The position numbers and the translations under genes were made by a program. A DNA stretch of 64,000 bases from Owenia fusiformis (lineage: Eukaryota; Annelida; Polychaeta; Sabellida; Oweniidae). Each line of letters starts with the position of its first letter. Positions within the stretch are counted from its first letter, which is position 1. Below, one piece after another: positions 1 to 64,000 of this stretch. The stretch spans positions 14,033,915 to 14,097,914 of the forward strand of contig CAIIXF020000001.1 in NCBI GenBank assembly GCA_903813345.2, given 5' to 3'. Below the pieces are notes generated by a model. That model did not search any database. It was not told the origin of the DNA and saw only the letters and a program-made list of their open reading frames with translations.

Positions 1-882
1 TGAAAATGAGTGGTTGAGAGTTGATCAAATATTAGTGAGGTTGTGCTGCAATCTGCTATTAAAACAGCTGGGTGCAAATTGATTTCTTACTGAATGCCAT
101 GTAATTTGATCTTATCTGTTGATTTTTTGTTTTACTGGGACATGGATATCACCCAATAGCATTAGTGACAGGTCATTTTGGGGACTGATCAATTATTTTA
201 CCAACTTGTATTGAATGACCATGGAAAATAGTTATTTTGTATTTGGGAAATGTTGAGGCAAATGAAAATAAAGGCCAAATCAATAACTCATTGGAGCAGA
301 TCTGAGCTTCCCAAGGTGATTGCCATTAATTTGGGATTAAACTAGATTATGGGAATTCCCTTAACTGTGGCTTGAGAAATTATATAAAGAGAAGGATTAA
401 TATGGCAATATACTACATTCTACTAAATCGGGTCTAAGTCATTTCTCAGTATTTTTATGAAAGGCAGAATCAGATCTATAAGGGGTGACAAAATTGCAAG
501 CTTTATGTATAATTGAGCTACCAATGTGTCTCTTACTAACTCAAATATATTATCTCCCAAAAGATCTGTGATATGTTGTCAATTGGTTATTTAACATTTT
601 TAAGTTATTTGAGATTCAAAGTGCACCAAAAATGGGTGTAAAATGTTTTATATGGACAATTAAATACATTAGTTTTCCTCAAATAAAGTTTACAATCTTA
701 GAAAAAGACATGACAAGGAATGATTTGAGCTCAAAATTCTTGTAAAATATAAACATTTTTTTGTCAAATCATGGTGACGATGATTGATCTGATACTGCCT
801 TTAACATCAGACAATTTTGTGAAAAGTATTATTTTCAAAATATGAACTGTATGTATAGGGATTTGTAGGGCTTCATAAACAC
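1..882. other. Intergenic region downstream of RPS8
   Basis: I see no exon with conserved coding character here. The stretch is AT-rich and contains one partial copy of a short interspersed repeat (about 466-735, listed separately). Nothing else is identifiable. Confidence 0.5.
466..735 (+). mobile_element. MITE family with AGAATCAGATCTA ends, partial copy
   Basis: The sequence from AGAATCAGATCTATA onward matches the left half of two longer copies in this window (40631-40993 and 54505-54872), including the shared block ending in CTCCCAAAAGAT. The complete copies end in the inverse motif TAGATCTGATTCT, so they have terminal inverted repeats. The right end is not recognisable here. No coding capacity is seen, so it is probably a non-autonomous DNA transposon. 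Confidence 0.6.
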
Positions 883-1001
883 AAGGCATTAACATACAAA
901 ATGTCACCACAGGCCATTTGTTACAGACGTCAATCACCAAACACTGTCCACAAAAGTTGGGAGACCATAACAATATGTCGGCACTTGTTGTGGTGACATA
1001 A
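883..1001 (+). mobile_element. Short hairpin-ended repeat, copy 1 (GGCATTAACAT ... GGTGACATA)
   Basis: About 120 bp that starts AAGGCATTAACATACAAAAT, followed by GTCACCAC, and ends CAATATGTC...GTGGTGACATA. Near-identical ends are found at 22697-22806 and 29533-30420. The terminal ATGTC...GACAT is palindromic. No ORF is present. It is a non-autonomous interspersed repeat of unknown class. Confidence 0.65.
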
Positions 1002-1120
1002 TAAATAAACCAGTCGAAACTTTGTAGCCAGTTGGGTATCATGGGTGTGTATTTCAACCAGATCCTACTTGTAATTCTTGGTACTATTCTCACATAACAC
1101 TCAGATTTCACTTGGTAAGA

Positions 1121-1126
1121 TTTATT
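1121..1126 (-). terminator. RPS8 polyadenylation signal
   Basis: TTTATT on the plus strand reads AATAAA on the minus strand, about 40 nt after the RPS8 stop codon. That is a normal spacing for the very short 3' UTR of a ribosomal protein mRNA. Confidence 0.6.
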
Positions 1127-1164
1127 TGCTGTATCTGTTACTGTACATATTATTAGCAAAGAGT

Positions 1165-4100
1165 CTATTTGCCCTTCCTGGCCTTTATCTTACGGAGATA
1201 AAATTCAAGTTCTTTGCCTTCCAAGATGTAGCCGTCGCATCTACCACATTGTCCTGGTCTAGATGACACACATGCTGAAATTACAAGAAACAACTTAAAA
1301 TATTTCATTCATACAACAAAAAAGCGTAAAATTTCAATATAACCTTTGAAGAATTTTGCATTCCATGCCTAAAAGTTCCAGGTACATAACATGCTGGAAT
1401 ACATAGCATATCCAGGGAGGTGGATGGATATCATCTTTATTTACTACTATCTAGACTATTTGACTACCCCTGGGGTTAGGGAATATCTTCCCCAGTATCA
1501 AAAACTCCTTTTTTTAAATTTTGGAATCTTGAAAGTTAGCTATTGAATGTCTGTAAAACCTGAGTAGGTATGGAATACATCTGTTTTAGATACAAGCTTT
1601 ATCCCCCAGATATGTAAAAAAATGGCAAGCTAGGAAACAATTTTAACACACGTCATGCTGCAGTCAGTGTAACTATGACATATAGAAGGATCACAGAAGA
1701 GATTACAGTCAATACGACATGGCACTCCATCGTCTTCAAAATTTTCTTCATCCTGCAGTAGCGACCAAATATCAACAGTTGTGAATGAATTCAATTAATT
1801 TTGTAGTGAAAGAAGTTAAAAGATGAATTCGTTTAGTTAAAATACTGTATTGAAAATGAAGGACAATCAATCAACATGAAAATTGCATAGCAACTAATTC
1901 AAAATGATATCTATATGATGAAGCACGGGGGCCCGATTTGCACATTTCACTGATATTACTCGAAGGTTAGAAGAGTAGAAGGGGCTCACCTAAGACTCTT
2001 CCAGCAGAGAACTGGTCTTCAAGTGCAGATTCTATTTTAGCAACTTTCTGTCTTTCATCATATTTCTTCTGTGTCTTCTTGGAGCGTTTCTTGTTAATTC
2101 TAGCTTCATCTTCCTCATTCTGAAACATTAAAGACATGTAAGTCACATGTAACATTCCATCTCACACAAGTTTCAGAGTTGATTTAACAAATTATACGAA
2201 GGTGTGATTTCAAAATATAAATTCTACATGTTATGCATTTTGTTAAATAGTACTACAACTTAGCTCACACTTGGTTAAAAAATTATATTGGGAAAAAAGA
2301 ATGCACTCTAAGTGATTCCATATTTTTATTTTACCACCCTTAGACTAAAACGATAGTGATATCATTGGCTTTAGTGCAAATTCTGCAAAAATGTTAAACA
2401 AGGCCTATATCCTAAATACAGATAGAATGTACAACATGAGCACAAAATTATAGAATATAGCTTGCAGTCAGTGTAACTATGACATATAGAAGGATCACAG
2501 AGGAGATTACAGTCAATACGACATGGCACTCCATCACCTTCAAAATTTTCTTCATCCTGCAAGGACGTATGATTAAAAACTCATCTCCATATATAATTTC
2601 ATTTTTCTTGACATTTCTTCAACATTTGAAAGTGAAACATTATTATTTAGTTAGTACACCTTCATAATCCAATATGATAGGTAGAGCCATTTAAGTAGAT
2701 CCATAGTTCAGAAGGAATGTTTTAAGGTCTCAGTTTGGTTCTTAGCATTTGATATTGATGATTATACACTTTCATTCTCTAGTTTCATTTATCAACAAAA
2801 TCAAAAGTTATAACAGCCAACTGAAAGCATTTCCAGAGAAATTAAACTAACCATTTTTGCTCCCTTCTTGCGGCCAAGAGGCATAGCATAGTGGGCCTCA
2901 TACCACTGTCTGAAGGGTGTGGCATCAATGTGGACAATACAGTTCTTTACCAATGTCTTTGTACGCACCAACTCGTTGTTGCTGGCATTGTACAGTACAT
3001 CAATGATACGTGTCTTGCGGGCTTGGCCTGAAAGTCAAAATATAAATCACATAACTATATTGTATTGTATTGGAATAGAAAGCTACAGTTTGTATCACTT
3101 TTGAATCACTTAATGAGTCCGTCAGTAAGCAATCAAAGGACCAAGTCACATTATTAATGGAAAAAAATACATTCATATAAGTTTTTAAGATATAAAACAT
3201 TCCAATATCGGAAAACTGTGATGCAAATAGTAATTCAACAAATGTTTTTGTCAAGAAATAATTTGTCATCATATTTAGTTCTAGTACAATGTTCTTACAG
3301 ATTTTCCAGATGAAAGCAATATTTTCCAAATTGTTTTCTGCAATATTGCGCCAATTGAAAAATACAAATAAAATAAACATAGTGATATGCAATGCATGGT
3401 CCATGATCTTATCCAAGTAATCCCTAATCCACTTTCTGATATTTGAGATAAAAGGTTTAAGCAAGATCAAAGTTCATCAGAAGTCCATCTTGAATGATCA
3501 GTTTTGAATATGCCATATAACAATAATTAAAACCAAATAAAAAACATTAGAACTTTTAAGAAAGAAATATGCATGTCAACAGATAGTTCATAGCAACACA
3601 TGGAAAAATAAAACATTCAATAATCGAAGCTAATATGGTGTAGTTTATACCACACTGATAATTTGTACTCACTCTCAGACCCCCAGGCAAAGTTACCAGT
3701 ATCAAGCCTCAAAGCCCTGTATTTTTTGTTTCCACCACGTGTTCGCACTGTGTGGATACGCCTGGCACCAAGCTGGATAAAAAAAGAATAGAAATAGATT
3801 TAGATACCACATGAACATATTCAGTAAATCAAGCACTATTTTCAGACAGCATTTTACAAAGGTTATTTATAAAAACAGTTATTTCGTGATCATCATTCTT
3901 CCTAATTTTACTTCGATTTTTCCTTGTGGTTAAAACATTTTTTGCAATGACAACTCAGTCAATCATTATAGGTCAACAGCAAATGGAATACTAAATACTA
4001 ATAATAAATGATATTTTTCAGTGTGTATTCAAAACACAATATGCAATATTTCACTGCATGCCCATGCACATTTAGAGATTAAAACACAAGACAATTTGTC

Positions 4101-5061
4101 TTTGAAAAATAGTGCTAGAATTAGAACAAGTAATACAATACAATGAGACTACTTTCAAGACAGGTAGCACAAACTCCAACTCGTTCAGAAGTTTGTTATT
4201 CTTGACTGGTAATACATACTATTTTGACAATGCACATTTCAAGTCCTACATTTAGCCTGATAGACAGGATCTAGGTTGGTTTAATTGAGGTGCAACTCTG
4301 GTATTTCTACGGTTGACAAGGGGGCTGTTTATCTACTATGGAATATTCATGCGCCATATTAAAATTAGATGTTTGCGAAATTACGACCCCCATGAAATTA
4401 TATACCTTATCCATCACCATAGAAAATCGGAGAAAATCACAGACCTATATAGGCTATAATAAAGTACAGCATTTACCTTAGTGTTAGCAGCTGGTCGTCC
4501 CAACTCAAACTTCCTCTTCTTGCGCAGAGGTTTTAAACGGCCACCGGTCTTCCTCCTCTTATGCCACTTGTCCCGAGAAATACCTGAAAACAATTAAGAA
4601 TAAGTATCAATAAGTCTAAAATTATCATATGCTAGAAGATGCAGCTGAAGCCATGATCACAACTGTGATTTGAAGCAAAGGTCTTATTATTATTTACTTT
4701 TCTATGATCAAAAACATTTTGAACAAAGTTTTGATCTAAATCAAGATATGATCGACAACAAATGTCTAGTTCTATTGATCTAAGTGGCAAGGAAAATGTT
4801 CATTTTGCATATAATGCTACAAAGTCTAGTTTTGCAGAAATATGCATGATACAAATCAATTTGACATCATTTCAATGAAGGAACCAACTTTTCAAATACG
4901 GATTTATGGAGATAACTATACACAATTCAGTCTCAATTTTACACATCTGAATTACAGGATCATCATATTTTGCACAGAAAATGATGGAATTATATCATTT
5001 TTACGATTAAGGAGGATGTAAATCGATATTCATAGAAGATTTTAGTAATTTTCCTACCCAT
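1165..5061 (-). CDS. RPS8: 40S ribosomal protein S8 (eS8), six coding exons
   Basis: Component of the small ribosomal subunit. Coding exons in transcript order: 5058-5061 (ATGG), 4477-4583, 3673-3772, 2852-3027, 1990-2119, 1165-1274. Each junction has gt/ag ends and phases join without a break. The product begins [17 protein letters not shown], runs through [49 protein letters not shown] and [16 protein letters not shown], and ends [20 protein letters not shown] then [12 protein letters not shown]-stop. About 208 residues, the normal family length. Splitting the start after ATGG is typical of ribosomal protein genes. Introns 4 and 5 each carry a C/D snoRNA, as animal RPS8 genes commonly do. 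Identity is near certain. Confidence 0.98.
1658..1758 (-). ncRNA. C/D-box snoRNA in RPS8 intron 5 (SNORD46/U40-like), copy 1
   Basis: Read on the minus strand, the unit starts CTGCAGGATGAAG (AGGATGA as C box, one change from consensus) and ends CACTGACTGCAG (CTGA D box, plus-strand 1664-1667). The two CTGCAG ends pair as a terminal stem. The 11 nt GTCATAGTTAC lying one base upstream of the D box is complementary to GTAACTATGAC of 28S rRNA, a near-universally conserved segment. The D+5 rule points to the second A of GUAAC. Human RPS8 introns host SNORD46, which from memory guides 2'-O-methylation in this rRNA region, so orthology is inferred. A second copy lies in intron 4. Confidence 0.82.
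2462..2562 (-). ncRNA. C/D-box snoRNA in RPS8 intron 4 (SNORD46/U40-like), copy 2
   Basis: Same 101-nt unit as at 1658-1758, with few differences. The D box (plus-strand 2468-2471) and the rRNA antisense element are unchanged. The outermost stem pair is changed on both sides: copy 1 has CTGCAG/CTGCAG, this copy has TTGCAG/CTGCAA, so a C-G pair has become T-A and pairing is kept. That covariation supports a functional RNA fold. Both copies lie about 340-380 nt upstream of the following exon, so a larger intronic piece was probably duplicated. Confidence 0.82.
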
Positions 5062-5088
5062 GATGGCGACCTAACGTGAAAAGAATGA

Positions 5089-5109
5089 TTCTCGCGAACT
5101 TTTGCGAGA
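5089..5109 (-). promoter_or_regulatory. CTCGCGA/GCGAGA motif near the RPS8 start
   Basis: TTCTCGCGA and GCGAGA occur about 30-50 bp upstream of the RPS8 initiation codon. They resemble the palindromic TCTCGCGAGA element of TATA-less housekeeping promoters. The transcription start itself cannot be located from sequence. Confidence 0.35.
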
Positions 5110-5990
5110 TTTCAACTTTGGGGATCAATCATTATGTACCCCAAATTTTGTTTTTTCTTTCATATAACCATAAACTGCCCTTCTAAAACGAACAAGAAAA
5201 TGCAAACAATTAAAATATAAGATTTTATATAACGGCTTATATGTCTCAAATCTTAAACGATATCAAAAATGTCCAACAAGAAACCCAAAAATACTCCAAA
5301 ATTCACATTGATTGGTAGATACACATTCCCATTTTTTTATAATAAAACAAAATCTATTTCTTTACAAAGCTTTTATATCCAAAACCAGTTCTTACATTGC
5401 ATTTTGACAAAAACAAGAATATTTAATATGCATTTCTACTTTAATAAGTTGCCTTTCTTTGAGAAAATATGACAGAATTTTCTTGATTTTGGAATGTGTC
5501 ATTCTTAAAAAATGAAATGAAGTTTTTGGTAGAGGTTCTATGTAAGCAGTCACGACACTTAGAGCATTTTCCCATTTAGGACACCCATGGAAATTCTCCT
5601 TGTGTCCACTACAAATTTGGGAATTCTCATTACATACACTCAAACTTTATTTCTACATTTCACATGCAAGCCACATCAATTCATATGTAGTTTCCTCTTG
5701 TGTAATTCCACGAACACTATGACACACCATTTGTCTCTAAGCTCAATGTCCAACATGTGTCAGGTACCTATACACATCGTGACCGATGCAAGCAGTCACG
5801 AAAATTCAACAAATCTCGTCCACATCAGTTATTCCTGTGAAATCTCCTCCACACGTGCGCACGTATACGTAGTACTAACTCCCTTACATGCGCGAATCTC
5901 GCCCACATCCGTTTTGCCTGTGTATTCTCCTCTACGACGTGCACATATTACTTACTAATTCGCCCTAATTCCCCTGTTTCACATCTTCGC
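5110..5990. other. Intergenic region upstream of RPS8
   Basis: AT-rich with scattered short open frames and no recognisable domain. The 123-codon plus-strand frame at 5587-5958 is low-complexity and shows no family signature, so it is not called. Confidence 0.4.
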
Positions 5991-5991
5991 A

Positions 5992-6725
5992 CAGATTGGT
6001 GGAGTAAACGGGGGTACGGGGAAACGGGGGTACATACTCATGCATTTACATATCTCCTATACACTTCATCCTGCTATATTACGTACCGTGGTTGGCGGGG
6101 TAAATGGGGTAGATACTCTGACATGTAATTACATATCTCCTATACACTTCATCCTACTATACGTATCGTGGCTGGCGGGGTAAACGGGGTACATACTTCA
6201 CATGTATTTACATATCTCCGTAACACTTCATCCTACTATAAGTCATGTAAGTACCGTGGTTGGCGGGGTAAACGGGGTAGATACTCTGACATGTATTTAC
6301 ATATCTCCTATACACTTCATCCTACTATACGTACCGTGGCTGGCGGGGTAAACGGGGTACATACTTCACATGTATTTACATATCTCCTATACACTTCATC
6401 CTACTATATTACGTACCGTGGTTGGTGGGGTAAACGGGGTAGATACTCTCACATGTATTTACCCATCTCCCATACACTTCATCCTACTATACGTACCGTG
6501 GCTGGCGGGGTAAACGGGGTACATACTTCACATGTATTTACATATCTCCTATACACTTCATCCTACTATATTACGTACAGTGGTTGGTGGGGTAAACGGG
6601 GTAGATACTCTCACATGTATTTACCCATCTACCATACACTTCATCCTACTATATTACGTACCGTGGCTGGCGGGGTAATCGGGGTACATACTTCACATGT
6701 ATTTACATATCTCCCATACACTTCA
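5992..6725 (+). repeat. Tandem satellite, about 82-bp unit arranged as dimers
   Basis: The core TGGCGGGGTAAACGGGGTA recurs at about 6095, 6172, 6260, 6339, 6421, 6503, 6585 and 6666. Two unit types alternate: 'GTGGCTGG...TACATACTTCACATG' and 'GTGGTTGG...TAGATACTCTCACATG'. The higher-order period is therefore about 164 bp. A 200-codon frame through it is repeat-derived. Confidence 0.93.
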
Positions 6726-6749
6726 CACTCAAAGCCACTTAAGTGTGAA

Positions 6750-7432
6750 ATAGATTTTGTTAAAAAGTGAAAAAAATTCTAAAATGTTTTTTCAAATAGA
6801 CATATAGTATATATCTGTATACAATTGTACATTCGTTACCCAAGGCATTTAAGTAAACTCCAAGGGAAATTGGCGAATTTTCAAATTGAAATTAGGGTCC
6901 GTCTCAAACATGAATTCCTTAAGTAATGCGGGCTCAGCAGGTCATTATGGCAGTTTGATTCAAAGAAACACAAATTCTTTGGCACGCTCTGTAACTAAGA
7001 AAGATCGAGGTAGTAAAAAAGGTTGTAGGTGTGGTGTCAACCGAATAAGAAGTGGAAAAGAAATCTTATGCTGTGTAGGTAGAAGATGCCCATGTTCTTC
7101 AAAAAATGCTAAATGTCAACAATCGTGTGCTTGCCCTTCAAAAAATTGTAACAATGGTAAACCAAAAAAAGGAATTAAATGTGAAAAAAACTAGAAGGAG
7201 ACTAACAAAAGCCAGCAAGAAACATGTAACATCTTTCGAATATTTGTCGAACAATTTGCAAGAAATTAATACTGGGCCGACGGATAAATTGGAGCTTTTC
7301 TATATCGGGAATAGTTATGTTCCATTAAGTGCAATTTGAAATTGATTTTAGTAAATATAATAGTTCGACATGACCCTTTAAAGTATACGTATACGTATAA
7401 GTTGTACTTTCACTTATGTGCGAAATCTCTCT
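6750..7432 (+). mobile_element. DNA transposon fragment encoding a CXC-domain ORF
   Basis: The right end (about 7270-7432, with ATCGGGAATAGTTATG, CCCTTTAAAG and TATACGTATACGTATAAGTT) matches, in reverse complement, the left end of a TIR-bounded insertion at 37116-37913. The shared stretch defines one transposon family. The left boundary is uncertain and no transposase catalytic domain is visible. Confidence 0.6.
6886..7194 (+). pseudogene. CXC (tesmin/MSL2-like) cysteine-rich ORF inside a transposon
   Basis: 102 codons. Residues about 46-92 hold a regular cysteine array: GCRCGVN, ILCCVGRRCPCSSK, CQQSCACPSKNC. This is the spacing of CXC DNA-binding modules seen in MSL2 and in various transposon-encoded proteins. 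The frame ends at a TAG. An overlapping +1 frame continues to 7339 and ends 'LELFYIGNSYVPLSAI'. A frameshift may therefore have split a longer protein. Linkage to the repeat end at 7270-7432 makes a mobile-element origin more likely than a host gene. CXC assignment rests on the cysteine pattern alone. Confidence 0.55.
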
Positions 7433-7543
7433 AGTGTTTTAAAGTATTTACGAATTAAATAACAGGTAGATAGATATATATTGACACAGATAAATTTTCT
7501 TGAAAATATCCAAAACTTCTAATTGTGAATCTTAAATCATGTT

Positions 7544-8109
7544 TGTAGCAATGTAGAGTATACATGTAAAGGTATGCACCCCGCTTACCCCGCTTACCTC
7601 ACCTCCATGGTATGTGTAGAAGCTGCCTCACAGTGTAGCAATGTAGAGAATACATGTAAAGGTATGTACCCCGCTTACCCCGCTTTCCAGCCTATGTATA
7701 GGTGCTTGACACAGTGAAGCAATGTGTAGCAATGTAGAGTATACATGTAAAGGTATGCACCCCGCTTACCCCGCTTACCCCACCTCCATGGTATGTGTAG
7801 AAGCTGCCTCACAGTGTAGCAATGTAGAGAATATATGTAAAGGTATGTACCCCGCTTACCCCGCTTTCCAGCCTATGTATAGGTGCTTGACACAGTGTAG
7901 CAATGTGTAGCAATGTAGAGTATACATGTAAAGGTATGCACCCCGCTTACCCCGCTTACCCCACCTCCATGGTATGTGTAGAAGCTGCCTCACAGTGTAG
8001 CAATGTAGAGTATACAGGTAAGGATATGTACCCCGTTTACCCCGCTTTCCAGCCTATGTATAGGTGCTTGACACAGTGTAGCAATGTGTAGCAATGTACA
8101 GTATACATG
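7544..8109 (+). repeat. Tandem satellite, 181-bp dimer repeated three times
   Basis: Two related half-units alternate. One contains GCACCCCGCTTACCCCGCTT then CACCTCCATGGTATGTGTAG; the other contains CCCGCTTTCCAGCCTATG then TATAGGTGCTTGACACAG. Both start AGCAATGTAGAG. Dimer starts are 181 bp apart, for example equivalent bases 7722 and 7903. Two 62-codon frames with identical starts are by-products. Confidence 0.93.
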
Positions 8110-8494
8110 TTGCATGGTTAGAAATGGCTAAGTGCCGTGACATTTTAGCTCGTGACTGCTTACATGGAACCGCAGCCAAGTTTTTCAACAAAGTTTGCAC
8201 AAAACACAAAAAGTAGCAAGACTAGTACATATACTATTAAATTACAGTTGTAATTTTCAATTTGAGTTGTAGGATGTAAGTATATCTCCATCTTGGGTGA
8301 GGCAGGGCTTTCAATTCTAGTTGAAAGCCCATGGGTGAGGCAAGAATCAATGAAAAGGCCATGAAAATCATCTTAGAAAAGTATGATTATACACATTTGG
8401 CAGTCATGCAAGCCAAAGATTGTAAAAAATTGTAAAACACCTTTTACGAAAGCCTTGAAGTGGTCGGTGCTTCGTTCTATGGACTGGGGTAGGA
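8110..8494. other. Intergenic, no gene seen
   Basis: Contains a short hairpin at about 8307-8330 (GGGCTTTCAA/TTGAAAGCCC). No coding or RNA gene is recognisable. Confidence 0.4.
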
Positions 8495-9045
8495 CTTATC
8501 CCGTACCAGGACTATAGTCCTGCATCGAGCGCAATCTTTTGCCTATACTATTACAACTTGGGAGAATTATTTACGCCCCTTACACTTATGATACCTACTT
8601 CAATAGATTCCTGGGTATTTTAGCATTGTTTTCGTGTAGTTGAATCCAAAATTGTCTGGGTATATCGGCAGAATGAAAACATTTTTCTTTTGCATCGAGA
8701 GATAGTCCATCACTTTCCAAGATGGCGGTTGGATTTAAAAGGGGATTCCCCGTTTGACTGACCCGGAAGTGGCCCGCAAGTACCAAAAATGGAGGAATTT
8801 GACGGTTGAAATAACTTAACTATTACACGCAAATATTGCGATCAAAAACGAAAATTTCTTTGTTCTGCCGATAAACCCAAGCAATTGTGGATTCAACTAC
8901 ACAAAAAGAATGCTAAAATACCAAGGAATCTATTGAAATAGGTATCTTAGATGTAACAAGCGTAGAAAATTCTCCCATGTTGTAATCGTACAGGCAAAAG
9001 AATAAGACGTTCACAGGACTATAGTCCTGGCACGGGATAAGGTAG
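8495..9045. mobile_element. Foldback (palindromic) element, arms about 190 bp
   Basis: The left arm (about 8495-8690), containing ATCCCGTACCAGGACTATAG, TAGATTCCTGGGTATTTTAG and TCTGCCGA-type sequence, returns in reverse complement at about 8850-9045. Arms are diverged, with about 160 bp between them. No ORF with transposase motifs is present. It is a non-autonomous foldback transposon. Confidence 0.85.
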
Positions 9046-9692
9046 GACCATTCACGTGAACTAAGTCCCGCCTTTATTAGCTTATATGGCAAATCATCAA
9101 GGCAACTGCCAAGTCCTCAAATGATGTGATTAAGATTTGATATTTGACGTATCACATAAAACTATGACATCAGTCACATATATACTCCATCGAGCAACTA
9201 TAAACAAACAAATGATTGTAGCGTCACACATCTCTGTTGATTCTATATTATGTGACGTCATTAACATGTTACCTTACCAACAACAAAACATGCATTAAAG
9301 TTTGCTGTTCATGGATCAGTTTTCTCCATCGACATATGGCCTTCGTATTTTTCTCGTGAAATTCACCAGATAATCTTGTTTGGTGAATGTTCCCCTTGCT
9401 GGGAACAACACCCTTTCTGAAAGATCAACAAACCTCAGGCCAGGAACGAACAATAACTCTCAAAGATGACTATTTTTGCATGAACAATGAATCGCACATT
9501 CATACTAACTATTTGATGATGCGCATACTCTATTTCATAATTTGATTGGTTTGTTGGAACCATTTCTGTTGTGTGACCCTCTCCACCTTCACCCCCAGCA
9601 GAGGAAAAAATAAAACTCCCTTGGTAAATCCTGGCCCTGTGGCCTGTACTATTCACCACACTTCTTTCTAAACAATGTACTATAGGTTTGAC
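9046..9692. other. Intergenic, no gene seen
   Basis: AT-rich unique-looking sequence. The 108-codon minus-strand frame at 9435-9761 runs into the neighbouring repeat and has no domain signature. Confidence 0.4.
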
Positions 9693-9852
9693 AGGCCTGT
9701 AGCCTGGTAGCAGGGTTTTGTTCACTTTTGACAATTTTGGTCCAAAAATGGCCAAAATCACTTAAAAAGTGCTCAGAATGGTGAAAAACTGCATGATTTT
9801 GAAAGAATTTTTGGTCCGCTCGAGCCCATCGAACCCCCTGGCTACGGGCCTG
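9693..9852. mobile_element. MITE with GGCCYGTAGCC ends, copy 1
   Basis: Begins GGCCTGTAGCC and ends GGCTACGGGCC. The interior contains CCAAAAATGGCCAAAATCAC and AAAAACTGCATGATTTTGAA. The same interior occurs at 16023-16222 and in reverse at about 46223-46345. No ORF. Confidence 0.75.
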
Positions 9853-10297
9853 TTTGACATCCTATTTTCTTTGTGACACTATCGGCACTCACTATCTGCC
9901 TCAGGACATTTGGTTAAGGATTTAAGCCTTGGATTTAAGCGTTGTGTGCTGAACCATTCCATGAAGATGTTGTTTCCAAGTTGAGTTGGCAAGTCATCAA
10001 ATCCAATGTGAAAAGTCCATATATCACCATAAAAACTGTCTAACTAGTGACGTTGATTGTGTTATTGATTATTTCACACGCTGTTTTATATCACTGGTTA
10101 TAATAATTTATAGAGCCAACCAAAAGTTCTAAAAAGCAAGCTCAATGTCCTGTTTAAGAACCCTTATTCTTAGTATTAAAAATGGCAGTCACCATCTGTA
10201 ACAAATGGCATGTAGTGACTTGCATTGTTTTCATGAATTTCTTTTTGTCTATATTTCAGATCATGGAAAGGAAATGCTAAATGCTGGCTGATAAAAC
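9853..10297. other. Upstream region of LSM10
   Basis: No protein domain is seen. TCTATATTTCAG at about 10248-10259 is a good 3' splice acceptor just before the LSM10 start, so a 5' UTR exon and intron probably lie here or further left. The exon itself could not be placed. Confidence 0.4.
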
Positions 10298-10930
10298 ATG
10301 GCATCAAACCGGGAAAAGTACTACATAACAAATACATTACTTTGTCTTCTCAAAGCATGTGAAAACAAAAAAACAATTGTTGAATTAAGAAATGAAAACA
10401 TTGTGGAGGGACTAATTAATTATGTGGATGGATTTATGAATGTAACCATGTCTGATGTGAAGTTCACATCATTCAGGGGTGACGTGAGTATGTTTGAATC
10501 ATTCTTTGTGGCTGGGAAGAACATACGATTTGTTCAAATACCTGATGAAATTGACATGATGGCAGCTATCAAGGCTCACGCAGCCAGAGCAGCTAGTGCA
10601 GCAAATGTAGGTCTTCAAGAGACCAAACGCAATCCCAAATCTTTGAATATTTGGCAACAAAAATCAGAAGCATCTAAATTAGCTCAAATGAAACAGATGG
10701 TTCATGGGTCTGAAGCTCAAATGAAAATGGTTCAAGAAGCTCAATTGAAAATGGACTCCAAAGCTGAGGCACATGACAGAATGGTTAACGAAGCTGAAGC
10801 CCAAATGAAGAAACTTCATAGAACTGAGGCTATTAGAACGGATAGACCAATTGAGCCAGATTCAAGTAAAGACAAATCAAGTGAAGTAGAGGTTGATCCT
10901 TGTGTAATACAAGATCCTGACAATATATAA
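10298..10930 (+). CDS. LSM10: U7 snRNA-associated Sm-like protein LSm10
   Basis: LSm10 and LSm11 replace SmD1 and SmD2 in the U7 snRNP, which cleaves replication-dependent histone pre-mRNAs. The first 85 residues match the family: VELRNENIVEGLINYVDGFM (Sm1, D-G-F-M-N) and FFVAGKNIRFVQIPDEID (Sm2). A single coding exon follows a probable 5' UTR acceptor at 10257-10259. The product is 210 residues, against about 123 in human. The extra tail, residues 93-210, is repetitive (SEAQMKM, EAQLKM, EAHDRM, EAEAQMKK) and ends acidic. AATAAA lies at about 11085, some 155 bp after the stop. Identity is strong; function of the tail is unknown. Confidence 0.9.
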   Translation: MASNREKYYITNTLLCLLKACENKKTIVELRNENIVEGLINYVDGFMNVTMSDVKFTSFRGDVSMFESFFVAGKNIRFVQIPDEIDMMAAIKAHAARAASAANVGLQETKRNPKSLNIWQQKSEASKLAQMKQMVHGSEAQMKMVQEAQLKMDSKAEAHDRMVNEAEAQMKKLHRTEAIRTDRPIEPDSSKDKSSEVEVDPCVIQDPDNI

Positions 10931-12348
10931 TTCTGAACAGGGTACTTAACATTCAAAAAATATATTAAAAATACAGATCTCATCATTTAACCCTCAACTG
11001 CTTGAATGTTCAATATTCCATCAAGTGCAACATAAATCCAAATGTGTCATTGAAATAGACTGGATGCAAGTAGAGATCATACTGAATAAAGTCATCAAAT
11101 ATTCAAAACTTAATCAAAATGACTTCATATATGAAATCTACCTAAGATTACATCTGGTTTAAAAAGTAAAACAACTTTGTTTAAAAATGTGACTTCTAGG
11201 TCAGAAAGATTCCCCATAGAGCCTAAGAGAAAATTGTATTTCATGATGCTATTTCTTTTGATGGGATAGTACTTTTGATACTTTACAAATGATCACTTAA
11301 TAATATTTCAGTTCAACTCAACAATGTATCACCATTCGAGCCTCGCTTTCGTGGATGATGCAGTGTCACCTTTTGTGGAATATTTCCTTATCACATACTG
11401 GAATGTATGATAACTGATAGTGTTAATTAAAGTGTAACATCACAAATCACAATATATAGTCTCTGTGTTTTATTTGAATCATTGAATAACTGAATAATCT
11501 GATTTGAAAATCAAGGTACAGACTTGGGCAAGGTTAATTTAGTTAGCCTATTGAATACTGAAATAGGAGTCAACATCAATTACAGCAAAACCTGTACAAG
11601 TGGAGCACTTCAAAATAATGTTTCATTTGGGAGGTGCTCCACTTATACAGTGGGGGACATAAAGAATTGCTATAGCTATGAAAATTACATGCTGTCGCAC
11701 ATGTAATAAATTCTTACCTCAGTGTATTCAGTGCTCTATTTTCTCTGTCCTAGTAAGTCCAAATATAGTGGAATTTGTGTCCATAATGACAATGAACTTA
11801 ATAAAAAGTTGAAGTGGATATTCACATGTTAATACTGACTCTTCAAATGTTGAGGTGATTTTGGAGCCCGATTACGCTGCAAGGGAGGATAGACTCCCAG
11901 AATGCAACATGACACGTGCCAGCTTTCAAAATGCCGTTCCGCCATTTTGAAACCTGTCACAAGTAAATAATGTTAACTGATGTTGCATTGTGGGAGTCAA
12001 TCCTCCTTGGATCACAAACATGGTGATTCATAAAAACATTCGTTCGATTTGGTAGAGATTTATCCATCATTTGCAGGTATGAAGCTTTGGATTCATTTAT
12101 TGTGCTACTTAAAGTGAACGGGAATTATTTTTCTACCACTTGGGAGAGTTTGAGACACGAAACTTAGAATTTAGCTCATTGTGACAACTTTTGATGGTTG
12201 AGGTTTAGTTTTGTCCCCCACTTACAGTTCATTTTACATTAAGTTAATGGGTTACACCAGGGAATGGCAGGGATTGTTCACTAGCTATAGCTTTAAGGAA
12301 CAAAGGGGGTTTAGGTTATGTCTTTAAATACAAGTTTCTGTTCCAAGT
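10931..12348. other. Intergenic between LSM10 and MSH5
   Basis: No gene seen. It holds a hairpin at about 11587-11652, where CTGTACAAGTGGAGCACTTC pairs with GGAGGTGCTCCACTTATACAG-like sequence, and a short piece (GACTTGGGCAAGG, about 11521) of the 12349-12443 palindrome family. Confidence 0.45.
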
Positions 12349-12443
12349 TAGCCTTGACCAAGTCGGTATTTTTTTACTTATCTGATCTTGAATTATTACT
12401 AGAAATCAAGATAAGTAAAAGAAACCAACTTGGGCAAGGCTAG
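12349..12443. mobile_element. 95-bp near-perfect palindrome, copy 1
   Basis: TAGCCTTGACCAAGTCGGT, then TTTTTTACTTATCTGATCTT, is mirrored by AAGATAAGTAAAAGAAACCA, then ACTTGGGCAAGGCTA. A second copy with the same centre lies at 55014-55113. This is a minimal foldback MITE. Confidence 0.85.
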
Positions 12444-12805
12444 TTACAAGCATCTCTTCTTGTTTGTCACTTATAATCAATGATTCAGATAACTCAAACA
12501 GAATGACAGTCAAACAGATACTTTTTCTAATTTATTATAACTTAATTCCATTTATTTCAATTATTGTATTAAATATATTAACAATAATTTCATAAAATCC
12601 ATCATGTTCATAGCAATATTGTTTTTGTGGTATGCTACTGTAAATAATTTATAGATTTCAATACAGTACATATCCTAATATATTTTCATATCTTATGATC
12701 CACTTTATTTCTACAACCTGGATGTAACCATTCACTGTCAGCAGCTGTCGGATAACAATATCTGTAGCACACATTTAGTAGAGGGAAGTGATTCACTTCA
12801 CTTGT

Positions 12806-15800
12806 TCAGTTCTTGTCAATGTGTTGTTTAAGTGACTCCAAATATTCCACAAGATCATCTTTATCCAAATCAACTTTGAGAAAGCTGTCTACTATAGCCT
12901 TGTACCTGGAAGGAAATATTTACAGGTTGAATTATAACACAGATAAAATGAATTATTGAATCATTGCTTTAATCTCAAAATCCACATTCTGATTGGTCGT
13001 TGTAGCACAAAATTACCACAACATATTTCACACTTCCTTCAACTTTTGGTTAAAGGCATATTGCCCTAGATATCTCACGATTGGATTAGATTGGATTCTG
13101 ATCATAAAGGAGTGACTAGCTAATATAAAATAAAACAAGCATTTCATTCTAAATCCATACAATAACTGTTGTACTAGTAATTTTGAACCGGGAACAGGTC
13201 TTGCCCTGAATGAAAAATTCTTTTAATGTCACTCAAGTTACTTTTTAGTATACTGTACTCACTTGATAAATGCACTCTCAGACTTGGATGTCCCAACTCT
13301 GTTCACCAATTTATTCTCACCTAGGCATTCACACACCTAAAACAGTGGTAATGTTAAATGCTTCCACAAAAACAATATTCAAGCATTCACACATTGGCAA
13401 ACTAATGTTGTTAGTATTAGAAATGGTCAAGTTCAATATTATTGTACATGTAATTTGGGAACAAATTAAGAATACAAATTAAGTATACAGAACCCTACTT
13501 GTCTTTTAAAGTAACTGTCCTATATGTTGTAAAAATAAGTTGTCATGGTAAAGCCCAAGGTTACATTCAAAATATAAAAGTGTGCTCTATATACATGTAT
13601 AAACATGTCTTATGAAAAGGGTATGTATGTTATATACTATATCTAGTATATATACTAGTATCATAGCCTGGTACCTGTTTTCCACGTTTTATGATTGCAG
13701 AGGGCAGTCCAGAAGCTTCTGCAATATGAGAGGCATAGCTATGACTGGTGCTGCCATCTATCAGCTGGTAAAGAAATACCAATGTATTGCCATCCTCTAT
13801 CACCTCCATTGTCTGAAACATCAATAAACATTACTGTACTCCCTGTATTTTTCGCGTGCGATTTAGTATCGTATTGTTTGAAATCTTTGCGAAATTGTCA
13901 TCAGGTGTTATCAGGTGGTAAATTGGATAAGTTACACCACTCACAGTGGCTTACTAGTATTAAATCAAATAAACCAAAATTGACAATGTAACAGAGATTA
14001 AGGTGCAAAATTCGCGAAATTAACTAAGAGGACAGTATTTAACGACAGGGAAAATATTTATACCATGGAACAATTAGGAAATTTGTTGAAGAAAGTTAAT
14101 TTGATATTTTCCATTTACATTCAATGCCATATTATTGTCCCAGAGAATGAATCTATATACAACCATCAATATATTTTATTCCAATAATATATTGATACAG
14201 AATTTGATATGTTTGGTAGGATTCCATATAGGCTAATATAAGATTTCATTTTGGAACTTACAGGGTGATTTTCATTTTGAAATGTCATTTTATTTTGGTT
14301 GAATTTGATGGGAAATTCATAATTGAACAGGGATTATTTTTAAGTGAGCATAACATAGGTAAGCTATATTTTGCAGAGTAAAGCAGCATCTTTCAATTTT
14401 ATCAACCTATTGAATCCCAGGCTCTAAAATTGGTTGAAACCAGAGAATTTTTCCAGTTCCTGACATTTTACAACATACATATTCAACGTGTGATGCTCAT
14501 TTATTAAAATTAGATGGCATAGTTCATTTCTGCACATTTTAAAACAAGTTTGATGTAAAGTGGATGAAAATTGTTCAGATGAGAGCAATTTTAGTGAAAA
14601 ACTTTGTGACAGATTATCTCGTCACTCTGGGTTTCAAGGTAATTTCTGAGGTAACGAGAAATCTCGTCATTCTGGGTAGTCAAGAGGTTAAACAAAGGCT
14701 AACTTTGCATATAATGCTTGAAGCAAGATGTTAACAGCAATTCTAACCTACCTGAAATTTGAGATGAGTAGACTTGGGTAGCATTGACTTGGTTACCAGT
14801 GCATGAAAATGTGTGGAGACAAACACATGAGGACATCTAGTTCCAGATGACAGCCATTGTTTCAATGTAGCACACAGCAGAGCAATACCATCTGACTGAA
14901 AATGCCATCAACACTGGAGTCCCATTTAGATGTAATATGGTACATTTTATGTGAGGCCAGGAAAAATTGGGGTACAGCATCTGATATAAATCGAGTAGCA
15001 TATTGAATAAGATCTACTTCCACTAACTCACAAAGAATACAATACATCACCATAATTGACCAACATGACATCTTTTCAATGTTCATATCAGTGTGCATAA
15101 TTTCAAATCTATTGGTCTAAAATAATTTTCTTTTTTTTCTAACAATTAAGAAATCAAGGAATTTTTCTTTTTTATCATACAAATATTAAGCTCAAAGCAT
15201 TAACTCTAAGAGTTAAATTCTCTGGTCAGTGACCCATGGAGTATGCCAGTCCATGGTATTACATACACTACACTAAAGCCAAAGCCAAAGCCACTCACAC
15301 TTTCTGTGCCTTTTCCAAATTCATCAAGAATCACAAGAGATCTCTCTGTTGCATTATTGACAGCACTTGACACCTAAACAATATATTAGCAAGATTCAAC
15401 TCATGTAGTGTCATGTTTATAAGTTATCCAAGTCAAAGTGAAATAATTCATGGTACAACATTAACAGTAATTATTGCATCATTGTACATGTATTTTAAGT
15501 TTTTAAGCTCTGCAAAGTCAGGATCAGCAAAATCAAATACCACTTTATTGAATTGTAACATACCTATGATGATGTATGGTGTAAACTGTGAAGTATTATA
15601 TCTTCAAGCAACAATATTTCCTCTAACAGGAGTTTTATGGAAGTTAGATTTCAGAAGAAATTTCTTGTATATAGATTCTTGACTTAATTTCTTACAGTCA
15701 ATTCGCTATGGATTTTGTGAACCTTGTAGGCCATTTTGTTTGTATAATACCTGAGAGAGGTCCATCATGAATGTGGAGAGGCCGGCTGAGACTGTCTCTA

Positions 15801-18800
15801 GGGTACGGATACGTGTAAACAACCTGTCCATTAGTCCAACAACGGCAGATTCTGCAGGAATAAAGCTCCCAATCTGAGCCATGAAAACAATCAATGCAAC
15901 CTGGAACACAAATTGTGAAAGTCAAATAATAGGATGAATAACAGCTACATTACAGGTGGGCTAATATCAACACCTTTTCCTGTACAGACTCCTACAGTAT
16001 TGAACAAATAAAATACATAGACAGGCCCGTAGCCAGCTTTTGACAAGAGGGGTTCACTTTTTAAAAAGTTCCAGGGGGTCCACTTTTGACAATTTTAGTC
16101 CAAAAATGGCCAAAATCACTTAAAAATGGTCAGAATGGTGAAAAACTGCATGATTTTGAAAGAATTTCTGACCAGGAGGGGTTCGGTATATCTACCCCCC
16201 CTCCCCCTGTCTACAGGTCTGTATAAAGTTCAAAAAATGTTGACCAGGGTAGTTTCTTTGATGAGCCGATAGCCATTGCTGAACATTGCCATTGCTCTCA
16301 AAACATAAGAAACAATAAAACAGAACACTGATAGACAACTTCTGTATGAAGCCAAAGTACTGACCTGTTTTAGATAAATGCTCTTGCCACTTGCATTGGG
16401 TCCTGTGAGTACCTTCATCCTACCTACATGTTCATCACTGTATGTCTCATTGGGTACAAAAGGACTGCAGCACAACTCTTGAAGGGGGTGCCTACAATTA
16501 AATTGGAATACCAGAGAATGAAAGAAAGGAGAATGCATGCTGACTGACTGTACACTATAATGAGCAAATAGTCATCCTGATATTTAATGGGAAATCTGAG
16601 TTAAATACTTTCAACAATACTGTTATACAATATTTGACAATATAACAGTTCCTGCCACTGTGCATCTTTTTAAAGCCTATGCAATCACATCACTTCATAT
16701 GCATGTACCTTTAATGTAACTCTCACTAGGGGAGGGCATTTGTACTGAAAGGAGAGCGTTTTCAGTATATTTGTATACTGAAAAATGTACTGACTTTTTT
16801 CAGTATAAAATTCAATGCAAATATGTACTGAAAAATATACTGAATTTTTAAGGACATTTTTAAGTACAAAAACGACTGAAAAATATACTGACTTTTTAAG
16901 GACATTTTTAAGTTACATACATAACACATAACTCACCTGCCTGCAGTAACATGTATGATGTTGTCCTGGGTCAACTGAGGTCTTGTGTAGTTATATTCCC
17001 TGGCACAATTAGCTAAAGTAATCAGACTGAAAACAGACGAAATGTTTCTTACTTATTTAGACACCATGTAATTAACCCAGCATGCATGCCCAAGACATTA
17101 TCAGATCTTGTCACTAGTCTACTCTTGCATCTGTAGTAAATTCAAGTTATTGGACAGATACGTTGTTTTCCTGGAATTTTAATGACAAGATTTATGTGGC
17201 ACATGCCTGACGCATACCCAGTAGCACAATGTGATGACAATCAAAGTGTGATAAAAAGCCTTGTACATGAAATCACTCTGCACCTGAGCATTGAGTAATA
17301 AGCATTGATCTTGAAATTGTTTTTTAATTAAGCCGGTCAAAGTTTGGTCATCAAGAGAAGGTTTTTAGCTTACAATCATTCATGGTAATAAATAATCATG
17401 ACAAGCAAATATGATCTTGACATTCCTTTGACCTGTTGTATTGTTCAGAATGGACAAAATGGTAGCCTTCTTTATAGGAAATGGGTGCAGCATAAGCACT
17501 GACCCATAGGGCAATGCCAGTAAATTTTACAAGAGGCCAGCCAATTCATAATTCAGTTTAAAAGGCAGGCTGAAATCCCAGTGACACACCCTGATTTAGA
17601 ACATCACCATATTTATATGAATATAGTTGCTTACCAGTCAAGTTCAGCAGCACAATCCATGACATCTAGCAAAACCTGGGAGTGCTCAAGAATTGTATTT
17701 TGCAGTCTGTGCATGATGACGGTCTCTTGGTCTGTTGATTATATAAAATATGATGAATGTATCAATTGATAACAAAAATAATATCACTTAAAAACATGAT
17801 ATTACGTACATGACTCAATATTTCAAGACATACAGGGTGATCATTAAATGAGATCAAAAGTACTCTAATTTGTGTAAACATTAATGAATCTGGCTCATTT
17901 TCTGTTTAATACCACCTTTTTCAGATCTTCTTCTGTCTTGAGAAATTCTCCCAAGAATTCAGATTTTAAGTCCCCATAGAAATACAAGAACACAAATGTG
18001 TACAAAATGTCCCCACCTATTGATGATCCCGTCAAATGGTTATCCTAAAAATGAGTAGACAAGACTTTACCGACACAATTTGAGGACAAAAAATCCAAAA
18101 TGGCCATCTTAAAATTTACCCAGAATGCCAAAGAATTAGTCAGTAGATTTTCATACTAAGAACCACCCCTGAAAATTTGAAATTGATCCGTCACACAGTT
18201 AACCAGAAAACATGTAAACAGACAGACTTTACAGACAAGATTTGAGGACAGAAAATCCAAAATGGCTGCCTTGACATTTATCCAGAATGCCAAAAAACTG
18301 ATCTGTTCTAGATTTTCATAGAAAGAATCATCCCTGAAAATTTGAAATTGATCCACCAAACGGTTCACCTGAAAACGCGTAGACAAGACTTTACGGGCAA
18401 GATTTTAAGACGGAAAATCCAAAAATGGCTGCCTTTACATTTATCCAGAATCCCAAAAAACTAATCAGATCTGGATTTTCATACTAAGAATCATCCCTGA
18501 AAATTTGAAATTGATCTACCAAACAGTTCACCTGGAAATGCGTAGACAAGACTTTACAGACAAGATTTTAGGACAGAAAATCCAAAATGGCTGCCTTGAC
18601 ATTTACCCAGAATGCCAAAAAAACTAATCAGAACTAGATTTTTATACTAAAAATCATCCATGAAAATTTGAAATTGATCAACCAAACGGTTCACCTAAAA
18701 ACATGTAGACAAGTCTTTACGGGCAAGATTTTAAGACGGAAAATCCAAAATGGCTGCCTTGACATTTATCCAGAATGCCAAAAAACTAATCAGATCTAGA

Positions 18801-21800
18801 TTTTCATACTAAGAATCATCTCAAATTGATCTACCAAACGGTTCACCTGGAAATGCGTAGACAAGACTTTACAGACAAGATTTTACGACGGAAAATCCAA
18901 AATGGCTGCCTTGACATTTACCCAGAATGCCCAAAAACTAATCAGATCTAGATTTTCATACGAAGAATCATCCCTGAAAATTTGAAATTGATCTACCAAA
19001 CGGTTCACCTGAAAATGCGTAGACAAGACTTTACAGACAAGATTTTAGGATGGAAAATCCAAAATGGCTGCCTTGACATTTACCCAGAATGCCCAAAAAC
19101 TAATCAGATCCAGATTTTCATACTAAAAATCATCCCTGAAAATTTGAAATTGATATACCAAACGGTTCACCTGAAAACACGTAGACAAGACTTTACAGAC
19201 AAGATTTTAGGATGGAAAAATCCAAAATGGCCGACAATAAAAAAGTGATTATGGATTTTTGCTGATTTCTCTTTACAAAATTATCACATATAACTACTGT
19301 TAACAATAAAATAGGCTTTTACAACAAAGTACACCTGAAATTATTTACAAAGCTACTAAATAGTTTAAGTATGAAAACTCAAAAACACCATTCAATATGA
19401 TGGGTATTATCGTGCGCTGACTTTTCTTAAAACATTCAAAATGGCAGACATGACTGAGCTAACAGGTCCAAAACCTAATCAGATCTAGAATGAAGTGAGC
19501 TGAACAAGATGTTAAAGTTTTAAAAGCAACTGTGAAGCCGTTTTTCTTAAAGTTTGCAGACAAGGATTTTAGCATTTGACTTCAAAATGGCCGACAGGAA
19601 GTAGGTATCGAGTTAATTTTTTTTCATCCACATCTTTATGCACTCATAAGTTATCCCTGAAAATTTGAAGGTGATATCTGTAACGGTTTTGGAGAAAAGT
19701 GCCGGACGTACGGACGGACAGACAGACGGACAGACAGACGGACAGACAGACGGACAGACGCGCCTAGGCCGACAATATGGCCCCACACTATGTGGTGGGG
19801 ACATAAAAAGTCTGAGGGAGCCATGTCTGGTGAGAAAATAAGAATGGACAAGAATGCTTTGAATGTAACAAAATATGGTGGTATTTCCAAAGTTCAAAAC
19901 CATTAAGAAAAAAAAACATCATAATATTTCCTTTCTTTTTTGACTGCTCCGGGTACCCTCGACATGGGTTGCTATGGTTACCATAGAATGCAGAATGTTA
20001 AATGTTATGGGATAAAATTTATTTTGTGTATGTATAATTATTAGATCAACATTCTGTGAGAAAATGAGCCATATTCATTAATGTTTACAAAAAAAATTAG
20101 AGCACTTTTGATCTTACTTATGATCACCCTGTACATTTCATGAGTGAAGACTGTAAACTGACCTGCTATTTCACATTGCACGTCTCCCAATAAAAGATCC
20201 AGTTCTGCAATTACAACAAAATAAAGTTAAACGTTGACTACAAAAATGGATGCTTTATAAACATACTATGTATCTACAAAATTTATTATTATATAAATGC
20301 ATCATTATACACTGTATATTTTACATTTTCCCACTTTTCTTAATGGATTATTTTGCATGACATACTACTGTATATATACTACCAAACTGCTAACGAAATT
20401 AAAGTGAGTCAATGCATAATTTTAGTGTTCTTTTGAAAAATAAAATAAAATGTCAAACGAAAGATGGCGATGATATCCAGATTATGTCATTTATTCATTT
20501 TTGGTCTATGTGTCATCATAGTACTAATCTCTGAGCTTCAACAGTCTTCAAAGTGAATTATTAGAGTAATTAAAGTGTATTTTCTTCTCTGCTTAATATT
20601 TGCAATAGAATAGAATACAATAGAAGCTTTAATATTCAATTGTTTGTGTGAGTGACATGTAATCAACAATTTTTTGTTCCTTTTTCTTCTTAAAGTATGC
20701 AATGAGTTTCTTTAGTGGTAAATAACATTGTCAAATAATTACATAATCAGATAATACAGTAAGGTTTAAAAAGCAGGTACCAACCATACCTCAACACACC
20801 GAGAGCATTCTAGGCTTGATTGTTTAACCGATAATACTGTAACAACCCGAGAGCACCCCAGGGGAATAACCAACTAACGAGCATAGTGTAACAAGCCAGA
20901 TAAAGAAATTGAAAGAAAGTGTGCTAAATTCAATGCCCCGTGTGGGAATCGAACCTACGACCTTTAGATCCAAAGATTGATGCTCCACAGACTGGGCTAT
21001 AAAGGCTTAAGCCGCAACAGCTGGACTGTAGTACATTGTAGCAACTTGCTATCAAGGGTCGTTACAATACTATCGAGTTTGCTCATACATGTAGACGCAT
21101 GCCTAGGCTATGATACTTCTGAGCAAAATCACAAGGTCTAGTTAGTACCTATTATGTAAACTAATTGTGTTTTAAACATATTATGATTTGAAACAAATAA
21201 CATTGATGAACCAACATAACATTCTTTTTATACAATGTAATCTACTACACCTTTAGTACTTTCACTTTTATAATGCACCATATTGCTGGACATAAACTAC
21301 AATCAATGATTGAAACTATAGTAATGATTAGTGAACAAAATGAAACACATTTATGTATCAGGCATTAGTGAGCTTTACATAAATGCTGACTTCATTCAGA
21401 TAAACACTGTCATTAATACTTCCATATTCACAATGCTAATGCTGTCAACTGATAGGTCAATAGTTACATTGGAGGTATACAATTTACCAAGTCCATTTAG
21501 GAGATACAGGTCAACAATATACAGTCCTCTCTACAGAACTGGATAAACTAGAGACAGACAACGATTTGAATGAGATTCCTATTGGAATAGATATACAATT
21601 GACCCAAATCAGCTAAAAATATGCCATCTATTGCTTCATTGTCCAAAGAAAGCATTTCGAGTCTCCTAAGCTAGACAGGGGAAATGTTTACCTTTGAACA
21701 GACTAATCATAATCAAAGATACACTGATACGCTAGTTTTATATGATGATATAATATCCAGTAAATCAGGATACTACAAGACAGGAGGTAATATTTGGAAC

Positions 21801-24800
21801 ATCAGTAGTACATACAGTAGAGTTAAATAGGCATAAGTTGTAATTAGACATAGAAGACATTCATTCCTCATAGCAAATCCTGAGACTATATTAGGGATCC
21901 GGTATATTTTACAATATTGTCCCAAAACACAACTGATTACATTTTCGTGAATTTACAATTGATTGACCCCTCCCAAAAAACTGAATACTATTGATTTTTA
22001 TAGAATTAAAATTTATTATCTGTATGTTAACAAAAAAATATGGAATGTTACCCCCTCCCCAAAATATTAACTAATATTACATTTGTGGATATACATAGAT
22101 GTACTGACACGATCCCGTATGCAGCCTATATGATGAAAACATGCAATATCTATATTTAATCTACTTACCACAAATTCCAGATTTGGAATGTTGTAATTAT
22201 CTTCTTCTCGGATACTGTCACATAGTGGTATTGCCAACAGATAGCCTAGCTGGAAGAGAAGCCAACATTTAACTTAATTCTATAAAAGATTTTGGAATCG
22301 GGGGCATTTTTTAACTAAACAAAATAATTTGATGTTAATTTTTCATAGAGCTTTTTGCGTTTTTTTTTCATTTCAAACTCGAAAGTCTCTAAAACAGTAT
22401 ATGTATAGGCAGGAAAAGCAGTACATTTCTTTTTTAAAAAATTGGAGCCACATTTTGGAAATGTTAACCTATTTTCACTAATTTGAAACTAATTAAATTT
22501 TGATTTAAATTTTAAACTAATTAAAATTTGAATAGGAAAAGTATTTACTTGTGGCAGGTAGATGACATTACATTCAGTTATTTCCTCCCCAAGTTGATTC
22601 AACTCACTCTGGGCCACTTTGGTCATGAAATCAGGTAAACCATTGTATGTTCGTTTCTCTGCGAGGAGATAGCATTCGTTGAATTTCATTATTAACAAGG
22701 CATTAACATACAAAATGTCACTCCTGCCATTTGTTACAACCGCTGAACACTGTCCACAAAAAAGTTGGAGACTATAACAATATGTCACCACTTGTGGTGT
22801 GACATAATTAAAAAAAATCTCAATAACGATGACAAAATGATAGTGTTATTGTAATTTGTTGAAGACAAAATGGTCTCTTTTCAAATTAAATTCATGATGA
22901 TGATGATGATGATATATATTAATTGAAAGGTTGAAAGTTAATTAATTTTGCAGATATATAAAATCTGTGTCATAACCTGCTCAGTTCAATTAAGTATGAT
23001 TGTTATCAATTCATTTATATTAATCACCCTTAAAGAGGCTCTCTATGCCATAGGATAGCAAAATCAAGACCCCTCTGGACTTTTTTGCATATTGATTTTC
23101 ACCACATATCACCGGTAGTATCCAAAGCCCCGCCATGATTTCAAAGTCGCGAGCAAGTTCCCCCTGAAATCGCGAGGAATAAAAAAGTGATGGGTTGTAT
23201 TTTGTTTACTTGAATTGTTGTATGATGTACAAAACGTTTTCTTTTTAATTTTCCGCAATGATTACATGGTATTGAGACTAAAAAGGCAACTGATGGAAAA
23301 AAGTATCACGAGCGGTCGTTCTGTGGTTCTTTATTTGACAATTGAAGAGAGAAAAGTGTCATCTTGAATCTTTATCTATATATTTCTATACGTTATGAAC
23401 GACGTTGTCCTGTGGTTGAAATAATGGTAGTGATTTGAAATGAAAATGTACTGAGTTTCACTTCCTAAAGCTTTACAAAACACTTTATATTTCAATTTTA
23501 TCATATCTCTCAAGGCCCAGCTTCTAGCGGAGCAAAAAAAGCAAAGACCCCGCTGAAATCATGAGGAGGCCCCGCTGAAAACATGAGGAAGTCCCATTGA
23601 AAACAGGAGCAAGTGTCTCTCAAAAATGGAATGAATCCTGATTATACCGTGAAAATCTCCCACTATCGTACCCAGCTTGATCCACTATTTTATCCAGTTT
23701 CATGAATACATCATTTGTTGATACAATTCTCAAAAACAGCAAATACTGTATTGATATAGTATATATTATGATACGTTGTAATGGAAAAATGTGATGAGAA
23801 TTAGATCGGATGAAATGTTAAAAGTTTAACCTCATTTTCATAATTACGATGTGAACATAAATGTTGTTGATTTTACGCATCAAATCTAATTCAACTGTTT
23901 GAAAAGTAAGTGGAATTCCATCATATATGAGTACAAGTCGATATTTAGTAAGATTCATGCGTAAGCTAAAACGATTAAGTCAGAAAAATGTTCAGTTGTA
24001 CTATTTTTGTCTCAATCTCCTGTTGCCAGCTTAGATACTCACTCACTCACTCACCCACTAACTCACTCACTTTTTCCCTCCCTTTTCAGAAATGAACGAA
24101 CGCACGAACAAATGCAAAAAGGCATGCACGAATAAATGCACACATGAATGAACGGTCATACGAACGTACCCACGCACACACGAATGGTAGTTTGAACGCA
24201 CAAACTGACGGCAAGACAAACACACGCAAAAACAACCAGACGAACGCACGCATGAACGGACGGTCGAAAAAACGCACGCACGGTCGAAAGGACGTTCAGA
24301 TAGACGCACTCATGAATGAATGGACAGTCAGACGAAAACAAGCACGAACAGACGATCGGACAAACGCATGCACGCACGAACGAACGGTCGAACAAATGCA
24401 CGAACGGTCGAACGAATGCACGAACGAACGGCCGGTAGAACAAACGCACGCACGCACGAACGAACGGACGGTCGGACGAACGCACACTTGAACCAATGGA
24501 TGGTCGGACGAACGCACGTGCTAACGATCGGACGGAGGAACGCCCAACGGACGGTGGGACAAACAAACGCACGAATGAATGATTGGACGGTCGGACGGGC
24601 GTTGTCACGAATGGACGGTTTGACGATCGCACGAATGGACAATTTGACTATCGCACGAATGCACGAACGAATGAACGAACAAACGGTGAGACGAACGCAT
24701 GCCTGAGCGAACGAATTTCGAACAAACGCACCAACGAACGAACGGAAGGTCGAACAAACGCACACACGAACGCACGGTCGGACGAACGCATGCACGAACG

Positions 24801-27800
24801 AACGGTCGGACGAACGCACGCAAGAATGGAAGGTCAGAAGAACAAACAAGCCAATGAAATATATGTGTCCTCAGAAATTCCTTGGAACATAGAATTATAT
24901 AGAATTTACATTTAACTGTCCAAATGTACAAAGTCTGTTTACACATTTAAGAATTTTATTTTATGACAACACTGACAGATGGATCAAACTGCCTGAAGTT
25001 GCAGAAGAAATAGTTGCGATGTTGCCATTGATATGTTATAATGGTATTAAAACGTTTTTGGCACGTTCGTGTACGTTCATATAAGGAAACTCAATATCTT
25101 CATGGAATAATAATGAAGCTTTCCTCGCGATCGAAGCGGGACCTCCTCATGTTTTCAGCGGGACCTCCTCATGTTTTCAGCGGGGCCACTGAAACACCTT
25201 TAATGATGTATTTCGACCCCCATAGCAGACGTAATTGCACAGTTACTTATCAATACAGACCATATTGATCCAATATGTATTATGGTGTATGTAAATCGTA
25301 TTTATTGCCTTTATTTTAACGATAAAAGTAATATATGAACAGTAAATTATGCAAACGTGCATGTTGACGCCCCTCTTTTCAATGCCAGTGAAGAAGAATC
25401 ATTTTTTATGTCATTGTTTGTCAAATGTTTCTGTTTTTAAAGTATTGCTGGAGTATGGAAGAACAGTAATAAGTATTTTCACCCTTTTGGTCCATTTTCC
25501 AAAGTGATGCAAATAAATAGGACTATGCTCGCGATTTCAGCGGGAACTTGCTCGCGACTTTGAAATCATAGCGGGGCTTTGGATACTACCCGTGATATAT
25601 ACCCATCTAGTTACCAAGAAGAAGTCCCAAATCCCCCTCTTTCAGTGTTAATTTTGCAATTGTGCTGGCCGAATGCCGATCTAATTATTTTCAAAGAAAT
25701 TAATTCAATCTGAAGTTTGAATATTCCGGGAAAGTCCTCCTGTTATCTGATTGGCAGTTGAATTTGTTTATCATAAACCTGATTGGCTCCCTGGTTCGAG
25801 GCGCTTGTGGGTGCTTGTTTGACTCAATGGGGATTCCCCTCGATAGCCGAGGAATCGATTATGTTTAATTCTGGAGTTTGGCTGTTCTGTTGGCAATAAT
25901 ATACCCAAAAGTTGTTCTCAAGATATATCCATGGTATGTGAGATATTATATGAGCAATAACAATAGGACATCATTGATTGTCTGGGGGAGAAACCTATTG
26001 CATAATGCATCTTTAATACCCAATCTAAAAAACAATGGGCATCATATTCTATTGTAACACTAATTAGGTGTAAACAGACTCGGGTATGTGATATTTGATA
26101 TTCATTGTAGATCAAATATGAGTTGAAGGTGAAAATTCAAGTAATCAAGCATTTTATATATCATGGCATCTCAAGACTAAGAGGAAGAGAGATGACTTAT
26201 TGTGAGAGTCTTAGATAATATTTATATTTCCCTTGGGATATACCCAATATCCAAAACCTCCCAAAACATAATCTTCATGTATGAAATATTTAGTTTCACA
26301 TACTTTCATCAAGGTCAGGATCAACATTCTGTTTCACAACAAACTTGTTCTGTATGGTGGACTCTTCCACATCTACCTAAAATAAACCATTTACATAATA
26401 ACATGTCATTACCTGATTACATGCAGGCACTATTTTGTGGGCTCCCAATATTCATGCTAATTCGTTCATATATAAGTGATAAATAAGTTGGATTGTACGA
26501 AGGTATCTTTTTTTCTGCCTCATTTTTGCAGTCATTCTCTTTTAAAATAGACAAAGTTGCAAAAAGTGCCCAAATATTGTAAAGTCGGTGTGAATTATCA
26601 GCATGGGCTCCAATAAAATGTATAAAAGCATTTATTCAGATGTATGTCCCAAAATGTTTGGCAAATGGACAAACATATATTGTGTGATACAATTGGGAGA
26701 TTAGACTACAAAAAGTGACATGAGTGTTAAAGTTCCTTTATTGAATATACAGTACTATTAATTCAAAATATAGGAATGTCTATGACATTCCTAATCCTAT
26801 AGGTTATCATTGTATGGTGTAACATCGGTACAAGTGTTCATTATAATTTCAAGTCAATCTAGTCACAACTTTATGAATTAATGCTAAGTCATTCAATTTT
26901 TGTTTCCATGGTAACATATTATTTATACATGAATTACAGATTTTAAGTATCATCATAATGGAACAATATGATGCAAGTTATTTGACCAAATACCAAATGA
27001 GCTGATGTTGGTGTTAATTTCATTATGTAATATATCAAGATGAATGTTAAGACATCATTACATTTCTGAAATCTGTTAATTAATGTATATTTATAACCAT
27101 CTTATATAATGTAAAAATTGTACAAATGTTTCAATTAAGTAAATAAAGTTCTAAAAATGTAAATCTTTGGTCAATGAGAATGAACAAATGTATGAGAAAG
27201 AAATACTGATACTCACGATCCTATGAATAAGATCAGCAATTCTGTGTAGGTCTTCAGTGAATTTCTCACCTATTTTCCTAAATACTTCTAACCTGACCTT
27301 CTGCTGCCTACACACATCACCAATATAGGTGGCATTGTATGCAGTCTGGAAAATATACGTAGAAATATGAGTCATTATTATTGGACTGTAACTAAAGCTG
27401 TTGAAGCGCAGCCGAATATCCTTCAAGAAATTTGATTCTTCAAAATTCCACCCATGATATAAACGTCTTTGGTTGCGGTGCATCAGTGCTCTCCCATGTT
27501 CGGTAGGTTTGCAGCTAAACCATTATGAAGATGGTAAGATGTACAAGAGAACCTTCTTAAAATTAAGAATTCGTAAAGTCCATTGTTCTTTATCTATGAG
27601 GTCATTATATCCATGGTTACAACAATTGATTTACGATTTCGTAACTTTACGAAGTTTCTGTTAATGACCCCTTTGTTATAGGTCCAACAAGCACATTTGT
27701 CAGGGACTGCTTACAAAGAGTAAGCCACGGGGAGTCAAACCCAATTTGTTGACAATTCCTTGCCAAATCTATGAATGTCAGTGATGCCACACAGTGATCA

Positions 27801-30800
27801 GTTTGGTGGAAATGATGCATGTTTAGGGAACAGACACTGGATAAATTCTGTGAGAACATTCCCACATGTTTTCACTGTAAGGGTTTCAAGTCAATCTCGA
27901 TCATTGCTATATGTACTATAAAATAAAAATTTTACAGACACTGCATATACCTAGAAATTACTATTGTGACAACAATTTGTCATATTTTTTAGTGGTGACA
28001 AAATAAACTAAAATGTATTCATGAAACAAATGAGATATGAAAATACAGAAGAGCTGTATACCTTATAGAGTGCTTGCCATTGGGCTATGGTTGCTTGTGA
28101 TGATGTCATTCTTGCCAAGATTCTCTGAAATATGAAAAGATTGTATGATGATACGTCTGTAATATTATACAATTTATATTTAACTTGACTTATTCACAAG
28201 AGCAGCAAATCCCAATGAATTATTACATTTTATTCCAATTTTTAATGAAGCTGATATTTGATATCAACAATCTACTTTAAATGATTGTCAACATCTCAAG
28301 ACTTTCACATTCAAACATCCATTTTGGATTTTTACAGGCACCATTAAAATTAATTTAATATCTGCTACTACTCAATACCTGTGATTGAAATACAATGTCT
28401 AATAAACTCATACTTAGAAGATATCTCAAAATTAGAGTGAATTATCTCATTTAGGTTTACATTTGGATTTTCTCCATGAAAACTTTGGCTAAAATAAAGA
28501 AGATCAACTTTTTGTAAAAATTGTGCCCATTGATACTTTTTTCAACATCAATTGCATCCTGCATTTTCTGTTTTGGAAAAATTATAATTTACTGTAAAAC
28601 CTGTTTTAGGAACACCTCTCTCTAGTGAACACAAGTGTCTAGTGAATCCCTCTTCTCAGCAAACACTGAGTTCTGTATAAAATTGGCTCTCTGTGGTGAA
28701 CACCTATCTATAGTGAACACATAATCATTTTTGTGGCTCCATAGGTGTTCAGTTCACTGTACACAGGTTTTTCTGTATGGTCAAAGATTACATTTTGAAA
28801 ATAACAAGGCTTAGTTCTCCAAAACAAGGAAAATGTATAGTGCATGTGCTGGAGCCAATGGTGTAAACTACCAGGCATGGACCCCATAAAATGGATCAAT
28901 GTGGGCGTTAGTTTAGAAACAAATTGTTGACTGATGGAATGAATGATGGACAGAGAGATAAAAGAGCCAATTCCATATGCTCACCACATGAGCCAAAAAG
29001 AGAAAAAAATTCTCACTTACAGGGATGTGTTTGACATGCTTTAGGCAGTCTTCCAGAGTTGATGTCACTTCTATATTTCTAGGGTTAGCAAAGAAAGCAA
29101 CTGCATCTTGCCTTTGTTCCAACTTGGCCATGTCCTTCAATGGCTGCATGAACCATTGCCTGTGATGACAATAGACATTAATTCGATGAGCAACAACTGA
29201 CTCTGAAATATATCATGATATACTGTACTTCTACTTAATTTGGTGCTATTTATTTTGGCAGATTCGCTGCTTTGAATATTTGGCGGCTACTTAATTTAGC
29301 GGACTTGCACTTGAACTTCAAATGATGCAATTTTATCCTTGTTGCTATCTGTTGACTTTCATTTGATTAGTAAATTGCCATTGGTTCTTTTAAAGTACTA
29401 GTAGTTGAGAATGGACATGTTGTTGTTGTTATATATTGTTTTAAATGACAAATTTGAACAAATTTTGAAAGAAAATATTCACTGGAAAATGGGGTAAATT
29501 TCATTTCATATGTGCAGAGTAATTTTCTGAACGAGGCATTAACATGACAAAATGTCACCACCTAGTTCCTCACAATATTATGAGTTCAATCTTAAAAGTC
29601 AGATTTGAATTTCTGAGAACTTGTAGATGATTTTGGAAAAATAAATTGGTCAATTTCAAGCAAGTTGAAAAAATACCTTTTTGACCCTGAGATGGTCATT
29701 GAAGGGGAAATCTCAAATCTAAAGTCAAATTTGAACTTCTGAGAACTTGTAGATGATTTTGAAAAAAAATTGGTCAATTTGAAGCAAGTTGAAAAAAGAC
29801 CTTTTTGACCTTAAAAAGGTCATTGAAGGTCAAATCTAAGGTCAGATTTGAACTTCTGATAACTTGTAGATGATTTTGGTCAATTTGAAGCAAGATGAAA
29901 AAAGACCTTTTTGACCTTGAGAATGCCATTGAAAGTCAAGTCCTTTTTGACCTTGAAAATGTCATTGAAGGTCAAATCTATAGTCAGATTTGAACTGTTG
30001 AGAACTTGTAGATGATTTTGAAAAAATTGGTCTATTTGAAGCAAGTTGAAAAAAGACCTTTTTGACCTCTTTTGACCTTGAGAAGGTCATTGAATGTCAA
30101 ATCTCAAATCTGGTCAATTTGAAGCAAGTTGAAAAAAGACCTTTTAACCTTTTGTGACCTTGAAAAAGTCATTGAAGGTCAAATCTTAAATATAAAGTAA
30201 GATTTGAACTTCTAAAAACATGTAGATGATTTTGAAAAATATTGAAGTCAGTCTAAACAGTATTTGGTAAGTTATTGGAAGTTGTAAGAATTTGTTACAG
30301 ACGCCAATCACCAACCGCCAATCACCAACCGCCAATCACCAACCACCAATTATAACCGCCATCTGCCATAAAAAAAATGGAGACCATAACAATATGTCAC
30401 AACTTTTTGGTGGTGACATAAAAATTGAGATATCTGATTAATGTTTGATTTTAATTGACAACTTAAGATGCAAACTCAAACAGTGCTCTTGTGTGTTTCT
30501 GAAAAGACATTTGCTTTTCTATAATTTCGCATACAACAAAACATAGCTCTGCAGCAATGAAAAGTGACAAATGGGATTTTTTGTTCAAGTAGTATGGTCA
30601 AATGGTGATATATTCATAGATTAAAGAATTACCCAGCTCAAAACCTAAACCAACCCTCTTCCAAGAACACAGCCCCTTAACTTCAAGATATGAAAAATGA
30701 AGGATTGATTATTTGCAAACCTCAACATCTTGGATCCTATGATAGACTTGCATCTGTTCATGATGCGGAACAGGCTAAGGCCTTCCTTTCCACTTGAGGC

Positions 30801-33800
30801 ACCAGACTTGTAACCTGAAGGGTGATTCCTTTGTTGAAAGATCTGTAGTGCGCTAAAACAGAATAACAAAAATTATTTAAAGATGTTTTGAAACACAAAA
30901 GTTATTCTACACATTTTTTTTGTTTTAGATATTTTGGGAAGAGAGCCAACTGAATTGGGACAATAAATTAATAATTGAGAAAACCTCAATTGAGAGGCCT
31001 TATCTTAAAGGTGATCGAAAGATTTGTCCACCATGGGGAGCATGCTATTTTTCATAAAAACTTTAAGACAACTAATTTTGAATAAATTCATATAAATCCA
31101 TAATTTTGAATTCAACTCTGAGTGACCACACATATAACCTTTCAAGTAGATCTTTTATGACAACTAATGAACAAAACAGCATCGGCAAGTAAAATTTGAT
31201 CAAAATCTGAACACCTGTATTTTCCTGGAAAATGGTGGCCAGAATCAATCTTGTTTCTTAAGTTTTTGATTAGAGGTCCTAACAATATATTTCAGTGGTC
31301 TCAAAAGTGATGCTTTATATGGTTCTCTCAAGTCAAGCACATGTTACAGGCAGATGAATGCTGACTGTTATAGGTCCTATGCAAATAAATGTAAGATATT
31401 GTTATAGACAATATTTCTATATTTCAGTCATCAAAAACTATATTTTCTCTACACGAAAAATGTTGGATAGTTTTTTTACTCCGTTTATGAAAAAGTGGCC
31501 ATTTTGATTTGAGTGGCCATATTGGAAATTCCTTTAATCTTATTTTATGATGAATTATAGATTCTGTAAGGACCCTTGATAGCAAGTTGCTACTACATCC
31601 CAGCTGGGTTCGATTCCCACTCAGGTCATCGAATTTAGCACACTTTCTTTCAATTTCTTTATCTGGCTTGTTAGACCTATGCTCGCAGTCGTTAGTTATT
31701 TATTCCCCTAGGCGCCCTCGGGTCATTACACATTAAAATGCATCCATATGCCTTTATTTATGGATCTGTCATCTGTCTAGTCATGAAATAAAGCCGGAAT
31801 TGCAGAAATGTTAATAATATTTTGAGCTATCTTGAGATTTAATAATCTTTAAAATTGAACCCTTCAATGACCGTATCATGTTCCACGTAGGAGAGCCTAG
31901 GAGGGTAGGTGGGTATGAGGTAGGAGGTTTTTTATACAAAGCCAATAGCTCATACCATCCCAGATGCGAGTAGAAATAATCTTGATTTACGTCATTAAAA
32001 ATTCATAATTCAGTCAAACTGATGTCATATTTGGAATCTACATGTAAAATTACATTTAGAAATGTGGTTTTGAAAAGAGTTTATCAACTTTGAAAATTTA
32101 ATTTTCTTTGAAAATGTGACTTCTAGGTCGGGGAGATTCCCCATAGATCCCATGTTGTGAAACCACAATAAGTGAAATATCTTTTTTTGTGTTGGGCAGA
32201 TAATATTTTCTTTTACTGGACATATTTTAATTTGTTTATCTATCAGATACATAAGGGTAATATGAAAATCGAACCACTAAAACTGATGCATATTCAAGTT
32301 TAAGGGAATTTTGTAATACCCTGCCATGTTAATTCCCCCGAATCAGCCACCTGGTGGCGAAACTGGTAACTACCTACTCGCATCTGAGTAATTCTAGTAT
32401 ACCTCATATCAATTCTTGTATACCTCATACCTATAATTCTAGTATGATACAGGCCTGTCAACTTGGGAACACCTAACATGAGTGACTTGGAAATGTTGAA
32501 CACCTCCCCTCAAAATGTGGACACCTTGGTCCAAATCTGAACACCTTGATCCAAATTTTGAACACCTTGGTTTAAATTTTATTACATCTTGCCAAATTTT
32601 GAACACCTCAAATTTTTCGCAAATTGCGGGACAGTTGACAGGCCTGATGATACACCTGCTGCTCATGTACAGACATAGTATGTACAACAACCATTATTAT
32701 ATATAGAACACAAACTATTAGAATTTATATCATACATGTTAATTAGTTATCTAATAAATCTACGGTTAGCAAATAGAGATCTGAAATTATTTCCTTTCAT
32801 AGACTTCAACAGAAGCCTATAGTAATTGACAAAACATTGTAGCTACAGTATGTCATATGAAGTAAATGAATCAAATAGAGTATAAACACTAAAGCATGAC
32901 GGTTATGTCAAGGCGATTTGCAAAATTTTGCGGTAACGATAACAAAAAATGGCGGATGGAAAAGGCAGCATGTCCTCTTTTGCCTGTAGGCAAGATTCAA
33001 AGGTAAGATTTTCTTGTAAACTAGTTCCATTTGGTGACGTATATATGGATGGTTATAAAGATTGAAAATCATGTGGTCTACAAGAAGCAGAATATAAGCT
33101 GTAAACCTACTGACTGAGACATCCAAGTTCATAATTTTTAGTATTTTTGTAGATACAGCAGCAATGCCAAATCATAGCAAATCTCATCGAACAGCCACGG
33201 CTGATATTCTTAAAAATGGCAACTCAGTGGCCAAATTGCCAGAAAAATGTGTAACATGCTTCTAATTAATTACAGATAAAATTTCAATAAAATCACTCCT
33301 TTATAGTTATAGCAAAAAAACATAAACAAACACATGTAAAAACATTAACAATGGTGACCATTTTTCAAAAGGCGCTCACTGGCCAAATTGTCATGTAAAA
33401 GTGTAATATGCTTTTTAGAAGTCACATACAAAATTTCAACAAAATCGCTTCGCTATTTTTCGAATTACAGTAAAAAATGTACAATACAGTATGTACACTC
33501 ATAAAATTGAGGACTATTTTGAAAAATGGCTGCCTACGAGCCAAATTCAGTCAACTACTTTTCCAGTTACTGCAAAAATCGTAAAATAGTCTATAATGAC
33601 CACCACTATTCAAGATGGCCATCATGTTTTTTTTAAAATAATTCAATTTTAAACTTTATTCATATGTTTAACATTTTTTTTAAACATATTAATAGTGACC
33701 TAAAAGTGACACTAAAATGGTGGCCATTTTGGAACTGGCAGCCATTTTGTTTAGGCAGCCATTAGTTTAATATATATACGATATTGGGCCAACAGTATTT

Positions 33801-36800
33801 GAGTTATTGCCCTGACAGAATGTACAGATGGATGTCATTTGTTGCTGCTGCATCAGTGTCTTCATTTGTTGTCTTATTTCTTCTTTATTGTCTTCTTTTT
33901 TATCTTGATTTGCTTACATTTGATCGTGATGTTAATATCTTTCCTTCAGTGCAGCGGATGGACGGAGCCCTTTCTTATATCCAACTGAACTATGTTCAAT
34001 GGGATAATAAAAAAGGATTCAATTTCAGAAGTGAGAATGAACATGTGTGGAATCTGAACCAAAAATTACGAAGACAACAACTGTTGAAGACAGCTGTTGA
34101 AAAGATATGTGCCAGATATGTATAAGAGAAAATAGATGATAAAATAGATACGACTGAACAAAGTGAGACAAACTGGATCAAGAATCGATTAGATCGATAA
34201 TTAACAAATCACCGACTATCCATGTTCAAACATACATTTACAAAATAATAAAATTCAAAGATATCATCTTTCTCGAGAGAGCAACTTGATGTGGCCATGG
34301 AAAGGATGAATATAAAAAGTCATCGGGACTGACACATTCACTAATATATTATAGAAAAGCCAAAATACAAACAATACCATTAAACCAATATAGGATGGTA
34401 CTTGTATTTAAACATAGCATCAACTGACTCAATAAACAGTTTAATTAACGAAAGATGCTAATATGAATAGCGCCTCAGCAAGCAATTGTGTTAATAGTAC
34501 AATTATTACTTACATGGATATGTGCAATAACACAAACATAACTGGTGACAAGGAAGAGGAGATCAAATGTTTGGGGGTTGCACCCATACACCCTTCAGTC
34601 TTGATTATTTACATAATTGTGAATATTGTTTTCCATTTAACAGCCACATTCTCGAATGGACTATTTCTCCTAGTTATGTGCAAGAAAAAGATGAAATTAT
34701 CACCAACTGGTATATTAGTGATGAATTTGACAATCGCAGACTTATTCAATGGACTAATTCTAGTTCCAATGATGATGTACACTCGATATTTTGTTCCACT
34801 CTATGACCAGTGGGGAATTCTGTATGATAAAGAAGAGACACAAAGAGCTCTCTGCTTTGTGCCTTTACTACTTGGAACAATTACTTATGTTGTATCTTTT
34901 ACCCTTCTTGCAGCCATTTCCCTAGAGAGGTTTGTTGGAATGATGCTTTATAAGTCGCTGGATAAAAAAAGAGCTAAAATCAAAGCAATTTTTGGAGGTA
35001 TAATAATATGGATATATGTGTCTGTACTATTGATAGCATTGTTTCCAAAATCCTTTAAGTATGAACAAAATCTGGGTTGTCATTTAACATTAAGTGTATC
35101 CTCCTCCCTAAGAGATATCTTGAAACCACATTTAGTCATTCCATTGATTCTTTGTATTATTTTCTACACTGCTATATTCTTTACTATCAAAAAGCATAGG
35201 AGGACTGTAAACATTGAAACACATAATAATCCAGTAAACAACATGACTCATATTCATGAGGCAAGATGGGTGATGACCATTTTCCTGGTTATTGTTGTTT
35301 TCTGTGGTACATGGGTTCCATATTATATAGCAACTGCATACATAGATCATGAGGAATGTATGGTTTCTTGGAAAAAGAATGTATTGTACAGTACGTCAAC
35401 TCTTGCCCATATAAGCTCTGTAATAAACCCATGGATTTATACATACAGGCATGCTGTCTATAGGAAACAAGTCAGAAAATATGTACAAAAAATAAGACAG
35501 TTTAAATGTTGCACAACACAAGACTCATAATTATTAAAATATAGCTGCACGCTAGGTTTCTTTACAGTTTTTGATCCTTTACCTTTGGCATTTGTGCTTG
35601 GATATTTGAAGCTTCAAAATATCCTAGCTTTGTATTGTTAAATGATATATACACACACTGTGCTCAATGGCTATGTGGCTGATTAATTTAGAAGCACTTG
35701 TTGGTTGCATAAAAACAAATGATCGAATGTTTGTATTATATTTGGACCAGATTCTCTTACCAGTACTATAAGGGGTCTTTGTAATTGATGTATTATGCTG
35801 ATGTCATCAAATATCACCCAACGAATACATGGGTTTATAGTCAGACGTCATAATAAGAACAAGAAGTCTTCTGATTACGATAATCAGATTCTAATAGTAA
35901 GGTCATTCAAATTTGGCTGACAAGTCGCAGAAAGGTTGTGCACATTTTTTTGGCTAACATTATGCATGGGCTTTTAATAAGAAAGCCCATGCATAATGTT
36001 AAAACAAAAGTTATGCCTCATTTTATAGCTATCCTTGTGTTGTGTAAATAAGCTACACTATACTCAAAGTTCTCCTACATTTTTAATAAAAACAATGTTA
36101 TCTAGACCTAGCATTCTTTTAATTCAACCAACATTCCCATTGCAGCAGTTATCCAGAACGGTGGAGCAATGATTAAGTACATCACCTATTTATTATGTCT
36201 GGTCTGTTGATACCATGTAACATCTGCAAAACTAAGACTGAGTGATCTTTATGGTACCCACAAAAACTTTAGACCATCCTCTAAAACATATGAGAATATT
36301 ACCCCATAAATTCAAGTAATTAATGAGATATAGCTTGTTGCAAGGGTTCAATTTTTGAACAACCTGTATTACAGTTTTTCTTTATTAACCATGCTTAGCT
36401 GTCTAAGATAGCATGGCTATTCTGTATTCTGATTGGAGGGAGAGTAATAACACTGTAACATGTCAAGCCATGTGGAATACATTATTTTTTGTTGTTTGCT
36501 CAAGTTGTTTTAAAGATGTTCAACTGTATCATCAAAATAAATCTGTGGTACAAATGTATGTTTAGTGAAGAAATAAATATATCATAATATCAAAAAAGTT
36601 GTATAAGATAGCTGTCTAAGATAGCATGGCTATTTTGTATTCTGATTGGAGGGAGAGTAATAACTAATAACACTGTCAAATGTCAAGCTATGTGGAATAC
36701 ATTATTTTTTGTTATCAAAAAGTGATATTTGTGGTAATATTAGAGTTATAAAGTGTATATGCTTCTTAAATTCAGATATGATATGACCATATATTTATTC

Positions 36801-39800
36801 TGAGAGCTTTAATTGATCTTCATAAAGCCAATAATACACAATTATATGCATGCTTTATTGATTTCCATAAAGCATTTGACTCTATTTGGCATCAAGCATT
36901 AATCTTTAAGCTATTAAAAGCAGGAATTCGAGGCAAATTGCTAAAGATCTTAGAAAACATGTATACAAAAAGTCAGTTTTGTATGAAAGATAACAAACTA
37001 AATAAAATCACTGATTTCAGACAAGCAACAATAGGCCTCCGGCAAGGGGACCCAATTTCTCCCTTGGCCTTCAATATTTTCATTAATGATTTACCCTCTT
37101 ATATTGGTTTAGATATTAGAGAATTTTCATTATAAGTTGTTTCAAAAACTTATACGTATACTTATAGTTTAAAGGGTCTTGTCGAACTAAAATCAATTCA
37201 AATTGATTTTCATAATTCGTACCAAGTGGGGCATAACTATTCCCGATATAGTCAAGCTCCATCATCAACTAGGGACTGCGAATACAATGTCCTTTGCTAG
37301 TGTCAATTATGAACACGATAAACTAAACGCTAGTTGACGGGTCCTTGTAGTGTACGATAAACAAGACCCTTTAAAGTGAATCACTACACGAACGAGTCGA
37401 TCATTTCAAAGTTCTCATGAAATTATAAGGTCAATTTTTAAGTTTTTACGTATAAAAGGGCCTTTATACACAGATTATAAACTTACAGAGTTGGATCTCC
37501 GCATAGTATATGTGTGGACCTACTGACCAGAATGGCTTATTAAAATTAATCGGCTGAATAGGCATAGTATCCAATCAAACAGCTCGACTCATTCATTAGC
37601 TGAACTAATTCTCCCTTCGTTATTTCTACAAGGTGATTCAAAACGATCATCTACAAAAAATATATTTGAGAGTAGATAAATCTGTAAAACCTGTGTGCTA
37701 TATCAGCCTATTTGATTCTAGAAAACACATATGACACAACTAAACATGCTTTACATCAAGGGGGTACGGATGGTACGCCATTGGCCCTTTTTATTACCGT
37801 CCTAGGAGATATTTCCCGACGAATTATGAAATTATGAAACACCTTGTTTATTGGGTTTATAAGTATAAGTATACATATAAGTTTTTAAAAAACTTATAAC
37901 AAAAATTCTCTAATGACTGTCCAACTTTAGGTAATGAAAAATTAAATATGCTTATGTATGTTGATGATATCGTATTAGTTCAACCTTTTATTTCATTAAC
38001 AAGATACTTTTTTAAAATCAACCAAACTTTCCTTTGTACAATTACAATATTGAGAGACCTAAACACGTTGTGTTTAGGTCGTTTTGTTCCAATGAGGTCC
38101 GGATAGATGTTTCATTTCATTCCAAACATATGATACCAAGAACAAAAAAAAGTGTCTCATGTGTTATCTAAAATAATATAGAGAAAAGTATATAAATATA
38201 TTTCAAATTATAATGTTACCATCCAAAAGATGACCATTAAATTAACGATGTGAAAATATTTCAGAATGTTTTGATGACTGGTTTAAGAGAAACACGTGTT
38301 CAAAAAGTTCACCATATCGATACCACTCTTTTGAAGATTTGCATGTCAATTAAGTGTTCACTGGACCAACATTGTCAATTTTTCAGCTCTCCAATTCTCA
38401 TCCATTATTTCCCTCCATTCACTTTGTATACTGTAGGTGGAAACATGAACTCATAGAGTAGACATCATGCATATTAATAATTAGAGTAATCTTATATCAA
38501 TCTATTGGTAAAAATTACAATGTCAAATAATTTCCTCTCACCGACCACATCAGAAGCTTAACTAGGAATTAGCAAAATTTTGTTGATATACAATACAAAG
38601 TTACTGCTACAGTTAAGATTTCAATAAAGTAATAAAGAAGGATTTTAGTTCTACAAGTGCATATAAACATGAATGAGATGTGAGAAAAATAAAAAGGACA
38701 AGAACAATTGAAGTCTCGGCTGTCATCTGGAGAAGATATATAAAACAATCACGTTCAAAGATTCCACCTCTAGAGAGAAATTAGGTGTAGCCATTGACAG
38801 AATAAAAGCCACGAAAGACTGACACTACTGATATATTATGGAAAAGCATGAAAACAAACAATAGCACAAACACAAATATAGAATGATACTTGTATTAAAC
38901 AGTTCAACAACTGACTGAATAAACAGTTTATGAAAAACACAGATATGAAAGGCGCACCAACTGATGTAATATGGAATACAAGCATTTGTGTTAACAGTAC
39001 AATTACCAATATGAATTTGTGCAATAACACAAACATAACTGGTGACAAGGAAGACGAGATCAAATGTTTGGGGGTTGCACCCATACACCCTTCAGTTTTG
39101 ATTATTTACATAATTGTGAATATTGTTCTCCATATAACAACCACATTCTCAAATGGACTATTTCTCCTAGTTATGTGCAAGAAAAAGATGAAATTATCAC
39201 CCACTGGTATATTAGTGATGAATTTGACAATTGCAGACTTATTCACTGGATTAATTCCACTTCCAATAATGATGTACATTCGATATTTTGTTCCACTCTA
39301 TGACCAGTGGGGCATTCTACATGACAAAGAAGAGACACAAAGAGCTCTCTGTTTTGTGTCCTTACTACTTGGAATAATTACATATGTTGTATCTTTCTGT
39401 CTTCTTGCAGCCATATCCCTAGAGAGGTTTGTTGGAATGATGCTTTATAAGTCGCTGGATAAAAAAAGAGCTAAAATCAAAGCAATTTTTGGAGGTATAA
39501 TAATATGGATATATGTGTCTGTACTATTGATAGCATTGTTTCCAAAATCCTTTAAGTATCAACAAAATCTGGGTTGTCATTTAAGCTTAAGTCTATCCCC
39601 CTCCCTAAGAGAAATCTTGAAGTCACATTTAGTCATTCCACTAATTCTCTGTGTTATTTTCTACACTGCTATATTCTTTACTATCAAAAAGCATAGGAGG
39701 ACTGTAAACATTGAAACACATAATAATCCAGTAAACAACATGACTCATATTCATGAGGCAAGATGGGTGATGACCATTTTCCTGGTTATTGTTGTTTTCT

Positions 39801-42800
39801 GTGGTACATGGCTTCCATATTATATAGCTACCACATACATAGATGATGAGGAATGTATGGTTTCTTGGAAAAAGAATGTATTGTACAGTACGTCAACCCT
39901 TGCCCATATAAGCTCTGTAATAAACCCATGGATTTATACATACAGGCATGCTGTCTATAGGAAACAGCTCAGAAAATATGTACGTAACATAAGGCAGATC
40001 AAATGTTTCACAACACAAGACTCATAATTGAAATATAGCTGCACTCCACAGACCAATCAAATTGCATATTTTGACATCTGTTTTTCTACGCACATAAAAA
40101 TTAAAAAGGATCTCTGATGAAGAGAGAGGCATGACTGAGCAATGTGAAATATGAGTAATCACATAACAAGAATTCTGAAAATTGCTTTGAAAGCTTCAAA
40201 AATACCTGCTAGTGCTATGTTATCATAATAATAATATAAACCCACATGTGTTAAAGTTGAATCAAACAAAAAAGAGTCAGCTTCACTAATGTCAGGCAAG
40301 GACAAATGAGGTGGATACCTGCTCTCATGTTTCTCATCTAAAGTTTTATAATGAGAAAAATAATATCTACTTATTAAAAACACCTGATCTCATTTTCAGA
40401 TAATTCATAACTATTTTCTCTGAAAACAATCAACGGGGATTGTTAATTTTCTTTTGTAAAGTAGTAACAGCCATATATGAAAGCAAAGGGTAAAGCATGA
40501 GAAAACATCATGATAATAAAGAAGGAGTGAAGAGAAGGGAGCATAAAGACTAATAATGATTCAGAATTGTTGTGTAATAAAAATTATGAAAATCATCAAA
40601 ATATCTTAATTTTAGTTATTCATTAAAGAGAGAATCAGATATAGCGAGCATCCAAGCAAAAAATTGTGTCAATTTTAGAATATTTCTGGCTTGTGTCATT
40701 CCTTTTCATGTCTATTTTCTAAATATTCACAAAGTACACACTTTATTTCAGGAAAACTCAAGATTTTTACAATAATGTATTATTTTTCTATAAGAATGGT
40801 TACCATTCTTATTATTTGGGAGAATTTAACATTGTTCACCCATTTTTGCTCTTTTTGCTCTTTTAATCCTTCATAACTTCACCAATATATAATATATGGA
40901 AGATCTTTTGGGAGATTTTGTATTTGAGATTGTAAGGAATAGATTGGTAGGTCAATTGTACATGTTGCTTGTCACCCCCATAGATCTGATTCTAACAGCA
41001 CTCATGGCATTAAGACTAAACAGTTTGTCTTCTCTTTAGACACAAATATTTCTCTCTTCTTGATTTCATTATTATTTGCCATTTGTCAGGACTTTAATAT
41101 TATTTCATAAATTCATATTTGATTTTAAAATGATTTTAAAATGTTTTTGCTATGAATATGATCGTTTTTAACTTTTCACAATCTTCCCTATAGGCCTAAT
41201 AATTTTCATATAATCTTACTCAAAATGCCTTTCAGAATCTTGCTCTAGCTGCCACAATGTATATCTAAAGATGACAAACAGGCAGAGCTCTATGTCTGTC
41301 TGTAAGATTTTACTCACCTGTATGATGCATCATCCACAATCATCAGACACTCACTGAAACAACAAATAAAATCTTTTAAATTGACCCTTTCCATATAAAT
41401 GGAAAAATAGATGGTATCATGGGTACTGGTAGGGCTAAATAACATGGCAACTTAATAGCAAGAGTCACTTAATTTCTTGATTTAACTCCATTTAATTCCA
41501 TTTGGATCAACTTAAAACACCATTGACACGCGTGATTGATATGATATTATTGAAATGTGGATTGTGATTTCACATTAAAATTGTGATCCTTATAAGAGTA
41601 AATGAACTTTTAAAGGTTTTTCAACATTGTGTCAATGGGGATTTAGCCCAACCATTTTTAGAAAACTTGAATTTGAATGAAGGTAAATAACAGTGCAAAT
41701 CAAAGTTTTTTTGATAGAAAATTACACACAGAATTCAAATATGTCATCAAATGGAAGAAATTGTTAGTCTTCAGTGGTTAAAATTGCAGATCTCCTAAAA
41801 TCTTATTAAAACGAGACTTTAACATGATTTCAAAGCTATATGAAAAAGCCTCTATTGAAAATGTGTGCTCAATTTTAATTGAATTGAATCCATCTATGTT
41901 GGCAAATATGATTCATTTAGGAGCACAACTATGTGATAATGGAGATCCTTTGGGGAGATTTTTTCAGATTACCCAGCTTAATTATTAATTGAGAGACTTC
42001 AACTTCACATCTTTACATCTTAGTTCTAACTTATCAGTCATTGCGAATGTTATAAGATGGAAATACTGATTATGATATGTACTTATGTTATACTCCAATA
42101 ACTGTAAGAAACAATATTGAAATGTGGTTTGGCTTAGGGCATGTAGGGACATTTCAGATTTCCCCTAAACGTTTGATGAACTTTCAAAGAAAGCCATTTT
42201 AAGAAAATCTGTGAATGTTTACAAAATATCAAGACTTTTTCCCCCTTCCCAAATGTAATTTATTATATTTCAGGGCATAAAATGATACACATGTGATGTA
42301 TTTGTCCCTTACTCACAGGGAGAATGTCCTCATGGCCAAGATAGGGACTCTAGTCTCTGTTGACTCAAGTTCTATCCCCACACGCTTCTTGTCAAGGAAC
42401 TTCAGCAGACCGCCTACAGCTCGCACCTTAACACAATAACTGTACTGTTATATGTGTATTTTCTGCATTTTTGTTCACAGGTTCACATACAATCAACATG
42501 TAAGATACCCAGTTACCATGCAGATCAATATTGTTAAAGGGCACAAGGGGAAAAACTGTACATTACCATGCAGATGTTGTCAAAGGGCACAAGGAAAATA
42601 ATGTGCACTTACCAAGTTACCATGTAGATGTTGTCAAGGGGCACAAGGAAAAACATGGACACTTACCATGCAGATGTTGTCAAAGGGCACAAGGAAAAAC
42701 ATGTACACTAATGCCATGCATATGTTGTCAAAGGGCACAAGGAAAAGTATGTACACTTACAAAGGTATCATGAAGATGTTGTCAAAGGCCACAAGGAAAA

Positions 42801-45800
42801 ACATGTACACTTACCATGCAGATGTTGTCAAAGGGCACAAGGAAAATAATGCACACTTACCAAGTTACCATGTAGATGTTGTCAAGGGGCACAAGGAAAA
42901 ACATGGACACTTACCATGCAGATGTTGTCAAAGGGCACAAGGAAAAGTATGTACACTTACAAAGTTACCATGTAAATGTTGTCAAGGGGCACAAGGAAAA
43001 ACATGGACACTTACCATGCAGATGATGTCAAAGGGCACAAGGAAAATAATGTGCACTTACCAAGTTACCATGTAGATGTTGTCAGAGGGCACAAGGAAAA
43101 ACATGTACACTTACCATGCAGATGTTGTCAAAGGGCACAAGGGAAGACATGTGAAGGGTTCGCTCACTCTCTGTGAAGTGGTTTGGAATACTAGGTAAGT
43201 TCATGGATAAAATTCTCCGTTTGCTAACTTCTAATGCTGAAAATAAAATACATGTCTCTTTTATGCCTTAGTCACATTTGCTCTACAGCTACAGATACAA
43301 CAGTCGCAGTTTCAAAAATTGCTGAAATACTTGTGATAACATGTATCCTTACGTTTTACAGCTTGGCAATGGCCAGAATAAAATCTGAGGTCATATATTT
43401 GCCATAAATCAAAGAATCAAGGTCTTTGTTACAATTCTAATATGAAATTTTTTTTAATTAGGTGGTCATATATTCTCCAATATAGACCAATAAATCAATT
43501 GTTCTGACATCTTCTGACATCACATATCATATTACTTAATTACTAATATATCTTAAATGTTAACAACCATGACATCTATGAAAAGAAAGTTGGAATGAAT
43601 TGACAATGAAAGAGATATAAAATCAAAGAATAAGAAAACTTACAAAAATCTAATGTTGGAAGAAGCTGCACAAAATCATCAATTTCTGGCCCTTTTCCAC
43701 CTTGAAAATGTAATATTAGATATTATATTGAATATACATGAGAGCATTAAATCACCAACATTTTCTTGAGTCAAGCGCTTAAATTCGTTTCACACATAGG
43801 AAAAAAGATTTTGTGAAATATCACTCATTTAGAATGAGGGGGGTTCACTCTAAATAATAATGCAGATGCGAGTAGGTAGTTACCAGTTTCGCCACTAGGT
43901 GGCTCGTTCGGGTCAGATAACATGGCGGGTATAGTAGAAAGTTCCCTTTAACTTAAATTACATCTGTTTTAGTGGTTCAATTTTTATATAACCCTTATGT
44001 ATCTAATAGTTATGCAAATTAAAATATGTCCAGTAAAGAAAATGTAATCTGTCCAATACAAGAAAAGATATTTCACTTTTTGTGATTTTGTAACAAAATT
44101 AAATTTTCAAAGTTGATAAACAATTTTCGAAACCATTTTTCTAAATGTACTTTTACATGTAGATTTCAAATATGACATTACTTTGACTGAATTTGAATAT
44201 TTAATGACATAAATCAAGATTATTTCTATTCGCATCTAGTCTATTTGGGTAGGTATGTGCAGCACAGGCAATTTTGGCTTAGGGCATAAACCATGGAACC
44301 TGGCCAATCTGAGAGGAAACAAACATGGAGAATTTGTCGAAGAGAGAGAGCCTTTTTAAGTCAAAAATCAGTTTTTCTCCAATAAATCGGTAAAATCAGT
44401 TGACGAGGTCAGGGACAAATCACCCAAAAAGTGCAGCTTGCAGCGAGAAGACGGACCGGTTCGGGGCAATCTGCTTGCAACGAGAAGACGGACCGGTTCG
44501 GGGCAATAGCTGATGAAATTCTTTGTCACAAAGTTTGGCATTTTTTATAAAATCAAACGCGCGTCATTGAAACTCACAAGATGTAAATAGCATGTCATTT
44601 ACATCATACCTTGATGGGGAAAAATAGATCTTATATGTTTGAAGTACTAAATAAAAGTTATCGTGAAAATGAGACAGTCGTTCTCGAGAGAAAAGAGCAT
44701 AAATGCGCATTTAGAGAGTTTTGGTCCGTTTAAAAATCTGTAAAAAATTGGGGTACTTAAAAGCATCAGGAGGCATCATATATTTCAAATTAGACACGAG
44801 GAAGTCAATATTGAGCAAGTTATGGCTATTTTAAATTCAAATAAAACCGTTAACCCGTACCGGTCCAGCTTTTGACCCGTACCGGTCAATTTTCGTTAGC
44901 TGCGTATACCAAGGGTGTAAAGGGGGTTTTTGGCGTGGCACATAGGTATTAAGAGGTATTACAGTGAAACCCCCAATATACCTCGGATGATATTGATAGT
45001 TTGAAATACTGACAACATCCTTGTGATATTCCCCATATCAAATCCTTCCAGGTAAATAACTACTTCAAATCGACACATTCAAGGCAATGGGGTATTAAAT
45101 AGTCATACATTAAATTCGATGTCATATGTGATTTGAACATGGAAACTAATCATCAGAAATGCCTTGAAGTTACAATTACAGCCATTCTATTTGAAATAGG
45201 ATACATGTTACAATCATTTTAATAAAAGAAAAAATCGGTCATTTGTAAAATCAAAGGCCTACTAGCATTTGAGACTTGATAATGCTGCCATATGTAGGTA
45301 AAATCTAGATTTCCATTTCATTTTAATGGGATTGCAGGGAAAAACTGATATTGCATTATAAAGCAAATGAAATTCTTAAGTGACTAGATAATCAGATCAG
45401 ATTGCCCATACCTAATGACTTTAGCTTAGCTAGGAGTCCCTCATCTTGTTTAGCAGTTGTAACAATACACATTGGTTTCACTTGCTCAAACACTGTCAAA
45501 TACAAAGAAAATGTACACAATATCAATCTAAATTGAAGAATTAGTATGTCAATGCAAGATCGTATTTATATTTTTGAAGTAATATTATTGAAGAGATTAT
45601 ACAACTTACCTTTGGAAATGATGTGGAAGTCCATTGTTTCAACAGTGTCCATCATCATGTAGAAGCATGTTGTATCAATATCATAGTAGGCTATTCCTAC
45701 CTTGCCTCCCTGCCATACAACACTCATGTATGTCTGTAAAAAATATTACTATTGTGAAATCAATCATGTCTTAATGGACTGAAAATGGTCGATGTTTGAA

Positions 45801-46040
45801 AACGTACATAATCCAACATCTTAGACAATACATGTACATGTATTTACATGCATTTCATTTTTGACCAATATTTGCATAATTATTCAAAAATACCTGAAAA
45901 TCATCTTCTTCATCATCATCTGACTGTAGGTTCCTCCTAGCATCAGTGGTAACATCTGCAGAGGTGATGTCCTCTGATTCACTTCTTAGCTGTACTCCCT
46001 CCATCCTCCCTCCACTGACGCTACTGCTAAAATCTGCCAT
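12806..46040 (-). CDS. MSH5: MutS protein homolog 5 (MSH5)
   Basis: With MSH4 forms MutS-gamma, which stabilises meiotic recombination intermediates for crossing-over. Coding exons: 45894-46040, 45610-45733, 45412-45492, 43644-43700, 43115-43236, 42317-42426, 41318-41353, 30721-30852, 29021-29159, 28062-28124, 27217-27345, 26304-26376, 22549-22658, 22169-22249, [one short exon not found], 20163-20204, 17635-17731, 16937-17026, 16365-16491, 15751-15900, 15299-15373, 14752-14895, 13675-13812, 13263-13336, 12806-12905. Phases join throughout except across the gap. Landmarks: [47 protein letters not shown], Walker [23 protein letters not shown], Walker [23 protein letters not shown]. Length is about 825 residues; human is 834. 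The missing exon (about 13-16 codons before ELDLLLGD) must lie in 20205-22168. A GTAG acceptor precedes the start ATG, implying a 5' UTR exon. The 10.5-kb intron between 30853 and 41317 contains two GPCR genes. Confidence 0.95.
16023..16222. mobile_element. MITE with GGCCCGTAGCC ends, copy 2 (MSH5 intron)
   Basis: Begins GGCCCGTAGCCAGC and shares CCAAAAATGGCCAAAATCAC and AAAAACTGCATGATTTTGAA with the copy at 9693-9852. The right end is a degraded CTGTCTACAGGTCTG. Confidence 0.7.
16737..16915. repeat. Short diverged repeats of ACTGAAAAATATACTGA
   Basis: TACTGAAAAAT-type words recur about every 30-50 bp, and TTTTTAAGGACATTTTTAAG appears twice. It lies in the MSH5 intron next to exon 16937-17026. 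No function is seen. Confidence 0.6.
17833..20131. mobile_element. 2.3-kb TIR element (CAGGGTGATCA, TA target) carrying a satellite
   Basis: The left end (CAGGGTGATCATTAAATGAG, then ATCAAAAGTACTCTAAT and AACATTAATGAATCTGGCTC) returns in reverse complement at about 20045-20131. The TIRs are about 72 bp and flanked by TA on both sides, as in Tc1/mariner-type elements. Inside lie a 164-bp tandem array and, at 19690-19760, a run of GACGGACAGACA units. No transposase is recognisable. It sits in the MSH5 intron between exons 17635-17731 and 20163-20204. Confidence 0.85.
18020..19250. repeat. Tandem array, about 164-bp unit, seven to eight copies
   Basis: Each unit contains GAAAATTTGAAATTGATC, CCAAACGGTTCACCTG, GTAGACAAGACTTTACAGAC and AAAATCCAAAATGGCTGCC. 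Equivalent bases occur at about 18170, 18334, 18498, 18661, 18975 and 19136, with a shortened unit near 18819. It is confined to the interior of the 17833-20131 element. The open frames here are repeat artefacts. Confidence 0.93.
20838..21061 (-). mobile_element. tRNA-derived SINE, copy 1
   Basis: On the minus strand the head reads GCCTTTATAGCCCAGTCTGT and continues GGAGC (A-box-like TAGCCCAGTCTG), then GGTTCGATTCCCAC (B box). A tail containing TAGCACACTTTCTTTCAATT follows. The same tail and B box are at 31569-31731 on the plus strand. An internal pol III promoter plus dispersed copies is the SINE pattern. Confidence 0.8.
22697..22806 (+). mobile_element. Short hairpin-ended repeat, copy 2
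   Basis: AAGGCATTAACATACAAAAT at the left and CAATATGTCACCACTTGTGG then TGTGACATA at the right match the copy at 883-1001. It lies in an MSH5 intron, 39 bp upstream of the exon ending at 22658. Confidence 0.7.
23113..25592. mobile_element. 2.5-kb long inverted-repeat element with a central ACGA-rich satellite
   Basis: The left end (CGGTAGTATCCAAAGCCCCG, then ATGATTTCAAAGTCGCGAGC) is repeated in reverse complement at 25528-25592. A second nested inverted pair, CCCCGCTGAAAACATGAGGA (about 23540-23590) and its complement (about 25130-25190), lies further in. The centre is the 24080-24845 simple-repeat block. No transposase frame is seen. The whole lies in one MSH5 intron. Confidence 0.75.
24080..24845. 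repeat. Degenerate GAACGAACGNACG low-complexity array
   Basis: About 770 bp of irregular 4-bp periodicity (ACGA/ACGC/GACG), for example CGAACGCACGAACGAACGG and GGTCGGACGAACGCACG. Long frames of R-T-N-E or V-R-S-F repeats appear on both strands in several phases, as expected from 4-bp periodicity rather than a gene. Confidence 0.93.
28592..28777. mobile_element. Short MITE, ACTGTAAAACCTGT ends
   Basis: TACTGTAAAACCTGT at the left and ACAGGTTTTTCTGTA at the right form terminal inverted repeats. Interior words (AGTGAACAC, GTGTTCA) also mirror. No ORF. It lies in an MSH5 intron. Confidence 0.6.
29533..30420 (+). mobile_element. Hairpin-ended repeat, copy 3, expanded by an internal tandem array
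   Basis: The ends match copies 1 and 2 (GGCATTAACAT...TGTCACCAC and GGTGGTGACATA). The interior, about 29595-30290, holds roughly six diverged units containing GAACTTGTAGATGATTTTG, GGTCAATTTGAAGCAAG and TTTTTGACCTTGA. A CCAATCACCAACCG microrepeat sits near 30302-30345. A similar array without these ends occurs at about 62990-63310. Confidence 0.8.
31569..31731 (+). mobile_element. tRNA-derived SINE, copy 2 (5' deleted)
   Basis: Carries GGTTCGATTCCCAC and the tail TAGCACACTTTCTTTCAATT found at 20838-21061. The leader CCTTGATAGCAAGTTGCTAC is also shared. The A-box half of the tRNA head is missing. Confidence 0.75.
31961..32386. mobile_element. MITE with CAGATGCGAGTAG ends, copy 1
   Basis: Starts CAGATGCGAGTAGA and ends CTACTCGCATCTG, terminal inverted repeats of 13 bp. 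The interior is about 75-85% alike by eye to 43863-44237 in reverse orientation. A truncated third copy is at 48388-48568. No ORF. Confidence 0.85.
32451..32648. mobile_element. Short MITE, CAGGCCTGTCAAC ends
   Basis: CAGGCCTGTCAACTTG at the left and AGTTGACAGGCCTG at the right are inverted. The interior has tandem TTGAACACCTTGGT-like words. No ORF. Confidence 0.65.
33140..34248. other. MSH5 intron segment upstream of GPCR 1
   Basis: Contains diverged repeats of ATGGCNGCC/CAAAATGGC type. An uncharacterised 113-codon plus-strand frame at 33784-34125 has one hydrophobic segment (about residues 17-44) and a basic C-terminus. It matches no family I know, and I cannot tell whether it is real. Confidence 0.3.
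34463..35530 (+). CDS. Class A (rhodopsin-like) GPCR 1, intronless, nested in MSH5 intron
   Basis: 355-residue seven-transmembrane receptor. Visible hallmarks: [10 protein letters not shown] (TM1 Asn), MNLTIADLF (TM2 Asp), Cys in QRALCF with Cys in LGCHL (TM3-ECL2 disulfide), ISLERF in the DRY position, TWVPYY in the CWxP position, NPWIYTYRH in the NPxxY position, then a short amphipathic helix and Cys-Cys near the end (KCCTTQDS). The N-terminus has NST and NNTNIT glycosylation sequons and no signal peptide. ERF for DRY and TWVP for CWLP are variants. Ligand unknown. A near-identical paralog follows at 38930-40027, and both run antisense to MSH5. Confidence 0.92.
   Translation: MNSASASNCVNSTIITYMDMCNNTNITGDKEEEIKCLGVAPIHPSVLIIYIIVNIVFHLTATFSNGLFLLVMCKKKMKLSPTGILVMNLTIADLFNGLILVPMMMYTRYFVPLYDQWGILYDKEETQRALCFVPLLLGTITYVVSFTLLAAISLERFVGMMLYKSLDKKRAKIKAIFGGIIIWIYVSVLLIALFPKSFKYEQNLGCHLTLSVSSSLRDILKPHLVIPLILCIIFYTAIFFTIKKHRRTVNIETHNNPVNNMTHIHEARWVMTIFLVIVVFCGTWVPYYIATAYIDHEECMVSWKKNVLYSTSTLAHISSVINPWIYTYRHAVYRKQVRKYVQKIRQFKCCTTQDS
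35955..36001. other. Perfect 20-bp-arm hairpin downstream of GPCR 1
   Basis: TAACATTATGCATGGGCTTT is followed after a 7-nt loop by its exact reverse complement. It could be a terminator-like RNA hairpin, a small foldback remnant or a miRNA-like stem, though the arms are short for a miRNA precursor. Confidence 0.6.
36391..36713 (+). repeat. Direct duplication of a 100-bp block
   Basis: The block starting AGCTGTCTAAGATAGCATGG and ending GGAATACATTATTTTTTGTT occurs at 36391-36492 and again at 36608-36713. The second copy has a small TAATAACTAATAA expansion. Confidence 0.85.
36800..38000 (+). pseudogene. Non-LTR retrotransposon reverse transcriptase, interrupted
   Basis: The frame from about 36812 reads [20 protein letters not shown], then [20 protein letters not shown], then [20 protein letters not shown]. 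These are reverse transcriptase blocks with the first catalytic Asp in FIDFHKAFD. It is broken at 37116 by a DNA transposon. RT sequence resumes after 37913 with [20 protein letters not shown], containing the YxDD catalytic box as YVDD. Both halves are plus strand. 5' and 3' regions are missing. Jockey/CR1-type LINE is likely, clade unassigned. Confidence 0.88.
37116..37913. mobile_element. 0.8-kb TIR DNA transposon inserted in the LINE
   Basis: Left end TTAGAGAATTTTCATTATAA, then GTTGTTTCAAAAACTTATAC. The right end is an imperfect inverse (TATAAGTTTTTAAAAAACTT, then ATAACAAAAATTCTCTAA). Internal sequence at 37170-37260 matches the CXC-bearing fragment near 7270-7400 in reverse complement. 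No transposase is seen, so it is non-autonomous. It is younger than the LINE it splits. Confidence 0.8.
38930..40027 (+). CDS. Class A GPCR 2, tandem paralog, intronless, nested in MSH5 intron
   Basis: 365 residues. Aligns with the receptor at 34463-35530 over its whole length, with only scattered substitutions. The predicted start gives ten extra N-terminal residues ([10 protein letters not shown]...); an internal Met further in would give a length closer to GPCR 1. Same hallmarks: [31 protein letters not shown] (closer to canonical CWLP), NPWIYTYRH. Differences cluster in the N-terminus, TM2-TM3 and the tail. Upstream 200 bp (ATTCAAAGAT/GTTCAAAGATT... TATATTAT..GAAAAGC) is also related, so the duplication unit included 5' flank. 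Confidence 0.92.
   Translation: MKNTDMKGAPTDVIWNTSICVNSTITNMNLCNNTNITGDKEDEIKCLGVAPIHPSVLIIYIIVNIVLHITTTFSNGLFLLVMCKKKMKLSPTGILVMNLTIADLFTGLIPLPIMMYIRYFVPLYDQWGILHDKEETQRALCFVSLLLGIITYVVSFCLLAAISLERFVGMMLYKSLDKKRAKIKAIFGGIIIWIYVSVLLIALFPKSFKYQQNLGCHLSLSLSPSLREILKSHLVIPLILCVIFYTAIFFTIKKHRRTVNIETHNNPVNNMTHIHEARWVMTIFLVIVVFCGTWLPYYIATTYIDDEECMVSWKKNVLYSTSTLAHISSVINPWIYTYRHAVYRKQLRKYVRNIRQIKCFTTQDS
40631..40993 (-). mobile_element. MITE with AGAATCAGAT ends, copy 2
   Basis: AGAATCAGATATA at the left and ATAGATCTGATTCT at the right are inverted repeats. The interior matches 54505-54872 in reverse complement, including a palindromic AAGAATGGTTACCATTCTTA. Confidence 0.85.
42527..43114 (-). repeat. 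Minisatellite of MSH5 exon-end plus 5' splice-site units
   Basis: About 12 tandem units of 46-55 bp directly follow the MSH5 exon 43115-43236 in transcript direction. On the minus strand each unit reads CCTTGTGCCCTTTGACAACA, TCTGCATG, then gtaagtgtacat or gtaacttggtaagtg. The first 28 nt equal the last 28 nt of the exon (..VPFDNICM), and the rest equals the start of the intron with its donor. Units fill most of a 688-nt intron. In the units checked, use of a downstream donor would soon meet an in-frame TGA (CTTTGA/CTCTGA). Confidence 0.92.
43863..44237. mobile_element. MITE with CAGATGCGAGTAG ends, copy 2
   Basis: CAGATGCGAGTAGG at the left and TTCTATTCGCATCT at the right. The interior, including TTACCAGTTTCGCCACTAGG, matches the copies at 31961-32386 (opposite orientation) and 48388. 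Confidence 0.85.
44270..45030. other. MSH5 intron segment with a short direct repeat
   Basis: GAGAAGACGGACCGGTTCGG is repeated about 40 bp apart (about 44445 and 44478), and CCCGTACCGGTC appears twice near 44858-44888. No coding exon is seen. It may be a degraded mobile element. Confidence 0.4.
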
Positions 46041-47088
46041 ACCTACATTGAATAAAAAATGTTTTATTTGAAAAGGTGACTGGGAGGACAGCATATTTCT
46101 GGTTTTATGGAGATCTACACCAACTTATCTCTATCTAGGCTTAGCTTCGATTTCATCATGACTGATGTACAAAAAGAGCTATTGTGAATTAAACTTCAAT
46201 AATTTTAGATGTATATGCACATGAGGCCCCCTGGCCAAAAATTATTTCAAAATCATGCAGTTTTCACCATTTTGAGCACTTCTCAAGTGATTTTAGCCAT
46301 ATTTGTGCCAAAATTGTCAAATGTGAACCCCCCCCCCCCCCTGTAAGTGATAAAGGAATTGACAAAATTTTTAAAATTACCTCCTCTTCAAGTTCCAATC
46401 CTTTTTATAGATTATATTGACAGATTTTTTATCACTGAATATGGTATTACTTGTTGAGGACCACACAACATTACCGTTTATCATTTATTTGAGATTTAAG
46501 CAGGGGTCCATTTTTAAAGAAATAATCGTTTTAAAAGTTTTCTTGTGAATATAGATGATGAATAAGTACAAAAAGTATGAATTATTATACATTAAGAGTG
46601 TAATGTAAAATTTCAACTGAAAGATTTAGATCAAATGGAATCCAAGTTCACAGTGGGGGGTATAACTCATCAAACACTGTATGATTTTTTAAAGCTTATT
46701 GTTCCAGCTTAATGTTTTTAATTTGCTTTTGTTAGTTAAGATTATATCATTGACCATTTATGAATTTTCGAGCACGGTACAAGGTTGCAAAACTTCATTT
46801 ATGAACAATTTCAGCAGGTCTATTTTACGAAAATTAAGAATTTTTCTGGATAGTTCTTTGATGAAAAGCTAGTACATTATTACGATTAAATTATATCATT
46901 AAGGTGTATAAATCATGAAAACAGGTTTCATCCTGATGTCTACAACCTAATCCGTATAATGCCATGTCACAAATGGGGATGGGGGTGGGGGACATTGACC
47001 TCCACTTGGAGATCTTTATTACTAAATGATTTCAATATTACAATAATGTCGGTATCATAATAAACAGGCACTAAATAAGTGTAGACTA
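46041..47088. other. Region upstream of the MSH5 start
   Basis: A 5' UTR acceptor (TTCAATGTAG) lies just before the MSH5 ATG, so a promoter exon should be further right, but none is identifiable. 46223-46345 is a reversed partial copy of the GGCCCGTAGCC MITE, including a 14-15-base C run at about 46327. Confidence 0.45.
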
Positions 47089-48098
47089 CGAGGGGTGATC
47101 AGGAATATCTGGACCGTTGGCTCTATTTTTGCCATTTGTTATCCTTTCTGAGTGATTTTTTTACATAATATTACCCAAATATATAGGCTCACACCATGAA
47201 GATTTCACTGCTCTATGAAATCATTATCCTTTTATCTTTGTTAACATGGTAACTGGTGACGCGACAAGGTGGAGCTCAGAAAAAATACCAAATTTGAAAA
47301 ATCAACAGTAGTTTTATATGATGTTTGGACACTGTATTCATTGCTGAATATGTTACATACTGTAATAGGTTGTATTATATTATTAAGTATTCATTAATGT
47401 TCATAGTAACTGCCATTATTTCCATTAATTCTAATCATTTAAAGTAGTTACCAGCATTTTGTATGCAATTGTTATGCCTTTTCACTCAGTCCTGAAAGAC
47501 GCGATACAGACCGTCTTTGCCTAAAAAATGTGATTGTATCCATCGGTTTTGGCCTTGTACCACACGCACCGTATTCCCCAGAATTAGCTGGGTGTGATTT
47601 CTATTTTTCCCAACAGTGAAGAACAAATTATGAGGTATCCACTTTGAGGACAGTAATGAGATCATTCAGGAATTCACGCACCAATGTTACAAAGTAGGCA
47701 AAGACGGTCTGTGTCACGTCTTCAGGACTGAGTGAAAAGGCATAACAAATGCTTACAAAATGCTGGTTACTCCTTTAAAGAATTAGAATTGATGGAAGAA
47801 TAATGACAGTTACTATGAACATTAATGAATAAACTTAATGAAATAATACAACCTATTACATATACAGTACACTGTATGTCACATATTCAGCAATGAATAC
47901 AGTGTCCAAACATAATATAAAATTACTGTTGTTTTTACCATGGTAACAAAAATAATAGAATAATGATGACATAGAACAATGAATTCGTCATGGTGTTATC
48001 CTATATATTTTGGTTATATCATGTGAAAAAATCAGAAAGAAAGGATAACAAATGGCAAAAATAGAGCAAACGGTCCAGAAATTCCTGATCACCCCTCG
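47089..48098. mobile_element. 1-kb palindromic mariner-type element with transposase remnant
   Basis: The ends CGAGGGGTGATCAGGAAT and ATTCCTGATCACCCCTCG are flanked by TA on both sides. Almost the whole element folds back: arms about 47089-47525 and 47694-48098. The loop encodes, at 47560-47610 on the plus strand, PHAPYSPELAGCDFYFS. This closely resembles the conserved mariner transposase segment around its last catalytic Asp. It is a dead element that probably arose by inverted duplication. Confidence 0.88.
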
Positions 48099-48387
48099 TA
48101 TTATAAAACGTTGACAACAAGAAGATTTATACAATTTAAACTGCAAAATGAGATAACAATAGACTCTAAAATCACAATGATCGGTATAGCTAATCAAATG
48201 TTTACTTTTTAAGCTTAGTATAATATCCTAACAGTTTAAATTGGTTTAAAAGTTATAATTGAATCATTTGCAGTTTCTGAATTTTTCGAATATCTTAAAA
48301 TGGTTCAGATTTTCATTTATTGAAGATTTAATTCAAGTCTAATTCAAAAAATGAATATTTTTGTGGATAGTTCTCAGATCAATAACG

Positions 48388-48568
48388 CAGATGCGAGTAG
48401 GTAGTTACCAGATTCACCACCAGGTGGCTCGTTCGGGTCAGATAGCATGGCGGGTATAGTAGGAAGTTCCCTTTAACTTAAATTACATCTATTTGCGTGG
48501 TTCAATTTTCATATAATCCTTATGTATCTAATAGTTATGCAAATTAAAATGTGTCCAGTAAAAGAAAA
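48388..48568. mobile_element. MITE with CAGATGCGAGTAG end, truncated copy 3
   Basis: Shares CAGATGCGAGTAGGTAGTTA onward through GCAAATTAAAATGTGTCCAG with the copy at 43863, then the similarity stops. Confidence 0.75.
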
Positions 48569-49482
48569 CAATAGATTCAGATGTGTGCTGATGTTTCTCA
48601 AATCTATACATAGAGGTATATTTCATATTTACAGCCTGTATGCGTATTTACTGTGCGTGTGACATAATGATTTACAATACCAAGGCAGCTCAATCTTTCT
48701 ACTCAAAGTCGGAATATAGAGAAGGCTTTGGACCGAAGTAGGTTTGAACTTAGACGGTCACGATGGACAATTGAATCCAGGATGATTGAATCACAGAGAA
48801 CTATTTACATATGTTCCTATACGTTTCAGTATATATTTCTCTAACTACATCACGTATATTACTTAAACGATATAAATCAATGGCATACATACATGTAGGT
48901 CTATGTTTACTGAACACAGCTGGCTCAAAAGACTTCTGTCAGCTCGGTAGAGTAAGTCTATTACATAATAATTATGTAAAAAAAATACAGTAGAATCTAG
49001 GTGCAATCTGGAATTGGAAATGAACTTTTCAGTCACGGTAATATTTATATGACTTCTGAGAATAAATCTACATATTTTCTAAGCTGATTAGAATAAGAAT
49101 TTCTTTATGACTTACTATCAGTCAAAATGCAAGTTGAAGGTTTTACCTATAGCCGATCTATAGGCAGTTAGCAGGAGAAATGTGCATACAGAAAACTTTG
49201 AAATTTTACTTCCGGAATCGTTCGTACGCTGAACGAAAAAGAGTATTAACAGGAAATGATCCCCGGGAATTTGTGTCATCAAAATGGGATCCACGTCTGG
49301 GGATTTTTCGATGAAATGTGACCCACTTGAGCGGCACCTGCCCATAAAGCGAATACATGGGACTCATACCCCTCCCCCGGGGCTTGGTAAATTATGGCTC
49401 CCCTGTTAAAGCATATCTCTCAAATTCTAAGCTTAGATGATCTCTTTTGAGTAATTACCATAGGCTCTGCCATGCTATGTTA
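48569..49482. other. Intergenic, no gene seen
   Basis: Unique-looking AT-rich sequence with only short unrelated frames. Confidence 0.4.
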
Positions 49483-49791
49483 AGGGTGTCAAAAAACAAC
49501 GGAACCCCATCTACGGCAAAAAGTACTTAATGTTACATGGTGTGTCCTATCTCATTTTAAAGACAATTTCATTCCCCACTTTCCTCCTGTGCTTCAGAAT
49601 TAATCCTTACTGTATCTATTTTCAAGAGGCTCTTTGTCCATCAATTCGTATACCCTGTTTTTCAGAACTAAGCCCATTTGTTCAGTGCAGTCGAAATCTG
49701 GGTCTAATTCTCCCATATCCTACTTTCTGAAGATTTGACCTTTAGCCAGTAACATTAAGGAATTTTTGCTTGTTTGTTATTTTTGACACCC
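49483..49791. mobile_element. MITE with GGGTGTCAAAAA ends
   Basis: AGGGTGTCAAAAAACAAC at the left and TTATTTTTGACACCCTG at the right are inverted. The right end is followed by TA. Tc1/mariner-like by end sequence; no ORF kept. Confidence 0.7.
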
Positions 49792-49816
49792 TGTACATAT
49801 CCTATTCTAATGATAT

Positions 49817-50060
49817 CGATAAAAATACAGGGTGGTCCATCCATAATATGAATGACGTCATTTTCATTTCAAAACGGGTTTTCCAAAACTTGCACAAACA
49901 AGTTTTATTGTCAACTTTATTTACATAAACAGACGTTCAATATGTCCACCATTTTGATCGATTGTACCCCTCAATTTTGGCCTTAACTGGCCAATAGCAT
50001 CATTGATCATCATCAAATTCATCAATTCTTCACGGAGAAAAGTATTTTTGAGTCCAATAA
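49817..50060 (-). pseudogene. C-terminal fragment of a Tc1/mariner-superfamily transposase
   Basis: On the minus strand about 50050-49921 encodes FLREELMNLMMINDAIGQL, then RPKLRGTIDQNGGHIERLFM and a stop. The 'R-x-x-I-D-x-N-G-G-H-x-E' ending is typical of the C-terminus of many invertebrate Tc1/mariner-like transposases. CAGGGTGGTCCATCC at 49827 looks like the adjoining terminal repeat. The rest of the gene is absent. Confidence 0.7.
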
Positions 50061-50585
50061 AGTAACATCCATTATTCACGTTTTAAAGGCAAGAAGAGTT
50101 TCTGCCATTTATTTCAGTAAAAATATTTTCTTTCATATCATCTGAGACTAACATGATGGTCTCAGATATCATAACTAAAAAAACGTTAAGTCTTACTTTT
50201 AAAATGCCAATATTTTCTGTTCCTACATCTTGACAATGTTGAAACTATCACAAATTGATATTCTATCCCCTCCTATCCATCCAGAGATATCAATTTTCTA
50301 ATATAAGATTGGGTCTCTTTTTAAACCAACAATATTTCCTATCAATGTTTAAGATTTTTTGGGATAAATAATACTTATTCTGAATTTAATTGATTACAAG
50401 ATTCAGCCTACACTGTTTGAAAGTATGTAGGCCCTACATACTTTCAAAAATATAGATTAGATATAAATATAATATATCATTTAATTACGAGATTTAGTCT
50501 ACTTGACCTACATGATTTAAAAATATATAAATATAGGCTAGATATTAATATAATATTTGGTGAAAACCTTGCAGTATCAGCCGAA

Positions 50586-50684
50586 GCCGAAATAGCTCAG
50601 TTGGGAGAGCGTTAGACTGAAGCGGCTGTTATTCATGATAAGCCAGGAATCTAAAGGTCCCTGGTTCAATCCCGGGTTTCGGCA
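50586..50684 (+). tRNA. tRNA-Phe (GAA) with a 26-nt intron
   Basis: Exons join to a canonical 73-nt tRNA: acceptor GCCGAAA/TTTCGGC, D arm GCTC...GAGC, anticodon stem TTAGA/TCTAA, loop CT-GAA-GA, T arm CCTGG-TTCAATC-CCGGG, discriminator A at 50684. The anticodon is 50619-50621. The intron, 50623-50648, lies after position 37, the standard site. It forms a GGC..TTAT/ATAA..GCC hairpin whose loop contains TTC, complementary to the anticodon, as splicing-competent tRNA introns do. Runs of T at about 50702-50710 give the pol III terminator. The arms are intact, so it looks functional. Confidence 0.95.
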
Positions 50685-50699
50685 TGAAACACACGGCTA

Positions 50700-50711
50700 A
50701 TATTTTATTTT
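50700..50711 (+). terminator. Pol III terminator of the tRNA-Phe gene
   Basis: A TATTTTATTTTT tract follows the tRNA 3' end by about 16-25 bp, the usual position for pol III release. Confidence 0.7.
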
Positions 50712-52122
50712 TCAGCATTACATTATTTTCTTCCGATCAATTTAGCATATGATATGTTGTAGTCCTGCTTCAATACCCTTACCTGGATTATCTACTCTAA
50801 TGACTGTTAGTCCAATAGCACTCCAGGATCTTGAAGCAAATATGATATAGGGCACCTTCCAATCATTTTCATTGATATTGGGCATCTGCATGAATGGCTT
50901 TGTAACACACTAGGCCTTTAGCTATAGCCGACGCATCGAAATTGTCGAAATTCTATTCTAAACTAGCGACTATGTGACTCAGTCAGAAATATGAACGTCG
51001 AAATTATTCCTCCAAAATATGAAAGCATGGTCATACTTATAAAAAAAAGAACACGGTAACCTTTACGTGATAAGATTGTACACAACTGAATCAAATATGG
51101 ATGATTTAAAATTAAAATCGATAAAAGTTGTACAAATAATTTAATCATCATTGATAGAGGAATATTTCTCAAAGAATGTTAAAAAGAGACGAGGTAAGTG
51201 CCTTACACTGGCGACGCTACACAGTGATTTGAGGAATCCTCCGTCTGTTTCTCTGACTTACTTTCCATTCGTCTGTCGAAGTTGTTGCCTCATGGGGAGG
51301 GGGGCAAAGGGTCTTTGTTCAAGAAGGAATTTGCAATTTACCCGCTCAGTTCGAAATGACCGCAAGTACTGATTTGAGGACTAATTCCATATTTCATGTA
51401 CTAAATATCTAAGGAATATAGCGACGAAAAATAGGCCATCGTACTTGTTGGTTGAAATCTTACTGTCAAATGACTGACATTAATGGACACGACAAAAACT
51501 AGAATATGGTCGTAAATTTATGCTCGGGGTTCTGTAGGGGCTCTACATCTGAAATTCACTTTATACCTGCCATAACAGACGCTGTAGTTCGTCGCACTTT
51601 TGGTAGATTGATGATGATAGTTTTACCCCGAGGCCCAGAGTGTAGTATTAATTCAACCATTGGAAAGGGGTTATAAGGATTAATATGAGATACATTGTGT
51701 GAGGAACATTTGACATGAGCTGCTTTAAGCACCGATATTGTTCACCAAAGTTAAGGTTTAAGCTTGCGTCAGATGCGTTTGACGGTTGAAACTGCAAATG
51801 GGGGGATCCCAAACTGTATAGCTCAAACTATCAATCTATATCAATTTCTTTTGTTTTAGCATGTTCTTGGATCCTAACTAATTAAGTCCAACATGGTAAC
51901 CTGATAAATTAATAATTAAAGACTCCTAGTTGTGTTGGTGTAGTTCTACATTGCTAGAGGTCAATCAGTCAATACTCTAGTGTCTAGAACATATGTTCGG
52001 TATCGGCACAAGTGTTTTATATAGAGATAAATAGATAAGGCAATACAACAAGACAATAGATCAAGGAAGAACGCATTAACAGTTAAAGTCTCGTGATTGA
52101 TATCTTATAGAAATATAGAACA
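50712..52122. other. Region upstream of the PTB-domain gene
   Basis: No gene is seen. The last few hundred bases should contain the promoter and 5' UTR of the gene at 52123. No clear TATA box is identifiable. Confidence 0.4.
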
Positions 52123-52911
52123 ATGGATGAACTCAATTCAAAATTTCAACAAAATTCGCTGGATAATAGCAGTACGAATTCAGATGGTACCCATTCTAAT
52201 AAAAGTACCGATGAACTACTGAAGTCGGGACCTTCAACTTCACGGAAACATACACCTCCGACAGGACACAATAGTGATAATCCGGATGACACATCTGAGA
52301 AGAAAAACATTCTAAGCAGACTTTTCAAAAAGGAAAAAATTGAACCAAATGTGAACGATTTATCAGCTAGAGATGATGCTCTAGCTAAGGTAACAATAGA
52401 TACTCTACCACAGGTGTACGTGGCTAAATATCTTGGTTTCCGCTCTTGCAAGGGCCTGTGGGGGGTCCGGCATACCCGAAAACCCGTCGAAGAGCTGGTG
52501 GAATCAGTAGGAAAGATAAAACGTGGTGACGAACTTGCCTTGGTGCACATAGAGATAAGCAAGACTGGTATAAACCTTAAGACACACCCATCAAACAAAA
52601 ATACAAAATTCGAACCAGGATTTATCCCCATTGAATACATTTCTTATGGAGTACAAGATGTGAAATTTTCCAGAGTGTTTGCTTTCATTGTTGTCAGAGA
52701 GATGTCAAAAGACTCAAAGAAAACAGAGTGTCATGGATACGTTTGTGATAGCACGTTAACTGCGCGTAAACTCGCTCTGTCAGTTTCCCTCGCCTTCCAA
52801 CAGTATGCCAAGATCCTAAAAGGAAAACCACATGGCTTCCACGTTGATCTAAGAAAAGCTGCGGAAAAAGAGAAAGACGATGCCAAACAAGATGAGGAGT
52901 GTGATGCATAA
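52123..52911 (+). CDS. PTB/PID-domain adaptor-like protein, intronless
   Basis: 262 residues. Residues 1-95 are Ser/Thr/Asn-rich and disordered, with a basic patch (ILSRLFKKEK). Residues about 97-230 form a PTB/PID fold: QVYVAKYLGFRSCKGLWGV (first strand, YLG motif), HTRKPVEELV, IEISKTGINLK, FIPIEYISYGVQDVKFSRVF (core strands), FAFIVVRE, ECHGYVCDS, and a C-terminal helix ALSVSLAFQQYAKIL. The tail is charged. PTB domains bind NPxY-type peptides in receptor tails, so a cytoplasmic adaptor role is inferred. The subfamily is not assigned. The single exon is complete from ATG to TAA. Confidence 0.85.
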   Translation: MDELNSKFQQNSLDNSSTNSDGTHSNKSTDELLKSGPSTSRKHTPPTGHNSDNPDDTSEKKNILSRLFKKEKIEPNVNDLSARDDALAKVTIDTLPQVYVAKYLGFRSCKGLWGVRHTRKPVEELVESVGKIKRGDELALVHIEISKTGINLKTHPSNKNTKFEPGFIPIEYISYGVQDVKFSRVFAFIVVREMSKDSKKTECHGYVCDSTLTARKLALSVSLAFQQYAKILKGKPHGFHVDLRKAAEKEKDDAKQDEECDA

Positions 52912-54504
52912 GATGCAAACACAGACGTTACCACATCCATAATGCATAGATCGCCCAAGGAAACGTAATCTATTGAACATCTCAAATTCATCGCCACATT
53001 CAGATACATTTACATTTACAAAAAAAATTAAATTAAATTTACATTTAGACACATTTCTTCGATATAATTTAGAATCAATACAAATGTAAACCATGACATT
53101 TCATTTCTTCTCAGCCATTTTTATAATGAAACAGAAAAATGTAATGAATACCAGGCTGTTGGCAACGATATTGGAAATTCTGCGTCCATAATTTTGTGTC
53201 TGATATTACCCCTAGATTCATTCAGAGCCTAAGATTTAAAATCTAGTTATTCTGGACGAGACGGTACAAAGATCCCATCCCAGGGGTACCATCGAATATA
53301 GTTTGACATTGCTTTATCAAGAGAGCTTCATCTACATGTGGTTATGCTCTGCTTACCCTATTACAAAGTAATTTCATTATGAAAACAATGATGGATGATT
53401 ATGCAAAAATGACTGTGGACCAGCATAAATCATGACTTATTATCTGGGGAGCAAAGGCTTTAAGCATTTCAAAGATACAAGACCGCGGTTTACGTAGCTT
53501 GAAAAAGAACATGTACGAATTGATGAAAATATGTATTTTGAGTCTAAATGATTTTAGTTACTCAGGTAATTTTGTGGTTTTCTTTTTCCTACCCAAAATT
53601 TTGAAAATATAAGGTCCATTTTTGTTAATTTGGCCTTTAAATTATGCCCAAAAAGGCCATTTTTAGAGGCCCTAAAAGCTTTTGGGTCCAAAACTTTTTG
53701 GGGCCCTAAAATAATTTTCTAGGCCCACAAAGGGGGATGGGCCATGGCCCCCTGGATCCGCCAGTGGTCAGGCAGTTAGAAATTGCTTCAGAAGAACTTA
53801 AAGAGATGCTTGGCCTTGGGTAAAAATACTCCCATTAACATAATTATATGAACATTTAAACAACGTATATACTTTTGAAAAAATGGTTTTGATGGTATTA
53901 ATGTTCTAAATTCTAATAGGTTTAATGACTTTTTATGAAAATCGAAAGTTACATTTTGCTAATTTTGCCCCATTTACTTGAATATTTTCTATTATCTACG
54001 CGGTGCAAAATTGCATATCGGGTTATCGGGTAGTGTGGATTGTAAACGGTATCGTGTTTTCGAAGTGGGTTATAAAATAGGGGCCCAAATTTTTTTTCAG
54101 TAAATTTTTCCTGTCTCAAAATTTGCCTCGCCTTGTTAGCTTCTGGACCCGATAGTGCTGACTGTAAATCAAAAATCTCAACCTGAGATAAAAATCTCAA
54201 CCTGAGATGCCAATGGCCCGTATCTAAGATAGAAATACAGTGCCTAATAAATAGTAATTCTTCAGAATGTAACAGGTACAATTATACAGCGCAACAGATG
54301 TTCTTTTCGTTAATTATTACGATTTGTATTGGTTTGAACAGATGTTAATGTTGGAAATATAGTTCATGTGAAATGTAAACGCAACACATGTTCATTGGAG
54401 TCAATATTACAGAATGCATTCTCTCTATTCAAAAGGATAGTGGAGACTTGATCCCACAATTCATTTACCTGTGTAGAGTACATCATACGTATATTATTAA
54501 AGGC
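52912..54504. other. Intergenic, 3' of the PTB gene
   Basis: No gene is seen. 53600-53770 is a degraded repeat rich in GGCCCTAAAA-like words and ending GGCCCCCTGGATCCGCCAGT, resembling a MITE end. ATCTCAACCTGAGATAAAAA-type words are duplicated near 54175-54210. Confidence 0.4.
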
Positions 54505-54872
54505 AGAATCAGATCTATGGGGGTGAAAAAATTACAAGCAATGTGTACAATTGACCTACCAATCTATTCCTTACAATCTCAAATACAATACTGTATCTCC
54601 CAAAAGATTGACGCTATGTTATAAATTGGTGAAGTTATAATGGATTCAAAGTGCAAAAATGAGTGAAAAATGTTTAAATTCTCCCAAATAATAAGAATGG
54701 TAACCATTCTTATAGAAAAATAATACGTTATTGTTAATATCTTTAGTTTTCCTGAAATAAAGTATGCACTTTGGTGATTCTAAGAAAATAGACATGAAAA
54801 TGAATGACATGAGCCAGAAATATTCTAAAATTGAAATAATATTTTGTTTGGCTGCTCGCTAGATCTGATTCT
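54505..54872 (+). mobile_element. MITE with AGAATCAGATCTA ends, copy 3
   Basis: AGAATCAGATCTATGG at the left and CTAGATCTGATTCT at the right are inverted. It contains a central AAGAATGGTAACCATTCTTA palindrome. It matches 40631-40993 in reverse complement. Confidence 0.85.
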
Positions 54873-55013
54873 CTCTTTAGTGAACGTATTTATAATGAAC
54901 ATATTTGTGTGTATCTGCAAATTGTACTTTTAAGTACATTATTATTATTTGTTAATATTTTCCTTTACATAGATATAAGTGCATCACTTATATTTAGGCT
55001 ACCCCTGGAAGAC

Positions 55014-55113
55014 TAGCCTTGCCCAAGTCGGTATTTTTTTACTTATCTGATCTTGAATTCATAATAGAAATCAAGATAAGTAAAAGAGACCGATCGCGAC
55101 TTGGGCAAGGCTA
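55014..55113. mobile_element. 100-bp near-perfect palindrome, copy 2
   Basis: TAGCCTTGCCCAAGTCGGTA at the left and CGACTTGGGCAAGGCTA at the right, with the same TTTACTTATCTGATCTTGAA core as 12349-12443. Confidence 0.88.
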
Positions 55114-55421
55114 CTGGAAGACATGTAGTCTTACATATACTTTGCCCCTCCCTTTACGTGTTATCTTGCATCAAGCCTCACTATCTGTAAAACAACTTTC
55201 TCATTCTACCCTGAGTCTACCACTTTTGTTGTTTACAAAGAGTATTCCGGCTTTGAGAGAAAGGGGAAGAGACTTGGTTAGTCAAAGCAACACTCGAAAT
55301 AAATCCAATATCAAAGAAAAGATGTCATTATTGAAAATACTATATTTACACTCAATATTCTGAGTCGTGCGACTCTGTGTTTATAACAACAGCAATTACT
55401 CAGCTAACAATAGCAAATAGC

Positions 55422-57437
55422 TTATTTTACGATAGGAATTCCCCTCAAATCTAGCCAGCTGTTGAATAGTTCAACCGGTGCTTTCAGAATGTCTCTTGTT
55501 ACACATCTAAATGCATTCTGCTGGTCAAACGTCAATAAACGTTTGGCCGGTAGGGATGATATCAAAAGGCACATCTTAGCTTTAACATCATTCATGTTAT
55601 TTTTTTCTTGGGTCACGAACCTACCCAATTTAGAAATGAGTGAGTTGATTTCTTTGTCTGTTGTCCCCATTGCTTTCAACTCGCATTCTCTTTTCAGATC
55701 AATAAACCAATCTGGGTAATCACTCGTGGAGTCATTCGTATAAATATCCAATGTATAACTTTTGTCTATGACACGATGCTTGTGCTTTTCGAATAATGGT
55801 TCCAGTTTCTCAAATGCTGAATATTTATGTCTGAAAGTAAGTTCTCGTAAACTTTCAATGCGGAGGAGTTTAGCTTGAGCTACTTCCGCAAGCTGAGTTT
55901 TGGACGCGTCAAAGTCTGCCCTAATTGTCTCTAAAAATATGTCTGGATTGGCACGTTCCAGTTGTTCTCCAGTTTCTTCAGTCGAACTATTGTCGGATTT
56001 TTTCCGATTCATAATCATCTTTTCCTGCTGCTCCACCATAAGCCACACCGGTGGCTTTTTATCCACGACTATAATTGGCTCTGCTGGTTGATCAGTGTCT
56101 TTACTAACTCCGCCAAGTGGTCGTAGCTTTGTCATTGCTCTCAATGCCATACTCGTCTTCCTGAATCTCGATGTGGGCTTCAGGCCCCCGTGATCCCCAG
56201 AAGCAGCCCCGCGACTGTTGTTATCATTAGTCCTTGATGGAATTTTAATTTGGGAATTTAGGAGATCATCCCAGTTTTCTAGCTTTGGCCGCTCATCACG
56301 ATTTTGTTTTGATGCTAATAAACGGGACGTAAATGCTAATTTTTTGTTGGTTGCAATTGTGCTGTGTGCAGGGGCATATGTTTTTGATGCATTAGTTGCT
56401 GCATGTGAGGCTTTATCAGAAGGCAGGTTCCGATGAAAGGATGGCTCATTACGTACTCCTATTGCATTAGGATCATGGGCAGGGTCCTCGATATATTTAA
56501 CAGAATTACTCAGTAACTGTTGAAGCGTTTTTGAAGTCAGTGGAAACCTTGATTTTAGATCCCTTTGCCGAATGTTCATCACTGATGTAAGTATCAGCAA
56601 TATATTTCGCATTTTTACGAGAAGGTATTGTCTCTCCCGTGCCCTGCGTTTATTTGCTTTCATCCTTGCTTTTCCCCTCATTGTAAGAATACCAGTAAAA
56701 CCTCCCATCACATTAGAATCCTTCTTGCCTGTTAGCTCTCTGTATAAGGTTAAACCATCCCGTTCGTCCGTATAAAATACAGGAAACTCACTCGGGGACA
56801 ATGCTCTCATTTGCATTTCCATTTCACTTTCGTCTTGACATTTTGAATCGTGAGAGAAAGCAGAGGGTAGAATGTTGCAAGCATTGGGATCGTAGGTTGC
56901 TCCAGCTTTTACAGATGCGACTCTTTTATTGGATTCACCAATCATGTATTTGATTTGTTTGTAACCTGCGTCGGTACAATCAAGTATCTTGTTCTCTTTT
57001 CCTTGATTCAAATCTGAATCATTGTCAGTATCGTCACTGGATTCAACGGGTTTAACTAATTTATTTGCTCCAAGCTTCAAACATTTTTTCATCAGTCTTG
57101 CTCCGTGATCAATACCGGGTGGCATAAGTGCTTCGAAATTTTTGTCTATTAGCCTATCAGTGTTTAGTTCTGGTTCGCCCAAATGGAGGTACCGTTTGCC
57201 ATTATCACAGAAGAATCCACATTTCAGTTGTTCTTTACGGCGTTTAGCATTCTCGAGCCAATCATTATCAGAGGCAGGACGTTCAACAAGTTCAAAATTT
57301 CTTGTTTTTATTTTCTCGGGAACGTACTTTGGTTGCTTCTTTAAATATTCATACCTGGCTTTGATTCTTTTCAGGACAATGCTTTCTTCTGCCCCTTTAT
57401 GGTCCTTCATTTTTTGAACTAAACTCAGCATTTTCAT
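55422..57437 (-). CDS. Uncharacterised 671-residue protein, single exon
   Basis: Complete frame, MKMLSLVQKMKDHKG to DLRGIPIVK. I do not recognise the family. It is charged and largely soluble, with no signal peptide or membrane segment. Features: a basic helical N-terminus (about 1-75), an acidic SSDDTDNDSD stretch near 133, a strongly basic RMKANKRRARERQ segment near 258, a Ser/Asn/Ala-rich disordered middle, predicted coiled coil about 500-560, and a C-terminus with YPDWFIDLKRECEL. Composition is even and complex, unlike a repeat artefact, and no transposase or RT motif is seen. A coiled-coil or CCDC-type conserved animal protein is possible. Lack of introns is notable beside MSH5 and would fit a retrocopy. 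Confidence 0.75.
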   Translation of the reverse strand: MKMLSLVQKMKDHKGAEESIVLKRIKARYEYLKKQPKYVPEKIKTRNFELVERPASDNDWLENAKRRKEQLKCGFFCDNGKRYLHLGEPELNTDRLIDKNFEALMPPGIDHGARLMKKCLKLGANKLVKPVESSDDTDNDSDLNQGKENKILDCTDAGYKQIKYMIGESNKRVASVKAGATYDPNACNILPSAFSHDSKCQDESEMEMQMRALSPSEFPVFYTDERDGLTLYRELTGKKDSNVMGGFTGILTMRGKARMKANKRRARERQYLLVKMRNILLILTSVMNIRQRDLKSRFPLTSKTLQQLLSNSVKYIEDPAHDPNAIGVRNEPSFHRNLPSDKASHAATNASKTYAPAHSTIATNKKLAFTSRLLASKQNRDERPKLENWDDLLNSQIKIPSRTNDNNSRGAASGDHGGLKPTSRFRKTSMALRAMTKLRPLGGVSKDTDQPAEPIIVVDKKPPVWLMVEQQEKMIMNRKKSDNSSTEETGEQLERANPDIFLETIRADFDASKTQLAEVAQAKLLRIESLRELTFRHKYSAFEKLEPLFEKHKHRVIDKSYTLDIYTNDSTSDYPDWFIDLKRECELKAMGTTDKEINSLISKLGRFVTQEKNNMNDVKAKMCLLISSLPAKRLLTFDQQNAFRCVTRDILKAPVELFNSWLDLRGIPIVK

Positions 57438-60400
57438 TAATTACTATTCAATGTACTTAAGACATGTAAGATAATTCTTAGATTATGTCAAAAGTATTTT
57501 GTGAAAATCATTTTGCTATTTGTTGACGTTGTGAAGTAATATATGTGTTCGTTACCAAGTGAGTTATTGTATGACGTATGTACGGTTCTTGATCATTGAG
57601 TTCTATTTCAGCGATTGTCGATTGGTAATTGTGATGTCACACCTATTTAACCTTTTCAACTGTCACCAAGGAGACATATTTCACGCGATACAACATGAAT
57701 AAAACATTAGACAAAACACGAAAACAGCTATTCCACCGAGAAGCAAATTCTGATGAACAAATTATTCCTCGATTTATTCATCATGTTGAGCATTCAAAGC
57801 TAGAAATAACAAAAACAAATCATTTTCAAATATGACCAAAGCGATCAACTGTCTCTTAAGTTTTAGTCAAATATATCATCTACTGAAATATTCATTCAAA
57901 TCTGTCGGAAAACGTTTTTTATATTCAAACGGAAAACTTCATTTTTAAAAATACTGATGCAATGATACACTCTTAAGACAGGAGAGGGATCCCAAAGAAT
58001 AATCATAAACCACATTAATTCTGATTCTGGACTATGCCTGTTACACTGTAGTTGATAACGTTTTTAGCCAGGCAATTGCAAGAATAGAAGAAATCTCCTC
58101 AGGAAGCAGCCAAATCTAACAATGATTCTTTGCTCAGAATACGTTTCCGAATAATCTTTTTCCTCGCCTCTAGGTTTCCTCTCAATTTCCTGTGAATGTC
58201 CACCACACTTCGAAAAAATGCCCAAAGCATATAAGATATAAAATAGAATTCTAACGGGGGCATAGCTAGCTATAAGATAGACAACCGCCTCGCCAAGATT
58301 TTATTGAAAAACTTTTTGATAATTGTGAAAACAATTGTACCATAGTGATATAATATCCTCTTTGGTTTACGTTTTGCCTCGCCTAATCAAGTTTGCCTCA
58401 CCTGTTTTGAGTTTTGACTATGTCCATTAAGACTATACAATATGCGTTAAATATGCATTAATAATGTGTTTTACCAGTGTTGTGAGATTTTCTGAGCATG
58501 AGGTTCCGTTCATCGAGCGCTTTCTAACAACAGAAAAAACTTCTAAGTAAGGCACAAAAGCTAAATCTGTCCGGGATGCTAGCGACTCCACGGTTACACT
58601 TTACAGATGTAACATGAAAAAGTACAACCAGATCAATGCCCTATAAATCTAACAAATGATAAAACACCGGACTGTGCAATAACGAAATGAACTACCGAAC
58701 TGACTATTGAGTATATTCATTATTATTAGCAAGTAGACTACAAGCACATCATTAGCTATTTATGAGACTTTTCAACAGGAAATGTTATTTGGCGTAAAGT
58801 TTTATTCTGCGATTATTTCCCGCAAAATAAAGGTCGTTGTTTCATTAATTCATAAAGAATGAAATTGCCACACGGTTTATCAACTGACATAGGAGGGTGT
58901 TCATTTTTATAGCTACCTGCTTTCATACCTGTAATTAACCAGAGCTATACAATTAACCAAATGGCAAATAAATTACGTCAGAACAGACGCTGTTGAATAG
59001 AAAACGATTTCTTTAGATTGACTATTCCCAATTTGACGATTAAATATTGAACGTTTTATTCATATAACACCCCCGCTTAAAGAGCAAGTCTACATTTTAA
59101 CCATCGGTATACGATAATCAAGTTCTAATTGACGACATGGTTGAATAGATCATTTAGACCTAGGGTTAAGAAAATACCAGCCTTTTTATGATGGGAATTG
59201 ATGTTTGATGTAAGGATTCATAATATTTTGAATTGGAAATCAAATTTATTGGAAACGTGTACCCACGGGTAGGCTACTGTAAGTCTAACTGGATATTAGC
59301 CTAGCAATAGGGAAGACTGGGGCAAAAAGGGACAAGAGGCAAGAATGAACACTTGACTTCTCTCAAAAGTTTGTAAAAAATGAATATACAGTGCCAGTGC
59401 TTCAGTTTAAGTATATACTGACTGAATGAATATGTCATACCACCTAAAGAACTGGTGCCCCGTCCTGCTCAGTGATGTCCTTATATACTACCCTGGTTAC
59501 CCCAATCGCATTTGCTACAAGAGAATTTAGTCCTGAAAAGCGTTATCACCTTTTCTTCATATTTATCAAAACTATTTTTTAAATATATAACATGGCCTTC
59601 TGTACGTTTTAAAACCGAGAGTGTACTCATTTTTGTTGGGCAGCCTTTATTGTAAAAAGGTAAAAAGTGTTCCGTTCTACAATGGTCTCCCCTACGTTTT
59701 CACGATGAACAAATTACAAAAACAGGTTATTAAACTGGTTTCTAATGATTCACATACCCAATTGTTCTTGATAAGTAATCGATGATATTGATAAGTAACC
59801 TGAATAATAAACATAGACTTGCTTACATATTGAGAGGGTTGATCAGAACATTATTGGAGAATGATCAAATGATAAAACGTTTGGAAACTTGATTGGATCG
59901 TGTCGCATATTCTTAGAAGTACTCTTCTAATACATCAATAAAATTAAACATCGATGTTGCATGACGTATATGTCGTATGTCGAACTTCAATGAAATTGGT
60001 ATGAATAGCAACAGCAACTGCTTTTTATCAAGTGTTTAGTTTTGTTTAAAACAATTTGTAATATTCTCTTTGTTAATTTCAAAGTTTGCTGAAACAAAGT
60101 GCCATGAGTTTTATTAAAATCATTTGAGCGGGGTATGTTTCCCCAAAATGTTCAAAGAGGTTCACGTTCAATGAATTGCCCGTAAGTGAGAAGATATCAA
60201 TAGAACAGCATATTTCTGTCCTATTTTGCCCGGCTACTCCTACACTATTCGCCACAAGAATACTTAATCTTAGAAAAGCGATCAGTCTCCGAGCCTTTCG
60301 TCCAGTGCCATCCGTACCTCCTGTGAAGGTACGCAACGAACGAAATGAATTTTGAGAATGAAAAGCGATATCATATCACAAGTTTAAATGCCGAGTGCGT

Positions 60401-60813
60401 ACTGCGTTGTGCGCATACCCATTAAATTGTGGGACAGCCTGTTTTGTAAAACAATGGAAAAGTGTTCCGTTTTGCCACAGTCTCCCCTAACTATGAACAA
60501 TATAGACTTAGTACATACAGACTACAGAGTACAGAAGAAAATATACCTGTACATGGTTAAATCATTTTCAAATAATAAAAACCTTGTCTCATTTGGACGA
60601 ACATTAAGGTGCTATGGAAGTTAACAGGAAATGACAAAACAAAAAATGTCAAAACCATGCTGGATTTTGAAATGTTTTTGATCCAAGATAACAGAGTTCT
60701 GTTTGGACCTCCAGTCAGTTTTACTAGTTCCACATATCATTTACATGACTGGGAACACTATGGAAATGGTCAGAATGACCACAAACATGATGAAATAACC
60801 TTTTCAGCCCTTT
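57438..60813. other. Intergenic, no gene seen
   Basis: No exon or RNA gene is recognised. Two diverged relatives of one block occur: GTGTTCCGTTCTACAATGGT, then CTCCCCTA, near 59668, and GTGTTCCGTTTTGCCACAGT, then CTCCCCTA, near 60461. Shared upstream words (CGCATTTGCTACAAGA / ATTCGCCACAAGA) suggest an old duplication. Confidence 0.4.
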
Positions 60814-61033
60814 GAAAATGTGACTGAAAAATAGCTAAGAGTAGGTGCTCAGGAAAGGTCACTGAACAGAATCTTTTGACATTTTCAGAAAATGTGCCCA
60901 ATATATTGCTCTAAATGATACAATTTAAAAAAATTTCATATCATTCTTAGAAAATGAAAAAAATGAAAAAAACGATTCTGTTCATTGACCTTTCCTGAGC
61001 ACCTACTCTTAGCTATTTTTCAGTCACATTTTC
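60814..61033. mobile_element. Foldback element, arms about 75 bp
   Basis: GAAAATGTGACTGAAAAATA, then GCTAAGAGTAGGTGCTCAGG and AAAGGTCA, is mirrored by TGACCTTTCCTGAGCACCTA, then CTCTTAGCTATTTTTCAGTC and ACATTTTC. The arms are nearly identical, so the event is recent. No ORF. Confidence 0.88.
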
Positions 61034-62740
61034 ACGCAAAAATATAAGAATGGCTATAGGCGTACTTAGCGATATACGAGTTGTCGTGAGATCATCCATG
61101 AACCTCAATATTACAGTCAACCATGAGAGGCAGGTCCGAGTTTTCTTCTCCATTAAGCACGTTTAAAGGTTTGAGAGTTGGTGTGGTACAAATTAAATAA
61201 AATGGCGTCGACTAAGTTAACACGGCTATTGAAGAGTCCCGTGACAGTATTATTTGTAAATACTTCATACCACGAGGAGAATTTTATTCCAAGACCAATC
61301 AATTTCGAATAAGTTATTCAACGTGGATGTAGATCTAAAGCAAAAAGCAACCCCAGGGAGAGGGCATAGAATAACGATATCTGCCCCTATTGAATCAAAA
61401 CGTAAGTTTATGCAAAAATATTGATAGCACACAGACGTGCGAGCTTTTATAAAGAATATATTTCAGTTAAAAGTAATTGCCCTGAGCCCACTGGTGTGGA
61501 AAGTATGGTAAATCATAATTTCTGGTTATACACGCAGAAAAACTCTAAAAACGGAGGATCTCAAAGATCACATAGAAAAAGTGAAGGTCTACATTCACAC
61601 CTGTCAACCAACTACTGAAAAACGGCCGTAAAACTGCTAAACTATATTTTTACTGAAATTTACCGTATTTGGGGGTGGGGATTTGACAAGTCTGTGACCT
61701 TGATTTTTATTTTATCTATTTATTTAGATCGCTTACACTCTTACAAAAAGGTGTATCAATATAAACAGTCGAGTCAGGAGCCATGTTATTACTCATTACT
61801 TTATTACTTACTTTCCAAGAAATAATCACACGTACAATGTTGGGGAGGGGGTAGGTCCTCGCCGTCTATTCAATGAAATTATAACGTTAACGTTTTGTCA
61901 AAAATACCGTTTTTTAAAAAAGCTGGAAAACTATCGTTTTCTTCAATTATACCGTAAAAACTACCATATTTTGAAAAATCAACAGCAAAAACCTTTTTTT
62001 CGATTCACTTCAAAACTCTAACAGTAGAAAAAGGTAATGTTTTTAATCTACAGCAAATACTACCTGTATTTATTCTTAAGCTACTAATTGAAAGTGAATT
62101 TTCAGCGACTAAAGTGGCAGTCATTTTGAAAATAGGTGAGCTTTTGAATCAGAATTCGTAAAGGGATTTCTGCATTGAAGAGGAACCGAAATAACTAAAT
62201 ACCGACTCAGGTTTTAAAACGTGCTACGTTTACAGACAGACGGGCAGACATACGAAGGGACGAATACGGACAGACAGGGCAGATTTGCAATGCCATAGCT
62301 AAGAAGGACGCTTATATACGTCTCTCATTGCTTGATAAATGAACAACATATTATATTTAGGCAAATTAGTGTTTTCTTTGTCACGCGAGACGTGTTTTTG
62401 TATCCCCCAACTTGTGCAACTTCTCTCAACTTATTTACCGTCTTGCCAGTAGCATGCGACTGCGTATTAACACAATGTGATACATCATTAACTTCAATAG
62501 TGTCTCAAAGCTCACAGGCCATGAAGTCAAGATGTCAACTTCCAGGTCTCCATGGTTATTGAAGAATAATAATCTTAGACTTTTATATCATATGACAATA
62601 TAATGTAAATAATGAAATTAATGAAACGATATATGGATATCCAATCATTGGCAAAATAAGATGGGTGTAAACAGGACACTCCATACAAAAACCTTCATGT
62701 AAATGAAAACACATAATATTATTCCGTGTTAAGGATCGGA
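61034..62740. other. Intergenic, no confirmed gene
   Basis: A 36-codon frame at 61202-61313 (MASTKLTRLLKSPVTVLFVN...) has a good start context (AAAATGG) and a mitochondrial-presequence-like composition. It is too short to call. A GACAGACGGGCAGACA-type simple repeat lies at about 62233-62280. Confidence 0.35.
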
Positions 62741-62744
62741 CTGG

Positions 62745-62835
62745 CGGAAAAGGTTAGTCCAACCCAATGGGATTCGACCCCACGTACCATCGGTATCTCC
62801 GGCCAAGAGCCAGACAACTCTGTGCAGTATGCTGC
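62745..62835 (-). mobile_element. Possible tRNA-derived SINE fragment
   Basis: On the minus strand TGTCTGGCTCTTGGCCGGAG precedes GGGGTCGAATCCCATTGG, a B-box-like motif at tRNA spacing. No cloverleaf forms cleanly. AGGGGCGTAGCCAGGC next to it, at 62836, resembles the start of a GGCCCGTAGCCAG-type MITE. Confidence 0.45.
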
Positions 62836-62989
62836 CAGGGGCGTAGCCAGGCACTAGAAGTGAGTGAGGCAAATTTGAATAGGTGAGGCAAATATTGAGT
62901 GTGAGTCAATTCGACTTCATTCTTACTGTTTCTATTGAAAATATGTGTGCACTAATATTTTTCTGTAACATTCTTAAGTCAGATTTGAA

Positions 62990-63310
62990 CTCCTGAGAAC
63001 TTGGAGAAGGTCATTAAAGTTCAAATCTTTTTTGACCTTGAGAATGTCATTGAAGGTCAAATCTATAGCCAGCTTTGATTAGATGATTTTGAAAGAAATT
63101 GGTCAATTTGAAGCTGAAAATACCCTATTGACCTTTTTTACCTTTGGAAGGTCATTGAGGGGCAAATGTCAAATCTAAAGTCAGATTTGAACTTCTGATA
63201 ACTTGTAGATCATTTTGATAAAAAATTGGTCAATTTGAAGCAAGTTGAAAAAGACCTTCTTGACCTTTTTAACCTTTTTGACCTTGTAAAGGTCATTGAG
63301 GGCCAAATCT
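62990..63310 (+). repeat. Diverged tandem units of the GAACTTGTAGATGATTTTG family
   Basis: Words CAGATTTGAACTTCTGATAA, GGTCAATTTGAAGCAAGTTG and TTGACCTTGAGAATGTCATT match the array inside the 29533-30420 element. Here the hairpin ends are not seen. Confidence 0.8.
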
Positions 63311-64000
63311 TAAATATAAAGAAGATGGGAGTAAACAAGACAATTTGTTCCCATAATTCCATGTGATCGGACTTTTGATTGACACTTGGAAGTCCTAAAA
63401 TGCATCCTTGACAATCTGATCTTGCTTAGTTTAAGTTGATTCTCAATCTTACCATCAATCTCATCGATCTCTTGTGGACATTTTGTCATCAATTATATTT
63501 CATATCCCCTTGGTCCTTTAACTTACTTTTAGCAAGAACAATCAACTGAAATATTCAAAAACGGGTTCAATGGTGGTTCAATGTGTGGTAGTTTACATAT
63601 TTTTGATATTTATTCAAGCCTGAACGATTGTTGTTTTCATGATTTTCCCAACTCCTAAACATGCTAAACGCGAATCCAGACAGAATCGCCTAATTGCAAA
63701 GGACATGAAGTACAGCTTGCTTTTCAAGTATTGTTATGTCACCCGTGTAACTTTTAGACCTAGGTAAAGTATGATAGATGATCTGAAACGTAAATCTGAA
63801 ATGTTAAGTGCCCAAGTAGTGAGTTGGTACTCGTAGGAAGAGTGTCATATCCTGGTTTTATCCAGATAGAGAATAAATGAGCGCCCTTATGTCAACTGTG
63901 CCAGAGTTCTGGGGATTGCCATTGACCTTGACCTGTTTGTCTGTCTGTTTGGGCAGTCATTCCCATTCGTCAAACTCTGTCCAATCCCATCTTCCATTTA
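63311..64000. other. Right edge, no gene seen
   Basis: No coding or RNA feature is recognisable in the last 690 bases. Confidence 0.4.

Follow-up and report, generated by a model that had tools for sequence, protein, structure and literature searches.

We found that a 688-nt intron of a gene assigned to MSH5 begins with a row of tandem copies of the end of the preceding exon and of its 5' splice site. The window, that is the whole stretch of DNA analysed, is 64,000 nucleotides long. With a probability of roughly 0.78, we consider this array to be an exon-boundary minisatellite of the mirage type, whose exon-proximal donor is the productive one, which is one of many such arrays in the genome and which is probably near-neutral. 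Mirages are minisatellite-like tandem duplications of exon-intron boundaries described in the amphioxus Adh3, globin, troponin C and PGBD5 genes (accessible text of PMC3087553 and PMC3902484). The features of the locus are as follows.

43115..43236, minus strand: MSH5 exon that seeded the array; its last 28 bases (perhaps 38) are the seed, and it ends in PFDNICM in phase 0
43109..43114, minus strand: authentic exon-proximal donor GTAAGT; a join here gives a gap-free MSH5
43082..43084, minus strand: TGA, in frame for any transcript passing the authentic donor
42427..43114, minus strand: array-bearing intron, 688 nt
42516..43114, minus strand: 12 post-exon units, mostly alternating between 46 and 54 bp, the last one degraded
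42607..43060, minus strand: nine extra GTAAGT hexamers, with first bases at 43060, 43014, 42960, 42914, 42860, 42814, 42760, 42666 and 42612
42427..42440, minus strand: 3' end of the intron, GTTATTGTGTTAAG, with the acceptor that serves the productive join
42313..42426, minus strand: next MSH5 exon, found by tblastn against human MSH5

The gene was identified by tblastn, using a human MSH5 sequence as a query. Collinear MSH5 exons were obtained between ~45.7 and 12.8 kb, among them the Walker A (nucleotide-binding) exon at 16353-16499, with E values of 7e-7 for the array exon and 1e-7 for the next exon. These two exons join in phase 0 without a gap (M/VRAVGG vs T/VRALGG, the slash marking the exon end here and below), indicating that the exon-proximal donor is the one yielding MSH5. 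Since the exon copy carries conserved MSH5 protein sequence, it is the original from which those in the intron descend. The 77-aa piece joined from the array exon and the next exon gave no match in Pfam, NCBIfam or PDB, and the Walker A exon gave MutS matches below the cut-off. The sequence-only reading had taken the gene for MSH5, which the collinear exons and the gap-free join bear out; the identity as MSH5 rests on tblastn together with the Walker A exon's MutS matches below the cut-off.

The array exon (43115-43236, minus strand) ends in ...CTTTGACAACATCTGCATG/GTAAGTGT, and TRF places the array at 42562-43153 with periods of 46, 100 and 200. Eleven copies of the last 28 exonic bases with at most 5 mismatches lie in the intron, four of them identical, and a degraded twelfth copy lies near 42516-42548. 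No such copy was found in 200 dinucleotide shuffles of the intron, nor elsewhere in the window. GTAAGT occurs 10 times in the intron (the authentic site and nine others) while its mean in the shuffles is 0.165, with a maximum of 2. These counts agree with what had been read from the letters, namely about 12 tandem units of exon end plus donor (11 clear and one degraded, mostly of 46 or 54 bp) and a row of near-identical 5' splice sites in one 688-nt intron. "Near-identical" is the correct word here and "identical" would be wrong, because the authentic 9-mer ATG/GTAAGT is shared by only four of the nine extra sites, the other five being TTG/GTAAGT or TTT/GTAAGT. The 46/54-bp alternation is broken in the distal part of the array (48 and 46 bp), and the 54-bp unit type corresponds to an 8-bp insertion, with a double donor in most such units (e.g. 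GGTAACTTGGTAAGTG). When the 498-Mb genome was searched with the 122-bp exon and a 100-bp dimer, the MSH5 locus alone was found among the best candidates scored.

As for the origin of the array, we propose that duplication of a short stretch reaching from the exon end into the first bases of the intron was followed by amplification and homogenisation via slippage or unequal exchange. Short direct repeats may have given rise to the first duplication, since ACATGT occurs in the exon and again 46 bp further on in the intron; the unit would then comprise 38 exonic and 8 intronic bases. Since the first copy has to remain coding, growth would have proceeded into the intron. The exon-proximal donor would give the productive MSH5 mRNA, the downstream donors being ignored or giving stop-containing transcripts that are discarded. 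Eleven intron units carry TTTTCCTTGTG where the exon has CTTCCCTTGTG, a split that is expected if homogenisation spared the selected exon.

The recurrence of such arrays was studied by searching the whole genome for three GGTAAGT words 27-57 bp apart, which gave 1158 matches. Among the 100 matches listed, 13 clusters could be distinguished within the first 58.8 Mb of C1, namely MSH5 and L001-L012, and a repeat of the test with GGTGAGT gave 8 within its first 19.4 Mb (L014 and L042-L048), again among 100 matches listed. Clusters were assigned by reading upstream of the first donor by eye, and then by peptide scans (Pfam, PDB). Among these 21 donor-word clusters on C1, drawn from the matches listed, 9 including MSH5 are located at an exon end by homology at E<=0.01, 2 show weak homology, 5 are assigned by frame and splice signals alone, and 5 show no exon. 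Besides MSH5, the assignments are as follows.

L002: BLOC1S5/Muted, 6e-15
L003: DCAF17, 0.01 as displayed
L006: WDR35, 1e-11 (PDB 8fgw)
L007: CTDNEP1, 8e-12 (PDB 8ujl)
L009: GTF2H2/Ssl1, 4e-26
L011: UPRTase, 1e-7
L043: Rieske/RFESD-like, Pfam 3e-8, PDB 1e-8
L048: sugar-transporter type (Sugar_tr), 0.0013
L004: TSP_1, weaker, 0.028
L001: tetraspanin, weaker, 0.058
L005: open exon with splice signals, no Pfam family found
L042 and L046: open exon with splice signals, no Pfam family found
L014: open exon with splice signals, no Pfam family, weak coiled-coil PDB rows at 0.027 and 0.087
L047: open exon with splice signals; a match to DUF4904 at 0.017 was attributed to chance

The tetraspanin value of L001 is at the noise level of Pfam, as judged by the chance-like matches of our control, and this assignment rests on the reading of the peptide. 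No exon was seen at the array start of L008, L010, L012, L044 and L045, and at L010 TRF finds no array containing the donor word. In the homology-supported arrays, the repeat starts at or inside the exon end and extends downstream. Exon and unit hardly overlap in L003, whereas they share 5 bases in L004, ~6 by eye in L043 and as many as 50 of 52 in L007; the true donor of L003 is CAA/GTGAGA, 12 nt before the first GTAAGT.

Raw pattern counts were dropped as proof of donor enrichment, GGTAAGT triples showing no excess over those of the reversed word TGAATGG (1158 vs 1239). GGTGAGT triples number 971 vs 538 for the reversed word, and the acceptor word TTTTCAG gave 1640 vs 302, a count left unused as many among the matches listed are dispersed repeats. 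As a control, we took the TGAATGG clusters among the matches listed, 20 on C1 and one on C2, and kept 18 arrays, leaving aside two on C1 that were not array-like (9432362, 36898709) and the one on C2. One ORF per edge was picked with a codon score trained on MSH5 exons, and all 34 ORFs were submitted to Pfam. Two of the 18 control arrays gave matches at E<=0.01, HDAC (L023) and ECH_1 (L028), and both are also exon ends with the donor inside the unit; chance-like matches at 0.059-0.071 were obtained in four other control arrays. When run on 12 donor clusters, from which L010 was omitted, this mechanical pick hit the true exon ORF in only 6, so that the control has a lower sensitivity than the by-eye reading of the donor clusters. 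As the GGTAAGT count is without excess, recurrence at exon ends is established while a preference for them is not. L014 is common to the control and GGTGAGT lists.

The sequence-only reading had also held that use of a downstream donor leads to a stop, and that array length could tune MSH5 output through nonsense-mediated decay. The first part stands: reading through the authentic donor meets an in-frame TGA at +30 nt, ahead of the first downstream copy at +46 and upstream of every extra donor, so that the alternative product would hold a premature stop as in splicing coupled to nonsense-mediated decay. With this stop and the nine extra GTAAGT sites, some transcripts could use downstream donors, gain the TGA and be degraded, copy number thereby setting the MSH5 level. 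However, the tuning is unsupported and we regard it as quite unlikely. Accessible text on mirages reports them as seemingly not disturbing splicing, Adh3 data and globin RT-PCR suggesting regular splicing (PMC3087553) and the Adh and troponin C mirages yielding no aberrant mRNAs (PMC3902484). A like architecture is present at genes of unrelated function (WDR35, GTF2H2, CTDNEP1, BLOC1S5 and others), and two arrays have in-frame units free of stops, L001 with 54-nt units over 996 nt and L042 with 33-nt units over the 14 units read. A stop precedes the first downstream copy in 8 of the 10 scanned arrays having such a copy (including L006, where the donor is mis-set and the stop immediate), and in L028 it comes one base after the first downstream copy starts. 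This mixed outcome would fit chance better than a designed switch, and a stop within ~15 codons of AT-rich intron is probably what chance often gives. The dosage idea for MSH5 thus has as its sole basis a stop codon of a sort that easily arises by chance; it is unproven and not the most likely reading.

The extra 5' splice sites could also be helpful in themselves, several U1 snRNPs downstream strengthening exon definition or blocking premature polyadenylation, so that the arrays would be tolerated or mildly favoured. The donor 9-mer of the exon is indeed kept in many copies (MSH5 4/10, L001 17/18, L002 28/31, L005 2/2, L007 5/5, L009 16/17, L011 14/14, L023 6/6 and L028 5/7), although the probe for same-donor 9-mer copies found none in L003 and L004. 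However, homogenisation of an array by itself keeps its copies alike, and we find such a benefit improbable. Finally, it is very improbable that the array is to be explained as raw material for new exons or introns, units with acceptor-like signals turning into exons as proposed for amphioxus globins in the accessible text of PMC3087553, since this is an evolutionary outcome rather than a present function and in MSH5 only one altered copy near 42742 (CATTAG) has, by eye, an AG well placed as an acceptor, even though every 49-bp unit of L049 (no Pfam family, chance-like PDB rows only) repeats a donor-like and an acceptor-like signal and at L001 and L011 the 3' splice side, upstream of the exon concerned, is repeated as well.

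The mirage-type array with a productive exon-proximal donor is thus our preferred reading, and it bears on how a 5' splice site is chosen. The choice between two donors depends on donor strength, SRSF1 and hnRNP A1, as in the DOK7 competition experiments (accessible text of PMC5585400). Such two-donor studies leave open the choice among near-identical donors in a living genome, and the arrays described here are natural rows of 3 to ~30 near-identical donors at genes in which the first donor is required for the protein. If exon-proximal use is strict, the rule of donor choice could be read from a ready-made series varying in spacing, number and match. At densities of 13 clusters per 58.8 Mb and 8 clusters in 19.4 Mb, a rough extrapolation would give ~300 donor-word clusters genome-wide. 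It is conceivable, but on balance doubtful, that minisatellites arise preferentially at 5' splice sites, in perhaps a few hundred genes, the spliceosome picking the exon-proximal copy almost without error. If this were true, the rule at the 5' splice site (first come, exon definition or exon-bound factors) would beat up to ~30 near-identical competitors lying nearer to the acceptor. The arrays also show that exon-boundary minisatellites are no oddity of amphioxus, with a bearing on the origin of introns and splice variants, and gene predictors should be warned about such introns.

The host genome was placed by its Hox genes, read by eye. The best Hox match carries WKKDNNIEKLTGPPP after the homeodomain and has neighbours with Ubd-A-like peptides, all in one cluster on C1. 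The sequence after the homeodomain is the lophotrochozoan Lox5 signature. Judged by these signatures (Lox5 with KLTGP, Ubd-A-like), the genome would be that of a spiralian and not of a cephalochordate. Amphioxus, at first suspected because of the work on mirages, was abandoned as the host on account of these Hox genes. Searches for a GFP-family gene, which was detected in none of the control genomes either, and for COX1 were both negative and have no bearing on the identity of the host.

Several known systems resemble the MSH5 array. In the AGGT model of intron gain by tandem genomic duplication, the duplication itself reportedly makes the intron. Tandem copying of an exon stretch with a splice signal is common to both cases. 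However, the two splice sites of the MSH5 intron do not both lie within copies: the acceptor at 42427 is outside the array, ~90 nt past the donor of the last unit, and by eye resembles no unit, so that the intron probably predates the array. In human segmental-duplication genes, internal tandem repeats at exon-intron boundaries vary in copy number among recent paralogs and can give rise to new introns (accessible text of PMC2812944); minisatellite variation at such boundaries is shared with MSH5, whereas the MSH5 array sits in an intron already authentic. The earthworm metallothionein gene has intronic minisatellites, no donor repeats being seen in the accessible text of PMC12783039.

The closest likeness is with the amphioxus mirages. 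Mirage units measure 10-72 bp at Adh3, as against ~150-160 bp in two globin genes (PMC3087553, PMC3902484). They span an exon end and a splice signal and are repeated head-to-tail beside the true boundary at minisatellite size, as do the 11 MSH5 copies of 28 exonic bases plus donor region, in 46/54-bp units starting from the exon end. In both cases donor and acceptor sides can be affected, and several genes per genome are involved (here 9 of the 21 clusters at E<=0.01 among the matches listed, MSH5 included). Splice signals in mirage units could serve as cryptic sites, and array length varies between amphioxus haplotypes, according to the accessible text of PMC3087553. The differences are that the amphioxus cases are backed by RT-PCR and haplotype comparison while the MSH5 array is known from the sequence of one assembly, and that here the genome is of spiralian type, with up to ~30 near-identical donors in a row (L002). 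No earlier report of such arrays in a spiralian was recognised in a literature search of partial coverage. The MSH5 array belongs, by all appearances, with the mirage-type exon-boundary minisatellites. Many others exist in the same spiralian genome, which indicates that such repeats extend beyond the cephalochordates.

Tandem arrays repeating splice-signal words were found at these loci of contig C1 of the same genome:

C1:441000-445200, L001, tetraspanin-like exon with arrays on both sides
C1:58370200-58373900, L011, UPRTase-like exon
C1:5411600-5413200, L042, 33-nt in-frame units after an exon ending WSPNTHSFDTE
C1:20246400-20248800, L049, exon end SLSNEIDELERAKQEYIKKNEDQ repeated in 49-bp units

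Downstream of the L001 exon, the donor units are 54 nt long, stop-free and in-frame, while a second, 120-bp array upstream repeats the acceptor side of this exon. The L042 units encode VSPNAHSFDTE and variants, and use of downstream donors would add 11 residues per donor. At L011, about three copies of the exon's acceptor region (TTTCAGGTGTGCATTCT) lie upstream, and donor copies are present downstream too. Since every L049 unit carries both an acceptor-like TTTTCAG and a donor-like GTAGGC (GTTAGT instead in one), each repeat copy looks like a tiny exon.

In the window, four further large TRF arrays touch no MSH5 exon end recognised by tblastn:

18033-19231, tandem array
6017-6725, tandem array
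7544-8110, tandem array
29595-30191, tandem array

The window also contains the following ORFs:

10295-10927, +, LSM domain (Pfam 2e-11)
52111-52908, +, PTB/PID domain (Pfam 4e-6)
55425-57440, -, 672 aa, Pfam search yielding nothing better than 0.17
34445-35527, +, single-exon rhodopsin-type receptor
38915-40024, +, single-exon rhodopsin-type receptor (7tm_1, 4.8e-25, a score for this ORF alone)

The two receptor ORFs resemble each other, and both are flanked by recognised MSH5 exons on the other strand, thus they apparently sit inside an MSH5 intron.
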